Assembly: GCF_000172155.1 (NCBI RefSeq)
Contig: NZ_ABIZ01000001.1
Span: forward strand, 5,427,105-5,491,104
Direction: 5' to 3'
Source: Verrucomicrobium spinosum DSM 4136 = JCM 18804
GTDB taxonomy: Bacteria; Verrucomicrobiota; Verrucomicrobiia; Verrucomicrobiales; Verrucomicrobiaceae
DNA: 64,000 nucleotides
In this document: positions 1 to 64,000 of the stretch, piece by piece
Layout of the letters: each line of letters starts with the position of its first letter
Position numbering within the stretch: the first letter of the stretch is position 1
Position numbers and translations under genes: made by a program
The notes under the pieces: model-generated
The model's database searches: none
Told to the model about the DNA's origin: nothing
The model's input: only the letters and a program-made list of their open reading frames with translations

Positions 1-526
1 TGGTGTGCTCTTCCACGTGATCAATGATGACGCGGTCCGGCGTGATTTTGGAATGGTTCTTGAGGGCGTCTAAAATCAATCGAGTGCCCTTGAGCTTGTC
101 CTCCAGGTGGGGCGTGTGCACCAGAATGAGCTGATCGTAGTCGGCCGCGATCTGAATGTGCTTCTCCAACACCTGAAGTTCATTGCGGCTGTTCTTGTTC
201 AGACCGATCTCACCGATCCCAAGCACGTTGGGCTTGCCCAAAAACTGCGGGATGAGTGCCAGCACGTCGTCCGCGAGCTCGGGATCCTCTGACTCCTTGG
301 GATTGATACAGAGCCATGTATAGTGTTTGATGCCAAAGCGGGCCGCGCGCTTGGGCTCGTACTCAGTGATTTGACGGAAGTAGTCGTAGAATCCCTGGGC
401 GCTGGCGCGGTCAAACCCCGCCCAGAAGGCAGGCTCGCAGATGGTTTCACATCCGGCCAGAGCCAGCTTTTCGTAGTCATCCGTCGTGCGGCTGACCATG
501 TGACCATGAGGCTCGATGTAGGGCAT
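1..526 (-). CDS. TatD-family metal-dependent hydrolase, ebo-cluster type (C-terminus cut off)
   Basis: The minus-strand frame opens at an ATG at 526 and stays open to the window edge (about 175 residues). It begins [10 protein letters not shown], an H-x-H metal-ligand pair at the end of the first barrel strand, followed by [20 protein letters not shown]-type and [14 protein letters not shown] segments. The GEIGLN and LVHTPH blocks correspond to the usual TatD metal-binding blocks. From memory, this version ([24 protein letters not shown]) is the one found in ebo clusters, next to EboA and the UbiA-like EboC. It should be a TIM-barrel amidohydrolase; the substrate is unknown. The next genes lie outside the window, so cluster membership is an inference. 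It lies 71 bp downstream of the small gene at 598-885 on the same strand. Confidence 0.8.
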
Positions 527-597
527 TTTGAGTAGGGGAGAAGAAGCAGATGAGAAAGACAGTAGCGGAGCAACAGGACAAAACAAACCGCCAGCCC

Positions 598-885
598 TCA
601 GCCCAGAGCGGGAGGAACGGCTCCCACCGCCCCTTGGGTCGTAGCCTTGGGGATCGGCTCTGTGCTGGGATCGCTAAAGCTCAACAAGATGTTCCGGGCC
701 CGCTCGGGCTGATCGCCCGCCAGGAGCTGAATGGCCTGCTTCAGGGCGACCACACGAAAGTCCCCCTCCTGCCCGGCCCGCTGCACCCGATCCAAAAAGG
801 CAGCGAGATCAATGAGCTTGCTTCGCGAATCCATGAACCCGAGGTCCACAAGATTCACATTCGCAGGAGGCGTCCAGGTGTTCAT
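598..885 (-). CDS. small hypothetical protein (95 aa)
   Basis: An ATG-started frame of 95 codons with codon use like its neighbours. It lies directly upstream of the TatD-like gene on the same strand. The product is soluble, helical in character ([32 protein letters not shown]) and has a low-complexity Pro/Ala/Gly tail. I recognise no family. In ebo clusters the gene before the TatD hydrolase encodes EboA, but that protein is about twice this size, so this could be a reduced relative or something unrelated. It is probably co-transcribed with the hydrolase. Confidence 0.55.
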
Positions 886-1091
886 GAGTGAGCGTGAGAA
901 AGCGGCAGGTGCAAAAGACGGGATACGACAGACAATGCCGTCGAATCAAGTATTTTGGACACCTAACCGCCCAAGTCGCTGGTTTTTGCCCGCGCCCACC
1001 CTTTGGGGGTGCCTCACTCACCAAGCATCGCCGCTCTGGCCTCAGAATTGACCCGTCCCCGCTTTTGGAGGCCCGCACTCCTCCATAGAGA

Positions 1092-1391
1092 CTACTCCAA
1101 CCCCTGCCCAATCGAGAATCGGAGGGTATCCACACTCGCAGTCTTGGTGAACCGTTGGGGCTCAGGTTTGGCTCCACTGGATTGGACCGTGCGCACCTCC
1201 CGCTTCTTAGGTTGTGAGTTAGCCACTCCAACGCGGTTTGCATCGATTAACTCCAGAATCATCCAGAGACCGAATCCAACAGAAAGGGTCGCCATCGCCA
1301 GCCCCGAACCAAGCACAAGAATGGCAATCAGCCAGGAACCCTTCCGCTTGACGGTCCGCCGGAGTGGAGTCTGCAAACGCTTCGAAGTCAT
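1092..1391 (-). CDS. small single-pass membrane protein (99 aa), unknown
   Basis: A 99-residue frame with a strongly basic N-terminus (KR, RR, KRK within the first 17 residues), then one hydrophobic segment at about residues 19-48, then a polar basic tail. The positive-inside rule predicts a cytoplasmic N-terminus and the tail outside. I recognise no family. It is on the same strand as the two preceding genes but about 200 bp upstream of them, so it may be transcribed separately. Confidence 0.5.
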   Translation of the reverse strand: MTSKRLQTPLRRTVKRKGSWLIAILVLGSGLAMATLSVGFGLWMILELIDANRVGVANSQPKKREVRTVQSSGAKPEPQRFTKTASVDTLRFSIGQGLE

Positions 1392-1960
1392 GCCCGCTAA
1401 ATGCCCTACTATGGCTCATCCGTCGAGGAATAATTTCTCACAACTCATTCACCCTCAATAATATCTATTTGGAAACTAATTTGCCACCATAGATTCTATT
1501 GACACAATATTTACCCTACGTATTCCCTTTTTCTGGACACAATTTACCAGTGTATAGAGCTAACCCCCTTCTCATCCCTTGAAGACGTGTAAACTTCACT
1601 AATATTTTCAAACAGCATCATAACCCGCACTTCATCTACATCATCGACTAACTTTTTATTGCGACAGCAGTTGCAATTATAGTTTCTTGAAATTTGCACT
1701 CAGGAGCTATCTCAGGCTCGCCCATAAATATCTTTTTGCAGGAAACAACATACGGACTCCCCCCCCACTTTTTCATCCGCCAAATTTCAAAGATGCCGAT
1801 GCGCTGCGTTCCAGCTCAGTCCCGGGTACCCATCGGCGCCAAGCCACCTCCCCACGGAGTCATTTCCCGGGTTGCAATCTGCGGTCTGGACGTACCTTGA
1901 GAACCCGGCCGGACGCCTCGCTCGAATCTGTCCGGCTGGCTTTTCCTGCTCCTCCGCTTC
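1392..1960. other. AT-rich intergenic region before the MoeB-like gene
   Basis: About 570 bp without a convincing gene. The part at 1440-1700 is clearly richer in A+T than the rest of the window. It contains a promoter-like pair on the plus strand: TTGACA at 1499-1504, a 16-bp spacer, then TATTCC at 1521-1526. This lies about 435 bp before the gene at 1961, which would imply a long leader. It could equally be chance in AT-rich DNA. A plus-strand frame at 1687-1995 overlaps the next gene and does not look coding. Confidence 0.5.
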
Positions 1961-3136
1961 ATGTCAGATCCTCTTCCAGCCCTGTCACCCGATGAATTGC
2001 GCCGCTATGCGCGGCACCTGAGCATCCCGGAGTTTGGGCTTGATTCACAGCGCCGTCTTAAGGCGGGAGGGGTGCTTTGCATTGGTGCCGGGGGGTTGGG
2101 CTCCCCCATCGCCATGTACCTGGCAGCGGCCGGACTGGGGCGGATCGGCCTGGTGGACGCCGACGTAGTGGATGTCTCCAACCTCCAGCGACAGATCTTG
2201 CACGGCACGGCAGATGTGGGTCGGCCGAAGCTCGAGTCTGCCCGGGACCGGCTGCACCAGATCAATCCCCATGTTCAGATCGATCTCTACAGGACCGTTT
2301 TCACTGGCGAAAACGCAATGGCCATGGCGGCGGACTACGACGTGATCATCGACGGCACAGACAACTTCCCCACCCGTTACCTCAGCAATGACGTCGCCGT
2401 CTTTCTGAAAAAACCGAATGTGTACGGCTCCATCCTGCGATTTGAAGGGCAGTGCAGTGTCTTTGCCCCGCACTTGGGCGGCCCTTGCTACCGCTGCATG
2501 GCCCCACAGCCCCCCGCACCTGGGCTGGTACCCAGTTGTGCAGAGGGAGGGGTGTTGGGAGTGCTGCCAGGGCTGATTGGCACCATGCAGGCGACGGAGG
2601 CGATCAAGCTGATCACCGGCATCGGCCAGCCCCTCGTGGGTCGCCTGTTGCATGTGGACACTCTGAGCATGAAGTTCCGCACCTTCAATCTCCGGCGCGA
2701 TCCCGAATGCCCGGTCTGCGGCGACCAGCCGACCATCACTGAACCGATCGACTATCAGGGCTTTTGCGGCCTGCCTTCCCAGAATCAACCCACCATGAGC
2801 TCCCCCACCCCTCCCGACGTCCCCGCCATCACCGTAAAGGATCTCCAGGCCATGCAGGCCAGCGGGGAAAACTTCTTCCTTCTGGATGTGCGTGAACCCT
2901 ACGAGTTCGAGATCGCCCGCATTCCCGGCTCCACCCTTATCCCGCTGGGCCAGTTGGCCGACCGCTTGGGCGAGGTGCCGCAGGACCAGAAGGTGGTGAT
3001 CCACTGCCGCAGTGGCATGCGCAGCGCAAAGGCCCTGAGTCTGCTCGAGCAAGAGGGTTACAAGGATTTATGGAACGTCACCGGCGGCATCCTTGCCTGG
3101 AGTGAGGAGGTTGATCCAACTGTGCCTGCGTATTGA
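1961..3136 (+). CDS. moeB: MoeB/ThiF-type adenylyltransferase fused to rhodanese
   Basis: An E1-like enzyme that would adenylate the C-terminal Gly-Gly of a sulfur-carrier protein (MoaD or ThiS type) and pass sulfur to it, for molybdopterin or thiamine synthesis. It has 391 residues. The ThiF/MoeB domain covers about residues 10-260, with nucleotide-binding GAGGLGS at 42-48 and DGTDNF at 131-136. The likely conserved active-site cysteine is Cys193 in PSCAEGG. Structural zinc is held by two CxxC pairs, Cys176/179 and Cys250/253. A linker leads to a rhodanese domain at 288-391, with persulfide Cys349 in HCRSGMRS. This matches the MoeZ/Uba4 layout rather than E. coli MoeB, which lacks rhodanese. 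No sulfur-carrier gene is nearby. A terminator follows at 3191. Confidence 0.9.
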   Translation: MSDPLPALSPDELRRYARHLSIPEFGLDSQRRLKAGGVLCIGAGGLGSPIAMYLAAAGLGRIGLVDADVVDVSNLQRQILHGTADVGRPKLESARDRLHQINPHVQIDLYRTVFTGENAMAMAADYDVIIDGTDNFPTRYLSNDVAVFLKKPNVYGSILRFEGQCSVFAPHLGGPCYRCMAPQPPAPGLVPSCAEGGVLGVLPGLIGTMQATEAIKLITGIGQPLVGRLLHVDTLSMKFRTFNLRRDPECPVCGDQPTITEPIDYQGFCGLPSQNQPTMSSPTPPDVPAITVKDLQAMQASGENFFLLDVREPYEFEIARIPGSTLIPLGQLADRLGEVPQDQKVVIHCRSGMRSAKALSLLEQEGYKDLWNVTGGILAWSEEVDPTVPAY

Positions 3137-3190
3137 GCCAGGGGTCTGTCCACATCTGCCCCACCCCTGCCAGCAGGCCCCCATCCGTCC

Positions 3191-3221
3191 GCCCGGAAGC
3201 CGAGCTTTCGGGCTTTTTTTT
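3191..3221 (+). terminator. rho-independent terminator after the MoeB-like gene
   Basis: GCCCGgAA and TTtCGGGC form a stem around a 7-nt loop, followed directly by eight T residues. It lies 55 bp after the stop codon at 3136. Confidence 0.8.
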
Positions 3222-3389
3222 GCGATCATCAAGACCGCACTTTCGCGTCACACCTGGGTTCAACTGGTCATTCGATACGGTGCTTGGGAAAAGCTCGTGC
3301 GCTTCATCTGATGATTTTGTAACTTTTATCTACTCCAAACTTTCTTCGAGTTGAAGCAAGTCCGGCGCAATCTACCATCTGATTGAATC

Positions 3390-4055
3390 ATGCACGAAGT
3401 TCTCGCCCAAATTGAGAAGCTTGCTGTTGTCCCTACGATCGTCCTCTCAGACGTTTCGCACTCTGAACCCCTTGCCGAGGCACTGATCGATGGCGGCCTG
3501 CCCTGTGCCGAGGTCACCCTGCGTACCCCCGTGGCTCTGGAGGTGCTGCGCCGCATGGCCAGCATCAAAGAGTCCCTCCTCCTGGGGGCGGGTACCGTGC
3601 TCAATATTGAGCAGGCGGATGAAGCGATCGCCGCCGGGGCCAAGTACATTGTTTCACCCGGCATGGATGAAGGCCTCATCCGCCACTGCCAGTCCAAGAA
3701 CGTGCCCATAATCCCCGGGGCCTGCACACCCACGGAGGTGATGCTTGCCGTGAAACTGGGGCTGGAGTGCGTGAAGTTTTTCCCCAGCAGCGCGTATGGC
3801 GGCATCACGGTCATCAAGGCCCTGCATGGACCGTTCCCCCAAATGCGCTTCCTCCCCACCGGTGGGGTCACCCGGGAGACCATGGGCGAGTACTTGGGCT
3901 TCAAACCTGTGATCGCTGTCGGTGGCACGTGGATGGTCCGGAAGGAGTGGCTTGCCAACGGGCGCTACGACATCGTCTCTGACGCCTGCATCGTCACCCG
4001 CAGTACCATCGACCTCATTCGCCGCTCAAAGCCTCAAGAGGGCGCCGACGAATGA
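3390..4055 (+). CDS. eda: KDPG / KHG aldolase (Entner-Doudoroff)
   Basis: Cleaves 2-dehydro-3-deoxy-6-phosphogluconate to pyruvate and glyceraldehyde 3-phosphate; the same family also acts on 4-hydroxy-2-oxoglutarate. The length of 221 residues is typical. Visible hallmarks are the Glu41/Arg45 block (AEVTLRT), LGAGTVLN at 65-72, the SPG turn at 89-91, and the Schiff-base Lys129 in CVKFFP. The fold is a class I TIM barrel, cytoplasmic and trimeric in the family. The gene lies 111 bp before nagB on the same strand. Both feed sugar breakdown products into central metabolism, so co-regulation is plausible. The ATG at 3390 has no purine-rich ribosome site in front of it. Confidence 0.93.
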   Translation: MHEVLAQIEKLAVVPTIVLSDVSHSEPLAEALIDGGLPCAEVTLRTPVALEVLRRMASIKESLLLGAGTVLNIEQADEAIAAGAKYIVSPGMDEGLIRHCQSKNVPIIPGACTPTEVMLAVKLGLECVKFFPSSAYGGITVIKALHGPFPQMRFLPTGGVTRETMGEYLGFKPVIAVGGTWMVRKEWLANGRYDIVSDACIVTRSTIDLIRRSKPQEGADE

Positions 4056-4166
4056 CCTCCGCAAGGCGATGCCCCCTTTCCTCCGATGAGAGTTCTGTTC
4101 ATTCCGTAACATTCCCTGCTTCGAGACATTCCCTCCATCGCAGTCTGCCTTCCTCACCACACTACC

Positions 4167-6047
4167 ATGAACCGACGCTCCGCTGCTGAAGCCTACGAAA
4201 AAGTCCCCACCAGTATCTTTGAATCCTCTTCGGCCGCAGCCGCCTCCCTGGCCAAGGAAGTGCGCGAACTGATCGAAGCCCGCAACAAGGAGGGCAAGCC
4301 CGCCATTCTGGGGCTGGCCACGGGGTCCACCCCGGTGCCCTTCTATCGGGAGCTCATCCGCCTGCACCGTGAAGAGGGCCTCAGCTTCAAGAACGTCATC
4401 ACCTTTAACCTGGACGAATACTACGGCCTCGGCTCCGACCACCCGGAGAGCTATTACCGCTTCATGTGTGATCAGCTCTTTGATCACATTGACATCCCCA
4501 AAGAGAATATCCACCTGCCCAGCGGCACCGTCCCAGGGGACCAGGTATTCGAGCACTGTCGCCAATATGAAGAAATGATCGATGCCGCCGGCGGCGTGGA
4601 CTTCCAGATCCTGGGCATTGGTCGCACCGGTCACATCGGCTTCAACGAACCAGGCTCCTCCCGCGAGTCGCTGACCCGCCGCATCACGCTGGATCGCATC
4701 ACCCGCCAGGACGCTGCGGCTGACTTCCGCGGGGAAGAGAACGTCCCCCGCTTTGCCATCACCATGGGGGTGGGCACTATCCTCCGGGCAAAACAGATCG
4801 TCCTGATGGCGTGGGGCGAAAACAAGGCGGGCGTCGTGGCCCGCGCCGTGGAGGGCCCGGTCACGGATGCCGTCTCCGCCTCCTTCCTGCAGGACCATGA
4901 AACCGCCCGCTTCTTCATCGACCAGGCAGCCTCCCGCGAGCTCACTCGCATCAAGCTGCCATGGCTGGTGGGTCCGGTGAAATGGTCCCCAAGCGAGACC
5001 CGCCGCGCCGTCTGCTGGCTCTCCAGCACCTACAAGCGCCCGGTGCTGAAGCTCACGGACGAAGACTACAATGAGCACGGTCTCTCCGACCTTCTCAGCG
5101 AGCAAGGCCCTGCCTACCAGCTCAACATCCGCATCTTCAACCAGCTCCAGCACACCATCTCCGGCTGGCCAGGCGGCAAACCCAATGCGGACGACACCTT
5201 CCGCCCAGAGCGAGCCAAGCCCTACCCAAAACGCGCCCTCATCTTCAGCCCTGAGCCGCAGGACGCCATCGTCAGCATCGGCGGCACCATCGACCGTCTC
5301 ATCGAGCAGGGCCACGATGTCTGCCTCGTAAGCATGACCAGCGGCAACTTGCGCGTGCCCGACAGTGAGGCAGACAAGTTCGCCAGCATCCTGCAGGAAC
5401 TCGCCACCGCCACCCCCGAAGGCTGGGGCGAGCAAACGGAGTATGCCCGGCACATTCTGCGACTCCTGGAGGAGAAGGGCCCCTTTGGTGAGGACCCACC
5501 CGCCGTCCGCCAGCTCAAGAGCCTGATCCTGCGTGGAGAACTGCGCGATGCAGCCCACGCTCTGGGCCTGCCACCTGAGAAAGTGCAATTCCTAAATCTG
5601 GCCTTCTACGAGGCAGGGCGTTACCGCCGCTTCAAGCCTTCGCGTGATGACACGGCACAAATCGTGAACTTGCTCCGCGAGTTCAAGCCCCACCAGATCT
5701 ATGCCACGGGCGATGCGGCAGATCCCTCTAGCGTGGCCGCCCTGTGCTACCGCGGTATCGAGGCCGCCCTGGCTGAACTCCAGAGCGAAGACTGGGCCGC
5801 CGCCTGCTCCATCTGGCTCTATCGCGGCAAGGAAAAAGCCCTCGAACCCTGGGAGATCGACATGGCCATGCCCATGAGCCCCAACCAGCTCGAGCGCAAG
5901 GCCCGCTCCCACACACGATACCAGTCGCTGACAACCATCGAAAAAGACGTCGTGCGCAGCAACCAGTCCACCGCAGAGCAGTACGACTCCCTCGGCCTCG
6001 CCAACTACGAGGCCATGGAGACCTTCCAGCGCAACCGCCGCGGCTAG
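4167..6047 (+). CDS. nagB: glucosamine-6-phosphate deaminase (NagB) with degenerate PIG-L domain
   Basis: Converts glucosamine 6-phosphate to fructose 6-phosphate plus ammonia, for use of amino sugars. It has 626 residues, about twice E. coli NagB. Residues 15-290 are the deaminase: ATGSTP at 51-56, NLDEYYG with Asp83, and GIGRTGHIGFNEPGSS at 151-165 with His156 and Glu161. Residues 355-600 resemble a LmbE/PIG-L N-deacetylase, a pairing known from long Bacteroidetes NagB proteins. In the active PIG-L family a PHPDDE motif binds zinc; here that site reads PEPQDA (362-367), and the later DPHGTH-type site reads DPSSVA (519-524). The second domain is therefore probably not a metal-dependent deacetylase. 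Thr154 stands where E. coli has the catalytic Asp141, which I recall as usual for the long form. Confidence 0.9.
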   Translation: MNRRSAAEAYEKVPTSIFESSSAAAASLAKEVRELIEARNKEGKPAILGLATGSTPVPFYRELIRLHREEGLSFKNVITFNLDEYYGLGSDHPESYYRFMCDQLFDHIDIPKENIHLPSGTVPGDQVFEHCRQYEEMIDAAGGVDFQILGIGRTGHIGFNEPGSSRESLTRRITLDRITRQDAAADFRGEENVPRFAITMGVGTILRAKQIVLMAWGENKAGVVARAVEGPVTDAVSASFLQDHETARFFIDQAASRELTRIKLPWLVGPVKWSPSETRRAVCWLSSTYKRPVLKLTDEDYNEHGLSDLLSEQGPAYQLNIRIFNQLQHTISGWPGGKPNADDTFRPERAKPYPKRALIFSPEPQDAIVSIGGTIDRLIEQGHDVCLVSMTSGNLRVPDSEADKFASILQELATATPEGWGEQTEYARHILRLLEEKGPFGEDPPAVRQLKSLILRGELRDAAHALGLPPEKVQFLNLAFYEAGRYRRFKPSRDDTAQIVNLLREFKPHQIYATGDAADPSSVAALCYRGIEAALAELQSEDWAAACSIWLYRGKEKALEPWEIDMAMPMSPNQLERKARSHTRYQSLTTIEKDVVRSNQSTAEQYDSLGLANYEAMETFQRNRRG

Positions 6048-6075
6048 CCCCCCTCCTCAAATCACAAGATGCCTC

Positions 6076-6110
6076 AGGCCTCCTGACACCCCGTTGTCAG
6101 GAGGCCTTTC
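6076..6110 (+). terminator. terminator after nagB
   Basis: A perfect 13-bp inverted repeat (AGGCCTCCTGACA and its complement, 6-nt loop) ends in a short T-rich run. It lies about 30 bp after the nagB stop codon. Confidence 0.75.
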
Positions 6111-6140
6111 TATGTTGCCCCGCATTCTGCATTCCACCTC

Positions 6141-6168
6141 ATAATTCATAATTCATAATTCATAATTT
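6141..6168. repeat. four tandem copies of a 7-bp repeat
   Basis: The heptamer ATAATTC is repeated three times exactly, with a fourth copy ending in T. It lies about 30 bp past the nagB terminator and is very AT-rich in GC-rich surroundings. The 7-bp period matches that of the GTCTnnn tracts elsewhere in the window. Confidence 0.9.
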
Positions 6169-6546
6169 ACCCCCGCCGCCGTCGTGCGCAAGGCCCGCGC
6201 GGTGGAGCAACACTTCAACGGGAGCCTGGATGGGTTTTCTGAATTTCTCTGGGATCACGTCGACGGCAAGCCGGTGCAGAATGAGTTCGAGGCAACTTCC
6301 CAAGTGCCAGCGAAGACCGAGGTGAGCGACCGCTTGAGCAAAGAAGGACTTCACCTTCGTGGGCTCCACCATCTGCTATGCTTTTATGCAGGCCGTGAGC
6401 ATGGTGAATGATCATCTGGAGAGCTGTTCACGCTTTCGTGAAGTGCGGAAGACGGTAAAGCGCAAGGTTTGAAACGGGGGCCAAATGGTGCGACCGAACA
6501 GGCTGAAGCCCGTGACTACTTTTGCTGTCCACAAAAACGAAGGAAG

Positions 6547-6583
6547 CCCAACGTTGACGAGGTTCCAGCGAATCTACGTTGGG
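6547..6583. repeat. palindromic element, copy A (CCCAACGT / ACGTTGGG)
   Basis: Arms of 8 bp (6547-6554 and 6576-6583) surround a 21-bp centre. A second copy with 10-bp arms is at 39898-39935. Both are followed by TA and share GACGAG after the left arm. Confidence 0.7.
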
Positions 6584-6645
6584 TAGGTGAGGGTGGCGAA
6601 ACTACTCCGAATCAGTTGCGGCGGCCAGGTTCGCAGCGCCCCCAA

Positions 6646-6661
6646 GGTTCCTTGGCAGGCA
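6646..6661. repeat. 16-bp repeat shared with 40145-40160
   Basis: The word ggttccttggcaggca occurs identically at 6646 and 40145. A 12-bp part of it occurs inverted at 39829-39840. It marks this region as related to the distant repeat block. Confidence 0.75.
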
Positions 6662-6854
6662 ATGCTGAAGCCTCTCTTTGAAGGTGGCCACGCGATCACC
6701 GGTCAGCCGTCCCCACACCTTGGTTCCTTGAACCTCCAACTGCTCCGCTCCCAAACCGACGGAGACCGTCGGACTACTCACGGGCCTCGCCACGGGATGT
6801 CGAGAGGCCGCGACTGCCAGCCTCCCCCTCGCTCCCGCTGGTGCGGGAGTTCAG

Positions 6855-6888
6855 GTCTTCTGTCTTTGGTCTTCCCGTCTTCTGTCTC
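6855..6888. repeat. 7-bp-period GTCT tract next to a stop codon
   Basis: Five copies of GTCTt/c start at 6855, 6862, 6869, 6877 and 6884 (steps 7, 7, 8, 7). The tract ends 5 bp from the stop codon of the minus-strand PVC gene, so in the transcript it reads as AGAC-rich repeats directly after the stop. Confidence 0.8.
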
Positions 6889-6893
6889 CTCTC

Positions 6894-9827
6894 CTACTTC
6901 TGCGCAGCCGGCACGCCTTCCTTCAAGCTCAGCATGAAAGCCAGCACATCTGCCAGCTCCTGAGGTTTCAGGATCAAACCCATTGGAGGCATCGGAGAGA
7001 TCGGTGTAGCCGTGTAGCTCTCGGCCAGTTTCGCATTGGGTTCGAGGAGACTCTGCTGAATGTAGGCCTCGTCCTTGTGGCCGGCGATACCATCCAGGGC
7101 CGGCCCCACCGCACTGCCCTTCCCGCCGAGCATGTGGCAGTTCACACACGCCGCCACGGGATGGGTCCAGAAGATGGTCTCACCACGCTTCACATCACCC
7201 GCCAGAGGGGCATCCCCCGCCGCCTCCCCGGGCAGCACCTCACACAGGCTCACGTCGTCAAAGATCGCGTCGCCCTTGGCCACATGCAGAATGTTGATGC
7301 TCAGGCGGGTGCGATCCTTGGAGTTGAACACCACCTCCACCTCGCTCCAGTTGAAGTTCCGCTGCACCTTGTCCGTCTCCACCGGGGTGCCATGGGCGTT
7401 CAGACTGGCTTTGCCTTTGAAGGCATGCGTTTTGATCCATCCGGCCAGACGGTACTCTGTATTCGGCTTCACCGGCACATCCGCATACAGGCTTGTATCC
7501 GCATCCGCCCGGGTGATGCAGCGGACGCCGTTGCCGCCAGAGTGTGCATTACCCTCACCTGTCACCACCTTCCATTCCGCATCTTGATTGCCGGGATTGC
7601 GGTCAGAGCCGTAGTCACGGCGGGTCCAGCCCTCGGGCAGCCCGTTGGCCGCCAGCACCTCGAATCCTGGATTGGGCAGCAGATTTGGGCCCAGTTGATA
7701 TGCCTGCACCCCGTGCTTCTTCTCCAGCACCCGGTTCATTTCGCGCAGCCATTCGTCGTTCTTCACCGTGGTATCTGAAGCCAGGCTCACGACCAGGGTC
7801 TTGATCTCAGGTGTGGTGGGGAATTCGCCCAGCTTTACCAGCGCCGCCAGTCGGGTGGTTAGATCAGGATCACTCACCACCCCGGCTCCAAAATACAGGC
7901 TCTGACTTTTCCCATCGATGCCAAGAGCGCGGATGGCGTTGCGACGCAACTCAGGAGACTTGGCCAGGAGGGCGGCACGATGCGTGGCCTCATCCAACTG
8001 ACTCAAGCCTTGTAGGGCCCAGAGAGCATGGATGGCCCCGATGGAACCATCACTGGCCAGCACCTTCTGCTTGAGGGCGGGCACAGCATCCATCACCCGG
8101 TCCTCTACCAGACGCTGCTGGACGTGCAGACGCGTGTACTGCACATCGTCATCCAGGAGCGTGACGAGATCCGCCGCGCTGGCACCGCGATATTGCGCCG
8201 GTTTACGAGCCGGGGCATCGGCCGCCACGATCCGGTAAATGCGACCACGCTCGTGATCACGCAGGTCATTCACGTGAGCGCCACCGGGACCTGTTCTGGC
8301 TTTGTAACCGCCGCGCTCAGGGCTAGGCGTGGGGTTGTGCTGGATGATGAAATTCTGCCAGTCGGCAAACCAGACCGCCCCATCCGGCCCCACCTCGGCA
8401 AAGACAGGCGACATCCACTCATCCGTGCTGGCCACGAGGTTGTAGGCGTCCTTCGCCACAAAACCCGCGCCTTCAGGCACCACTTTCATCAGGGAGATGA
8501 TCTTCAGCGTCGGCTCGCACACCATGGCGCAGCTCTGGAAGCGGGAAGGCAGGCTCTTGGAATAGAGGAAACTCGACCCCGCTGCGGACGTGTAGCCGCC
8601 AAACACATCCACCTGGCGGAAGTTGGGGGTGATGGTATGGGCCTTCTCCACGAGGTTGATCTTCTTGGCCGTCATCGTACGCACACCATCCGGCACCACG
8701 GTTCTAGGAATACCCCCGTAAAAGAGGGGCGCACCGTTGGCCGTGCCGCCAAACTGGTCTCCCGCAGCGTTGTAGCTGTGCCCCCACGTGTTGTTGGTGA
8801 ACTGGTGCAGGAACTCCAGCGAAGTGCCGTCTGCCTTGAAGCGGTAGGTACCCTGGGTGAACTCGATCGCCTTCCCCGCCACGGTACCCTTGAAGGCCGA
8901 GTAGCCCACCGCACCGTAGAGCCAGTTGTCATAGCCATAGTGCAGGTTGCTGGCCTGGGCATGGGTGTCACCGATCCCCCACCCGGTGAGGATCTCTTCC
9001 CGCACATCCGCCTTGTCATCGCCATTGGTGTCCTTCAGGAAAAGGAAACGCGGCGGCTGGGAGACGATGATGCCCCCCTTGGCAAACACAATCGCAGTGG
9101 GAATGTTCAGCTTGTCGGCGAAGACCGTGAACTTATCCGCGCGGCCGTCTCCGTCGGTGTCCTCGCAGATGCGGATGGTGTCATTTCCTCGCCCCTCGGG
9201 ATTCACCCCATGTGGGTAGTCGCAGGTCTCTGCCACCCAGCAGCGGCCGCGGTCATCCCAGGCCATGGCGATGGGTTTGCGAATCTCCGGCTCGGACGCG
9301 AATAGCTGCAGCTTCAGATCGGCAGGCACCTGGGTGCGCTCCATGCTGCCTTTCACGTTGAAGGGCTTCTGGAAAGTCAGCGGCTCCGGCCGCTTCTCGT
9401 AGTTGGCCACATTGTCGTTTTTCTCCCGGACCTCAGGCTCACGCTGGGCCAGAAAGGTCTGCCACTCCTTCTCCAAGCCGAGCTCGCGGGCAACAGCGAC
9501 CACCTTCTCACGGATCTGCGCGGGCGTTTCCGTGCCGCTGAGAGCGATGCGCCCCTTCGCGGGCAAAGCGGTGGCGACGTCAGCACCTGATCCAGAGACG
9601 ACGGCGATTTGATAGCGCGCCGCCAGCTCAGGCGTCAGGTCCTTGCCTGCCACATAGTCAAAGAAAATGGCCTCCCGGCCCAGTTCGGCCATGGCGGGGT
9701 GAAGCGGTCCCAACTGAGATTGCTCAGCACCGCTGGCATCGTAGTAGAGCACGCGTAAAGGACCGCCCGCCGCGAGAATCGGAGCGGCGCAAGCAAGGCT
9801 GAACAAAGAAGCGAGGAAGCGTTTCAT
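6894..9827 (-). CDS. secreted PVC-type dehydrogenase with CBM-like domain and C-terminal cytochrome c
   Basis: A 977-residue protein from the ATG at 9827, chosen because MKRFLASLFSLACAAPILAA is a clear signal peptide; the longer frame to 9926 adds a non-secretory leader. After the signal comes a ThuA-like segment (about 24-110). The PVC-type beta-propeller follows (QVPADLKLQLFASEPEI, VAETCDYPHG, DTDGDGRADK), then helical-repeat sequence. A carbohydrate-binding-like sandwich starts at NLLPNPGFEV. The C-terminus is cytochrome c, with the haem motif CVNCH at 894-898 and a Met-rich PMPPM that could supply the axial ligand. Family members are periplasmic or membrane-associated and are thought to oxidise sugars or alcohols and pass electrons through the haem; the substrate here is unknown. 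It is divergent from the AraC-type gene at 10045, a likely regulator. Confidence 0.85.
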   Translation of the reverse strand: MKRFLASLFSLACAAPILAAGGPLRVLYYDASGAEQSQLGPLHPAMAELGREAIFFDYVAGKDLTPELAARYQIAVVSGSGADVATALPAKGRIALSGTETPAQIREKVVAVARELGLEKEWQTFLAQREPEVREKNDNVANYEKRPEPLTFQKPFNVKGSMERTQVPADLKLQLFASEPEIRKPIAMAWDDRGRCWVAETCDYPHGVNPEGRGNDTIRICEDTDGDGRADKFTVFADKLNIPTAIVFAKGGIIVSQPPRFLFLKDTNGDDKADVREEILTGWGIGDTHAQASNLHYGYDNWLYGAVGYSAFKGTVAGKAIEFTQGTYRFKADGTSLEFLHQFTNNTWGHSYNAAGDQFGGTANGAPLFYGGIPRTVVPDGVRTMTAKKINLVEKAHTITPNFRQVDVFGGYTSAAGSSFLYSKSLPSRFQSCAMVCEPTLKIISLMKVVPEGAGFVAKDAYNLVASTDEWMSPVFAEVGPDGAVWFADWQNFIIQHNPTPSPERGGYKARTGPGGAHVNDLRDHERGRIYRIVAADAPARKPAQYRGASAADLVTLLDDDVQYTRLHVQQRLVEDRVMDAVPALKQKVLASDGSIGAIHALWALQGLSQLDEATHRAALLAKSPELRRNAIRALGIDGKSQSLYFGAGVVSDPDLTTRLAALVKLGEFPTTPEIKTLVVSLASDTTVKNDEWLREMNRVLEKKHGVQAYQLGPNLLPNPGFEVLAANGLPEGWTRRDYGSDRNPGNQDAEWKVVTGEGNAHSGGNGVRCITRADADTSLYADVPVKPNTEYRLAGWIKTHAFKGKASLNAHGTPVETDKVQRNFNWSEVEVVFNSKDRTRLSINILHVAKGDAIFDDVSLCEVLPGEAAGDAPLAGDVKRGETIFWTHPVAACVNCHMLGGKGSAVGPALDGIAGHKDEAYIQQSLLEPNAKLAESYTATPISPMPPMGLILKPQELADVLAFMLSLKEGVPAAQK

Positions 9828-9985
9828 GGTTTCGTGGGCACTTGAATTTCGCCACAAACAACGCCTTTCTGCGATACCTTTGTGCTGACATGTTTTATGG
9901 GGAATCAGACAGCGTCCCACCAGCAAAGCTGGCCTGAAAAAGGGTGAAATCGGCCCCTCCCTCCACTTGTCAGGTTTTGCTTTTG

Positions 9986-9997
9986 GACCAAACGGTC
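9986..9997. promoter_or_regulatory. small palindrome in the divergent promoter region
   Basis: GACC-aaac-GGTC lies between the PVC cytochrome gene (minus) and the PAS-AraC gene (plus), about 50 bp before the regulator's start. The position suits an operator, but AraC-family sites are usually direct repeats, so this is a weak candidate. Confidence 0.25.
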
Positions 9998-10044
9998 TGT
10001 AGATGAAGCTTTTACTCCCGGAACAAGTGTGCTAAATCAGACAC

Positions 10045-10830
10045 GTGGGCTTACACCATCCAACACCACAAACTCAGGAAGAATTGCTCTCAGCCAGAGA
10101 CCAGTTCATGCGGCAGATCTCACCGGACTCCGCCTTCCACAGGTTGTTTGACCACATGCCGGAAGTGTCCTTTTTCGCCAAAGACCGCGAATTCCGGTTC
10201 ATTGCCGCCAGCCGTCGCTTTTACGAGAGGTTTGGGTTTACCGAGGAAAGGCAGATCATCGGGCACAATGATTTCGACATCTTCCCCACCCGTCTGGCGG
10301 AGAACTTCCGCAAGGATGATGAAGTGGTGATCTCCACCGGCCAGCCCAAGCTCAACATCATGGAGTTGTTCTTCACCCAGCAGGGAATCCCTGACTGGTT
10401 TGTGACCAACAAGCTGCCTCTCTTCAACCGCGAGGGTCAGCCCATCGGCATCATGGGCTCCGTGCAGAGCTATGAAGGGCGCAAGCAGGTCATGCAGCCC
10501 TATCTACAGCTCGACAAGGCCGTGAACTACATTCGCCAGCACTTCCGCACGGGGGTGACCATCAGTGAACTGGCCGAACTCGTCCACCTCTCCCCGCGCC
10601 AGCTGCATCGCAAGTTCGTGGAAACATTCGGCAGCAGCCCGCAGGCCTTCATCATGAAACTGCGAATCCAGGCCGCATGTGAAGCGCTTCAGCATGAAGA
10701 CCGCCAGATCAGTGAGGTGGCCATGGAAATGGGCTTCTGTGACCAAAGCTCCTTCACCCAGCAGTTCCAGAAGCATGTGGGGCTTACGCCCATGCGGTAT
10801 CAGCGTCAGTTCCGGCTGCGGGCAGGTTAG
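10045..10830 (+). CDS. AraC-family transcriptional regulator with N-terminal PAS domain
   Basis: A 261-residue regulator. Residues about 30-145 form a PAS sensor domain (MPEVSFFAKDREFRFIAAS, GHNDFDIFP, then PLFNREGQPIGIMG). Residues 155-258 carry the two helix-turn-helix units of AraC, with ISELAELVHLSPRQLHRKF first and GFCDQSSFTQQFQKHVG-type sequence second. A PAS sensor in place of the usual cupin suggests it responds to a small ligand or redox signal. The frame opens with GTG at 10045; an in-frame ATG at 10108 is an alternative that keeps both domains. It is divergent from the PVC cytochrome gene and probably controls it. Confidence 0.88.
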   Translation: MGLHHPTPQTQEELLSARDQFMRQISPDSAFHRLFDHMPEVSFFAKDREFRFIAASRRFYERFGFTEERQIIGHNDFDIFPTRLAENFRKDDEVVISTGQPKLNIMELFFTQQGIPDWFVTNKLPLFNREGQPIGIMGSVQSYEGRKQVMQPYLQLDKAVNYIRQHFRTGVTISELAELVHLSPRQLHRKFVETFGSSPQAFIMKLRIQAACEALQHEDRQISEVAMEMGFCDQSSFTQQFQKHVGLTPMRYQRQFRLRAG

Positions 10831-10988
10831 CGGGAGCGCTAGAGAGACCGGATTAACAAGATTTCGGAAGGGTTCAAAAGCTGGGAGCAGGGTCGGCGGG
10901 CGGCTGGGACGCGGGAAATGGTTCCAGGTTTTGCCGGGCAGCACTTGGCCTGACTCCAAAGCCCCCCCGTCCGCAGCAGCGCCAGCAG

Positions 10989-11024
10989 GTCTTTCGTCCT
11001 ACCAGTCTTCAGTCTTTGCGTCCC
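10989..11024. repeat. 7-9-bp-period GTCnT tract next to a stop codon
   Basis: Copies start at 10989, 10996, 11005, 11012 and 11020. The tract directly abuts the stop codon of the minus-strand YqhA gene at 11025, the same placement as the tract at 6855. Confidence 0.7.
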
Positions 11025-11612
11025 CTACACCCGCTCTGCCTTGCCAGCCTGATGTTCGCCATGCGCTTGAGCCCGGACGACGGCATGGCTGAGCGCTGCT
11101 GACTGGTTGGTCAATCGATCAATCCATGCGAGAACGAGAGCAGAGATGAGGAAGGTGACATGGATCCCAGTCTGCCAGAACAACTCATGCAAGGTCTTGC
11201 TGTTGGCGTCGATGAAACTCTTGAGCAGATGAATGGATGAGATACCGATCAGCGCTGTGGCCAGCTTCACCTTCAACACGCCGGCGTTCACGTGAGAGAG
11301 CCACTCTGGCTGGTCAGGATGCCCGTCCAAATCCAGGCGGGAGACGAAGGTCTCATACCCGCCGATGATGACCATGATGAGCAGATTCGCGATCATCACC
11401 ACATCGATCAGCCCCAGCACGATGAGCATGATTTCCTGTTCCTTGATGGTGTGAGCATGTCCCACCAGATGCCAGAGCTCCTTGAGGAACACCCACACAT
11501 ACACCCCTTGGGCGAGAATCAGGCCCAGATAGAGCGGTGCCTGTAGCCATCGGCTCAGGAAAATCAGGCTGCTGAGAGTGGTGCGGAATCCGTGGCCGTA
11601 TTGGGGAGTCAT
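11025..11612 (-). CDS. YqhA / UPF0114 family membrane protein
   Basis: A 195-residue inner-membrane protein with four hydrophobic segments at about 25-45, 62-84, 113-131 and 150-167. The conserved features are the RWLQAPLYLGLI start, the IKEQEIMLIVLGLIDVVMIA helix, GGYETFVSRL, and the HVNAGVLKVKLATALIGIS-like block. This pattern fits UPF0114 (YqhA of E. coli), whose function is not known. It is the first of three minus-strand genes going left from recR, but about 100 bp separates it from recR, so linkage is uncertain. Confidence 0.85.
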   Translation of the reverse strand: MTPQYGHGFRTTLSSLIFLSRWLQAPLYLGLILAQGVYVWVFLKELWHLVGHAHTIKEQEIMLIVLGLIDVVMIANLLIMVIIGGYETFVSRLDLDGHPDQPEWLSHVNAGVLKVKLATALIGISSIHLLKSFIDANSKTLHELFWQTGIHVTFLISALVLAWIDRLTNQSAALSHAVVRAQAHGEHQAGKAERV

Positions 11613-11709
11613 GCGCGGGAGATGTAGAGCATGACTTGCGGACTCGTCAACCGCGCAGCCAGCATCTCGACAACGGCATTACTCCCGGAAACGACACCCA
11701 TCTGGCAGC

Positions 11710-12318
11710 CTACATCGCACGTCGTCCGCTCAGGGCATGATGCAGCGTCATCTCATCCACGTGATCCAACCCACCGCCTGCGGGCATGCCTTGCGCAAGC
11801 CGAGTTACCTTCACGCCCAAGGGGCGCAAAATGTCCGCCAGGTAGTTGGCCGTCGCCTCCCCTTCTACATCCGCACTCAGCGCCAGGATCACCTCCTCCG
11901 CCCCCAGGGCGGGAACTCGTGCCGCCAGCTCGCGGATGCGCAGGTCAGAGGGTGTGATGTTATCCAGTGGCGACAGACGCCCCCCGAGCACATGGTACTG
12001 ACCAGAAAAGGCCCCGCTACGCTCCAGGCGCAGCACATCCGCTGCCTGCTCCACCACGCAGACCACGGTGGTCTGCCGTTTGTCACTCTGACACAGACCA
12101 CAGGCAGCATCCCGCTCAATGAAGAAGCCACACTCCGGACAGATCCCCACCCGCTGCTCCAGTTGCGCCAGCGCCCTCGCCAGCTCCGCAGCCCGGGCAT
12201 GGCCGCGCCCCATCATCCACAACACCAGCCGCTCAGCGCTCCGCTGGCCAATGCCAGGGAGTGATTTCATCTGGAGGATGAGTTCCCGAATGGGGGCGGG
12301 ATAATCCAGAGCAGGCAT
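11710..12318 (-). CDS. recR: recombination mediator RecR
   Basis: RecR works with RecO, and with RecF at gaps, to load RecA on SSB-coated single-stranded DNA in recombinational repair. The length of 202 residues is standard. It has the N-terminal helix-hairpin-helix (LPGIGQRSAERL, 20-31), a zinc finger with Cys60, Cys63, Cys73 and Cys76, and a Toprim domain with VVCVVE, YHVLGG and the LALSADVEGEATA block. The usual dnaX partner gene is not adjacent here. It lies just downstream of a terminator that closes the cyclase-like gene. Confidence 0.95.
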   Translation of the reverse strand: MPALDYPAPIRELILQMKSLPGIGQRSAERLVLWMMGRGHARAAELARALAQLEQRVGICPECGFFIERDAACGLCQSDKRQTTVVCVVEQAADVLRLERSGAFSGQYHVLGGRLSPLDNITPSDLRIRELAARVPALGAEEVILALSADVEGEATANYLADILRPLGVKVTRLAQGMPAGGGLDHVDEMTLHHALSGRRAM

Positions 12319-12351
12319 AAGATGGAAGTAAGGCCGTAAGAGAGAGGTCTG

Positions 12352-12387
12352 AAAAAGCAGACCGCCGGGTGCAGGGCAACCCGGCGG
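12352..12387 (-). terminator. terminator after the cyclase-like gene
   Basis: On the minus strand a 9-bp stem (CCGCCGGGT and ACCCGGCGG, 8-nt loop) is followed by tctgcttttt. It sits between the cyclase-like gene and recR, separating their transcripts. Confidence 0.65.
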
Positions 12388-12421
12388 GAGAGATTCTAGC
12401 GGTTCACAATGGATTGGAAAC

Positions 12422-13759
12422 TTATGGATTCACCGTGAGCAGACGCACGTGACGGGAGACCCCCTTCGTGTCGGGAGTGGTTTCGTCCTTCATACCAGCC
12501 TCCGCACGCTCCAGGAAATACTTCAGGGGGGGATCTTCACGGGTGTCGATCCGGGCCTGCATGAGCTGCTGCACCGCTTCTTTGTAGTTGCCCTTGCGCA
12601 GGCTCACCACACCCTGCCAGAAAGCATCGCGGGCTTTGGACTCTTCATCGCTGAGTTTCCCCTTCTCGGCCAGCAGCTCGTACACTTCAGAAATCTGGTG
12701 CAGCTTCGGTGCATAGACCATTTCCATCGGCCGGGTTTCCACCTTTTCCTTCGTGAGATGGAACGTGCGGGCAGAGATGAGCAAGTGGCTGCCATACACC
12801 AGGTTCACGGCGCAGAGACGGCGGCTAAAGTCGAGCGGCTCACCCACCGCGCTGTAGAATTCGAATTCGCGGAAGCCAAAGCGACCCACGCTCATCTGCC
12901 CTGTGGCCAGAGCAACGCCGAAGGCGGGCTTCCTGTGCCAGCGGTTCTGGATCTCCTGGTCCAGATTTACCAGGCGCTGCTTCAGTTCCAGCGCAGACTT
13001 GCAGGCATCCATGGCGTGAGTCCCACCATTCTTGTCCATCATGCCGAAGAAAACACGCACGCCATCCGCCGTGCAGGTGTCCAGGTAGGCTCCTTGGGCC
13101 ACCATGAACTCCCCGGTAACCTGTAGGAAGAGCGAGCCGAGCTGCTCCAGATCCTTGGGCTCCATCTGATTGGCCAGATCCGGGTAATTGAGAATGCGGC
13201 AGGTCAGCACCGTCAGTTCCCGCTTCCCGGTGAGCATCGAGTCATCCTTGGCGTTGATAAGTCGCTCGAAGTTCTCGGTAGAAACACGTCCGACGAAGTA
13301 GCGGAACAGCTTGTGCCTCTGCCAGCCTGGATCCACATGGCCAAAGATGATTCCCCCCAGCCCCGTGGCCACCACCGCCAGCACCGCAGAAAGGGGCTCA
13401 AACAGGATGCCGCAAAATGCCAGGATGGGAGAAAGCAGCAGCGTCAGGAATGCCGCAGCAATGATGAAAGCGATCTTGCTGGAACGACGCGGCAGCTCAA
13501 TGCACACCCAGGAGGAGATGTAGGCCATCAGGGTGATGAAACCATATTGCAATGGCACCATGAACTTCAAGGGCCCCTCCACTGGAAGGATGAAGATGCT
13601 CCGGTAGAACTCCTCCAGCTGCGACATCTTGTCGCTGAAAAAGCCAGTCAGGTGGAAAACGCCCACGAGGGCGGCACTCACTACTGCTCCCAAAATCAAA
13701 CTAGCCGCCCAACTGCGTCCCATGGTTTTGCTTAATCTATTTGCTTTGATCGTTGCCAT
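12422..13759 (-). CDS. membrane protein with degenerate class III nucleotide-cyclase domain
   Basis: A 445-residue protein with four hydrophobic segments (about 18-38, 66-86, 94-116 and 117-140), then a class III adenylate/guanylate cyclase-like domain (about 180-330), then a TPR-like helical tail. The second metal-site motif survives as ADGVRVFFG with Asp232. The first metal-binding Asp of the family appears to be replaced by Cys187 (VLTCRILNYPDL). The usual NxxAR stretch reads DFSRRLC. It may therefore bind nucleotides or partners without making cAMP or cGMP. The ATG at 13759 overlaps the end of the ClpX-like gene by 23 bp; an ATG at 13723 would leave a 13-bp gap. Either way the two genes look translationally coupled. 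Confidence 0.75.
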   Translation of the reverse strand: MATIKANRLSKTMGRSWAASLILGAVVSAALVGVFHLTGFFSDKMSQLEEFYRSIFILPVEGPLKFMVPLQYGFITLMAYISSWVCIELPRRSSKIAFIIAAAFLTLLLSPILAFCGILFEPLSAVLAVVATGLGGIIFGHVDPGWQRHKLFRYFVGRVSTENFERLINAKDDSMLTGKRELTVLTCRILNYPDLANQMEPKDLEQLGSLFLQVTGEFMVAQGAYLDTCTADGVRVFFGMMDKNGGTHAMDACKSALELKQRLVNLDQEIQNRWHRKPAFGVALATGQMSVGRFGFREFEFYSAVGEPLDFSRRLCAVNLVYGSHLLISARTFHLTKEKVETRPMEMVYAPKLHQISEVYELLAEKGKLSDEESKARDAFWQGVVSLRKGNYKEAVQQLMQARIDTREDPPLKYFLERAEAGMKDETTPDTKGVSRHVRLLTVNP

Positions 13760-15365
13760 GCGCCCGGCGGTAAGATGCCACCACCAGATCGCTCAAGTAT
13801 TTGTCTGGCTCCTGCACCGCCCGCAACGGAAGCACAAATGATTTTTCTGCATTGTTGCTCGCGATGAGCTGTAGTCCGAAGGGGTAATCTTTAAACATCT
13901 TGCGGCAAAGATCGGCCACCGTACTCCCCTCCCGGGCACTGCGCTCCACCAGAAGCTTTGCAGCATCCCACTCAAACCGGATCTCCAGCCCGTAGTCGTG
14001 GCTGAAGCTCTGGGCAAAATCCTCGACTTCCCGTGCAGCAGCACTCACCTGCACGTTCTGCGCCTTGTCCCGGCAGTGGGCCAGGGCGGCATCAGGATCG
14101 CGCAGCAGCGTCTCATCCACCAGCAACTCCTTCAGTCCCAGGGAGGGGAGCTCGAACTTGAAGTCCCTCAGCGACTTTTCCCACACGGTCATCAGACCTC
14201 GCGCACCGGTCTTCTCCTCGGCCGCCTGGCGGGCCTTCACCCGCAACGCACTGTCGTCAAAGGTAGCGTGAATGCCATAGGCCTGAAACTCGCGCTCGAA
14301 CTGGCGGATCAGGCTTCCCTCGCTGCTCTTCATGATGTCGAAGAGGTCGTCCGCGGTCAGGGAGTCACAAACCACCCGCACGGGCAGTCGTCCGATGAAC
14401 TCTGCTTCGAAGCCGTAGTCGATAAAATCTTGCGTACGAGCCAGGCGCAATGGTGTGCCAGAGATCACATCCTCCCTCACGGCGGCACCGAAACCAATGC
14501 TCCCCTTGCTCACGCGACGCTCAATGATCTTCTCCAGTCCGCTGAAAGCGCCACTCACGACAAAGAGGACGTTGCGAGTGTTCACCACCTGGCGGCGGGG
14601 GGCATCCCCTTTCCTCATCTCGAACATCATCTGAATCTGGCTGCGCATGTCATTGGGCGCATGCAGAGACACTTCCGTCTCCTCCATCAGCTTCAGCAGC
14701 GTGGTCTGCACCCCGCGCCCATTCACATCCCGGCCCGGGCGGTCACCTGCTGTGGCCAGCTTGTCCACCTCATCCAGGTAGATAATGCCGTGCTCCGCCA
14801 GATCGATGTTGCCGTTGGCCTTGGTCACAAGGTCGCGCACCAAGTCATCCACATCAGCCCCCACATAGCCCGTCTCACTGAACTTTGTGGCGTCTGCCTT
14901 CACAAATGGCACCCCGATCAGATCCGCGATGTGCTTGACCAGATAGGTCTTACCCACACCAGTCGGCCCCACGATGATGACATTCTGCTTGGCAAACTCC
15001 ACCTCGTCAGCCGCCTTTGGGTCGCGCCTGCGCATCTCCCGCAACATGCGGGCATGGTTGTAGTGGTCGCAGACCGCCGTCGCCAGCACCTTCTTGGCGT
15101 CATCCTGGCGGATCACAAATCGGTCGAGGTACGCCTTGATGTCGGCGGGGCGGTAGCGGAAGTCCAGCCAGCTCTCATCATCCTCCTGGGGAGTCGTTTC
15201 CATGGTCGGGGGTTCCAGTTGTGCGCTCGGCCCGTCATCCTTGCCCTGCCCATCGCGAAAACTGGTGAAAAGCACGTTCCCGCCAAACTGGTTCCGGATG
15301 AACTCCTCCAGTTTTTTCCCAATCTCCTCAGGAGAGTTGGGCGGATCGGGCTTCTTGTCGCTCAT
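13737..15365 (-). CDS. ClpX-like AAA+ ATPase without zinc-binding domain
   Basis: A 542-residue AAA+ unfoldase from the ATG at 15365 (MSDKKPD). Clear ClpX signatures are Walker A GPTGVGKT at 133-140, pore loop GYVG at 166-169, Walker B IIYLDE at 194-199, the ClpP-docking IGF loop at 290-292, the EFIGRLPV block, and sensor-2 GAR at 387-389. It differs from canonical ClpX in two ways: the N-terminal Cys4 zinc domain is replaced by about 60 acidic low-complexity residues, and about 140 residues are added at the C-terminus. It could be a specialised unfoldase that still docks to ClpP, with different adaptor use. A canonical clpX would normally sit beside clpP, and no clpP is here. It overlaps the downstream cyclase-like gene. 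Confidence 0.85.
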   Translation of the reverse strand: MSDKKPDPPNSPEEIGKKLEEFIRNQFGGNVLFTSFRDGQGKDDGPSAQLEPPTMETTPQEDDESWLDFRYRPADIKAYLDRFVIRQDDAKKVLATAVCDHYNHARMLREMRRRDPKAADEVEFAKQNVIIVGPTGVGKTYLVKHIADLIGVPFVKADATKFSETGYVGADVDDLVRDLVTKANGNIDLAEHGIIYLDEVDKLATAGDRPGRDVNGRGVQTTLLKLMEETEVSLHAPNDMRSQIQMMFEMRKGDAPRRQVVNTRNVLFVVSGAFSGLEKIIERRVSKGSIGFGAAVREDVISGTPLRLARTQDFIDYGFEAEFIGRLPVRVVCDSLTADDLFDIMKSSEGSLIRQFEREFQAYGIHATFDDSALRVKARQAAEEKTGARGLMTVWEKSLRDFKFELPSLGLKELLVDETLLRDPDAALAHCRDKAQNVQVSAAAREVEDFAQSFSHDYGLEIRFEWDAAKLLVERSAREGSTVADLCRKMFKDYPFGLQLIASNNAEKSFVLPLRAVQEPDKYLSDLVVASYRRAHGNDQSK

Positions 15366-15571
15366 GCAGCAGAATACGCCCGCAACTGAGCCTATGACAA
15401 GCCGACTGTGCCTGAAACTTTCGAAATCCAATTCCAAAAGTTCCCTCCAGGCCCAAGGCTTTCGGGGGTAAAACGACCCTTCAAAAGCCACAACTCATAC
15501 GTCCTCAACCGGTCACCAACGCGCACCAGCGTCGGAGCATCCAACGGTGCCCGCGCCCCAAAAACCAAGAA

Positions 15572-17953
15572 CTAATTCCCCCCACTCTGCTCCACTCGCG
15601 CCCAACGCTGGCGGAAGGCGCGGTTCTCTTCCATGAGCTGATTGGCCACGGTATTCGCCATCTGGTCCAGACCTTGCATCTTCGCAAAGACCACGATCAT
15701 CTCCAGGCGGTTGTAGTACTCAGTGGAGTCACTCACGTTCTCCACCATGGCCTGCGCCACTGCCACCAGGGTCTCCGGCGTGAGCGAGTCAGTGGGGATG
15801 GTGAACTGGCCGCGGTCAAGCGAGATGATGGCGTTGTCGAACTCCAGGCGCGTCAAGCGCCCCTGCAGAGGCAGACCCGAGCGGCGGTAAAGCGTGCCGT
15901 TGTATCCACGACTGGCCACATCGGCTTTGAGCACGTCCATGAACTCCTTGGCCTTCGTCCAGAGGTAGATCTTGTTGGCGATCACGTTCTGCACCTCGGG
16001 AGTCTCGAACTTCATCCCCTGCAACAGCTCCACCGCGTGGCTGTAGTCGTAGCCCCGTACCAGAGCCGGAAGGCTGTTGCTCAGCTCAGCAAGCTGGGCC
16101 ACCTCCCGCTGGCGCAGGGAGTCCAGCCGTTTGCGCTCTGTCTCCTCAATCTGGCGGCGCAGGCGGGTTATTTCCTCCTGGGCAAAGCGAATGCGATGCG
16201 TGAAAAGATTCCTCAGCGCCCCGTTGGTTTTGAGCTGCTCCAGCACTTTGCGGCTCTCTGCGACCTCATCGCGTGCTTCATCAATGGAGGCAAAGGGTTC
16301 TTTCCTCAGCTCTCCAGCGCTCTTGGCCAGCTGCACGTCTGCAATATAGGGGGCGATCAGCTTCTTGTACGAGCTGATCCACTCCAGCCCTCTGCCCGGG
16401 GCGCAGGAATTAAAGGTCTCCAGCCACTCCACCGCCGCGCGCGGCTTGCCAAAGTGCCACTGGGCCAGGCCATGGGCCAGGTACCCGAGCACCTCCTCGG
16501 AGGTTTCCTCGTAACTCACTTCCCGGCGGGCCATGCCAAGACCCAGATCCTGACTCATGCGGCCACCGATCTTGCCGAAGAATTCCTTGAACTCCACCCC
16601 GCTCATCTCGCTGCCGGCACCGGCATCCTGGCGAATGGATTCGAAGTACTTCTCCGCATCCTGACGCTTACCATCCACCATGGCGCACAGGGCAGCATTG
16701 AAGCGAGCCCAGTTCAGCGTCGGCTGCTTCGCCCGGCCGGAGGAGATCAGTCCGTCGAAGAGCTTGCGCGCTTCGGCAAACTTGCCTTCCAGCAGCGTAC
16801 CACGGGCTCGCAGGAAGATGTCCGCCACGGTCTCCGTGGAGGCCTCTGAGGTGCCCCCCAACGTGGTGAGTTCCCGCTCATTGGTGCGGATGGACTTGAC
16901 CTTCGTTTCTGGAGCTGGCTTGGCCAGCACGGCGATGATGGCGATCGCCACCAACGCGCTCGCGCCGCCCAGGATAAAACGCTGCCGCAGAGACTTCTCC
17001 CGGATGGTCGAGTAGCCCAGGAGGCTCTCCGCATCGCGAAAGGCCTCCACCAGCTCATCATAGCTCGCGTAGCGATCCTCCGGGCGGAGGGCCAGGGTCT
17101 TGTTGATCAACTCACAGGTGCGGGTGGAAAACTTGAAGCCGCTGTCCTCCAGGCGTACCACGCGGCTCTTGATCACCTTGAGCTCCTGGATGGAGTTCGT
17201 GTTCGCCTTGTGCGGCGGCTTGCCTGTGAGGGCGTGGTACAGGGTCGCTCCCAGACTGTAGATGTCACTGCGAAAGTCTTCGCGGTCATCCCGCACCTTC
17301 TCGGGTGCCACATAAAACGGGGTGGCCCAGATTTCGCCTGAATCATCCACGTCCCGCGCATGGAAGAGCGCCAGACCAAAGTCCACAATTTTCGGCGTAT
17401 TCTCCTCCGTAAAGAGGATGTTCGCCGGCTTCACGTCACGGTGGATCAGACCTTCGCGGTACGCAGCGCGCAGCCCCTCAGCCACCGCGCGGCCCACCCG
17501 GAGGGCTTCAGCTTCCGTAAGGTGTTCATTCTCAGCAATTCGATGCTCCAAGCTGCCTCCCGCCACCAGCTCCATGGCGATATAGAAGTTGCCTTGATCC
17601 TTGCCCACGGAGTAGAGCTTCACCACGTTCGGGTGGGTCACCGCAGCCGTCAGCTGGGCTTCCCGCTCGAAACTGGCCATCCGCACACTGTCCCTGCTGT
17701 AGTGACGGTTGAGGATCTTCAGCGCCACATGGCGCCCTAGAGTGGAGTCTTCGGCGTCAAACACACGGCTCATGCCGCCTTCGCCAATCTGCTTGATGAT
17801 GGAAAAGTGGTCGAACTTGCGGCGGACTCGAACAAACTCGCCGCAGTGCGGACAGGCCACCTTGGAGTAAGGCTCAAGCGTTGAGACGTCAATCACGCCT
17901 TCGCAGGCCGGGCAGGTGCTGTAATATTGGAAAATGTCTTGGGGGGGTGTCAC
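15572..17953 (-). CDS. membrane Ser/Thr protein kinase with zinc ribbon and TPR-like sensor region
   Basis: A 793-residue Hanks-type kinase with a GTG start at 17953. The N-terminus is a zinc ribbon (Cys14/17 and Cys34/37). The kinase domain covers about 48-310: G-loop IGEGGMSRV, Lys79, HRDVKPAN at 171-178 with Asp173, DFGLA at 191-195 and APEKV at 216-220. One transmembrane helix at about 326-345 is followed by about 450 residues rich in helical repeats and a predicted coiled coil (QEEITRLRRQIEETERKR). All catalytic residues are present. Such kinases phosphorylate signalling partners or translation factors; the target is unknown. It lies 206 bp upstream of the ClpX-like gene on the same strand and may belong to the same regulatory unit. 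Confidence 0.88.
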   Translation of the reverse strand: MTPPQDIFQYYSTCPACEGVIDVSTLEPYSKVACPHCGEFVRVRRKFDHFSIIKQIGEGGMSRVFDAEDSTLGRHVALKILNRHYSRDSVRMASFEREAQLTAAVTHPNVVKLYSVGKDQGNFYIAMELVAGGSLEHRIAENEHLTEAEALRVGRAVAEGLRAAYREGLIHRDVKPANILFTEENTPKIVDFGLALFHARDVDDSGEIWATPFYVAPEKVRDDREDFRSDIYSLGATLYHALTGKPPHKANTNSIQELKVIKSRVVRLEDSGFKFSTRTCELINKTLALRPEDRYASYDELVEAFRDAESLLGYSTIREKSLRQRFILGGASALVAIAIIAVLAKPAPETKVKSIRTNERELTTLGGTSEASTETVADIFLRARGTLLEGKFAEARKLFDGLISSGRAKQPTLNWARFNAALCAMVDGKRQDAEKYFESIRQDAGAGSEMSGVEFKEFFGKIGGRMSQDLGLGMARREVSYEETSEEVLGYLAHGLAQWHFGKPRAAVEWLETFNSCAPGRGLEWISSYKKLIAPYIADVQLAKSAGELRKEPFASIDEARDEVAESRKVLEQLKTNGALRNLFTHRIRFAQEEITRLRRQIEETERKRLDSLRQREVAQLAELSNSLPALVRGYDYSHAVELLQGMKFETPEVQNVIANKIYLWTKAKEFMDVLKADVASRGYNGTLYRRSGLPLQGRLTRLEFDNAIISLDRGQFTIPTDSLTPETLVAVAQAMVENVSDSTEYYNRLEMIVVFAKMQGLDQMANTVANQLMEENRAFRQRWARVEQSGGN

Positions 17954-18167
17954 AGGACGCGGAGGGTAGCTCGAAAACCGAGGTTCTCAAAGCTGAAAGT
18001 TCAGGGCAACTTTGTCACTAGAAGGTCAGAGAACGGCCGTTCCACTCACGCAATTACCATGTAAAGCAGGGCGCAGGCCATGTCGTATTTATTTATGAAA
18101 ATTAAACGATCGGAAGTCGAGTTGGTTTCGCTGCTTGCGAAAAGAAATCGAAATTTCATACTGACAG

Positions 18168-19079
18168 ATGGATTTCACGGTCAATGAATCAGCCCCTGCC
18201 AAACAGAGGCTGGATCACTATTTGCAGGGCGAGCTGCCCGACATGTCTCGCACACGCCTTCAAGGCCTAATCAAGGACGGCCACATCCTTCTGAATGGGA
18301 AGGCCGCCAAGCCCAATACTCCACTCAAGCAGGGGGACCGCATCACCATGGAGGTGCCGGACCCTGTTCCCACGGAAGTCGTTCCACAGGACATCCCCCT
18401 CAACGTCCTCTTTGAGGACGAGCACATCATCGTCATCAACAAGCCCGACGGCCTTGTGGTGCACCCGGCGGCTGGCAATCCGGACGGCACCCTGGTAAAT
18501 GCCCTGCTCTTCCATTGCAAGAACCTCAGCGGCATCGGGGGGGAGTTGCGCCCGGGCATCGTCCACCGTCTTGACAAGGAAACCAGTGGCTGCATGGTCG
18601 CCGCCAAGCATGACCTGGCCCACACGCGGCTTACCGAGGCCTTCAGCCAGCGGGACCTGACCAAGATCTACCTGGCCGCCGTGAATGGTACCCCCTCCTC
18701 GTCCTCAGGCCGGATCGAGAACCGCATCGGCCGCCACCCCGTGGACCGCAAGCGCATGGCCCTCGTCACTGGCGAGGCTGGCAAGGAAGCCCTCACCGAG
18801 TGGGATCGAGTGGCCGTCCACCAAGGCTGCGCGCTCATCCGCTGCCGCCTGCTGACCGGCCGGACTCATCAGATCCGGGTGCACATGAAGGAAGCCCTCG
18901 GCTGCCCGATCCTGGGTGACACCATCTACGCCCAAATCCAGCGCCAGCTCATCAAGATGCCCCGCCTCATGCTCCATGCGTGGAAGTTGGAGTTCCAACA
19001 CCCCATCACCAAGCTGGGACTTAAATTCGAAGCACCCGTGCCTGAGGCTTTTGGTCCGTGGATGAAGAAGAACGGGTAG
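18168..19079 (+). CDS. RluA/RluD-family 23S rRNA pseudouridine synthase
   Basis: Isomerises uridine to pseudouridine in rRNA, most likely at the RluD sites of helix 69 given its domain layout. It has 303 residues, with an N-terminal S4 RNA-binding domain (about 13-60) and then the catalytic domain with IVHRLDKETSG at 131-141, nucleophile Asp136. The RTHQIRVHMKEALG motif near the C-terminus is also typical. It is transcribed divergently from the kinase across a 214-bp AT-rich gap. The exact target within the RluA group cannot be fixed from sequence alone, so I give no symbol. Confidence 0.92.
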   Translation: MDFTVNESAPAKQRLDHYLQGELPDMSRTRLQGLIKDGHILLNGKAAKPNTPLKQGDRITMEVPDPVPTEVVPQDIPLNVLFEDEHIIVINKPDGLVVHPAAGNPDGTLVNALLFHCKNLSGIGGELRPGIVHRLDKETSGCMVAAKHDLAHTRLTEAFSQRDLTKIYLAAVNGTPSSSSGRIENRIGRHPVDRKRMALVTGEAGKEALTEWDRVAVHQGCALIRCRLLTGRTHQIRVHMKEALGCPILGDTIYAQIQRQLIKMPRLMLHAWKLEFQHPITKLGLKFEAPVPEAFGPWMKKNG

Positions 19080-19158
19080 ATCTGCGGCCCGCTCATCTTC
19101 ACTCCTATTGCTCCGGCGAAAACCGGTTCGGAGTTCAACAGTGTTCCATCGATGCCTA

Positions 19159-19380
19159 TCAGTGGTTCTTCTCAGCTGCTCGATCAAGCCCCCACACCAA
19201 AGCCCGCCCCGCCCCTTTGCGTCGCACGAGGCCGATCTCCTGCTCAAGCAGCTTCATCCACTCCGGGCACGGCCGGTCGTAGGGCAGCGCCAGTGTTTCC
19301 CTCAGCTCCACCCAGGTCGCCCCCTGGCGACGGGCTTTCAGGTGCTTGTGAATGGCTGACTTGAATTCCACATACTGCAT
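19159..19380 (-). CDS. small conserved-looking protein (73 aa), possible winged helix
   Basis: A 73-residue frame from the ATG at 19380 (MQYVEFKSAI). A longer frame to 19443 has an unconvincing leader. The pattern HKHLKARRQGATWVELRE, then CPEWMKLLEQ, then VRRKGAGRALVWG is like a small winged helix: helices followed by a basic beta-wing. I do not recognise a named family. It converges with the pseudouridine synthase gene and sits 87 bp from the Gfo/Idh gene on the same strand. Confidence 0.65.
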   Translation of the reverse strand: MQYVEFKSAIHKHLKARRQGATWVELRETLALPYDRPCPEWMKLLEQEIGLVRRKGAGRALVWGLDRAAEKNH

Positions 19381-19466
19381 GGCTGACCACAAAATAACAG
19401 GGCACTGAGGTTTCCGTACAGGAAATTCATCAGTGCCCCACAAGCACGGTTCAGACTGTCAACAAC

Positions 19467-20588
19467 TCAGGAAAGCGTCTCCTTCGGCAGGTGCTTGATG
19501 GCCCCGTCGTCCAGCGCGCTTTGATGAGCCAGAATGCCCGTGCAGGTCCAGTTGGCGCTCTGCTTCGCATTCGGGAAGGGCTGACGGCCTTCCACCAGCG
19601 CCATGGCAAATTCATGCGCCAGGTGCGGATGGCTCCCGCCGTGTCCTGCGCCTTGCGTGAAGCTCAAATGGGCGTTTTCATCATCGTACACGCCTTTGGT
19701 CGTGTACTTCGCAATACTCTCCGGCAGACGGCTGGCGTAGTCGGGGCTCTTGATCAGGGACGGGATCTCCGGTTCGGGCTTCTTCGCCGTGTGCAGCACC
19801 AGTGGCTCATGCTCGATGAGCGGCCATTCCACGGATTGCTTGCTGCCATACACGTCGATGCTCTCGCGGTACTGGCGGGCGGTGTCGAAGAGGCTGCGGA
19901 TGATGCGCACACTCAGGTCAGAGTTGCTCACCTTCACATGCGCCGTCTCCACGGCAAAGGGTGAGTTGTAGTGCCCGATGAGTTCCTCACGGATGGTGCC
20001 GGAGCCAAAGCAGCTCACGTACTCGGCGTCGCCATTTGCAAGGCCCAGCACCGGTCCCACGCAGTGGGTGGCGTAGTGCATGGGCGGCAGGCCCGGCCAG
20101 TAGTTCGGCCAGCCGTCCATGTCCTGCTGGTGACTTGCCTGGATGAACTGCAGTTTACCCAGATCTCCCTTGTCACGGAGTTCCTTCATGAACAGGTACT
20201 CCCGGGCATAGACCACGGTCTCCATCATCATGTAGGTCAGCCCCGTCTCCTCAGTGAGGCGTATGATCTCCAGGCAATCCTCCACACTCGTGGCCATCGG
20301 CACGGTACAGGCCACATGCTTGCCCGCTTTCAGCGCGGCAATGGACATCCAGGCGTGATCCGGGATGGGCGAGTTGATGTGCACCGCGTCCACTTCTGGA
20401 TCTTTCAGAAGCTCGGCATAGTCCGTATAGCGCTTCTCCACCCCAAAGTGGTCCCCCACCTCCTTGAGCTTTTCCGGATTGCGCTGGCAGATGGCACCGC
20501 AGGTGGTGTGCGGGTGTTTTTGCCAAAGGGGAATGAACTCGGCGCCAAAGCCAAGACCGACGACTGCGATGTTGAATTTCTTGCTCAT
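19467..20588 (-). CDS. Gfo/Idh/MocA-family oxidoreductase with altered EKP motif
   Basis: A 373-residue NAD(P)-dependent dehydrogenase-fold protein. The ATG at 20588 gives MSKKFNIAVVGLGFGAEF, which places the dinucleotide-binding GLGFGAEF at 11-18. Upstream in-frame codons overlap the next gene and look non-coding. Relatives oxidise or isomerise sugars, inositols and similar compounds. The family's catalytic Lys normally sits in an EKP motif after AGKHV; here that position reads CTVPMA (94-99), so the Lys is missing. GGSHPHLAHEF near the C-terminus is a typical substrate-side block. It may be a divergent subfamily acting differently, or a binding protein. The start lies about 120 bp from the end of the methyltransferase gene, with which it may be co-transcribed. 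Confidence 0.8.
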   Translation of the reverse strand: MSKKFNIAVVGLGFGAEFIPLWQKHPHTTCGAICQRNPEKLKEVGDHFGVEKRYTDYAELLKDPEVDAVHINSPIPDHAWMSIAALKAGKHVACTVPMATSVEDCLEIIRLTEETGLTYMMMETVVYAREYLFMKELRDKGDLGKLQFIQASHQQDMDGWPNYWPGLPPMHYATHCVGPVLGLANGDAEYVSCFGSGTIREELIGHYNSPFAVETAHVKVSNSDLSVRIIRSLFDTARQYRESIDVYGSKQSVEWPLIEHEPLVLHTAKKPEPEIPSLIKSPDYASRLPESIAKYTTKGVYDDENAHLSFTQGAGHGGSHPHLAHEFAMALVEGRQPFPNAKQSANWTCTGILAHQSALDDGAIKHLPKETLS

Positions 20589-20710
20589 GGAGGAAGTTGG
20601 ACTGCCTCCATGGAACGTGCGCCCGCCGGTTTTTGCACGGACATTTTTTGTGCCCGTTCGGCCATGCATCAGGTCGGCCACCGCAGGCAGCCGACCCGGA
20701 AAATCGGCCC

Positions 20711-21718
20711 TTACTTGATGCCCACCACCATGGAGTCCGGCCCCACCAGATGCTCCACGCGGATGTCCTTGAACCCAATCTCCTCCATCCACCCCCTGCA
20801 ATCAGCCCCGCTGTAGTCAAAGCCCCCGTCCGTCTCGACGAGCATGTTCAAGCTCATCATCAGACCGAAGGCATTTTGGGAGCGATCGTCATCGATGATG
20901 GAGTCATAGACGATCACCGCCCCACCCTCGGGCACCGCCTCGTACGCACGACGCAGGAGCAGCTTCTTTTGCTCCAGATCCCAGTCATGCAGGATGTGCC
21001 CCATCATCACCACATCCACCTTCGGCAGATCGTCGGTAAAGAAGCTTCCTCCTTGGAACGAAAGCCTGTCCGCCACCCCCGCTTGCGTTGCATAATCCTC
21101 AAAAATGGGGGCCACCTCGGGAAGGTCAAAGCCTATGCCGCGCACATGCGGCTGGGCCAGCGCCACCTGCACGGCCAGATCCCCCTGGGCCGTTCCCGCA
21201 TCCACAAACGAGTTGTACTGCGCCCAGGGGAACTGCCTCGCAATCGCGAGGTTGGCCCCACGGCTCACGCCCGACATGGCCCGCAGGAACTCCTTCAAAC
21301 GTGCGGGATCAGCATACAGCGTGGCGAACATGTCATCGCCATGTTTGCCTTCGTTCTGACGCAGACCCGTGCGCAGCGCCTCCGTCAGACTGCCCCAGAA
21401 CTTGAACAAGCGGCTGTTGGCCATCTCCAGGATGCCCCCGATGTATGAGGGCTTGTTCTTGTCCAGAAACAGGTCGGTCTCCGGCGTGTTGCGGTACACC
21501 CCGCCCTCACGCACCAGGAAGCCCAGCGCCACCAGCGTATCCAGGAAATCCCGTCCCCCTCTCGGATGCAGCCCCAGCCTCCCCTGCACCGTGGCGAGGT
21601 CGCCGGGATGCTTCGCCAGCTCCGTGAACACCTCCATCTCCACAGCGCTGAGCAACACTTTCGAAGGCCAGAAGGCCAGACCAGTTTGAAAGATTCTGTC
21701 GGGGGTCGGATTTTCCAT
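20711..21718 (-). CDS. SAM-dependent O-methyltransferase (acetylserotonin/hydroxyneurosporene type)
   Basis: A 335-residue class I methyltransferase with an N-terminal dimerisation/winged-helix region (about 10-90) and a C-terminal Rossmann domain. SAM motif I reads [10 protein letters not shown] (171-180), where the family usually has DVGGGxG, so it is somewhat unusual. A conserved acidic residue follows in FDLPEV, and the catalytic-type histidine is His244 in HILHDWD. This arrangement is that of the plant-like O-methyltransferase family 2 found in many bacterial secondary-metabolite pathways. No biosynthetic genes are next to it, so the substrate is unknown. Confidence 0.85.
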
Positions 21719-21816
21719 AAGCCAACCAAACTTTGCGTCCTGATTTTTGGCAAGCGAAGTTTGCTACAGGGAAATCCGTTGTCCTTTGTCAGGAGCAAAC
21801 AACCGTCTTTATCAAA

Positions 21817-24800
21817 TCAGATCCACCTCCGACGCCGGCGCATCACCAACGCGCACAAGCCCACGGCAAACAGCATCATCCGCCCCGGCTCAGGCACCAC
21901 GACGACAGCACCGTACTCTTTGAACAGCGAGACATCCCATAGGAAACCAGAATCACCAAGATCAGGAAGCACCAGGTCGTACCCGGCTCCTCCGGCGTAA
22001 GGACCTGTCGGCAACAGGAACTCTGCTGGCAACATGCCCGACCAGTCGAACAGGTTAAACACCATGCCGTAGGAGTAGCTCACCCCCAAATCCTCCACGA
22101 CGATCTTTGTGGTCTGCGTCCCACCGGTGCCGGCTTCCCAAGTCAACTCGCCCACTACATTGATGTGATCGTGATCACCCGTAGTTTCGAACACGAGGTG
22201 ACCGGCATTCTCTGCCAGCTCTGCAACGGAGTACTGACTCAGATCGGCAATGCCCGTGGCTCCCCGAATCTGCATCACCACACTGTTTGGCGTGGCAGTG
22301 GGGCCTGCTTTGACGATCAGCCCGTTCTCAAACACCAGCTTGCCGATTTGATTGCCGCTGATTTCGCCAGGACGGATGCTTCCGGAATTGAGAGTGGTGG
22401 TCCAAACATTGCCATTGCCTGCAAGCACTGCGGAGTTGTTCACGGCGACATTGCCGCCACCCAAGTTGGATCCAGTGAGCAATTCCACCGATCCGCCATT
22501 GATGTTGATGCCGCCGTTCGCATTAACCAAACCGCCAACCTTTAAGAGACCACTCCCATTCTTATCAAGCACCGTCGCCCCGCCGTTAAACTGCCCGAGA
22601 TTCCTCAACGTGCCGGAGTTGAGGACAAAGTTAATCATCGCGGTGGAAGCCCCAATCGACCGACCTGACATGTCCAACTCACCTCCGTCGAGCGTGACCG
22701 TTACCGATACCGCACCTGCGTTGAGCCCGGCCCCAGAGGTGTTCCCGCGCACGATGTTGCCCGACATCGTCACCTTCCCGCCCGTGATGTTGATGTGAGC
22801 CACAGACTGCGGAGTGTTCCCGGTACTCGTTGCTGTGTTGGCTCCCATCACCACCGAGTTGTTGCTGGTCTGCCCTACCGTCACCTCTCCTCCCGAGATG
22901 TTGACGATCCCCGTCACCACTGGTGCCGGGTTCAGTGAAGCGTCATACGATCCTGCAACCGAAGCCAGCGAAAGGATGCCGTTGTCAATGATCACCACAC
23001 CGCCTCCAATGTCCATCGTGCTGGTAACGTTTCGAGACTGGCTCGCTCCCGTCGTCGTGGACCCTCCAGTTCTGCCGGACAACGTGAGACTGGTCATTTG
23101 GAGCCTGCCCGTATCAAAAGCAAAGTAGTTGGTATAAGCATTCAAGCGGTTCTGGGTGCCGATGATGGTGGTGCCAAAAAGCAGGTCCACACTGTGCCCC
23201 CGGACGTCGAAAAGATTGCCGTCGCCACCCGCGCCAGTACCGCCGCCGGCCGAAGCCATGCTAAAGGCAGCCCGTGAGGTGTCACCAGTGGTGCCGCGCA
23301 CGCGCAAGGTGCCGGTTGTGTCAGCCGCATCGAAGCGGATGGCCCCCATGTCACGGTTGCCAGTCCCAATGTTGATGGCGTTGACGTAGAACTCGTTCTT
23401 AACGCTGCCCAAGATGACGGTGTTCACCTGGCCGGCGAGACCGCTGTGCACCCCGCCATCCCCCACTGCAAGGGTGGCCGCAGTGATTTCTGTCTCCTTT
23501 GCCAGGGTCAGTGTGCTCCACCGGTTGCTGACGTTGTTGGAGTTGGATGGGTTCACCCTGAAAACCCCATTGGTGGAGTTCAAGGTGACCGTCATCTTCG
23601 CGAGATCACCGAAATCAGCGACCGCCCGGTTTGCCTGTCCGCTTCCGGTATTCACCCCTCCAACCTGGAAGAGCGAACCGCTAGCCGTGTTGTTCACTTC
23701 AAACTCCCCATCCCCGCTGGCTTTGAACAACGTGGTCGTCGCTGCCGCCGCATTGCTACCAATGGCCACGGCACCGTTGATGACGAGTTTTTGACCGGCA
23801 CCGATCATCAGTTCATTCGTGTTGGCATCAGAGTTGGTCTGTACCACCATGCTCGAGAACTGCGCGCTCGCAGCGCTTAGGTCCAGTTTCCCGGACGTGG
23901 TGATGTTGTTTGCACTGCCAAACTGTAGCGCCCCAGACAGGCTCTGATTCACATTAAATTTCAGGACCCCTGCATTGATGTTGGTAACGCCGGTGTAGGT
24001 ATTGACGGAATCAAACTCCAGCGTGCCTGTTCCTGTTTTGGTAAGTCCTCCGGCACCCGATCCGTCTGCAACGACGCCTGACAAACGCGCCGTAGTGGCC
24101 TGCACGTTGACGGTTCGCACAGCACCGTTGAGATTGAGATTGGTGGCCCAGTTCAGAAGGCCGTCCGCAGTGGCAGCATTGAGCACCAAGGCAGAAGGGT
24201 TGAACCCAAAAGTGCCCCAACTGGCCGTTCCGAGACTGACCGTCAAAGTGCCGCCGTAGGCGGAAAACCCTGAGGTTCCACCCGTCATGATGAACTGTCC
24301 GGCTCCCATGCCGATGGTCCTGGAAAAAGAACCATTCCCTTCCAGGATGCCACCGTTCAACTCCAGCATGGAACTGGTGGAGAACCCATTCGCAGAAGTG
24401 AAACGCAGCACCCCTTCTGAAATCAGGGTATCGCCTGTATGAGAACTGACTCCCGTCACCGTAACAAGCCCCGCAGTGGTTTTGACCACCTTCGACGTCC
24501 CGGTCAGATTCATTTCCACTGTCCCGCTCTGTAGATCAAATACGCTGCCATCGCTGGTCAATACGCCACTTCCGAGGATCTGGGCACTGGTCCCACTGAG
24601 TGTTACCCGACGCACGTTGGCGGAAAGTGTTTGCAGATCAAGACTGCCGCCGGACACAACCAGATCACCGGTGCCAATGGCCTGATTGACCGCTCCTCGC
24701 AGAACGCCTTCCAACACGGTGGTGGCGCCCGTGTAACTCGAAGCCGCCCCAAGCGTAAGGGTTCCGAGTCCCTTCTTGGTAAGTCCCCCATTCATTCCGG

Positions 24801-27800
24801 CCACATCCACCAGCGCGGTATTGACGACAACGTCAACGCCATTGGTGTCCACGGTACCGCCTGCGTCAGCCAGCGCGATGCCACCGGTGCGGTTCAATGC
24901 CCCGGCAATCCCTGTCTGCAGACGAAGCGTGCCGCCAGCAAACACGATGGCCGCAGTGCCGGATGAGCCCCCGATGCTCTCCCAGCCGTCGATCTCCAAG
25001 ACCCCTTCGTTGAGAGTGGTGGTACCGCTGTAGGAATTGTTTCCCGTCAGGATCAAGGTCCCAATACCGGACTTGGTCAGAGCCGTGTTGCCCGCCGTGG
25101 AGTTGATCAGGTTCGAGGTGATGGTCACACCCGAAGCCGCGCTGTTCACCACATGAAAGATGAACTCATTGCCCACGTTGCCAACCGTCGGCCCCACTGT
25201 AATGTCCGAGAATCCGCTGAGCGTGATTCCCTGTGGGGAGGCCAGTTCTGCAAAGGTGGCATTGGCTGAATCCACAGCCGTGAAAAGAAACGCGCCGCTG
25301 GTCACCACCAAACTGCCTGACCCCGTGACGATCGCGGCGGCTGTCGTTGAAGAATTGTCCAAAACGAGGGAATTGATCGTCTTGCCTGCAAGCCCGGAAA
25401 GATCCGTCGAAAAAGTCTCCCTCACGTTGGAGGCGGCCCCTGCTGCGGCAAAGGCACTGTACTCAGAGGTCAGATTCAACGGCCTGAAACCAATGCCCGC
25501 AACATAAGTGACAAATGAATTCCCCCGCTGGTTGTTGACGGTAGTGGACAGCAGGTTCCATCCCAAATCCTGCCCCACCGCCCATGGCACGATGCTGATC
25601 GTGCTGGAGAGTGCCGCGCCACCTCCACCAATATGGTTGTTGGTGGTGAAGGCCGATTCCGCCGCCGTCGCCAGCCTGAAAAAGGTTCGTCCAACAACGG
25701 TGGACGACGTCCCAAGGTTCGTACCGCGAACGTTGAATGTCGCGTAGTTGTTCCGGGCGACGGACGCCACAGTAATCTGCGCCAGACTGCTGGTATTCGC
25801 GACATTGGTCGAGGCTTCCAGAGTGCTGTATGAAGAGCCCGAATCCAGGGTGACAGCCCCCACCGTTTCCGTTCGTCCGCCATTCTGATCAGTGCGTTTC
25901 CACAGGCCCCGATACGGAAGGGCGGTGCCACTCAGACCGTTGGCACTGTTCATCACGATCGCAGCGGTATCCCCCACGCGACTGGGAGCGCTCGATGAGC
26001 CGTTGTTGTCGATTAGAAGACCGCCCCCGGAATTTAACTTCCACAGCGTGGCGTTTGTCATGTTCGCGATGCCATTGCCCGTCAAGCTTACCAATCCCTG
26101 GTTCACCTCCACAGTCCCGGTGAAGCCAGTGTGCGACACTGTGTTCAGGGTGAGGTTCGTTGAACCCAGCTTCACAATGGTTCCGGCCCCGGAAAAGCGC
26201 CCACTGAAGGTTGAACCGTTGTTCAGTGTCAACGTCTGGCCATTGAGCATAACCACCCCACCGTCCGTACCGCCTCCAGTGAGGGAACCGATCGTCTCAT
26301 CGGCGAGCAGGTTCAATGTCACTCCCGTGACAGCATCGAGATTGACCACCGACGAATCGCCAATGGCATTGCCGCCGTTGACAGTGAGCGTCCCCTTGTT
26401 GACGTAGGTCGAGCCCGAATAGGAGTTCGAAGCCGAGTTGAGAATGAGCTCGCCCTCGCCCGCCTTCGTAATCGAGCTGCTACCACTGATGAGTGAGGAG
26501 ATGGTCAGTGCAGCGCTCGTGTTGAACTGGTGAATGAAAAAGGCATTACCTGCGGAAGTCAGCCTGCCTCCAGAGATGGAATTCCCCCCAGCCGAGGCTA
26601 CGCTGACAATACCGCCGCTGGTAATATCAAGCGTGTCCGTAATCTGGAAAGCAGAGCCCGCACTCTGAAAGACAAGGCTGTTAATCTTGGCCAAACTGAG
26701 CGTCGAGCCAGAGTAGCCTGAAGCATCGGTGACATTCTCATCCGTTGCCCAAGTGGACACGTCATCCTTCGCCGCCGCTGCTGCCGCCACGATGTTCCCG
26801 TTGGCGTCCACGGTGGCAAACTTGGAGCTGTTGAACGTTGCCCAGCCACCCAGAATGCCGTTTGTAACCACCCACCCAGTGGTGTTCACAGATGCATTGG
26901 CCCCGGTGATGACAACATCCAGAGACCGACCCGCCGCCGTCGAGGTCAGGGCCCCGAGCGACAAGATCATACCAGGACTGCCACTGTCGTTGACAAGAAT
27001 GCGGTTGGCTCCCTGCCCTACCGTATATCCCGCCGCCGATTGGGTTACCGCATTGGAGGCATTGCCGACCAGTTCCAAGGTGCCTCCATTCATCGCGAGC
27101 GCTCCGGCGCTGGCGATTTTCGATGCCGTATTGGAGCGGTAATCGAGCTTGAGCACCCCTTCCGAAACAGTAGTGGTCCCCGAGTATGAATTGGTGCCAG
27201 ACAGCACCAGCGTCCCGTTGCGCGTTTTGGTGATGCCTGGTGAGCCCGTGCCATTGATGATGCTCGCGCTGACGACCAACTCCTCATCCGTGCCATCTGA
27301 GGGTCTCACATCAAAGGTCCTGGTCGTGCCATTCAGGCTCAACGAGCCCGTACCCTCGATGGTAGCCGTGCCTGTAACACCGCTGTTCGCAGCATAGACC
27401 ACCAACCCCGTGAGATTATAGACCACTCCCGCTCCATCAAGTTTCAGCGTGGCCTCGCTGCCAGCCACGGCGGTGTTCGAGAATACCAGAGAGTTGGTCG
27501 AGGTCTGCCCACCCATGCTGGCCCTGAGTTCCAGGGTGCCGTTATTGAGTCGAAGCTCGTTGGTAAACGTCGGAGTCGTCAGCACAATCACCGACCCGGC
27601 CCCATCCAGCCGGAAGGCACTGGATTGGGTCGTGCCGTTTGCGATGACACCACTGATGGTGGCGGTGGATCCGGCCGCGACGTTGAAAATCATCGTCCGG
27701 GCTGAAGTGGTGCTCTCGGTGAGGGTAATGTTGTTAAAGAAGACACCCCCGGTGTTGGTGATGGTGATGGTACGGTCAGCCAGGGCCTGCCCAAAGGTGT

Positions 27801-29769
27801 TGCTGAATGTGATAACACCTGTGCCAGCCAGAGTCAGATTCGCCGCGAGCGGGGTGAGACTGCTGATGGTAAGATCCCCCCCTCCGACATTGGAGATAGT
27901 GGAGGACGCGCTGAGCGTGATGGTCCCGCTATACGCACTGGCCGTGGTGCCGATGTACTGGAGACTGCCTCCGCCCAGAGTCACCGCATTGCCGCCGGTG
28001 CCCCCCAAATTCTCATTTTGGGAGAACTGCAGGATTCCCGCAGATACGGTCAAGGCTCCTTCGAAGGTATTGACCCCACGCAGTTCCAGCGTACCCGCAC
28101 CGGTCTTCGTGAGCGCTGAAGCTCCGGTGCCGCTCAGCACACCGGAAAGCACGGCCTTGTCAGCCGTAGAGGAAGTATTGTCCAGCACCTGGACGGTGCG
28201 AACAGCGCCGTTCAAGTCAATGCTGTTCACAAGCTCTACAACATTGTCCGATCCCGTGGAGCCAAACAACAGCTGTCCGGTGCCATTCACAAACTCGGTG
28301 TTTGCATCCCAGACCAGCTGCAATCCACTGCTCAACGTAACGGTAAGCTGCCCCCCGTTGGCAGAAAAGCCCCCGTGGGTCCCCACCCCCCAGCGGACCT
28401 GTCCATTCCCTGAACCAATATCGACATTGAGAGCTCCGCTTCTCTCATACACACCGCCATTTAGGATCAAATTGCCCGTGCCCACATTGCCGCGAATGGC
28501 TCCGGCGCTGATGGTCGTCAATCCACCGTAGGTGTTGGTTCCAGACAGGACCAAGATTCCTGCCCCCAACTTGGTAAGTGTACCCGTCCCAGAAATGTCC
28601 CCTGCGAAGGTTGAGAGGTTGGAACGGTTAAACTCCAAAGCCGCATTGTTGAGGATGTTCCCCAGAAGGGAACCAGTCGTCCCTCCCGAGCCCACTCTGA
28701 TCGCGCCAGCGTTGATGGTCGTGCCACCTGTGTAGGTGTTGTCACCACTCAAGATGAGCATCCGGGCACCCTCTTTAACGATTCCACCATTCTCGATGAT
28801 GGTTTCGATCGTCGCGTCTGTATCAACCGCATTCGATCCCGTGGAGGTTGTCGCCACCGTAATGGTGCGAACACCACCGCCCAGATCCAGATACCCGGTA
28901 TTCGGCGCGGCGGTGCCGTCAGTCCCAGTGCCAGTAATCAGAATGTCACGAGCACTATTCCCCGTAGTCGCACTGCGGTTGTTGTTGAAATTGATGTTGC
29001 CGTTGACGATCAACCTGCCTCCAGTCCCCGTCAGGACCTGCGCACCAGCCCCGGTGACCGTGGTGAGGGTCAGCCCACCAATCGTTTCGGTGAACCCGTT
29101 GAGCTGAAAGTTGCTGTAGTTGGAGGTGCTGGTGCTGTTTACGGAAACCGTCGCCGTATCGGCAAGCTGTTCGTCGGCCCTCAGAATGGTGGTGACAACC
29201 CCACTCGTAGAATTGATGACCAAGTTGCCCGCGATGGCATTCACGCCCGCAGATTTTGCCAGTTCCAGAGTGCCCGCCGAGACTGTAAAGTCCGCTGACA
29301 GGGTGTTGGCGGTTGAGCCCGCCAGTCGAAGCGTCCCCGTGCTGGTTTTGGCCACCGCGACAGAACCGGACAGCACGGAGTTGATGATGGCAGTCCGGCT
29401 GGCAGCAACAGAGATATTTCCTGCGGTGGTCCAGTTCAAGGTGCCACCGTCCAAGGTCACAGCCCCATCCTCAAACGTCAGGCCTGCGATGCTATGCGTC
29501 CCTGCAACAGTCACGGTGTAGGTCCCCGTGGCATCGGTTCCAGCAGAGAAGAAAGCTGCATTTCCCGCCGCCCAGGCAGCCACCGCACCTGTTCCCGCGC
29601 TGCTGGTGTTCCACCGGGCGGTCGCCGCATCCCATGTGCCTGAGGGCGAGGTGCCACCTGCACCGGTCGTCGTCCCATTTGTATCCCAATACACGTTGGC
29701 GCTGAAGCCCTTCGGTGCCGCAAGCACCATCACCAGCCACGACGCTATAACGGAAAACTTGTGAAACAT
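21817..29769 (-). CDS. giant secreted beta-strand-repeat (PATR) protein with PEP-CTERM anchor
   Basis: A protein of about 2650 residues from the ATG at 29769, chosen for the signal peptide MFHKFSVIASWLVMVLAA; the frame extends to 29832. Most of the length is Gly/Thr/Ser/Asn-rich with few Cys or charged residues. It contains about eleven recognisable copies of the autotransporter-associated strand repeat, roughly TKTGxGTLxLSGxNTYSG followed by TTVxxGVL. Such repeats form long right-handed beta-helices. The C-terminus has no autotransporter barrel. Instead it ends with VPEPG, a hydrophobic helix and an RRRRR tail, the PEP-CTERM sorting signal handled by exosortase. It is probably an extracellular adhesin or matrix protein. 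It stands alone, between the methyltransferase and the CvfB-like gene. Confidence 0.9.
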   Translation of the reverse strand: MFHKFSVIASWLVMVLAAPKGFSANVYWDTNGTTTGAGGTSPSGTWDAATARWNTSSAGTGAVAAWAAGNAAFFSAGTDATGTYTVTVAGTHSIAGLTFEDGAVTLDGGTLNWTTAGNISVAASRTAIINSVLSGSVAVAKTSTGTLRLAGSTANTLSADFTVSAGTLELAKSAGVNAIAGNLVINSTSGVVTTILRADEQLADTATVSVNSTSTSNYSNFQLNGFTETIGGLTLTTVTGAGAQVLTGTGGRLIVNGNINFNNNRSATTGNSARDILITGTGTDGTAAPNTGYLDLGGGVRTITVATTSTGSNAVDTDATIETIIENGGIVKEGARMLILSGDNTYTGGTTINAGAIRVGSGGTTGSLLGNILNNAALEFNRSNLSTFAGDISGTGTLTKLGAGILVLSGTNTYGGLTTISAGAIRGNVGTGNLILNGGVYERSGALNVDIGSGNGQVRWGVGTHGGFSANGGQLTVTLSSGLQLVWDANTEFVNGTGQLLFGSTGSDNVVELVNSIDLNGAVRTVQVLDNTSSTADKAVLSGVLSGTGASALTKTGAGTLELRGVNTFEGALTVSAGILQFSQNENLGGTGGNAVTLGGGSLQYIGTTASAYSGTITLSASSTISNVGGGDLTISSLTPLAANLTLAGTGVITFSNTFGQALADRTITITNTGGVFFNNITLTESTTSARTMIFNVAAGSTATISGVIANGTTQSSAFRLDGAGSVIVLTTPTFTNELRLNNGTLELRASMGGQTSTNSLVFSNTAVAGSEATLKLDGAGVVYNLTGLVVYAANSGVTGTATIEGTGSLSLNGTTRTFDVRPSDGTDEELVVSASIINGTGSPGITKTRNGTLVLSGTNSYSGTTTVSEGVLKLDYRSNTASKIASAGALAMNGGTLELVGNASNAVTQSAAGYTVGQGANRILVNDSGSPGMILSLGALTSTAAGRSLDVVITGANASVNTTGWVVTNGILGGWATFNSSKFATVDANGNIVAAAAAAKDDVSTWATDENVTDASGYSGSTLSLAKINSLVFQSAGSAFQITDTLDITSGGIVSVASAGGNSISGGRLTSAGNAFFIHQFNTSAALTISSLISGSSSITKAGEGELILNSASNSYSGSTYVNKGTLTVNGGNAIGDSSVVNLDAVTGVTLNLLADETIGSLTGGGTDGGVVMLNGQTLTLNNGSTFSGRFSGAGTIVKLGSTNLTLNTVSHTGFTGTVEVNQGLVSLTGNGIANMTNATLWKLNSGGGLLIDNNGSSSAPSRVGDTAAIVMNSANGLSGTALPYRGLWKRTDQNGGRTETVGAVTLDSGSSYSTLEASTNVANTSSLAQITVASVARNNYATFNVRGTNLGTSSTVVGRTFFRLATAAESAFTTNNHIGGGGAALSSTISIVPWAVGQDLGWNLLSTTVNNQRGNSFVTYVAGIGFRPLNLTSEYSAFAAAGAASNVRETFSTDLSGLAGKTINSLVLDNSSTTAAAIVTGSGSLVVTSGAFLFTAVDSANATFAELASPQGITLSGFSDITVGPTVGNVGNEFIFHVVNSAASGVTITSNLINSTAGNTALTKSGIGTLILTGNNSYSGTTTLNEGVLEIDGWESIGGSSGTAAIVFAGGTLRLQTGIAGALNRTGGIALADAGGTVDTNGVDVVVNTALVDVAGMNGGLTKKGLGTLTLGAASSYTGATTVLEGVLRGAVNQAIGTGDLVVSGGSLDLQTLSANVRRVTLSGTSAQILGSGVLTSDGSVFDLQSGTVEMNLTGTSKVVKTTAGLVTVTGVSSHTGDTLISEGVLRFTSANGFSTSSMLELNGGILEGNGSFSRTIGMGAGQFIMTGGTSGFSAYGGTLTVSLGTASWGTFGFNPSALVLNAATADGLLNWATNLNLNGAVRTVNVQATTARLSGVVADGSGAGGLTKTGTGTLEFDSVNTYTGVTNINAGVLKFNVNQSLSGALQFGSANNITTSGKLDLSAASAQFSSMVVQTNSDANTNELMIGAGQKLVINGAVAIGSNAAAATTTLFKASGDGEFEVNNTASGSLFQVGGVNTGSGQANRAVADFGDLAKMTVTLNSTNGVFRVNPSNSNNVSNRWSTLTLAKETEITAATLAVGDGGVHSGLAGQVNTVILGSVKNEFYVNAINIGTGNRDMGAIRFDAADTTGTLRVRGTTGDTSRAAFSMASAGGGTGAGGDGNLFDVRGHSVDLLFGTTIIGTQNRLNAYTNYFAFDTGRLQMTSLTLSGRTGGSTTTGASQSRNVTSTMDIGGGVVIIDNGILSLASVAGSYDASLNPAPVVTGIVNISGGEVTVGQTSNNSVVMGANTATSTGNTPQSVAHINITGGKVTMSGNIVRGNTSGAGLNAGAVSVTVTLDGGELDMSGRSIGASTAMINFVLNSGTLRNLGQFNGGATVLDKNGSGLLKVGGLVNANGGININGGSVELLTGSNLGGGNVAVNNSAVLAGNGNVWTTTLNSGSIRPGEISGNQIGKLVFENGLIVKAGPTATPNSVVMQIRGATGIADLSQYSVAELAENAGHLVFETTGDHDHINVVGELTWEAGTGGTQTTKIVVEDLGVSYSYGMVFNLFDWSGMLPAEFLLPTGPYAGGAGYDLVLPDLGDSGFLWDVSLFKEYGAVVVVPEPGRMMLFAVGLCALVMRRRRRWI

Positions 29770-29992
29770 GGGGATCAGAAAACTAGAGGTGCCTGAGGAG
29801 CCTCCGGGTTGAGGATTTCCCTTTTTTGGCAAAGTCTGCCAAAAACATGACCGGATGTGAATAAAATCCTCACTCTAGGAGTGACTTTGTACATCCTAGC
29901 CTCTAAGCCTATCCTTTAGACCCCCTCCCTGCCATTTCTCCCTATTTGCACTTTTTGTTCCCCCGGAATGCTGTGGTGCACTATGGTTCACC

Positions 29993-30835
29993 ATGGCCGA
30001 AATCGGAAAATTCAACTTCCTGCGCGTAGTGCGGCAGGCATCCCAGGGGCTCTATCTTGACGGGGGGGCCTATGGCGAAATCCTACTGCCCCGCCGGTAT
30101 GCTCCGCCCTCGGTCATCCCGGGAAGTGACGTTGAGGTCTTCATCTACTCCGATTCTGAGGACCGCCTTGTGGCCACGACTGAGACTCCGCACGCCGTGG
30201 TGGGTGAGTTTGCCTGCCTAAAGGTGCTGGGGTTCAATCACCGCATCGGAGCCTTCCTCGATCTGGGGCTTAGCAAGGACCTCCTGCTGCCCATGAGTGA
30301 GCAAAATGGCCACGTGGCACCTGGGGATCGCATCATCGTTTATCTCATGCTGGATGAGCGCAGCGACCGTCTGGTGGCTTCCATGAAGCTTAACCGCCAC
30401 ATCAACCGGACCAAGCCCCTCTATCAGGACGGCGAGGCCGTGGATTTGCTCATCGCGGACGAGACCCCGCTGGGCTTCAATGCCATCGTGGAAAACGCCC
30501 ACTGGGGCCTCCTCTACCATTCGGATCTCAACGCCGCCCTTCAACCCGGCCAGCGCATGCAGGGCTATGTGAAAACGGTGCGCCCAGACGGCAAAATCGA
30601 CCTCCGGCTTGATGACACGGGCTATCAGCGGATCTCCCCGCTCACGCAGAAGATCCTCGACAAGCTCAAAGAAAGCGGCGGCCACCTCGACCTGGATGAC
30701 TCCAGCCCACCGGAAGCGATACGCTATGCCTTTGGGGTCTCCAAGAAGTCCTTCAAGCAGGCCATTGGGGCTCTCCTTCGCGAGGGACGGATCCGCTTTG
30801 AACACGGCGGTGTGCAACTGGTGGACGTGGACTGA
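29993..30835 (+). CDS. cvfB: CvfB-like S1 RNA-binding protein
   Basis: A 280-residue cytoplasmic protein matching the CvfB/YitL family. Several S1-type OB folds come first: LRVVRQASQGLYLDGGAYGE, then VLGFNHRIGAFLDLGLSKDL, then GFNAIVENAHWGLLYHSDL. They are followed by a C-terminal winged helix at about 240-270 (AIRYAFGVSKKSFKQAIGAL). In Staphylococcus aureus CvfB affects virulence gene expression through RNA binding. In this organism its role is probably general RNA regulation or decay. It is transcribed away from the giant PATR gene and converges with the next PVC gene. Confidence 0.9.
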   Translation: MAEIGKFNFLRVVRQASQGLYLDGGAYGEILLPRRYAPPSVIPGSDVEVFIYSDSEDRLVATTETPHAVVGEFACLKVLGFNHRIGAFLDLGLSKDLLLPMSEQNGHVAPGDRIIVYLMLDERSDRLVASMKLNRHINRTKPLYQDGEAVDLLIADETPLGFNAIVENAHWGLLYHSDLNAALQPGQRMQGYVKTVRPDGKIDLRLDDTGYQRISPLTQKILDKLKESGGHLDLDDSSPPEAIRYAFGVSKKSFKQAIGALLREGRIRFEHGGVQLVDVD

Positions 30836-30871
30836 GCCACTCCCCACGCCCAATCCCTACAAGCCCAAATA

Positions 30872-30912
30872 AAACGGCTGCCGGCATCCTTCGACACCGG
30901 CAGCCGCTGATA
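30872..30912. terminator. bidirectional terminator hairpin
   Basis: A perfect 10-bp stem (CGGCTGCCGG and CCGGCAGCCG, 12-nt loop) lies between the converging CvfB-like gene and the PVC cytochrome gene. There is an A-run on one side for the minus direction; the plus direction has no good T-run. Confidence 0.6.
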
Positions 30913-30914
30913 AT

Positions 30915-30928
30915 GTCTAACGTCTAAC
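30915..30928. repeat. two tandem GTCTAAC heptamers before a stop codon
   Basis: GTCTAAC occurs twice in tandem, four bases from the stop codon of the minus-strand PVC gene. It looks like a minimal member of the 7-bp-period GTCT family at 6855, 10989 and 40898. Confidence 0.6.
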
Positions 30929-30931
30929 TCC

Positions 30932-33900
30932 TCACTTCGCAAACCGCGCGTCCTGCGGATTTCCCGCCGACAGGATGTAGGCCACCAGATCCAGCACCTC
31001 ATCGGGGTTCAAGGTGTTAATCAACCCTGGAGGCATCATGCTCACCGCATAGGGCTTTTTCTCCTTGATCTCCTCGTTCTTGATCTTCGTCAGCTGCGTG
31101 GGGGCAAACGGATTCATCATCACCATGGTGACGCCATTCTCCTCACCCACCGCTCGGCCAATGATCATGCTGCCATCCGTGCGGATGATCTGATGACTGT
31201 CGTATTGGTCGGAGATGACCTTGCTGGGATCGATGATGTTTTCCAGCAAATCGCGCAAGGTATAACGGTTGCCAGAGCCCGTGATGTCCGGCCCGATGCT
31301 GCCGCCGTCGCCGTTGAAGCGGTGGCAGGTGAGGCACATGGTGGAGTTGAACATGGCTTTGCCATTCTCGTAGCTGCGGTTTTTCAAGCCTCCCTGTGCG
31401 AGCTTGAGCACGTCTTCGATGGTGTAGGCCTTGCCCGGCCCTTTGGGTGCCACGTAGTTTGCCACCGTCTGGGCATCGGACTTGCTGGAGAGCTGGTCCA
31501 GTGCGGCGCGATCCGCATCCGGCACGAAGTTCGCCAGCGCTTCCTGGCGGGTATTTTCAATGAACCCCTTGAAGCTGTTTCCGCCCTTCCACTGACGGGC
31601 GCGGGGAAACCAGGAGAAATAGGTCTGCCGCAGTTCCGGTGTCCAGCCCAGGCGCGCATTGCGCAGGGCAAACATGTACGAGATCTGCTGGCGATTGGGC
31701 TGGCTGGAGTGCACGTCACCGGCAGCGCGGGCATAGCCGGAGTTGCGCGCCAGCAGCTCCTCAGAGGCGAGTTGGCCGCTTTCATCTTTGGCCGTGGCCA
31801 TGAGTCCCAGCGTCTTGGCCACCACCTGCTTGGAGTCCAGGAAGATGAGGATCTGGCTCAACTCCTGATTGGCCGCATTGCTCTTCTGGGGGAACAGCGG
31901 CTCCAGCTTCTCTGCCAGTTTCAGGCACACATCGGGTGCCGGTTTGCCAAAGCGCACCAACGCCAGCTGCCAGGCCCGCAGGAGTTGCAACTGGTGCTCC
32001 TGGTCGAGACTGTTGTAGTCAATCGTGGCCAGCGATTCCAGGACCGGAGACTGGTGGCTCTTGTTGCCAACACGGCTCAAGGCAATGAGCGCCTCGATGC
32101 GACCCTGCACATTGGATTCCATGATCGCTTTCTTGTCCCAGAGGTCCACCGGCTGCTTCTCGATTGCCACCCGGGCGGCGTAGCGCACAAACCGGTCTGG
32201 ATGAGAAAGGTGGGGCCAGGCCTGGCCAATCGCATCGGGATGACTCCCATCCACGTGAAACTTTTCAAGCTGACGCCGCAACTGCATCTCCTGTGTGGGG
32301 GCAAGTGGACCGACCTTCGCCGTGGACTCCTTGCCCACGTAGGTCACACGATAGAGCGCGCTCTGGGTGCGACGCCCTCCCACTGCGAAGTACATGGCAC
32401 CATCTTGCGGATGAATGAGCACATCTGTCAGTGGGAGTGGTTTGCCGCTCACAAACTCTTCCTTCACGCTCTCGTAGGTGCCTCCCTTGGGCGTGCTGTG
32501 AATGGCGTACATGGTGCCGTAAGTCCAGTCCGCCGCATAGATGGCGTGCTGGTACTTCGCGGGGAAGCTGGCACCCGTGCCCGCGGCGACGCCGGTGGGG
32601 CTGCCGGGACCGATGTCCACCGTGGCAGGCAGGCTGTCTGGGTAGTACGTGGGCCATTTCCCTGAACCACTCCTCCAGCCGTAGTCGGCACCGCTCACGC
32701 AATGATTGATGCGGGTAGGCCGGTACCAGGGGCTGCCCAGGTCCCACTCCATGTCGGCGTCAAAGGTAAAAAGATCCCCCGCATCGTTGAAGGCCAGGTC
32801 AAACTGGTTGCGGAAGCCATAGCAGAACAGTTCCACCGATTTGCCCTCTGGATCCGTCCTGGCAATGTAGCCGCCAGGAGCCAGGATGCCGCGAGCATGG
32901 CCGTTGGCATCCCACATGCGGGGCAGGATGTGATCCTCCCCCCAGGCCCGGGCTGCGCGGGAGAACTCCATGTTCACTGGCAGCTGAGTGTGATTCCCAC
33001 AGTCAATGTAGAATGACTTGCCATCGGGGCTCAAGGCGATGGTGTGGGGTCCATGTTCGCCACCGCCCTTGATAGCGCGCAGGAGTTGCGGTTCGGCAAA
33101 CTGGCCCTTGCCCAGATCTTTCAGGCGATAGAGACCGCTCTCACGCCCCTGGTTCTGGGGAGCGCCCTTTTCATTCACCATCACATAGAGGCTGTCGAAC
33201 GCGTAGAGCAGCCCGTGCGCCCCGCCGATCTTCAAGTCCAGTGTCTCAACTTTGGCCTGGGCATTGGACTCCACCGGGGGCAATGTCACGCGATAGATGC
33301 CACCATACTGGTCGCCGACCAGCATCCGCCCCTGCGGATCTGTCGTCATGCTCACCCAGGAGCCTTGATCGGCCTTCGGCACGGTGTAGAGCAGATTTAC
33401 CTTGAACCCTGGCAGTACTGCAATGTCCTTCGGATCCGTCGCCGTACCCGGCGCATTGTTGGCACCGGCCCCCTTGCCTCCTTTGCCAAACACATCCCCC
33501 CAGGGGCCCGCCCCGTACTTGGCCACCGTGACGGCAGGCTTCCAGTCCGTGGTGTTTTCTGCCGCGACCTCCCAGCCGTTCCCTGTTTCCACCACCGTCT
33601 TCTTTCCATCACTGCCTTCCACGGTCAGCACGGCCACCAGACCGGCCATACCCCCTTCGTTGGAGGCCTTGATCACCAACTCGTTCGAGCCCGGCTTGAG
33701 CGAGGCTTTCACATCTGCCTGGCTCGGCTCCTGCCAGTCCGGGTTCACCAGCACCTGCTTGCCATTGAGGAAGGCAGTGGCCCCGTTGTCACAGGTCAGT
33801 TTCAGAATGGCGGACTTGGCATCGCCAGCCACCTCGAAAGTTTTGCGGAAGGAGGGTTTCTCCTTGTCCACGGCCTTGGTGGAGGCCCAGATCCACTGGG

Positions 33901-33970
33901 GTTCGGCGGGTAACGAGCTGGCGGCCAGGGAGCACACCAGGGATGCAAAGAGGAAACGACAACAGGACAT
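30932..33970 (-). CDS. secreted PVC-type dehydrogenase with C-terminal cytochrome c domain
   Basis: A 1012-residue protein with signal peptide MSCCRFLFASLVCSLAASSL. A galactose-binding-like beta-sandwich (about 25-130) has the AEPQWIWAS start and FLNGKQVL. A propeller dehydrogenase domain follows (IAVLPGFKVNLLYTVP, GGEHGPHTIALSPDGKSFY), then helical repeats. The C-terminal cytochrome c has haem motif CLTCH at 879-883 and a possible Met ligand in SMMPPGL. It is related in plan to the PVC gene at 6894 but differs at the N-terminus, so the two probably act on different substrates. It should be exported and donate electrons to the respiratory chain. It is divergent from hrpA across 188 bp. Confidence 0.85.
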   Translation of the reverse strand: MSCCRFLFASLVCSLAASSLPAEPQWIWASTKAVDKEKPSFRKTFEVAGDAKSAILKLTCDNGATAFLNGKQVLVNPDWQEPSQADVKASLKPGSNELVIKASNEGGMAGLVAVLTVEGSDGKKTVVETGNGWEVAAENTTDWKPAVTVAKYGAGPWGDVFGKGGKGAGANNAPGTATDPKDIAVLPGFKVNLLYTVPKADQGSWVSMTTDPQGRMLVGDQYGGIYRVTLPPVESNAQAKVETLDLKIGGAHGLLYAFDSLYVMVNEKGAPQNQGRESGLYRLKDLGKGQFAEPQLLRAIKGGGEHGPHTIALSPDGKSFYIDCGNHTQLPVNMEFSRAARAWGEDHILPRMWDANGHARGILAPGGYIARTDPEGKSVELFCYGFRNQFDLAFNDAGDLFTFDADMEWDLGSPWYRPTRINHCVSGADYGWRSGSGKWPTYYPDSLPATVDIGPGSPTGVAAGTGASFPAKYQHAIYAADWTYGTMYAIHSTPKGGTYESVKEEFVSGKPLPLTDVLIHPQDGAMYFAVGGRRTQSALYRVTYVGKESTAKVGPLAPTQEMQLRRQLEKFHVDGSHPDAIGQAWPHLSHPDRFVRYAARVAIEKQPVDLWDKKAIMESNVQGRIEALIALSRVGNKSHQSPVLESLATIDYNSLDQEHQLQLLRAWQLALVRFGKPAPDVCLKLAEKLEPLFPQKSNAANQELSQILIFLDSKQVVAKTLGLMATAKDESGQLASEELLARNSGYARAAGDVHSSQPNRQQISYMFALRNARLGWTPELRQTYFSWFPRARQWKGGNSFKGFIENTRQEALANFVPDADRAALDQLSSKSDAQTVANYVAPKGPGKAYTIEDVLKLAQGGLKNRSYENGKAMFNSTMCLTCHRFNGDGGSIGPDITGSGNRYTLRDLLENIIDPSKVISDQYDSHQIIRTDGSMIIGRAVGEENGVTMVMMNPFAPTQLTKIKNEEIKEKKPYAVSMMPPGLINTLNPDEVLDLVAYILSAGNPQDARFAK

Positions 33971-34027
33971 GGTGGGACAATACGGGAAACTCGGGGCAAA
34001 TTTAAACTCTCAATTTGCACAGAACGT

Positions 34028-34041
34028 CACGCGTTCGCGTG
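34028..34041. promoter_or_regulatory. perfect palindrome upstream of hrpA
   Basis: CACGCG-tt-CGCGTG lies in the divergent gap between the PVC cytochrome gene and hrpA. It may be a regulator site; there is no other support. Confidence 0.25.
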
Positions 34042-34158
34042 GAGCATCTCCCTAGCGGCCCCAACCTCCAGACCTACGCACTGCCCTTCGGCACATTTTC
34101 GGGGCATTTTTCCCGATTCGCTGTACCTTCCCAGCCCCCCATTCCGCGCTCCTGACCC

Positions 34159-37100
34159 ATGCCTGCGATCCGTTATCCCGCTGATCTTCCCATCACGGCC
34201 CGCCGAGAGGAAATTCTCGCGACCATTCGCAGCCATCAGGTGGTGGTGCTGGCCGGGGAGACCGGCTCTGGCAAAACCACCCAGTTGCCCAAGATGTGTC
34301 TGGAAGCGATGCCTGAGGGCACGCGCGGCCAGATCGGCTGCACCCAGCCCCGCCGCGTGGCCGCCATGAGCGTGTCCCGCCGTGTGGCGGAGGAGCTGGG
34401 CGTCCAGTGGGGCCGGGAGGTGGGGTGCAAGATGCGTTTCAACGACGACACCAGTCGGGACACCCGCATCAAATTCATGACAGACGGCATCCTGCTGGCG
34501 GAGATCCAGTCCGATCCCCTGCTGCGGAACTATGCGATGCTCATTCTGGATGAGGCCCATGAGCGCTCGCTCAACATCGATTTCCTCCTGGGCTACCTTC
34601 AGGGCCTGCTGAAAAAGCGGCCCGACCTCAAGGTGCTCATCACCTCCGCGACGATCGACACGGAGGCCTTTTCCAAGGCCTTTGGCAACGCCCCCATCAT
34701 CGAGGTCTCCGGCCGCATGTACCCGGTGGACATTCGCTACGCCCCGGTCGAGGCCGGCGACGACGATCTCAGCCTGCTGGAGGCGGCGGTCAATGCGGTG
34801 GAAGACGCCCTCATCGAGTCTGAGAACGGTGACGTTCTCGTCTTCATGCCCACAGAGCGCGACATCCGGGAGACGCGCGACCTTCTGGACGGCCGGCTCG
34901 GCCGTGGCATTGAGGTCCTGGCCCTCTTCGGCCGCATGCCCGCGGCGGAGCAGCAGCGCATCTTTGCCCCCGGGCCGAAGCGCCGCGTGGTCATCGCCAC
35001 GAACGTGGCCGAGACCTCCATCACCATCCCGCGCATCCGCTATGTGGTGGACACCGGGCTGGCCCGCATCAGCCGGTACAATCCTCGAACCCGCACCAAG
35101 CGATTGCCGGTGGAGGAGGTCTCCCAGAGCAGCGCCAACCAGCGCGCCGGTCGTGCCGGTCGTATCCAGGACGGCATCTGCATCCGCCTGTATTCGCAGG
35201 AGGACTTTGAGAAGCGGCCGAAGTTCACCCAGCCGGAGATCCAGCGGGCGAACCTCGCCGAGGTCATCCTGCGCATGAAGGCCTTTCGCCTCGGCGAGAT
35301 CGAAAGTTTCCCCTTCATCAACCCGCCCGTGTCTGCCGCCATCCGCTCCGGCTACCAGCTCCTGCATGAGCTCGGAGCCTTGAGCGAGGTTCATGACATG
35401 ACCCCCCTGGGCCGGGAGCTGGCCCGCCTGCCACTCGATCCCACACTGGGTCGCATGCTACTACAGGCCCGCAAGGAAGGTGCCCTGGCAGAGATGCTGG
35501 TCATCGCTGCTGGCCTCAGCGTCCCCGACCCACGCGAACGCCCTGAGGAAGCCAAAGAGCAGGCTGCTGCCGCACACAAGGCCTTCACCTGCCCGGACTC
35601 AGACTTCCTCACGCTCTTGCGCATCTGGCAGGCCGCACCGGACGTGGAAAACCGCAGCAACAACGCCCTGCGAAAGTTCTGCAAGAGCAACTTCCTCTCC
35701 CTGACCCGCATGCGGGAGTGGCGGGACATCTGGCGTCAGCTTAGCGATACTCTCGATGACGAGGGGGAGCCTCTCCCCAAGCTGGAGGATCGCACCGCCA
35801 GCCATGACGACGCTGTGCATCGCAGCATTCTGGCGGGCCAGCTGGGCAACATCGCCCTGCGGGAGGAGCGCAATCTCTACAAGGCCGCGGGCAACCGTCA
35901 GGTCATGGTCTTCCCGGGCTCGTGCCTCTATGAACGCCGGGAGAAGAAGCCCGGGAAACCTGGCACGGAAAAATCAAAACAACCTCTGTGGATGGTGGCG
36001 GGAGAGATCGTGCAGACCTCTCAGTTGTTTGCGCGAACTCTGGCCAAAATCGATCCCGCCTGGGTGGCGGACATCGGCTCCCACCTCTGCCAGCACAAGT
36101 ACAGCGAGCCCCACTGGCATGGCCGCTCTGGCCGCGTCCTCGTGACCCAGCGCACCCTCGTGCACGGACTTGAGGTGATGAAGCAGTCGATTGATTTTGG
36201 CAAGGTGGATCCCGTGGGAGCCACCCAGCTCTTCATCCGCGGAGCCCTGCTGCATGGCGAGTCCCAGCTCCCCCACCGCTTCTTCCAACACAACCGGAAG
36301 CTGCGTGACAAGATCGAGACCACGCTCACCCGCGTTCGCAGCCAGCGGGTGTACGACATCGAAGAGGCCCTTTTCAGATACTATGAGGCACGCATCCAGG
36401 ACGTGTCCTCCGTTCACGATCTGAACCGCCTGGTGAATGATCGCATCCGCACGGAGCCAGATTTTCTCTGTGCCCGGGAGGTGGATCTCACTGGCGGTGA
36501 TGAGCTGACGTTCGACATAGCGTTGTTCCCTGACCGGGTGGATCTGGGCAACTCGGTCCTGCCCGTGAGCTATGCTTATACTCCGGGCAAGGAGGAGGAC
36601 GGCGTCACTGTTCAGGTCCCCCTGCCCGTGGCCGAACATCTCACCTCCGGACAGATCCAGTGGATGGTGCCCGGTCTCCGTGAGGAGCAGATCAATGTGC
36701 TCCTGCGCGCCCTCCCCAAAGTCGTGCGCCGCCAGCTCATGCCCATCGATCCCAAAGTCCGCGAGATCGCCCGCGAGTTTGATCCCGGCCGCGGTGACTT
36801 CCTCGAAGCACTTGCCCGCTTTATCGGCATCAAGTACCGCGTGGAGGTGAAGGCCTCCGACTGGCCCGCCCAGAGCATACCCGCCCACCTGCAACCACGC
36901 GTGGAGGTGGTGGATCAGAAAAAGCAGACGGTCATCACCGCCCGCGATCTCGAGACCATCAAGGCCACGGTCAAGAAGCAGGAGGTGAAGTCCGACGCCT
37001 GGGACCGGATGGTTCGCAGTGTGGAACGCTATGCCCTGAGCTCCTGGTCATTCGGCGACCTTCCAGAATCATTGGTGGTCGAGGAAATCAACGGAACTCC

Positions 37101-37884
37101 CGTCCTCGGCTATCCCGGCCTGATGCTACGCGATGGAGAAGTGGACGTTCGCCTCTTCCGCAAAAAGGAAGAAGCAGTGAGATCCAGCCCTCCCGCAATC
37201 CGGAAGCTGGCAGAAGCCGCCCTTGGCAAAGACATCGCCTGGTTGTGGAAGGAACTGCGGAATCTGGGCGGCGGCTCCGTGTACAAGGCTCCTGCCAATT
37301 TCCAGGCCGCCCTGTCCTCCTTCGATCTCACAGGAACCAAACCCACTCCGCTGGAATCAGGAGACCTGCTTCAGCAGCAGGCACAGGAACACATTCTCCA
37401 GCACGCGCTCCGGCTGGAGCCAGTGCTTCCTCTGACGACAAAACGTTTCAACCAACTCTGCGAGAACGTTCGCAAGGAACTTCCGACCTACGCCCACAAA
37501 GTGCGTGATCTGGTCAAGCAGGTGCAAGACCTGAAGCAAAAGCTCCTTCAGTCCCCAAAAAAATATCCCGGCATGGAGAAGGATGTAGCCCGGTTAACAC
37601 CCCCTGGTCTGCTGGCAAAAACACCCCATCAGCAACTACTCCAACTTCCCCGCTTCTTGAAAGCCATTCAAGTGCGGGCAGAGCGGGCCAGCATCAACCC
37701 TGCCAAGGATGCAGACAAAGCCGACCTCATCGCCGACTACGACAACTGGGAACGCTACGTGGCAGAAGCTGACCACGAAACCTTCCGGTGGATGCTGGAA
37801 GAGTATCGCGTCTCCGTCTTCGCCCAGGAACTCGGCACCGCCCAGCCTGTGTCAGCAAAGCGGTTGGAAGCGATGATGAGTTAG
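34159..37884 (+). CDS. hrpA: ATP-dependent DEAH-box RNA helicase HrpA
   Basis: A 1241-residue cytoplasmic helicase, close to the usual HrpA length of about 1300. The N-terminal core has motif I GETGSGKT at 33-40, motif II DEAH at 131-134, motif III SAT, and motif VI QRAGRAGR. It is followed by the ratchet/OB region and the long HrpA-specific C-terminal domain of about 600 residues. HrpA acts on mRNA and on stalled ribosomes in E. coli. The ATG at 34159 follows a pyrimidine-rich leader. No neighbour suggests a special role. Confidence 0.93.
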   Translation: MPAIRYPADLPITARREEILATIRSHQVVVLAGETGSGKTTQLPKMCLEAMPEGTRGQIGCTQPRRVAAMSVSRRVAEELGVQWGREVGCKMRFNDDTSRDTRIKFMTDGILLAEIQSDPLLRNYAMLILDEAHERSLNIDFLLGYLQGLLKKRPDLKVLITSATIDTEAFSKAFGNAPIIEVSGRMYPVDIRYAPVEAGDDDLSLLEAAVNAVEDALIESENGDVLVFMPTERDIRETRDLLDGRLGRGIEVLALFGRMPAAEQQRIFAPGPKRRVVIATNVAETSITIPRIRYVVDTGLARISRYNPRTRTKRLPVEEVSQSSANQRAGRAGRIQDGICIRLYSQEDFEKRPKFTQPEIQRANLAEVILRMKAFRLGEIESFPFINPPVSAAIRSGYQLLHELGALSEVHDMTPLGRELARLPLDPTLGRMLLQARKEGALAEMLVIAAGLSVPDPRERPEEAKEQAAAAHKAFTCPDSDFLTLLRIWQAAPDVENRSNNALRKFCKSNFLSLTRMREWRDIWRQLSDTLDDEGEPLPKLEDRTASHDDAVHRSILAGQLGNIALREERNLYKAAGNRQVMVFPGSCLYERREKKPGKPGTEKSKQPLWMVAGEIVQTSQLFARTLAKIDPAWVADIGSHLCQHKYSEPHWHGRSGRVLVTQRTLVHGLEVMKQSIDFGKVDPVGATQLFIRGALLHGESQLPHRFFQHNRKLRDKIETTLTRVRSQRVYDIEEALFRYYEARIQDVSSVHDLNRLVNDRIRTEPDFLCAREVDLTGGDELTFDIALFPDRVDLGNSVLPVSYAYTPGKEEDGVTVQVPLPVAEHLTSGQIQWMVPGLREEQINVLLRALPKVVRRQLMPIDPKVREIAREFDPGRGDFLEALARFIGIKYRVEVKASDWPAQSIPAHLQPRVEVVDQKKQTVITARDLETIKATVKKQEVKSDAWDRMVRSVERYALSSWSFGDLPESLVVEEINGTPVLGYPGLMLRDGEVDVRLFRKKEEAVRSSPPAIRKLAEAALGKDIAWLWKELRNLGGGSVYKAPANFQAALSSFDLTGTKPTPLESGDLLQQQAQEHILQHALRLEPVLPLTTKRFNQLCENVRKELPTYAHKVRDLVKQVQDLKQKLLQSPKKYPGMEKDVARLTPPGLLAKTPHQQLLQLPRFLKAIQVRAERASINPAKDADKADLIADYDNWERYVAEADHETFRWMLEEYRVSVFAQELGTAQPVSAKRLEAMMS

Positions 37885-37933
37885 GTGAGAGCGTGCGGCT
37901 TAATGAACCACAGAGGAATGAAACTGAGATTTA

Positions 37934-38042
37934 GACAGAATTAACAGAATTTACGGAATTAGCGTTCAGCTTCCGAAGGATCGTTTCAGAGTTCCCCTAT
38001 TCTCAGTAGAATCCTAATTCCGTTAATTTTGTTAATTCTGTC
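37934..38042. repeat. long inverted repeat built from 9-bp tandem units
   Basis: Left arm 37934-37962 and right arm 38014-38042 are complementary at 27 of 29 positions, with about 50 bp between. Each arm is itself three tandem 9-mers (ACAGAATTA type on the left, TAATTCTGT type on the right). It is AT-rich in GC-rich DNA and lies between the convergent hrpA and lacI-type genes, so it may act as a terminator structure or be a miniature mobile repeat. Confidence 0.85.
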
Positions 38043-38218
38043 CAAGAAAAGTCACTCCACGTGGATGGCAGGGCACAGACAGTGGTGAGCAGAAGAAAAA
38101 AGGTGGATGCATTCATAGACGATCAATACAGACCCACCAGGCCTTTCCGCCAAGCCCGACTTGCTCCGGAATGGCCGCGAATTGCCATTCGTGGCCGCGT
38201 CGATTATTTCCTGAATTC

Positions 38219-39334
38219 TCAAGGCCCCTTCAAAGGGCGAATCGACGCCCCGTCCACCCATGCTGGAGGAATCAAGATTTGTCGGGGCACCTCCGGCACG
38301 CCCCGCTCATGATGGAGCAACTGGGTGGCCACCAGGTCCACTGCTGCACTGGCCACGTGCTCCCGCCGCTGATGAATGCCCGCCATCCCACTCATGGCGT
38401 CCGTCCAGTCATGCACCACAAGGCCAATATCCTCCGGCACCCTGAGCCCCAGCTTCTTTAACCACCCGGGCACATGGGTGTCGAAGCTGATGATCGCGTC
38501 AGGGCGGTGGGTGTTTACCCAACTGGAGAATATCTCTCCGCACTTGCGCAGGTCGTTGTGAGGAAACAACAGCAGGGGCACCCGGTTCTTCTTGGGCACT
38601 CCCTCCTGGTAGTGGAGCATGGCCCCGCTATAGGCACTTTCCGCCCTCTTGTCCACCCACTGCGTGATGGCCAGGCCGATGCGCTTGTAGCCCCGGGCGT
38701 TGAGTTCATCCGTCGCCCGATGAATTCCCAGCGTCATGTTCCCAGCAGACCGATGCAGGGATGGCTCCCGAAGCCCATACCCGAATGTCGCAGCGGAGAA
38801 CCGGGAGAAGTCGAACTGCGCACATTTCATTTGGGATGACTGCGGAGAAATGATGATCCCCTCGATGCCGCGAGCCTGCAGGATATCCGCCAGCCGCCCC
38901 GGCGTCATGCCATCCCGTCCCAGCCAAAACTCCTCTGCATGGTAGCCATGCTGCTCGGCCCGTTTCTGGATGTCCTTGATCGACACATACTGATAGGCCG
39001 GGTCGTGCAGTTCATCCTGGGGGAGCGACTCCCGGATCACGGCAATCACCGCTCGCACTTTCGAGTCTTTCCGTCCCCGCACGAGGTGCATCATCCGCGT
39101 GAGATGCGCATCCGGCTGGTAGTTCAACTGCCGCGCCACCTCCATCACCGTCTCCCGGGTCTTCATGGAGACCTTGGGCGAATTGTGCAGCACACGCGAG
39201 ACCGTCATCGCCGACACCCCAGCAGCGCGGGCCACATCCTGCAAACTCACCTTCGGTGGTGCATCACCATCCCCTGTCGCAGTGACCACTGCGACAGGAG
39301 TTGAACTTGGAACTGGGGTCCCTCGACTTGGCAT
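38219..39334 (-). CDS. LacI-family transcriptional regulator
   Basis: A 371-residue regulator. A 27-residue Pro/Thr/Val-rich extension precedes the LacI helix-turn-helix (VSLQDVARAAGVSAMTVSRV, 29-48) and the hinge helix. A periplasmic-binding-like effector domain follows, with ARGIEGIIISPQ and GLVVHDWTDAMSGMAGIHQR. It probably represses sugar-use genes until an effector binds. The immediate surroundings are hrpA and a gene-free repeat block, so its target must lie elsewhere. An alternative start a few codons inside is possible. Confidence 0.88.
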   Translation of the reverse strand: MPSRGTPVPSSTPVAVVTATGDGDAPPKVSLQDVARAAGVSAMTVSRVLHNSPKVSMKTRETVMEVARQLNYQPDAHLTRMMHLVRGRKDSKVRAVIAVIRESLPQDELHDPAYQYVSIKDIQKRAEQHGYHAEEFWLGRDGMTPGRLADILQARGIEGIIISPQSSQMKCAQFDFSRFSAATFGYGLREPSLHRSAGNMTLGIHRATDELNARGYKRIGLAITQWVDKRAESAYSGAMLHYQEGVPKKNRVPLLLFPHNDLRKCGEIFSSWVNTHRPDAIISFDTHVPGWLKKLGLRVPEDIGLVVHDWTDAMSGMAGIHQRREHVASAAVDLVATQLLHHERGVPEVPRQILIPPAWVDGASIRPLKGP

Positions 39335-39490
39335 GAACGAAAAGCAGCCTTGAATGTTACGATAACCTGGGGGCAGAAGTCACTACGTCGCCCAGGTCAA
39401 AACCCTTTCCTGACGACGAGGCAAGGGCGCGCAAATCATCTGCCAGAAAGAACGGAGAAAACTCACCAGAGAGGTGGACCGACCCTGACC

Positions 39491-39527
39491 TTTTGAGTGC
39501 ATGGGGGGGGGACCGCCGCTTTGGCGG
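39491..39527 (+). repeat. palindromic element family B, copy 1
   Basis: The core GAGTGC...ACCGCCGCTTTGGCGG ends in a short GC-rich hairpin (CCGCC/GGCGG). Copies 2 and 4 are on the opposite strand and copy 3 is on this strand. Confidence 0.7.
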
Positions 39528-39674
39528 CCCAGGTGACGTCTTCCGTTGAATGATTGTGAAGCGGCACACTGGCCCACCCAGCCACGCGCCAGCGTCTTGG
39601 AGATCGTCTGGTGGCTCGAAGCTGCCAAGCGGGAGCCATCCAATGCGCTCGCTTCTCCCCAGCTTCCATCCCAC

Positions 39675-39690
39675 GGTACAAGGAACTCAC
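39675..39690 (+). repeat. 16-bp module repeated at 40741-40756
   Basis: ggtacaaggaactcac here and ggtacgaggaactcac at 40741 agree at 15 of 16 bases. At 40741 it lies directly next to family B copy 4. Confidence 0.65.
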
Positions 39691-39720
39691 AGTACCGACA
39701 AAGCGACGCATTCCAGCCTG

Positions 39721-39836
39721 CCTTGGCATCCATCCGCCGCGACGACTCCGCTTCTGCTCAACTGCCCCCAACGCCGCCGTAGTTGTCGAAGTAGGGAGAA
39801 CCAACCAACCGCGGGCGTTTGGAGTGGATGCCAAGG
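39721..39836. repeat. inverted repeat with 12-bp arms
   Basis: ccttggcatcca (39721-39732) is exactly complementary to tggatgccaagg (39825-39836), with 92 bp between. The right arm overlaps an inverted partial copy of the 16-mer seen at 6646 and 40145. Confidence 0.7.
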
Positions 39837-39870
39837 AACCACCTTGAGGCGGCCACCCCAGATCGAAGCT

Positions 39871-39887
39871 GATCCCCAGCGGGGATC
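39871..39887. repeat. perfect small hairpin
   Basis: GATCCCC-agc-GGGGATC, with 7-bp arms. It is one of a string of hairpins in this block. Confidence 0.7.
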
Positions 39888-39897
39888 TCTAACACAG

Positions 39898-39935
39898 CCC
39901 AACGTTGGACGAGCCCTAAGCGAGTCAACGTTGGG
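39898..39935. repeat. palindromic element, copy B (CCCAACGTTG / CAACGTTGGG)
   Basis: 10-bp perfect arms around an 18-bp centre; the related copy is at 6547-6583. Confidence 0.75.
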
Positions 39936-40042
39936 TACCTCCCAGGACGATGATCAGGTGGGAAGGCCGACAGCATCTGCTTTCTCCCCACCGCCATCAA
40001 CACCCCCACGTCAGCCGGACCTGATGTCATGCGCTGACTGAC

Positions 40043-40083
40043 GTTTGCGGCAAGATGCCGCAAACAGCACGCAGGATGCGTGC
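40043..40083. repeat. two adjacent perfect hairpins
   Basis: GTTTGCGGCA-aga-TGCCGCAAAC (40043-40065) is followed at once by GCACGCA-gga-TGCGTGC (40067-40083). Both have 3-nt loops and no mismatches. Confidence 0.8.
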
Positions 40084-40483
40084 GCTCCCCGAGCTTCCCG
40101 GGCACAGGCCATCTGAAGCCTGTCAGTCCATGCTTCACCCCCCAGGTTCCTTGGCAGGCACTAACTGAAACGTCTGCGGCATGATTCTCGCCTTCGAACA
40201 CCAACTACCCAGCGCTCCGCCTCCAACCGGCCGAGCGGACACCTTGGACTCTTGCCCCTCTCCCAGCCACATCACCAAAGACCGTGAAATTGGTGCCTCC
40301 TTACGTCCACAACTACACCGGGATTGAGACTGGCAGAAAAAAGGGAAACCCCAGAGCTGTTGTTTGCTGAGGCAGCCTGGAAAAGCCTGGTCACCGAAGA
40401 GGTCGAACAGCCTTCCCGGAAGTTGTTCTCGCATCTCCAAATGTACCCGAGAGCCGGGACGGCTCTTCTACCCCATCACCAGA

Positions 40484-40524
40484 GCCGCCAAAGCGGTGTC
40501 GAGCCACCGACACTCCAGGACGCT
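40484..40524 (-). repeat. palindromic element family B, copy 2
   Basis: The reverse-strand copy of the family B core, with an extension (GTCCTGGAGTG side). Together with copy 3 it forms a large imperfect inverted repeat of about 40-bp arms. Confidence 0.75.
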
Positions 40525-40603
40525 GGCGCGAAGATGGATGAGCCAGCGAAAAATGACCATCCTTCATGCTGCGGACATGGCTCCAGCGCGGGCATCGTCG
40601 CGA

Positions 40604-40647
40604 AGCGTCCTGGAGTGCGTGCGGCTCGACGCCGCTTTCGCCGGCGG
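40604..40647 (+). repeat. palindromic element family B, copy 3
   Basis: agcgtcctggagtgcgtgcg begins this copy, which ends in CGCCGCTTTCGCCGGCGG. It is complementary to copy 2 over most of its length. Confidence 0.75.
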
Positions 40648-40761
40648 ATGACAGGGACAACGAGGGTCATGGGCAGCCTGCTGATGATGCGGCCAAGCGG
40701 GGGCCGTTACGGGCACGCTGCCCCCCTGCTCCCATTCTCTGGTACGAGGAACTCACCAGAG

Positions 40762-40797
40762 CCGCCAAAGCGGCGGTTCCCGCACGCACTCCCAAAG
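40762..40797 (-). repeat. palindromic element family B, copy 4
   Basis: The CCGCCAAAGCGGCGG hairpin followed by CGCACGCACTC: the reverse complement of the family B core, closest to copy 1. Confidence 0.7.
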
Positions 40798-40897
40798 ATG
40801 CTTCGCATCCAGATGTTGTGGGTACGGTAGTAGCTTGAGAATCAAACAGCCTCCGATGTCACCCACTCCAGCGCTCTCGCCCCACCCCTGACCTCAG

Positions 40898-40931
40898 GTC
40901 TGATGTCTGGCGTCTGGCAGTCTGGTGTCCG
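40898..40931. repeat. 7-bp-period GTCTG tract downstream of the rRNA operon
   Basis: GTCTG or GTCCG-like copies start at 40898, 40905, 40912, 40920 and 40927 (steps 7, 7, 8, 7). It sits about 35 bp past the rRNA terminator on the minus strand, the same orientation and spacing as the tracts after protein genes. Confidence 0.8.
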
Positions 40932-40964
40932 TCCTCTCCCGCTTCGCGGGTCGCAGTACACAGA

Positions 40965-41004
40965 CAAAAAAAGTCCCCGCCCTCTGGGTCGCAGAAGGCG
41001 GGGA
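40965..41004 (-). terminator. rRNA operon terminator
   Basis: On the minus strand, just after 5S, an 8-bp GC stem (TCCCCGCC and GGCGGGGA) is followed by seven T residues (40966-40972 read as A on the plus strand). Confidence 0.85.
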
Positions 41005-41010
41005 TTAACT

Positions 41011-41123
41011 CTGGCAACGATCTACTTTCACATGGCCTGTCGCCATACTATCATCGACGCTGAGGTGTTTCACTTCCGTGTTCGGGATGGGAACGGGTGG
41101 GGCCACCTCGCTGTGGTCACCAG
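41011..41123 (-). rRNA. rrf: 5S ribosomal RNA
   Basis: About 113 nt. On the minus strand it starts CTGGTGACCACAGCGAGGTG, carries the conserved CCCATCCCGAACACGG loop and GAAGTGAAAC, and closes with a CGTTGCCAG 3' arm. Ends are set by the terminal helix and are good to a few bases. Confidence 0.92.
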
Positions 41124-41287
41124 ACTTCTGTTTCGGTTGAGAGCTTCAAGCTCCATGTGAAACAGCCTGTCTGAAGACTTCAGCGCTTCAGCGGTTGCAG
41201 TTATAGGTTGGGCTGGCGGCCCTGCCGGAGCTGGGTTCCCTGAAAACTGAACAAGGACAAATTAAGAGTGGTTGAAAAAGAATCAAA
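41124..41287 (-). other. 23S-5S spacer with half of the 23S processing stem
   Basis: No gene. Bases 41238-41281 are complementary to 44180-44218 on the other side of 23S (CCCTGAAAACTG, ACAAG, TTAAGAG and GAAAAAGA blocks). The two would pair to form the long RNase III processing stem around the 23S precursor. Confidence 0.75.
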
Positions 41288-44137
<2,850 letters not shown>

Positions 44138-44207
44138 CTGTAGCCGCTGGCTTGCGCCAGCTTCAAATAAAAATTTATCTCTTTTTCGCTCTTAATCTGT
44201 CTTGTCC

Positions 44208-44220
44208 AGTTTTCAAAGAA
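44208..44220 (-). promoter_or_regulatory. boxA-like antitermination element before 23S
   Basis: On the minus strand TTCTTTGAAAACT lies between tRNA-Ile and 23S, the usual place for an Nus-dependent boxA. It also takes part in the 23S flanking stem. Confidence 0.5.
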
Positions 44221-44271
44221 CCTTCCGGTTCGAAAGCATTAATCAATTCTACACACCCATTGGTCACCAGA

Positions 44272-44348
44272 TGGTGGGCCTGAATGGACTCGAACCATTG
44301 ACCCCCGCCTTATCAAGGCGGTGCTCTAACCAACTGAGCTACAGGCCC
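44272..44348 (-). tRNA. tRNA-Ile (GAT)
   Basis: A full cloverleaf in reverse complement: acceptor GGGCCTG with CAGGCCC, T-loop GGTTCGAGTCC, anticodon loop TTGATAA with GAT, and an encoded CCA end. It is the second tRNA in the 16S-23S spacer. Confidence 0.97.
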
Positions 44349-44392
44349 GGTTTTCACCGGTCCCCTGCTTTAAAAGCACTCAGCAAGTCACA

Positions 44393-44468
44393 TGGTGGAG
44401 GCATGGGGACTCGAACCCCAGACATCCAGCTTGCAAAGCTGGCGCTCTACCAGCTGAGCTATACCCCC
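44393..44468 (-). tRNA. tRNA-Ala (TGC)
   Basis: A full cloverleaf in reverse complement: acceptor GGGGGTA with TGCCTCC, anticodon loop TTTGCAA with TGC, T-loop GGTTCGAGTCC, and an encoded CCA. It lies immediately after 16S and before tRNA-Ile. Confidence 0.97.
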
Positions 44469-44633
44469 TTTGGTGATGCGTGTGTATTGTCCCAAGCAAA
44501 AGCTAAGTCGTGCACTACACGTGAGGTAACTCACGCAAATATTTGAGCCTTTTAGCAGACCAGGTGTTCCGGCGAACCGGGCACTCTGGTCTCGACCTAT
44601 CCAGTAAGCCGTGAGGGCTCCTGGAATACTCCA

Positions 44634-46177
<1,544 letters not shown>

Positions 46178-46440
46178 TGTCCATCCATCTCTGAATGAAC
46201 GGTCCAATGCAAAGCATTGAACTAAATTGACTGGTTGTTTGTTATGACAACCACGCGCTGTTTCTCACACACGCGTAGTACACAACTTAGCTTTTTCTTG
46301 GTTCAAACTAAACTCACAACCCTTGCGGGCCGTTTAGTCTGATTAATGCTGCCAAAGATCGTATTCTGATTCTCGAAGAATGCCGCAGTTGCCTGCGTCG
46401 CTCTTTTTGTCTCAGCCGCTCGTTTTCGGTGCGGGTGTTG
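46178..46440 (-). other. rRNA operon leader
   Basis: A transcribed leader of about 265 bp between the predicted promoter and 16S. It has no gene; the frame at 46314-46583 on the minus strand runs through the promoter and is not credible. Confidence 0.6.
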
Positions 46441-46468
46441 ATACTACCCCACATCCTCTTTTCGTCAA
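46441..46468 (-). promoter_or_regulatory. candidate rRNA operon promoter
   Basis: On the minus strand TTGACG (46463-46468), a 16-bp spacer, then TAGTAT (46441-46446). An A/T-rich stretch (46480-46500) lies just upstream, like an UP element. It is the best sigma70-type match before 16S. Confidence 0.65.
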
Positions 46469-46583
46469 CAAGTTGAGGCTCTTTTTTTGAAGATTTTTGC
46501 CAGTTTCGACATGCGGCCTTCATCGACTTAACAAACTCATGGAGACGAAAAATCAGAGCCCGCTCAACGGGCCCTAGTGCCAT

Positions 46584-46896
46584 GCGGGAGAGGCCGTTTC
46601 ATTTATCAAGGCTGGTGAAGCATAAGCGGATTCTGGGGCCAAAATTTGAAACGCAAAACCTCTGAGAAAAGTTGTCCGAAGAGATGCAACGACCTCAAAC
46701 GGAGGTTCCTCAGGGGTGGTTGGAGGGGTCAATCGCGGTCAGAAAGTGGCAAAACGATGTTCGGCGCGTCGCTCCGCTCCCAAAAATTGGCCACCCCCAC
46801 CCGCCTTGAGTCCCGGTGTTAGCATAACACAGGCGTTTGATTGCCTCTCGGACCGGTCCAGTGCCTCATTGGACCCATTCAACACTTCCTCACCGC
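46584..46896. other. intergenic region between the divergent rRNA operon and sialidase-like gene
   Basis: About 310 bp. I see no gene, RNA or strong repeat. It must hold the promoter of the plus-strand operon beginning at 46897. Confidence 0.5.
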
Positions 46897-49707
46897 ATGA
46901 AAACACTGCCCCTCTTCTGCGCTGGCTCTCTGTCCCTGTGCCTGCTCCCCTCTCTTCACGCCGCCGCAGCGGAGACGGCCCCCGCTCCTTCTCAGGTGCC
47001 AGCCTCCGTACTCGATCTGGCGATGCAGCCATCGGAACTGATCACCAATCCCGGTCCCAAATATTCTGCTGAGCAGCGCGACTACGCGATGGTGATCGGG
47101 ATGGACCGCACGCCGAAGGGTCGCATCTGGTCGGCCTGGGTGGCTGGAGGAGACAGTGATCTCGGCTATTTCGTGCTGGCGTCCAGTGACGACGATGGCG
47201 CGACCTGGTCCAAGCCCCGTCTGGTGATCGATCCCCCGGAAGCTCCCACCGGCCTGCGCAAACGCATCCTGGTGGGCAATCTCTGGACGGACCCAACTGG
47301 CAAGCTCTGGCTCTTCTATGATCAGTCCATGGGCTACTACGATGGCCGAGCCGGCGTGTGGGCCATCACCTGCGAAAACCCGGACGCGGAGAATCCCACT
47401 TGGTCTGAGCCCCGTCGCATCTGGCACGGACTCACGCTGAACAAGCCGATTGTATTGAAGAATGGCGAGTGGCTGCTGCCTATCTCTCTGTGGACACGCG
47501 ACCGTATCGGCCCTGCCGAACTGCGGGATGGCTTCAAGGAACTGGATGAGTTCCGGATGGCAAACATCTTCGTCTCCACCGATCAGGGCAAAACCTGGAA
47601 TCGTCGCGGCGGCGTGGCCGTGCCCGAGACGGACTTCGACGAGCACATGTTCGTGGAACTCAAGGACGGCCGTCTCTGGCTGATGGCACGCACCAAATAT
47701 GGCATTGCCGAGAGCTTCTCCTCCGACCAGGGCCGCACCTGGACCGCAGCACAGCCTTCAACCATCCAGAATGTCAGCTCGCGATTCTTCTTCCGCCGGC
47801 TCGCCTCGGGAAATTTGCTGCTGGTCAAGAACGGACCGCTGAATGAGCGACTCAAGGGCCGCAGCCACATGACGGCCTACCTTTCCGACGATGAGGGCAA
47901 AAGCTGGAAAGGTGGCTTGATCATCGATGAACGCGGTGGTGTCTCCTATCCCGATGGCTTCCAAGCCCCCGATGGCACCATTTACATCACCCACGATCAC
48001 AACCGGGACGAAGACCGTGAGATCCTCTTTGCGAAGTTCAAAGAGGAAGATGTGCTGGCAGGCAAGTTCACCGTGCCCGGCTCTGCCGGCATGCTGATGG
48101 TGAGCAAGGCTCTAGGTAAAAACATCGGCGAGATCACCTACAACGGCATCCAGCTCGACAGCGAGTGGCCGCCCCGCACCCAGGATCCGAAATCGACGGA
48201 GCCCATGGCGGTGCCCTATCTGACGAATCCGCCCGCGGTGATCCCCATCAATTTCGGACGCCAGCTCTTTGTGGACGACTTCCTCATTGAGCAGACCGAT
48301 CTTAAGCGCACCTACCATGCGGCCGAGAAGTACTCGGGCAACCCCGTCTTCAAAGCCGAAACTCCTGAAGAGAACAAGCCCTCCACCATCGGAGAGACCG
48401 GTCAGGAGGCCGTCTGCTACCTGGGACACGGCGGCGTTTTCTTCGACCCCAAGGAAAAGCACTTCAAGATGTTCTACACCGCCGGATGGCGGGGCGGGCT
48501 GGCTCAGGCCACAAGCCAGGATCTGCTGCATTGGGACCGTCCCAATCTCGGTCTGGTGGGCGGCAATGTGATCCTGCCGGGAGGCAAGCAATGGGCCGGA
48601 GGTGACAACTCAGTGTGGCTGGACTTGAGCTCCAAGCTGCCCGAGGAACGCTACAAGCTGCTGACGGACCGCCAGCCGCATACCATCCACACCTCCCCGG
48701 ACGGCCGCATCTGGTCGCAAGGCATCCCAACGGGCAAAGCCGGCGACTACTGCTCCTTCTTCTACAATCCCTTCCGCAAGAAGTGGGTGTACAGCATCAA
48801 GCAGGGTGGCCCACGTGGGCGCAGTCGCTACTACGCGGAGACCAGTGACTTCCTCAAAGGAGCGGACTGGAAGAACTCTGTGTACTGGACGAATGCTGAC
48901 CAACTGGACCCAGAGGATCCTGAGATCGGCGAAGCCCCCCAGCTCTACAGCCTCAATGCCGTAGCCTACGAAAGCTTGATGCTGGGTGAGTTCTACATCC
49001 TCCAAGGCCCCAACAATGAGATCTGCGACAAGGGCAAGTTTCCGAAGGTCACCCAGGTGATGCTGGGATTCAGCCGCGACGGCTTCCACTGGCACCGCCC
49101 GGAGCGCAGGCCCTTCATCGCCGCCACTAAAAAAGAAGGTGACTGGGACCGTGCTTACATCCACGGCACTACCGGCGTGATGGTGGTGAAGGATGACCGC
49201 CTCTACTTCCCATACACCGGGTACTCCGGCATCGCTCCCAGCGGCACCCGCGGCATGTACACCGGGGCCAGCATCGGTCTCGCCACCCTGCGTCGGGACG
49301 GTTTTGCCTCCATGGGGGCCGGTGCCACGACCGGCACGCTGACCACCCGCCCGGTGGCATTCAATGGCGCTCACCTCTTCGTGAATGTGAATGCCCCTCA
49401 GGGCAGCCTTAAAGCCGAAGTCCTGAACGAGGCGGGCAAGGTGATCGAGCCCTATACTGTCGGCAATTGCGAAGCGATAAAGGCAGACAGCACCCGCACC
49501 AGGGTGCAGTGGAAGGGCACAGCCGATCTGGAGAGCGTGCGCGGGAAGGCAGTGCGCCTGCGCTTCCATCTCACCAACGGTCAGCTCTACTCGTTCTGGA
49601 CAACCTCGCACCTCAGCGGTGCCAGCGGAGGCTACATCGGCTCTGGCGGCCCTGGATTCCCAGGAGTGGTGGATACAGTGGGCGACGGCTCACAGGCGGC
49701 AAAATGA
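46897..49707 (+). CDS. secreted sialidase-like double beta-propeller glycoside hydrolase
   Basis: A 936-residue exported protein from the ATG at 46897, which gives signal peptide MKTLPLFCAGSLSLCLLPSL. The N-terminal half (about 40-430) is a sialidase-type six-bladed propeller with four Asp boxes (SDDDGATW at 97-104, then STDQGKTW, SSDQGRTW and SDDEGKSW). The C-terminal half (from about 465, FGRQLFVDDFLIEQ) looks like a second five-bladed, GH32/43-like propeller with a small beta-sandwich at the end. It may release a sugar or sugar acid outside the cell; true sialidase activity is not shown, since the arginine triad cannot be assigned by eye. It is the first gene of a tight four-gene plus-strand unit with a carrier, kinase and aldolase. 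Confidence 0.8.
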   Translation: MKTLPLFCAGSLSLCLLPSLHAAAAETAPAPSQVPASVLDLAMQPSELITNPGPKYSAEQRDYAMVIGMDRTPKGRIWSAWVAGGDSDLGYFVLASSDDDGATWSKPRLVIDPPEAPTGLRKRILVGNLWTDPTGKLWLFYDQSMGYYDGRAGVWAITCENPDAENPTWSEPRRIWHGLTLNKPIVLKNGEWLLPISLWTRDRIGPAELRDGFKELDEFRMANIFVSTDQGKTWNRRGGVAVPETDFDEHMFVELKDGRLWLMARTKYGIAESFSSDQGRTWTAAQPSTIQNVSSRFFFRRLASGNLLLVKNGPLNERLKGRSHMTAYLSDDEGKSWKGGLIIDERGGVSYPDGFQAPDGTIYITHDHNRDEDREILFAKFKEEDVLAGKFTVPGSAGMLMVSKALGKNIGEITYNGIQLDSEWPPRTQDPKSTEPMAVPYLTNPPAVIPINFGRQLFVDDFLIEQTDLKRTYHAAEKYSGNPVFKAETPEENKPSTIGETGQEAVCYLGHGGVFFDPKEKHFKMFYTAGWRGGLAQATSQDLLHWDRPNLGLVGGNVILPGGKQWAGGDNSVWLDLSSKLPEERYKLLTDRQPHTIHTSPDGRIWSQGIPTGKAGDYCSFFYNPFRKKWVYSIKQGGPRGRSRYYAETSDFLKGADWKNSVYWTNADQLDPEDPEIGEAPQLYSLNAVAYESLMLGEFYILQGPNNEICDKGKFPKVTQVMLGFSRDGFHWHRPERRPFIAATKKEGDWDRAYIHGTTGVMVVKDDRLYFPYTGYSGIAPSGTRGMYTGASIGLATLRRDGFASMGAGATTGTLTTRPVAFNGAHLFVNVNAPQGSLKAEVLNEAGKVIEPYTVGNCEAIKADSTRTRVQWKGTADLESVRGKAVRLRFHLTNGQLYSFWTTSHLSGASGGYIGSGGPGFPGVVDTVGDGSQAAK

Positions 49708-49742
49708 AGTTTCCTTAAACCTACACACTCTCTTTCACCGTC

Positions 49743-50750
49743 ATGTTTCGCTTCATCAACTGGTTCACCAGCTTGTACCCGGTCTGGGTCATCTCCTTCG
49801 CCGTGGTCGGCCTGCTTCACCCCACCTCACTCTCCTGGTTCACCGGAGGGTGGGTCGTATGGGCCCTCACCCTTGTGATGCTGGGGATGGGCTTCACGTT
49901 GACGGTGGATGACTTCCGCCGCCTGCTTCGCGCCCCGTCCTCCCTGGCACTCGGGTTCCTCACTCACTATACCATCATGCCTCTGGCAGGATGGTTCGTG
50001 GCGCATGCATTGAACCTCGAACCCGGCTTCGCGGTGGGGCTCATCCTGGTGGCCAGCTGCCCGTCCGGCACGGCATCCAATGTGATCTGCTACCTGGCGC
50101 GGGCCAATGTCGCCCTCGCCGTGCTGGTGACGCTGACCTCCACGTTGCTCGCCTTCGTGATGACCCCGGCCTGGTGCAAGGCACTGGCGGGTCAATACGT
50201 GCCGGTGGACGCCGCCAAACTGAGCCTCTCCACCATTCAGATCGCGGTGGCCCCGGTGCTGGCGGGCGTATTCTGCAACTGGCTTTTCCCCAAGGCCACC
50301 GCCTCCGTCTCACGGGTGGGACCGCTGGTCTCTGTGCTCGCCCTCATGTTCGTGACGGGCGGCATCGTGGCGCAGAACGCAGCCGCAGTGAAGGCCAACG
50401 CCGGCAAACTGGCCCTCGCTGCCGTCCTGCTGCACGTGCTGGGCTTCGGCGTCGGCTACCTTGTCGCCAAGATCCTTCGCCGGCCTGAGGAAATAGCCCG
50501 CACCATCTCGATCGAAGTCGGCATGCAAAACGGCGGCCTGGCCGCCGTGCTGGCCAAGCAGAACTTCCCCATGCAACCGCTGGCCGCAGTCCCCGCCATC
50601 TTCAGCGCCATCACGCAAACCCTGCTCGGCAGCCTGCTCGCCACCTGGTGGCGCATGCACCCCGTCGCCTCCTCAAACCCCGCGGCGACGGCCAGCACGC
50701 CAGCCCCGCAGCCCGCTACACCAGCCATTCCTGAGGCCCGCCCGGAATGA
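49743..50750 (+). CDS. bile acid:sodium symporter (BASS) family transporter
   Basis: A 335-residue polytopic inner-membrane protein with about ten hydrophobic helices. The family signature CPSGTASNVICYLARANVA (106-124) is clear, as is the later EVGMQNGGLAAVLA motif. BASS carriers bring in organic acids such as bile acids, pantoate or keto acids with sodium. The C-terminal 25 residues are Pro/Ala-rich and not conserved in the family. It starts 35 bp after the sialidase-like gene, and its stop overlaps the kinase start by 4 bp (ATGA), so it is probably the uptake step of this operon. Confidence 0.92.
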   Translation: MFRFINWFTSLYPVWVISFAVVGLLHPTSLSWFTGGWVVWALTLVMLGMGFTLTVDDFRRLLRAPSSLALGFLTHYTIMPLAGWFVAHALNLEPGFAVGLILVASCPSGTASNVICYLARANVALAVLVTLTSTLLAFVMTPAWCKALAGQYVPVDAAKLSLSTIQIAVAPVLAGVFCNWLFPKATASVSRVGPLVSVLALMFVTGGIVAQNAAAVKANAGKLALAAVLLHVLGFGVGYLVAKILRRPEEIARTISIEVGMQNGGLAAVLAKQNFPMQPLAAVPAIFSAITQTLLGSLLATWWRMHPVASSNPAATASTPAPQPATPAIPEARPE

Positions 50751-51892
50751 ACGCCACCACCATCACCTCTTCAGCCCCTCCCGCGAACGCTGCGGATCTG
50801 GTATCCCCTTCCCATCGTCGCACCACCTACTACTGGAAATGCGATCGACCCGCCGCCTTCCACGGCACGACGGGGCGTACGGATGCGGGCACCCTGCAAA
50901 GTGCGCTGAAACAAGCTCTCCAGGAGAAGTTCCCCTCAGCACGCCTTTCCCTTGAACCGGGTCACGGTCAGGGCAATCACATCACCTTCATCGCGACCGT
51001 GGATGAGGCCCGTCGATTCGTCCGCGTGGAAGATGGACCCGAGAAGGACAACTATCTCATCGTGGAATCCCGCGTGCTGCATGAAGTGCGCACACTCGGC
51101 CTGCCTGCACCGCGGGTCCATGCCGTGGATGCCAGCCGGGAAAGCGTGCCTTTTGCCTGGCAGATGCTCGACCTCGTGGATGCCCCGGACCTGAATCATT
51201 TCCAAAAGAAGGGCGAACTCGATCTTCCCAGAATGGCCGGGGAGATCGGTGCCGCCATTGCCCGCTGGCAGTGTGCAGAGCCGGCGGGATACGGCCCCTT
51301 TGACCCCGCCCAGGTCATGGAAACGAATACGCTCTGCGGCTTTCACGCCAGCTACGAGGACTACTTCTTCCTCCATTTCGAGAGACACCTTCGTTATCTG
51401 ACTCATCAACAACTGCTCTCCTCGCGCGAGGCGGCAGAGATCGAATCAGAAGTGCTGCTCCACCGTCCCCTGCTCGCCCTCAACCAAGGTTGCCTGGTTC
51501 ACAAAGATCTGGCGCTCTGGAACATTCTGGGCACGCCAGAAGGCGTTGCCGCATTCATCGACTGGGACGATGCCATTTCAGGAGATGCCATGGACGACCT
51601 CTCCCTGCTGGCGTGCTTTCACGACGGCCCTGTTCTCGCCCGGGCATTGGAAGGTTACCAGATGCTCCGCCCGCTGCCCACAGAGCACCGCCGTCGTTTC
51701 TGGCTCCATCTCCTGCGCAACATGATCGTCAAGGCCGTGATCCGGGTAGGAGCAGGTTATTTTGAGAAGTCCGATGGTTTTTTCCTCATTGGCAGCGGAA
51801 GCAGCGGCCAGAACCTGCAAACATTCACCACCCAGCGCATCGCCTCGGCACTGCAGGGGCTGCGCGGCGACCTGCCCGTAGCATCGCTTTGA
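50747..51892 (+). CDS. aminoglycoside phosphotransferase-fold small-molecule kinase
   Basis: A 381-residue kinase of the APH/choline-kinase-like superfamily. The Brenner motif reads VHKDLALWNI with His252, Asp254 and Asn259, and the metal site is IDWDDA with Asp272. The N-terminal 30 residues are low-complexity. It should phosphorylate a small metabolite in the cytoplasm. Its position between an importer and an aldolase suggests it phosphorylates the imported acid or a product of it; an antibiotic-resistance role is unlikely. It is translationally coupled to the carrier gene. Confidence 0.85.
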   Translation: MNATTITSSAPPANAADLVSPSHRRTTYYWKCDRPAAFHGTTGRTDAGTLQSALKQALQEKFPSARLSLEPGHGQGNHITFIATVDEARRFVRVEDGPEKDNYLIVESRVLHEVRTLGLPAPRVHAVDASRESVPFAWQMLDLVDAPDLNHFQKKGELDLPRMAGEIGAAIARWQCAEPAGYGPFDPAQVMETNTLCGFHASYEDYFFLHFERHLRYLTHQQLLSSREAAEIESEVLLHRPLLALNQGCLVHKDLALWNILGTPEGVAAFIDWDDAISGDAMDDLSLLACFHDGPVLARALEGYQMLRPLPTEHRRRFWLHLLRNMIVKAVIRVGAGYFEKSDGFFLIGSGSSGQNLQTFTTQRIASALQGLRGDLPVASL

Positions 51893-51918
51893 ATTGTGAC
51901 ACCCTGAACCTTTCCTCC

Positions 51919-52659
51919 ATGTCATCCTACCTTCCCCCTGTGGACATCCAGCTGGGCACCTTCCTCTCCCTTGGTTCACCCCTCATCGCGGAACTGGCCG
52001 CCGAATGCGGCTTCCAGTGGCTCCTGCTCGATCTTGAGCACGGTGCCAGCACAGACGCAAGCTTGCTGCCTCAGCTGATGGCCACCAAGGGCACCGCCAC
52101 CCGGACCATTGTCCGCTTTGGCACCCCTCATGCCGACCAGGTGTTGCGCGCCCTCGACTGGGGCGCTCATGGCATCATGATTCCGCGGGTCTCCTCCGCC
52201 GCAGAGGCCGCCGCCTGTGTCAAAGCCGCCTCATATGCCCCCCGGGGGCACCGGGGATTCTCACGCTCTGCCAGAGCATACGGCCTGGGGCTGCGACCAC
52301 CCGCTTCTGCCGGGGCCATCCCGCAGCCGCTGATCATGGCGCAGATTGAGAACATTGAGGGCGTGGCCCACGCCAGTGAAATCGCCGCCGTGGAGGGGGT
52401 CGATGTCCTCTTCGTCGGTCCGGCCGATCTACAGTTTGACCTTGGGGCCCGCCCTGATCTGGCAGCGCTCAGCTATGAGGAGTGCCTGGTTTCCGTGGCC
52501 AGTGCCGCCCAAACCGCGGGGAAGGCCTGCGGCATTCTCTTGCGTGACGCCACCGAGATCCCGAAGTTTCGAGATCTCGGCTACACCTATCTGGCATTGG
52601 ATTCCGACGTGGCCCTGCTTCGCAAAGGCTTCCTGGCGCTCGCAAACGCCAGGGCCTGA
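51919..52659 (+). CDS. HpcH/HpaI-family class II aldolase
   Basis: A 246-residue TIM-barrel aldolase from the ATG at 51919; an upstream TTG at 51889 would overlap the kinase stop. It cleaves 2-keto-3-deoxy acids to pyruvate and an aldehyde with a divalent metal. Hallmarks are LLLDLEHG with catalytic His41, IMIPRVSSAAEA, metal ligand Glu144 in QIENIEG, and Asp170 in GPADL. Relatives act on 4-hydroxy-2-oxoheptanedioate, 2-keto-3-deoxyrhamnonate and 2-keto-3-deoxyglucarate. Which one applies here is not clear, but as the last gene of the operon it probably finishes the pathway. Confidence 0.9.
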   Translation: MSSYLPPVDIQLGTFLSLGSPLIAELAAECGFQWLLLDLEHGASTDASLLPQLMATKGTATRTIVRFGTPHADQVLRALDWGAHGIMIPRVSSAAEAAACVKAASYAPRGHRGFSRSARAYGLGLRPPASAGAIPQPLIMAQIENIEGVAHASEIAAVEGVDVLFVGPADLQFDLGARPDLAALSYEECLVSVASAAQTAGKACGILLRDATEIPKFRDLGYTYLALDSDVALLRKGFLALANARA

Positions 52660-52672
52660 ACTTCGCAGCCTG

Positions 52673-53896
52673 TCACTTAAAAGTGGCCGGTTGCCCCGTG
52701 GATTCCAGCACCGAGTGCCAGAGCTCGCGCGTGGGGTCCACCTTGCGGCGCCCCCCCGTCACCAGATCCAGCGGCAGGTGGACGAAGGCTCCGTGCCAGC
52801 ATCCCACCAGCATGCCCGTCTTACCCGCCATCGCTGCGTGCACCGCCCCTTGGGCGAGACGTGAGCAATACACGTTGTCCTGCGCATTGGCAGGAACACT
52901 GCGGACGATATAGCTGGGATCGATGTACTTGAGATTCACCTCCATGCGCCGACTTTTGAAGAAATCGTTGATCGTGTCTTTCAGATACAGCCCGATGTCA
53001 GCATACCGCTGGTTTCCGCTGGCGTCCGTCGCACCGACATCCCGGTTCATGAGATTCTGGCCAGCCCCTTCGGCCACTACGATGACAGCGCTACCGCGCT
53101 TTACCAACCGGTAGCGGAGCATCTCCAGCAGCCCCTTGGGGCCATCCAGTTCAAAGGGAACCTCAGGGATGAGTACAAAGTCCACGTTACTGCCAGCCAA
53201 AGCAGCGAAGCACGCAATGAAGCCTGAGTCCCGGCCCATCAGTTTCACCAAACCCACCCCATTCACAGCCCCTGTCGATTCCGTATAGGCACATTTCACG
53301 GCCTGCACTGCCTCGGCAAATGCCGTATCAAACCCGAAGCTCTTGTCCAGGTACATGATGTCATTGTCGATCGTCTTGGGAATGCCCACCACCGCCTTTT
53401 TCAGCCCGCGACGCTCGATTTCCTGAGCAATTGCCGACGCTCCCCGCAGGCTGCCGTCTCCGCCAATCACATAGAGGATGTCCACCTTCATGTCTTCGAG
53501 CGTGTCCACCATGTCCCCGATGTTCTGGTGACCACGGGAACTGCCCAACATGGTGCCGCCGAAATTGTGGATCTGCTCCACCGACTGCGGACGCAGAATG
53601 AGAGGCGTGTGCCCGTAACGTTGTACCAGCCCCTCATACCCGTAGCGGAAGCCGTAGATCTTGGTGACGCCGTACTGGTTGTGCGACTGTAGCACGATGC
53701 CACGAATGATGTCGTTCAACCCTGGACACAGTCCCCCGCAGGTGACGATTCCAACAGTCGTCTTCGGCGGATCAAAGAAGATGTGCTCGCGAGGACCAGC
53801 CTCCTCAAAACTGTAGGGCATGGCCCCCGGCTCATGATCCGAAGTCCGGTTGTTGAAGTAAATTCGATGTTCGTCCGTTTTGAAGGGAGCCTCCAT
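52673..53896 (-). CDS. pfkA: ATP-dependent 6-phosphofructokinase, Lys124-type
   Basis: Phosphorylates fructose 6-phosphate in glycolysis. It has 407 residues from the ATG at 53896; an upstream ATG at 53962 is possible. Motifs are GGLCPGLND at 54-62, GGDGS at 145-149 and PKTIDND at 173-179. Gly148 corresponds to E. coli Gly104 (ATP use), while Lys174 corresponds to position 124, which is Gly in E. coli and Lys in the pyrophosphate enzymes and in trypanosome and plant-like ATP enzymes. This places it in the long ATP-dependent subgroup, which is often regulated differently from E. coli PfkA. It converges with the aldolase gene 13 bp away. Confidence 0.9.
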   Translation of the reverse strand: MEAPFKTDEHRIYFNNRTSDHEPGAMPYSFEEAGPREHIFFDPPKTTVGIVTCGGLCPGLNDIIRGIVLQSHNQYGVTKIYGFRYGYEGLVQRYGHTPLILRPQSVEQIHNFGGTMLGSSRGHQNIGDMVDTLEDMKVDILYVIGGDGSLRGASAIAQEIERRGLKKAVVGIPKTIDNDIMYLDKSFGFDTAFAEAVQAVKCAYTESTGAVNGVGLVKLMGRDSGFIACFAALAGSNVDFVLIPEVPFELDGPKGLLEMLRYRLVKRGSAVIVVAEGAGQNLMNRDVGATDASGNQRYADIGLYLKDTINDFFKSRRMEVNLKYIDPSYIVRSVPANAQDNVYCSRLAQGAVHAAMAGKTGMLVGCWHGAFVHLPLDLVTGGRRKVDPTRELWHSVLESTGQPATFK

Positions 53897-54124
53897 GCCA
53901 CCGAAGTGCGGCAGGGGTGATGGGATGCGACAAGGTCCGAGGGATGAGATGTGGAGGTTCACGAAGCAGCGGGATCAAAACGGGATGTCAGTCAAAAAGG
54001 GGCATGTTGCAAAGAAGGAAGCAGAAGCGATGCCATGAAAGGTCTGGCGATAGAGCTGCTTTTCACGTGCAAGATTGCCACTTTGGGCCAGCGTCCCCAT
54101 CCGGGCAAGCCATCTCCTCCATCC

Positions 54125-54556
54125 ATGAATTCCTTAGTGATCCGCCCCTATACCACGAGTGATGAATCGGCCGTGATCCAGCTCTGGGATGCCTGCGGCC
54201 TCGTCCGCCCGGTCAACGATCCCTTGAAGGACATCCAGCGGAAACTCCAGGTGCAGCCAGAACTGTTTCTCGTGGCGGAGTGCACGGACACACATGCCCT
54301 CATCGGCACGGCCATGGTGGGCTATGAGGGCCACCGCGGCTGGATCAACTACCTGGCCGTCGCTCCGCACATTCAGAAACAGGGCCTCGGGCGGCAGATT
54401 ATGGACCACGCGGAACAGCTCCTCCGTCAGCTCGGCTGTCCCAAAATCAATCTCCAGGTCCGCACCAACAACCACGAGGTCATCGCCTTCTATGAGCGCC
54501 TCGGCTTCGTGCGGGATGACGTCGTCAGCCTGGGGCGGCGGCTGGTGGTGGACTGA
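54125..54556 (+). CDS. GNAT-family N-acetyltransferase (YpeA-like)
   Basis: A 143-residue acetyltransferase from the ATG at 54125 (MNSLVIRPYT); the frame extends upstream to 53951 without a credible start. The acetyl-CoA loop reads QKQGLGR at 84-90 and the C-terminal block is NNHEVIAFYERLGF. The WDACGLVRPVNDP segment is characteristic of the YpeA group. The substrate is unknown. It stands alone, 58 bp before the toxin-antitoxin pair. Confidence 0.88.
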   Translation: MNSLVIRPYTTSDESAVIQLWDACGLVRPVNDPLKDIQRKLQVQPELFLVAECTDTHALIGTAMVGYEGHRGWINYLAVAPHIQKQGLGRQIMDHAEQLLRQLGCPKINLQVRTNNHEVIAFYERLGFVRDDVVSLGRRLVVD

Positions 54557-54578
54557 CTCCCATCGACCCAATCGGACA

Positions 54579-54608
54579 TTGACAACTCACTGTAAGACGA
54601 CATCTTAC
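54579..54608 (+). promoter_or_regulatory. promoter with palindromic operator of the toxin-antitoxin operon
   Basis: TTGACA at 54579-54584 is followed by the inverted repeat GTAAGA-cgaca-TCTTAC (54592-54608), which overlaps the expected -10 region and ends 6 bp before the antitoxin ATG. This is the classic layout for antitoxin autorepression; no good -10 match is visible. Confidence 0.6.
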
Positions 54609-54614
54609 CTAAAA

Positions 54615-54845
54615 ATGAAAACCGTTGTCTCAAGCAAAGGCCAGATTGTGTTGCCCGTCGAGCTGCGGGAGCAGGACAAAGTGGTCGCTGGCCAGAAATT
54701 TGAGATCGAACGGCTGGAGTCGGGACAATACCTCCTGAAACGTCAGGCCGCGCCCGACAACGAAGGCTTGATTGACTGGCTGCTCTCCTGTCCTGAGAAA
54801 GACTGGTTTCAACCCATCCAATCCGAGTCCACTGACACGCTGTGA
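54615..54845 (+). CDS. AbrB/MazE-type antitoxin
   Basis: A 76-residue protein starting MKTVVSSKGQIVLPVELRE, the swapped-hairpin AbrB/MazE DNA-binding fold (SSKGQIVLP). The C-terminal 30 residues (EGLIDWLLSCPEKDWF) are the kind of flexible segment that wraps the toxin. It would repress its own promoter and neutralise the PIN toxin. Its stop overlaps the toxin start by 4 bp (GTGA). Confidence 0.9.
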   Translation: MKTVVSSKGQIVLPVELREQDKVVAGQKFEIERLESGQYLLKRQAAPDNEGLIDWLLSCPEKDWFQPIQSESTDTL

Positions 54846-55255
54846 ACTACTTGGTGGATGCCAATATATTGAGTGAGGCGACCAAACCAGCGCCGGACCC
54901 ACAAGTGGTCGCCTGGCTCCGCAGCCACGAGTCGCAGCTGGTGGTTAGCCCCATCATTTTGGGTGAGCTCGAATATGGCATTCTCACCCTGCCCAAAGGC
55001 CAACGCAGAACGCGGCTGGAAAAATGGTTCGCGCAGGGAGTGCGCCGCATTCAATCTCTGGACGTCGATGCCGACACCGCCTCCCATTGGGCGAACCTGC
55101 TGGCGAGCTTGAAAAGAAACGGCCACGCCATGCCCGTCAAAGACAGCCTCATTGCCGCCACGGCTCTCGCTCATGGACTCACCGTGGCGACTCGCAATGC
55201 CAAAGACTTCCGGTTCGCCGGTGTCAAGGTGGTCAACCCCTTTGGCAAAGGCTGA
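54842..55255 (+). CDS. vapC: PIN-domain ribonuclease toxin (VapC family)
   Basis: A 137-residue PIN nuclease with a GTG start at 54842. The acidic metal-binding residues are in place: Asp6 in YLVDANILSE, Glu42 in GELEYG, Asp101 in VKDSLIA, and Asp122 in ATRNAKDF. When free of antitoxin, VapC toxins cut tRNAs or rRNA and slow growth. It is translationally coupled to the MazE/AbrB-type antitoxin, a known pairing for VapBC. All catalytic residues are present, so it is probably active. Confidence 0.93.
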   Translation: MNYLVDANILSEATKPAPDPQVVAWLRSHESQLVVSPIILGELEYGILTLPKGQRRTRLEKWFAQGVRRIQSLDVDADTASHWANLLASLKRNGHAMPVKDSLIAATALAHGLTVATRNAKDFRFAGVKVVNPFGKG

Positions 55256-55265
55256 ATCTCTGCCC

Positions 55266-56414
55266 ATGCCCTTGCTCCCTCCCCTCACCCAAATCCCGCC
55301 AGAAGTGGCGTCGCTGGAGGATTATGAACGGCTCGCGCGAGAACGGCTCACCGATCACGCCTGGGCCTATTATTACGGGGGTGCGGGCGATGAAATCACG
55401 GTGCGCCGCAATCGCGAGGCATTCACGGAGCTGGCCCTGGCTCCGCGGGTCCTGGCCCCGATGACGGGTGGCCACACCCGGATCAGCCTGCTCGGGCATG
55501 AGTACGACCACCCCATCTTCCTCGCCCCCATCGCCTACCATCGCATGGCGCACCCGGATGGCGAGGTAGCCACCGCCCTGGGAGCTTCAGCATTGAAGGC
55601 GGGCATGATCCTCAGCACCCATGCCAGCATGCTCCTGGAGCAGGTGGCCGCGGCCGCGCAGGCCCCCTTGTGGTATCAGCTCTATCTTCAGCCGGATCGC
55701 GGTTTTATCCGCGAGCTGCTCCAGCGGGTGGCGGCTGCGGGTTATCGCGCCATCGTCTTGACGGTGGACGCCCCGCTCAAGGGGCTCCGCAATCGCGAGC
55801 ACCACGCGCTCTTCAAGCTCCCTCCGGGCATCGAGGCCGTGAACCTGAAAGGCATGAAGTCCCTGCCGCCGGTTTACGCCCAGCCGGGGGCCCCCTCCAT
55901 CTATTTCGGTCCGCACCTCGATGCCGCCCTCACCTGGAAGGACATCGCCTGGTTACAGGAAAACACCCACCTCCCCATCATCGTGAAAGGCATCATGCAC
56001 CCGGATGATGCCTCCCTGGCCCTACAACACCAGGTCGCCGGCATGGTGGTCTCAAACCACGGGGGGCGCACCCTGGACACCGCTCCAGCGACGATCGAGG
56101 TGCTGCCCGCCATCGCTGACCGCGTGGCCGGTCAGGTGCCCATCCTGCTGGATGGCGGGATCCGCCGCGGAACTGATATTCTCAAGGCACTCGCGCTGGG
56201 AGCCAAGGCTGTCCTCATTGGCCGCCCCTATATCTATGGCCTGGCAGCCGCCGGGGCGGTGGGTGTCGCGCATGTGCTCAATATCCTGCGGGCAGAGCTT
56301 GAGATGGCCATGGCCTTCACCGGCCGTGCCACCCTGGACCAGGTGGACGCCTCCACGCTGTGGGATTGGGAATATCGTACGTCAAAATCATCCCCTCCCG
56401 CAAGGGCGCGGTGA
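55266..56414 (+). CDS. FMN-dependent alpha-hydroxy-acid oxidase/dehydrogenase
   Basis: A 382-residue TIM-barrel flavoprotein from the ATG at 55266, 10 bp after the toxin stop; the longer frame from 55152 lies inside the toxin gene. It oxidises L-2-hydroxy acids such as lactate, glycolate or mandelate. The active-site block SNHGGRTLD (263-271) carries the base His265 and Arg268. Lys241 (IVKGI) and DGGIRRGTDILKALALGA bind FMN. The length fits the soluble oxidase or dehydrogenase group. The natural substrate cannot be told. The next gene follows after 18 bp. Confidence 0.9.
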   Translation: MPLLPPLTQIPPEVASLEDYERLARERLTDHAWAYYYGGAGDEITVRRNREAFTELALAPRVLAPMTGGHTRISLLGHEYDHPIFLAPIAYHRMAHPDGEVATALGASALKAGMILSTHASMLLEQVAAAAQAPLWYQLYLQPDRGFIRELLQRVAAAGYRAIVLTVDAPLKGLRNREHHALFKLPPGIEAVNLKGMKSLPPVYAQPGAPSIYFGPHLDAALTWKDIAWLQENTHLPIIVKGIMHPDDASLALQHQVAGMVVSNHGGRTLDTAPATIEVLPAIADRVAGQVPILLDGGIRRGTDILKALALGAKAVLIGRPYIYGLAAAGAVGVAHVLNILRAELEMAMAFTGRATLDQVDASTLWDWEYRTSKSSPPARAR

Positions 56415-56432
56415 ACGGCCCGTTATGGGCTC

Positions 56433-57788
56433 ATGCCGCACACATGCATCGCCTGCCCTCTGGCACAGCTGCTTATCATTCTCCTGGCTCTGAGCGGGAC
56501 CCGTGGGGCCGAGCCGAACGACCCACCGTTCTCCATCCAGGCAGCCCTGGACGCCAGCCCGGGAACGATGGTCCACGTGCCGGCCGGGGATCACCTGATC
56601 TCCGCCCCCCTGCGGCTTCATCACGATCACAGCGGGCTCTATGGTGAAGGGCGCATCATCCAGCAGAATCCTGAGGTGCCCATCCTCATCATCCAGGACT
56701 CACGGGATGTGACGGTGCGAGGGCTCACCTTGACCCGTGCGAAGGACAACGAGATCACGCGGGCCGAGGGCGTGGTGGCCATCAAATGCCGCGATCTGGT
56801 GCTGGATGGCATTCGGGTCATCAACAACCGGACCCGCTCCGCGGCCATCGCCATACGGGAGAGCCAGGGCACGGACATCCGCGACTGCCGGGTGCGCAAC
56901 TACATGTGTCTCACCATCGATGACCGAACGAACAGCCCAGACTGGGGCTATGCTTTCAACTGCATCGACGGCACGGGCATCGCAGTTTCCTATAGCCAGG
57001 GCACCAGCATCACCGGCTGTCGCGTGGTGGAAGAGGATCTGCTGCCCACCCGGGAGATTCAACAAAAGCATGGGCTGGGCAAGTTCGTGAAAAAGAACCC
57101 GCAGAAAGGCACCATCGTCAGCCAGAAAACATGGGGTGAGGAGTTCGTCTCGAACTGGCACCAGGGCTCCGCCATCATCGTCACCGCTCCGGAGTCGAGC
57201 GACCTGACCCGGATCCTGAACAATCACATTGAAAACGCCGCCCAGGGTGTGGACCTGCATTCGGACCACGTCATCCTCTCCGGCAACGTGATCAACAATT
57301 CCTTCATGGGCATGAAGGCGATGCATGGTTCAAGGAATGTCATCATCACCGGGAACCAGTTCATCAAAAACGACCTCTGGAGCATTGGACTCATGCCGGG
57401 AGCGAGCTCCCATGGGGCGGCTCCAGCGGCTGAGGGCAAGCCGGCCACTCCACCCAACGTGGATGGGGGCTCCATCATCGCCAACAACATCATCTCCGAT
57501 TTCGGCCGAGGGCATTCCGCCTGGGTTTGGGAGGGTCAGGGCACGCCCATTCGTTTCGACAACCGTCAGAAGCCACACAATCCTCCGCTCGCCGACGTCG
57601 TGATCCAGGGAAATGTGATCTACGACTCAGATCGCGATGAAGCCGCGGTGGCAGGAACTGAAGGTCAGGCCAAGCCCAAGTACGAATATGCCGTACGCAT
57701 CGCCACCGAAGCCCAGGGGCTGCATTTTTCCGGCAACCTGTTCCATCCCGGCCGTTCGGGCGTCTCCAACATTCCGTTGCCTCCCTGA
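56433..57788 (+). CDS. secreted right-handed parallel beta-helix protein
   Basis: A 451-residue protein with an N-terminal hydrophobic signal (AQLLIILLALSGTRG). A pectin-lyase-like helix follows: AALDASPGTMVHVPAGDHLI, then repeated short strands of the type VTVRGLTLTRA, VLDGIRVINN, DIRDCRVRN, HVILSGNVINN and VIITGNQFIKN. This NosD/glycosidase-like fold is used by polysaccharide lyases and hydrolases, but no specific catalytic set is recognisable. It is probably periplasmic and may bind or trim polysaccharides. It lies in an apparent plus-strand run with the oxidase before it and the NHL proteins after it. Confidence 0.82.
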   Translation: MPHTCIACPLAQLLIILLALSGTRGAEPNDPPFSIQAALDASPGTMVHVPAGDHLISAPLRLHHDHSGLYGEGRIIQQNPEVPILIIQDSRDVTVRGLTLTRAKDNEITRAEGVVAIKCRDLVLDGIRVINNRTRSAAIAIRESQGTDIRDCRVRNYMCLTIDDRTNSPDWGYAFNCIDGTGIAVSYSQGTSITGCRVVEEDLLPTREIQQKHGLGKFVKKNPQKGTIVSQKTWGEEFVSNWHQGSAIIVTAPESSDLTRILNNHIENAAQGVDLHSDHVILSGNVINNSFMGMKAMHGSRNVIITGNQFIKNDLWSIGLMPGASSHGAAPAAEGKPATPPNVDGGSIIANNIISDFGRGHSAWVWEGQGTPIRFDNRQKPHNPPLADVVIQGNVIYDSDRDEAAVAGTEGQAKPKYEYAVRIATEAQGLHFSGNLFHPGRSGVSNIPLPP

Positions 57789-57880
57789 GCCCTCTTCTAC
57801 TGGCGACTGCAGCCTTGTCTTTTTGCCGGCAATCGCGTCCAATTCTCAACGATTCCGTCCTGATGTTTTATTACTCAACC

Positions 57881-58975
57881 ATGAAACACCCATCTCTCCT
57901 CCTGGTCACCGGTCTCGCATGCGCCCTCCTCTCGCCCTGCCTGCAGGCAGCCGAGTGGACGATCTCCACCTTCGCCGGCACTGGCGTGAAGGGCTTCTCT
58001 GGCGATGGTGGACCAGCCACCCAAGCCCAGATGGACAATCCCTTTGGCGTCGTACGTGGACCGGATGGTGCCATCTGGTACACGGAGTACACCGGGCAGC
58101 GCATCCGCCGTGTCACACCTGATGGCAAGATCGAGACCATGGCGGGCAACGGAAAAAAAGGATACACCGGTGATGGTGGCCCCGCCACGGCGGCGTCCTT
58201 TGACCTCCCCCACGAGATCCGTTTCGACAAGGCCGGCAACTACTACATCGCCGACATGTCGAACCACGCCATCCGCAAGGTGGACGCGAAGACTGGCATC
58301 ATCACCACCCTCGCGGGAACAGGGCGTGGAGGCTACACCGGTGACGACGGCCCTTCGGAGAAGGCCGAGCTCAAGCAACCGCACAGCATCCAGTTTGGTC
58401 CGGATGGCGACCTCTACATCTGCGACATCGGCAACCATGTGATCCGAAAAATCGACATGAAGACCGGCAAGATCTCCACCTTTGCCGGGACTGGCAAGCC
58501 TGGCCCGACACCCGATGGTGCCCCCATCAAGGGAACGCCATTGAAGGGCCCCCGCTCCATGGACTTTGACAAAGAGGGCAACCTCTGGCTGGCCACCCGT
58601 GAGGGCAACCAGGTCTTCAAGCTCGATCTGAAGGCAGGCATCATCCATCACATCGCTGGCACCGGAGCCAGTGGCTTCACCGGAAATGGTGGACCAGCCA
58701 AGCTGGCCACACTGAAAGGCCCCAAGGGCATTGCACTCGACGCTGAAGGCAACGCCTGGCTGGCGGATACGGAGAGCCACACGGTGCGCGTCATCATGGC
58801 CAAGACCGGCACCCTGGAACTTCTCGCTGGCACGGGTGAAAAAGGCGATGGTCCTGACGGTGATCCGCTCAAGTGCAAAATGGCCCGCCTGCACGGCATC
58901 TATGTGGATGCGGATGGCTCCGTCTTCATTGGAGACAGCGAGGCGCACCGCGTCCGCGTGATGAAGAAGAAGTAG
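57881..58975 (+). CDS. secreted NHL-repeat beta-propeller protein (copy 1)
   Basis: A 364-residue protein from the ATG at 57881, with signal peptide MKHPSLLLVTGLACALLSPC ending near LQAAEW. At least six NHL blades follow, each beginning with a block such as FAGTGVKGFSGDGGPA, MAGNGKKGYTGDGGPA, LAGTGRGGYTGDDGP or IAGTGASGFTGNGGPA, and continuing with an IYI/VRKID segment. NHL propellers usually mediate binding; no enzyme active site is evident. The adjacent gene is a clear relative, so this is probably a tandem duplication. Confidence 0.85.
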   Translation: MKHPSLLLVTGLACALLSPCLQAAEWTISTFAGTGVKGFSGDGGPATQAQMDNPFGVVRGPDGAIWYTEYTGQRIRRVTPDGKIETMAGNGKKGYTGDGGPATAASFDLPHEIRFDKAGNYYIADMSNHAIRKVDAKTGIITTLAGTGRGGYTGDDGPSEKAELKQPHSIQFGPDGDLYICDIGNHVIRKIDMKTGKISTFAGTGKPGPTPDGAPIKGTPLKGPRSMDFDKEGNLWLATREGNQVFKLDLKAGIIHHIAGTGASGFTGNGGPAKLATLKGPKGIALDAEGNAWLADTESHTVRVIMAKTGTLELLAGTGEKGDGPDGDPLKCKMARLHGIYVDADGSVFIGDSEAHRVRVMKKK

Positions 58976-59017
58976 GTCAAGCTCACGTGTGATTTTGAAT
59001 AGCTGAATCCGCACCCC

Positions 59018-60094
59018 ATGAAAATACGCTTCGCTCTTTCACTTCTGCTGGCTGCCACCTCCACCGCGCCGGGACTCCAGGCTGCAGTTGAACAGATCAT
59101 TGGAGCCCCCATAACTGCTGCGGTCTCAGAGCCGTTCAGCGTGGATTTCGACACAGACAAAACGCTCTACGGCGTGGAGTTCACCAAATCCAACCGCGTC
59201 TTCCGCTGGAAGGACGGCAAGCTGGACTTCATCGCCGGCGTGCAACACAACACCGAGAAGATCAAGGGCCTCGCCGAGGTGGGAGATGGCAGTGATCCGC
59301 AAAAGGCCCTCTTCAATGGAATGCATGACATCCAGATCACCAACGATGGCAAAGCCATCCTGGGTGACTCCTTTAACCACAGAGTGCGCCAACTGGACCT
59401 GAAGTCCGGCACTGTGACCACCATCGCCGGCACGGGCAAGGCGGCCTTTGGCGGGGACGGCGGTCCCGCCACGGCGGCCAGCTTCAATATCACCATGACG
59501 GCGACGCTATCACCAGACCGGCAACGCTACTATGTCGCAGACATAGGGAACCATCGCACCCGCGAGATCGATCTGGCCACCGGCAGGATCTCCACCGTGG
59601 CAGGCAGCGGGCAGAAAGGCCTGCCAACCGACGGCACCAACGCGCTGGAGGCCCCTATGGGAGACACCCGTGCCGTCACCCAGGCCAAAGACGGCACGCT
59701 CTATGTGCTGCTCCGCGGCGGCAATTCCCTCGTCGCGGTGAAGGATGGCAAAGTGAACACCGTGGTGAATGCCGGCGGTAAAAAAGGCTACAGCGGGGAC
59801 GGTGGCCCCGCCCGGGATGCCCAGATGAACGGGCCCAAGTATGTGGCCATGGACGCGGAGAACCGGGTGCTCATCTGCGATACGGAAAACCACTGCGTCC
59901 GCCGCTTCGACCCGAAAACCGGGAAGATCGAGCTCATCGCTGGACAGCCCCCCAAGGCGGGCACCAAGATCGGCAGTGATTTCCTAGGAACCGAACTGCG
60001 CCGCCCTCATGGGGTGCGCCTCGGGCCAGACGGCCTCCTCTATGTAGCGGACACCTACAACGACCGCGTGCTTCGCGGCCCGTACAGCCGCTGA
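59018..60094 (+). CDS. secreted NHL-repeat beta-propeller protein (copy 2)
   Basis: A 358-residue protein with signal peptide MKIRFALSLLLAATSTAPGL. NHL blades are visible as IAGTGKAAFGGDGGPA, VAGSGQKGLPTDGTNA and GGKKGYSGDGGPA with following VRQLDLKSG-, TREIDLATG- and VRRFDPKTG-type strands. The first blades are more diverged than in copy 1. It starts 42 bp after copy 1 and ends at a strong terminator, so the two are probably co-expressed and may bind related ligands. Confidence 0.85.
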   Translation: MKIRFALSLLLAATSTAPGLQAAVEQIIGAPITAAVSEPFSVDFDTDKTLYGVEFTKSNRVFRWKDGKLDFIAGVQHNTEKIKGLAEVGDGSDPQKALFNGMHDIQITNDGKAILGDSFNHRVRQLDLKSGTVTTIAGTGKAAFGGDGGPATAASFNITMTATLSPDRQRYYVADIGNHRTREIDLATGRISTVAGSGQKGLPTDGTNALEAPMGDTRAVTQAKDGTLYVLLRGGNSLVAVKDGKVNTVVNAGGKKGYSGDGGPARDAQMNGPKYVAMDAENRVLICDTENHCVRRFDPKTGKIELIAGQPPKAGTKIGSDFLGTELRRPHGVRLGPDGLLYVADTYNDRVLRGPYSR

Positions 60095-60114
60095 GCAAGG
60101 GCTCCCCGCATCGG

Positions 60115-60156
60115 GAAAAAGCCTCCGGGTCCATGACGGGACCGGAGGCTTTTTTC
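60115..60156 (+). terminator. terminator after the NHL pair
   Basis: A GC stem (GCCTCCGG with CCGGAGGC, extended by GTCC/GGAC pairs) is flanked by AAAAA before and TTTTTT after, so it may work in both directions. Confidence 0.85.
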
Positions 60157-60454
60157 TGAAGATCTAAAAGGAGCTCCAAACGCCGATTCCTTCCGGATGG
60201 TGCGGCAGAGGAGGTCGCACAGCACCCCCAAACTTGGAGCCGTTCGAGTTGCAGTCCATCATTTGTCAGCCCCATCGCGGGTGAGTAGCCGCAGCCCGGA
60301 GGGCTTGAGCAGGCCATGGGGCCCACCACAGTCGTACCCCACGACTGGGCGGATGTGGCCAGCTATTTGGCACCACCCCGGTCACAAACACTGAAAAACG
60401 CACATCACGACACATGAATAGGCGTCCTCGGCACACCCCCTGCGACTCGTAGCA
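60157..60454. other. intergenic region before the amidase
   Basis: About 300 bp without a gene. It contains a small perfect hairpin GTCGT-acccc-ACGAC at 60331-60345 and a G/C-rich stretch that looks like another dispersed element, though no second copy occurs in this window. Confidence 0.4.
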
Positions 60455-61192
60455 ATGATGTCTGCTCCCACCTCCCCCATTGGGCGACTGCTGCCCAGAC
60501 TGTCCTGTCTGGTCCTGTTCAGCCTCCTGGCAGCTTGTCAGACTCCTCACGAGAGCGTGTACGGCAACAAACCGGGACCCAAGGGCTTTGGCACCGTGGT
60601 GTTGGACGCCGGTCATGGCGGCAAGGATTCCGGCGCGCGCGCCAGGGGGCAGACGGAAAAGACCCTGACCCTGGACATTGCCCAACGCGTCAAAAAGGAG
60701 CTGGCGGGAGACTTCCGCGTCGTCATGATTCGTGACGGGGACCAGTTCGTGGACTTGGAAGACCGGGTCCGGAAGGCAAACCGGTACGATGGCGGCGTGC
60801 TGGTGAGCATCCATTTCAACTACGGCCCGCGTCGCCTGGCTGGTCCAGAGACCTACTGGTGGCGGGTGGACAGCTCCTCCCTGGCCCGCCGACTGCACAA
60901 GAACCTGACGACCGCGTGCACGGTGGAAGCTGGCAACCGCGGTCTGGTGCGACGCCGGCTGCGGCTCACCCGCAACCCTGAGATCCCCTGCGTGCTGGTG
61001 GAATGCGGCTACCTGACCAATGCCCGGGAAGCAGCCCTCCTCAAGACGCCGGAGTACCGGGCCAAGCTGGCCAGGGCCATCGCCGATGCATTAAAGGACC
61101 AGAAGCGGCACGGAGATGCCGGAATGGGCCCCCTGCCCGCTCCAATCATCGCCCCGCCCAGCAAGGGATCGGACGTGCGAGACAGCTACTAG
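60455..61192 (+). CDS. N-acetylmuramoyl-L-alanine amidase lipoprotein (Amidase_3)
   Basis: Cuts the amide bond between MurNAc and L-Ala in peptidoglycan, for cell separation or recycling. It has 245 residues. A lipoprotein signal ends in the lipobox LAAC with Cys28, so it is membrane-anchored, probably to the outer membrane. Zinc ligands are His54 (DAGHGGKDSGA), Glu68 and His120 (VSIHFN), and the catalytic Glu183 is in VLVECGYLTN. All are present. There is no AMIN or SPOR domain. The ATG at 60455 is followed at once by a second ATG, and either could be used. Confidence 0.92.
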   Translation: MMSAPTSPIGRLLPRLSCLVLFSLLAACQTPHESVYGNKPGPKGFGTVVLDAGHGGKDSGARARGQTEKTLTLDIAQRVKKELAGDFRVVMIRDGDQFVDLEDRVRKANRYDGGVLVSIHFNYGPRRLAGPETYWWRVDSSSLARRLHKNLTTACTVEAGNRGLVRRRLRLTRNPEIPCVLVECGYLTNAREAALLKTPEYRAKLARAIADALKDQKRHGDAGMGPLPAPIIAPPSKGSDVRDSY

Positions 61193-61302
61193 GCCGACAT
61201 CAGGCCAGCTTGAAACCGCCTGGAATCAGGACTTGTGAAAGATCGGAGGGGGTATTCCCTTTCCTTCCGTCCTCATTTTCTCCTCACCCTTCCACCGGTC
61301 CC

Positions 61303-64000
61303 ATGCTGTTTCCGCCTCCCCGCTTCGCTGTCATCGCCGCACTCGTCTGCGCCAGCCCCCTTTTCGCTGCCCCTGTTCCCATCTTCGATGGCAAGACCTT
61401 CGACGGCTGGGAGGGTGAGACGGCAAAAGTCTGGCGGATTGCTGACGGCACCATCGTGGGGGGCTCGATGGAGGGAAATCCCCAAAATGAGTTCCTGACC
61501 ACCAAGAAGAGCTACAAAAACTTCACCCTGCAGCTGGAATACAAACTGGTGGGCACGGAGGGCTTTGTGAACGGCGGGGTGCAGTTCCGCAGCAAGCGCA
61601 TTCCCAATCCTCCCAATGAAATGTCTGGCTTCCAGGCGGACATCGGAGCGGGATACACCGGGTGTCTCTACGACGAGTCCCGCCGGAAGAAGATGATGGC
61701 CACGGCGGACAAGAACTTGATCACCAGCACGGAAAAGCCCGGCGAGTGGAACAAGTACGAAATTCGCGCCGAAGGGCCACGGATCCGCATCTTTCTGAAT
61801 GATAAACTGACCATCGACTACGTGGAGCGTGAGGCAGGGATCGATGCCGATGGTGTGATCGCCCTCCAGATCCACGGCAACTGCAAAGCGGTCATCGCCT
61901 TCCGGGACATCAAACTGGAGGTGCTGCCGGATGCCCTCGTGCCGTCTGAACAAGAAGTGCTGAATCGCTTTGGCGACTCCCCTGCCCTGAAGACCGCCCT
62001 GGCTCCATGGCAAGGGGGCAAATTTCAGCTGGGGGACAACGAGGTGATCGCCCTGACAGGCCAGGCAAATCTGGTCAGGGAACAGAAGGCTGGCGAGTTG
62101 GAGGCCATCCTCACCTCGTCCTATGCCAGCCGTGAGCCAAGTTTCCGCTCCATGGCCTGGGAAGGCGACACGGTGTACGAACAATGGCGCGACCTGAACT
62201 TCGGTTCATGGAAAGGCCAGCTGGACGCCACGGGAGCCACCACCGTGCTGGCCCAGTTTGGCCAGGTGGAGTCTTTCGATGGCAAAGCCCGCATCCCGGA
62301 GTTTGTTTCCGCGTACCACCGTCTGCTTGACCAGTTTGCCTCCCGCACGCCGCGCCTCGTCCTCATCTCCCCCATTCCTTTTGAAAAGCCAGCCTCCCCT
62401 CAGGCACCGGATCTGACCATGCGCAACGAAGATGTTGCCGCGTATGCCAAAGCCATCCAGGATGTCGCCCGCCACCGGGGAGCCATTTACGTGGACCTCT
62501 TCACCCCCCTTTCCCAGCGCCCCTCCGGATCGCCCCGGCTCACGGACAACGGCCTGCATCTGAATGCCGAGGGTCTGCGGACGGTGGCGAAGCTCATCGC
62601 CACCCAACTGGGGGCCAGCGTCAGCGAAGCAGACAACCTCGGCCCGCTCCGCGAGGCCATTGTCGAGAAGAACCGCCTCTGGTTCGACTGCTGGCGTCCG
62701 GCCAACTGGTCCTTTGTGTATGGAGATCGAATCACCCAGCTCTTCGGCAAGGCGGGCGGAGACGAGCCTTCGCTGCGCGAGAGCTTTGAGAAACACAAGC
62801 CCCTCATCGCCGGTCTGGATGCCCGCCTCCATGCTCTGGCCAAGGGAGAGAAGCCCCCGGAACCACCTGCCGCCCCCGAGATTGTCCAGGAGGAGAAGGC
62901 ACCGTTGACTCCTGAAGCTCAGCTCGCCAGCTTCACCCTGGCGGAAGGCTATGAGGCCAATCTCTTTGCCTCCGAAATCGAAGGTGTGGCCAAGCCCACC
63001 CAATTCTCCTGGGATGAAAAAGGCCGCCTCTGGGTCGCCTGCTCCCCCACCTACCCCCAGGCCATTCCGGGTGTGAAGCCCTCCGACTATGTGCTCGTGC
63101 TGGAGGACACCAACGGCGACGGCAGGGCCGACAAGTCCCACCGTTTCGCGGAAGGGCTCACCATGATCCAGGGCCTGGAACCCGGTGCCGGCGGCTTGTA
63201 CGTGTGCGACTTCGACCAGATCCTCCACTTCAAAGACACCGATGGCGACGGCAAGGCGGATGTAAAACAGGTGCTCTACTCCGGCTTCGGCATTGGGGAC
63301 ACTCACCAACTCGTGAACTCCATCTGCCACGGTCCAGACGGCTCCCTGTGGTTCAGCCAGGGCCTGCATGCCTTCTCCCGCGTGGAGACGGAGTGGGGGC
63401 TCTCCCGTCTGGACAAGGCCGGGGTCTGGCGGTGGAATCCTCGAACCCGGCGCATGGACGCCTTCTTCAATGGCGGCAAGGCCGGCCATAACTGCTGGGG
63501 CGTCGCGTTTGACGACTACAACCAAGTCTTCCACAAGAGCGGCGACCGCCCCGTGGGCTACTACACCGTTCCCGGGATGGCCAAGCTCGCGGATCCCGAC
63601 GAGTATCACCCCACGGGAGCCCTCTTCGACACCAGCCCCAAGACCACCGCCATTGATTTCATCGGCACCAAGGCCCTGCCCGAAGACATCCAGGGCTGCG
63701 CCCTCATTGGCGGCTACTTTGGAAACGTGGTGGAATTGCACCGGCTTAAGGATGACGGCTCCGGGTTCAAGAGCGAACAACTGCCCAAACTGCTGCGCTC
63801 CAGTGAAACAGCCTTCCGCCCGGTGGATGTGAGCGTGGGCCCTGATGGGGCCATCTACCTCGCCGACTGGTTCAATCCTGTCATTGGTCACTACCAGGCC
63901 AGCTACGCGGATCCTCGCCGGGACCGCAGACACGGGCGCATCTGGCGCATCACTGCCAAGGGCTATACACCCGTCAAGCAGCCCAATCTGGCGGCCATGA
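61303..64000 (+). CDS. secreted DUF1080 - SGNH hydrolase - PVC dehydrogenase fusion (C-terminus cut off)
   Basis: An open frame of 899 codons from the ATG at 61303 to the window edge, with signal peptide up to FAAP (residue 24). Three domains are visible. Residues 25-208 are DUF1080/3-keto-disaccharide hydrolase type (IFDGKTFDGWEG, GGVQFRSKRI, EWNKYEIRAEGPRIRIFLND). Residues about 225-445 are an SGNH/GDSL-like hydrolase (AILTSSYASREPSF, LVLISPIPFE, LTDNGLHLNAEGLRTVAKLI with the late Asp-x-x-His). From 535 comes the PVC propeller (FTLAEGYEANLFASEIEG, LEDTNGDGRADKSHRFAEG, FKDTDGDGKADVK). Family members end in helical repeats and a CxxCH cytochrome, which would lie beyond the window. It is probably involved in oxidation and breakdown of complex or acylated sugars. 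Confidence 0.88.
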   Translation, partial: MLFPPPRFAVIAALVCASPLFAAPVPIFDGKTFDGWEGETAKVWRIADGTIVGGSMEGNPQNEFLTTKKSYKNFTLQLEYKLVGTEGFVNGGVQFRSKRIPNPPNEMSGFQADIGAGYTGCLYDESRRKKMMATADKNLITSTEKPGEWNKYEIRAEGPRIRIFLNDKLTIDYVEREAGIDADGVIALQIHGNCKAVIAFRDIKLEVLPDALVPSEQEVLNRFGDSPALKTALAPWQGGKFQLGDNEVIALTGQANLVREQKAGELEAILTSSYASREPSFRSMAWEGDTVYEQWRDLNFGSWKGQLDATGATTVLAQFGQVESFDGKARIPEFVSAYHRLLDQFASRTPRLVLISPIPFEKPASPQAPDLTMRNEDVAAYAKAIQDVARHRGAIYVDLFTPLSQRPSGSPRLTDNGLHLNAEGLRTVAKLIATQLGASVSEADNLGPLREAIVEKNRLWFDCWRPANWSFVYGDRITQLFGKAGGDEPSLRESFEKHKPLIAGLDARLHALAKGEKPPEPPAAPEIVQEEKAPLTPEAQLASFTLAEGYEANLFASEIEGVAKPTQFSWDEKGRLWVACSPTYPQAIPGVKPSDYVLVLEDTNGDGRADKSHRFAEGLTMIQGLEPGAGGLYVCDFDQILHFKDTDGDGKADVKQVLYSGFGIGDTHQLVNSICHGPDGSLWFSQGLHAFSRVETEWGLSRLDKAGVWRWNPRTRRMDAFFNGGKAGHNCWGVAFDDYNQVFHKSGDRPVGYYTVPGMAKLADPDEYHPTGALFDTSPKTTAIDFIGTKALPEDIQGCALIGGYFGNVVELHRLKDDGSGFKSEQLPKLLRSSETAFRPVDVSVGPDGAIYLADWFNPVIGHYQASYADPRRDRRHGRIWRITAKGYTPVKQPNLAAM

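Follow-up and report, generated by a model that had tools for sequence, protein, structure and literature searches.

The window, a 64,000-nucleotide stretch of the Verrucomicrobium spinosum DSM 4136 = JCM 18804 genome (contig NZ_ABIZ01000001.1), contains four consecutive genes on the plus strand whose predicted products are a propeller protein, a carrier, a kinase and an aldolase. A LacI-family regulator gene lies beyond an intervening rRNA operon, and palindromes that we propose as LacI operators precede both the four-gene cluster and the regulator gene. The features are:

38219..39334, minus strand: LacI-family regulator gene (Pfam LacI, 1.3e-20), proposed to control the operon
39355..39367: operator-like palindrome TGTTACGATAACC, one mismatch, 20 bp ahead of the lacI start
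41009..46175, minus strand: 5S-23S-tRNA-Ala/tRNA-Ile-16S rRNA operon, between lacI and the cluster and outside the pathway
46817..46829: candidate operator palindrome TGTTAGCATAACA, exact, 67 bp upstream of the first-gene ATG
46897..49707, plus strand: secreted-looking propeller protein gene, 936 aa counted from the ATG; BNR_2 sialidase-like propeller at about residues 39-410 and a C-terminal domain, weakly GH32/43/130-like, at about 430-936
49743..50750, plus strand: BASS (SBF) carrier gene, PanS-like, under the equivalog cut-off (Pfam, NCBIfam)
50747..51892, plus strand: APH-fold small-molecule kinase gene with a YYWKCD signature at the N terminus and HKDLALWN and IDWDD motifs (Pfam, alignment, fold search)
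51889..52659, plus strand, from TTG 51889 or ATG 51919: HpcH/HpaI class II pyruvate aldolase gene (Pfam, NCBIfam, alignment)

These coordinates confirmed the four genes, their order and their gaps as given in the first-pass annotation, and each Pfam family scored above its curated cut-off. Along the cluster the genes are spaced by 35 bp, -4 bp and either 26 bp or -4 bp, depending on whether the aldolase starts at ATG 51919 or TTG 51889; its counterpart in the relative L054 begins near the ATG position, and a 4-base overlap of the kinase and aldolase genes was found in 43 of 73 pairs. A consensus scan of the plus strand from 46176 to 53000 found no sigma-70-like site. Judged from the gaps, the synteny and the single upstream operator, the four genes likely form one operon.

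Predicted products of the four genes

The first protein has an N terminus that reads as hydrophobic and is predicted to be secreted. It had been described as a sialidase-like double propeller, a description that held for the N-terminal half, which matches BNR_2 (Pfam E 4e-34, 118.6 bits against a cut-off of 31.4), has an AlphaFold pLDDT mostly above 85 and whose propeller fold is well supported. The C-terminal half has no Pfam match, resembles GH32, GH43 and GH130 proteins weakly in a profile search of the PDB (E 1e-4 to 0.4), and is modelled with a pLDDT below 70 over most of its length, rising above 75 mainly at about residues 811-900; a second propeller in this half is putative.

The N domain shares homology with GH33 sialidases (profile match to 4bbw at E 6e-19), and sialidases appear among the 50 Foldseek matches listed with E values of 4e-14 to 3e-10. 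Across 29 aligned propellers Y351 and E249, which align with 4bbw and other solved sialidases and which we take to be the nucleophile and its glutamate partner, are invariant, as are R265 and R322, presumably the arginines that together with the RIP motif make up the carboxylate-binding triad. In the column of the first triad arginine, 23 sequences have Met, five have Gly and one has a gap, and the RIP-motif Arg of 9db6 lies opposite Met in the first protein, in a weak local alignment of 4.8 bits. Because one triad arginine is missing, a literal sialidase is unsupported and a standard GH33 enzyme was rejected; for the same reason, ulosonic acids may not be ligands of the propeller. The GH33 homology and the retention of residues corresponding to the catalytic Glu and Tyr and to two triad arginines would nonetheless suit ordinary Neu5Ac use by unusual enzymes, an explanation that we find very doubtful given the Met or Gly in 28 of the 29 propellers and the gap in the other. 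Moreover, NanE, detected in 8 of 14 control genomes, has no match in the V. spinosum genome (0/1), and none of the four operon genes is of the NanA or NanK type. Five DHDPS-family genes, a family-level match that covers both NanA and DapA, are present in the genome, all of them outside the window.

The carrier contains an SBF domain (Pfam E 3e-39, 135 bits against a cut-off of 24). It belongs to the same family as the ketopantoate/pantoate transporter PanS, and a 2-oxo acid cargo would fit, but it differs in reaching 226 bits against the PanS equivalog cut-off of 400. It probably mediates sodium-coupled uptake of an acid, a coupling and direction that we infer.

The kinase contains an APH domain (Pfam E 6e-19, 69 bits against a cut-off of 23) in which H252, D254, N259 and D272 are invariant in all 17 sequences. 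Its closest solved relative among the matches listed is a hygromycin B 4-O-kinase (profile E 9e-10; fold search Z 23), as would be expected of a detoxifying or resistance phosphotransferase linked to its neighbours by chance and taking no part in catabolism. We give this explanation little credence: identity to APH(4)-Ia is 17-18%, the NCBIfam model for that enzyme returns 21.4 bits against a cut-off of 725, and the tight coupling to the aldolase (72 of 80 loci, below) and the common operator argue against a chance association.

The aldolase matches HpcH_HpaI (Pfam E 3e-32, 112 bits against a cut-off of 25), and H51, R76, Q152, E154 and D180, which we take to be the metal-binding and catalytic residues of HpcH/HpaI aldolases, are unchanged in 23 of 23 sequences. 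Its top PDB match is a 2-dehydro-3-deoxygalactarate aldolase (E 1e-63), and its equivalog scores fall below the cut-offs for GarL (147 against 393 bits), HpaI (143 against 368.8) and KDR aldolase (96 against 441). To our knowledge, known HpcH/HpaI aldolases need no phosphorylation ahead of cleavage.

Distribution of the gene cluster

Long antisense ORFs in G+C-rich DNA spoilt longest-ORF calling, which was therefore replaced by codon-scored calling; as the kinase still escaped detection in 10 of 98 loci, synteny was counted by a six-frame profile search separate from the gene calls. Among 80 loci retrieved by kinase similarity, the aldolase lies on the same strand within 1.5 kb of the kinase in 72 and the BASS carrier in 58, while the sialidase-like N-propeller domain lies within 8 kb in 51. 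Control neighbours were found within 8 kb in 3 (PFK) and 2 (FMN oxidase) of the 80; given the latter count, we rejected a role in the pathway for the FMN-dependent hydroxyacid oxidase encoded downstream at 55152. Going by their record titles, loci with the kinase come from Verrucomicrobiota, Planctomycetota and Bacteroidota, among other sources. The gene set is kept across phyla and its order recurs in other strains, contrary to one of the refuting conditions set in the first-pass annotation. Within the Verrucomicrobiota, 19 of the 387 genomes searched have the kinase, and 17 of these 19 kinase loci have the aldolase. Distance matrices for kinase and aldolase correlate with r = 0.86 over 71 loci, uncorrected for species kinship, a value that none of 2000 permutations reached.

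The cluster is not always complete. Among 41 loci with full flanks, 5 are without the aldolase, 12 without the BASS carrier and 7 without both propeller domains, and in L071 the genes beside the kinase instead encode a threonine-aldolase-like protein (Beta_elim_lyase) and an ABC transporter of the peptide type. FCD-type regulators accompany some clusters.

Several neighbours bear on the substrate. The L092 cluster has KDG-kinase-like genes and a KDPG aldolase gene nearby, and that of L099 a KDG-kinase-like gene; candidate members of the KDG-kinase-like family also occur in L088 and L106, and a GH130 gene adjoins the kinase in L061. The acid could thus be lyase- or uronate-derived and KDG-like, not nonulosonic or octulosonic, with the propellers serving as uronate-acting hydrolases or lyases. 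We consider this unlikely, since such neighbours are present in few loci only and a second, unrelated kinase-aldolase pair for one compound would be redundant there. The first-pass annotation had suggested either an acidic sugar or an aromatic acid; the glycan-type propellers of the regulon, the SusC/SusD-family genes carried by five loci with Bacteroidota titles and the two clusters near KDG-kinase-like or KDPG aldolase genes leave the aromatic acid as the weaker option.

A candidate LacI operator

Even-length palindromes upstream of lacI yielded no shared operator; the shared site, TGTTANNNTAACA, has an odd centre and in the V. spinosum genome lies upstream of the operon, lacI and two unlinked propeller genes. 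These two targets encode a 391-aa BNR_2 protein, whose relatives are elsewhere the first operon gene or are fused to the N propeller, and a stand-alone paralogue of the C-terminal domain. Nine lacI orthologues (60-69% identity) were found near the cluster in other loci, on the strand opposite to it, adjoining it in 3 and with 1 or 2 genes between in 6.

All 20 exact sites in 95 related loci fell within -200 to +250 bases of a called cluster-gene or lacI start, and a reversed control pattern had 0 exact copies in the same loci; the palindrome had been chosen after viewing raw upstream sequences of some loci, most of the 95 being unseen at that point. The 8.22 Mb V. spinosum genome has two exact copies, one of them at 46817. 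With at most one mismatch there are 18 sites, and 95 for the reversed control; 4 of the 18 fit the regulon. Among the other 14 one-mismatch sites, several are within ORFs or near no clear gene, one is about 190 bp ahead of a GlpD-like dehydrogenase gene, two are between SDR-like and TetR genes, one is 43 bp ahead of a fructosamine-kinase-like gene, and further ones are near a NUDIX-like gene and an autotransporter-repeat-like gene. We took these 14 to be chance occurrences or, in the SDR/TetR case, sites of TetR itself; the GlpD-like, SDR/TetR and fructosamine-kinase-like sites make a closed parts list for the regulon uncertain.

Exact sites were present in 7 of 11 genomes of relatives, with none in G066, G254, G010 and G101. 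Away from the cluster, those in G217, G199 and G234 precede other BNR_2-type proteins. G259 has five sites, none at the cluster, of which one precedes a weakly BNR-similar protein (24-33% identity), two lie within ORFs and two are without explanation. LacI would repress the operon via the palindrome. The proposed regulator and its operator are additions to the first-pass reading, and they strengthen it.

Proposed pathway and related systems

The earlier interpretation of the locus as an acid-catabolic operon is partly supported. In our preferred reading, to which we assign a probability of roughly 0.5, it encodes a catabolic module, under LacI control, that acts on a carboxylated sugar acid, with a 2-oxo-3-deoxy (ulosonic-type) acid as the probable substrate class. 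LacI, acting as a repressor, would control the module through the operator sites; secreted propellers, namely the first operon product and the two unlinked regulon members, would free the acid from a glycan; and the BASS carrier would import it, probably with sodium. The APH-fold kinase would then phosphorylate a hydroxyl of the imported acid, and the class II aldolase would cleave the product to yield pyruvate together with a sugar phosphate or phosphorylated aldehyde that would enter central metabolism. As none of the four regulon targets in this genome (0/4) is a dehydratase or dehydrogenase, the imported acid would be a ready-made 2-oxo-3-deoxy acid.

In this scheme we infer that the kinase acts ahead of the aldolase. 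It is possible, if doubtful, that the free acid is instead split first into pyruvate and an aldose, which the kinase then phosphorylates, as NanA and then NanK do. This order is consistent with the sugar-acting kinases that a fold search placed near the enzyme (fructosamine-3-kinase, 5-methylthioribose kinase and maltokinase) and with an Aldose_epim gene directly ahead of the kinase in L128, but the kinase-then-aldolase gene order is uninformative between the two.

With the kinase acting first, the module might supply a so far missing bacterial route for ulosonic acids such as Kdo, in which an acid released by a divergent sialidase-fold hydrolase is phosphorylated and then split directly into pyruvate and a sugar phosphate (arabinose 5-phosphate in the case of Kdo). 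We regard this reading, in which unrelated enzymes would in effect reverse the chemistry of Kdo-8-phosphate synthesis and the hydrolase would have a rebuilt carboxylate pocket, as rather unlikely. Kdo sources include lipopolysaccharide, plant rhamnogalacturonan II and algal scales.

Collectively, the data suggest that Verrucomicrobiota, Planctomycetota and Bacteroidota share a catabolic module, for which we propose a regulator and a precisely specified operator. In one genome the operator picks out a small number of parts and narrows the diet of uncharacterised BNR propellers to direct enzyme and growth tests, and the module would assign a physiological role to a kinase family otherwise read only as aminoglycoside-type phosphotransferases. 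The initial statement that no standard pathway is known to have this exact set is supported, and no published description of the four genes together was found among the titles and abstract openings listed from the open-licence PMC literature.

The module resembles the Nan pathway (sialidase, NanT, NanA, NanK and NanE) in its logic of release, import, kinase and pyruvate aldolase and in its GH33-related N propeller, but it has no NanE match, has lost the first triad Arg, draws its kinase and aldolase from other families and uses a BASS carrier. With the GarL (2-dehydro-3-deoxygalactarate/glucarate) and 2-keto-3-deoxy-L-rhamnonate aldolase routes it has the aldolase family and catalytic residues in common, although its aldolase scores well under the cut-off of the GarL-type equivalogs. 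Those routes use dehydratases and are not known to have a kinase ahead of the aldolase. If the kinase acts first, the module is like the lower half of the Entner-Doudoroff/KDG route (KdgK and KDPG aldolase), in which a phosphorylated 2-oxo-3-deoxy acid gives pyruvate and a phosphorylated aldehyde; the enzymes of that route are a PfkB kinase and a KDPG/KHG-family aldolase, whereas the module has an APH-fold kinase and an HpcH/HpaI aldolase together with propellers and a BASS carrier. A Luteolibacter route described in PMC12632266 differs from the module in pairing a KDPG aldolase with a KDG kinase that uses PPi.

Architecture and conservation of the gene cluster

The genome carrying the window is one contig of 8,220,857 bases. 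The window features considered here are:

21817-29832, reverse strand: 2671-aa autotransporter-repeat-like protein with a PEP-CTERM-like tail at its end (read from translation)
38219-39334, reverse strand: LacI-family gene, the proposed regulator
41009-46175, reverse strand: rRNA operon (5S, 23S, tRNA-Ala, tRNA-Ile, 16S)
46897-52659, forward strand: the four-gene cluster
about 54615-55255: AbrB/SpoVT-like small ORF, then a PIN-domain VapC-like ORF (137 aa, GTG at 54842), read from translation and likely a toxin-antitoxin pair

The first-pass annotation had described four genes separated by 35, -4 and 26 bases and encoding a sialidase-like protein, a BASS carrier, an APH-fold kinase and an HpcH/HpaI aldolase. 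We found the same genes and gaps, the last being 26 or -4 bases, and the four proteins exceed the Pfam cut-offs for BNR_2, SBF, APH and HpcH_HpaI, respectively; none of the four reached an NCBIfam cut-off. The next gene, for a phosphofructokinase, points towards the cluster across a gap of 13 bases, so the operon probably ends before it.

A search of 387 genomes of the phylum (E 1e-10) returned the kinase in 19, with a single match apiece, and the aldolase is present at 17 of these 19 loci, one of the two exceptions stopping at a contig edge. Scanning species genomes with a kinase alignment gave 142 relatives, and the analysis went on with the best 80. Among these best 80, the closest named relatives by kinase identity are Verrucomicrobium sp. 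BvORR034 (92%) and BvORR106 (82%), and the record titles, by which taxa were assigned and which may be wrong for metagenome bins, include Planctomycetes, Larkinella, Spirosoma, Cytophagaceae and Prolixibacteraceae in addition to Verrucomicrobiota and related groups. The grouping is kept in other genomes: among the best 80 of 142, the aldolase lies on the same strand within 1.5 kb of the kinase at 72 loci and the BASS carrier at 58, and within 8 kb are found the N-terminal BNR_2 part of the propeller protein (N propeller) at 51 and its C-terminal part (C domain) at 33, against 3 for phosphofructokinase and 2 for an FMN oxidase as control genes; because the loci were picked for the similarity of their kinases and many of them are relatives of one another, these counts are not independent, but kinase divergence is large, with identity to the window kinase as low as 28% (alignment A1). 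Where 8 kb was available on both flanks (41 loci), 36 carry the aldolase, 29 the BASS carrier, 34 either propeller domain and 24 all three. The kinase and aldolase genes overlap by four bases in 43 of 73 pairs.

The LacI-family gene, its putative operator and the proposed regulon

The rRNA operon sits between the LacI-family gene and the cluster. Nine loci carry an orthologue of this gene (60-69% identity), each on the opposite strand from the cluster: in three (L034, L087, L108) it adjoins the cluster, and in six (L075, L083, L088, L106, L110, L119) one or two genes intervene; the protein of another relative's locus, L041, is only 28% identical. Two sites in the 64-kb window, ahead of the operon and of the LacI-family gene, match the palindrome TGTTANNNTAACA with at most one mismatch, and shuffled controls averaged 0.27 copies and reached two in 2 of 100. 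Across 95 loci of relatives (1.41 Mb, two duplicate contigs excluded), all 20 exact copies, in 18 loci, fall within -200 to +250 bases of a called cluster-gene or LacI-gene start, as do 34 of 41 one-mismatch copies (29 loci). The reversed pattern gave no exact copies in these loci, and 5 of its 25 one-mismatch copies lay in the start window. The LacI-family protein probably controls the operon across the intervening rRNA operon, and we infer that it represses it.

Two exact palindromes occur in the V. spinosum genome, one before the operon and one 2.9 Mb away, 58 bases before the ATG of a BNR_2 protein of 391 aa whose N terminus is hydrophobic; a one-mismatch copy lies 57 bases before the gene of a 561-aa protein that is a paralogue of the C domain standing alone. 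As the exact-copy number is close to that expected from base composition (an estimate of about two), the evidence is one of position, not number, and fourteen other one-mismatch copies were taken as chance. In L035, L036, L039 and L060, the operon's first gene encodes a protein 71-77% identical to this 391-aa protein, and in eight other loci (L070, L102, L108, L115, L122, L127, L128, L132) a domain fused with the N propeller is 74-82% identical to it. Exact palindromes were found in 7 of 11 relatives searched; outside the cluster they precede, in genome G217, the same 391-aa-type protein, in G199, a protein of a LamG plus BNR_2 family, and in G234, a protein related to a different BNR_2 family, and the families behind the latter two sites are both also found near the cluster in other loci.

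Two further observations concern single sites. In BvORR034 (L053), the contig breaks off roughly 160 bases ahead of the operator, as though a repeat lay there. A one-mismatch site at 5151705-5151717 of the V. spinosum genome (L154), probably a chance occurrence, precedes by 43 bases a gene whose translation reads as a fructosamine-kinase-like, APH-fold protein.

Enzymes, propeller and proposed pathway

In 23 of 23 aldolases compared, the residues that are catalytic or metal-binding in HpaI and GarL are unchanged, and the first match of a profile search is 2-dehydro-3-deoxygalactarate aldolase. A paralogous HpcH/HpaI aldolase (50% identical) lies near 204 kb of the same genome (L052:8127-10161), with a DUF1501-like gene before it and a GntR-like gene after it (read from translation). 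Kinase motifs are intact in 17 of 17 sequences. Since the kinase model (pLDDT 86) matches APH(4)-Ia best (Z 23.1, rmsd 3.7, 285 aligned) and also fructosamine-3-kinase, homoserine kinase and 5-methylthioribose kinase at Z 21-22, its fold names no substrate. A close kinase relative at L071:2399-11235, a possible second use of the family, stands without an aldolase among ABC-transporter-like genes, a Beta_elim_lyase (threonine-aldolase-like) and a DUF2817 protein.

The sialidase-like character assigned earlier to the propeller holds, in the N propeller, for the fold (pLDDT mostly >85) and for the catalytic Glu, Tyr and two of three arginines, kept in 29 of 29 sequences, but the first arginine column contains Met (23), Gly (5) or a gap (1). 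The label sialidase therefore describes its fold, and sialidase activity is not proven. For the C domain, the relation to GH32/43/130 proteins is only weak.

The substrate of a pyruvate aldolase must be a 4-hydroxy-2-oxo acid, and no dehydratase, dehydrogenase or isomerase is among the four operator targets of the V. spinosum genome; the simplest reading is therefore that such an acid, of ulosonic type, would enter the cell ready-made. The kinase and aldolase would process it, the kinase using either the acid itself or the aldose that cleavage leaves. We put LacI-controlled sugar-acid use through the kinase and pyruvate aldolase, in either order, at slightly better than three chances in four. 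The canonical sialic acid route has NanE, and is unlikely here because a search of the V. spinosum genome did not find it. Near the cluster, a KDPG aldolase gene with KDG-kinase-like genes in L092 and a KDG-kinase-like gene in L099 are a weak sign of sugar-acid metabolism.

Locus variants and known systems

Four distant loci (L044, L047, L048, L049) share a regulator gene of one family, which Pfam identifies as GntR-FCD in L044 and L047. After a gap of 29, 15, 15 and 3 bases, respectively, comes a BNR_2-like gene and then the kinase. FCD regulators often bind organic acids. The BNR_2-like proteins have no hydrophobic N terminus, and in these loci the propeller seems to act inside the cell. The aldolase follows in L044 (in two frames), L047 and L049, and L048 ends at the kinase; a sodium:solute symporter family gene adjoins the aldolase in L049 and L050. 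In eight other loci (L075, L080, L083, L088, L106, L109, L110, L119), the cluster is followed, in the same order, by Com_YlbF, DUF4886, FAD_oxidored and polysaccharide pyruvyl transferase family genes (Pfam on one member each).

The first-pass annotation had suggested that the gene combination may be an unrecorded pathway, and we found no description of it in open-licence literature; the enzyme families are each known, and their combination, regulon and spread appear undescribed. Five loci that are Bacteroidota by title (three from Larkinella, one from a Cytophagaceae bin and one from a Spirosoma bin) place TonB-receptor and SusD genes, named by Pfam on one member per family, ahead of the propellers, an arrangement like that of glycan-use loci.
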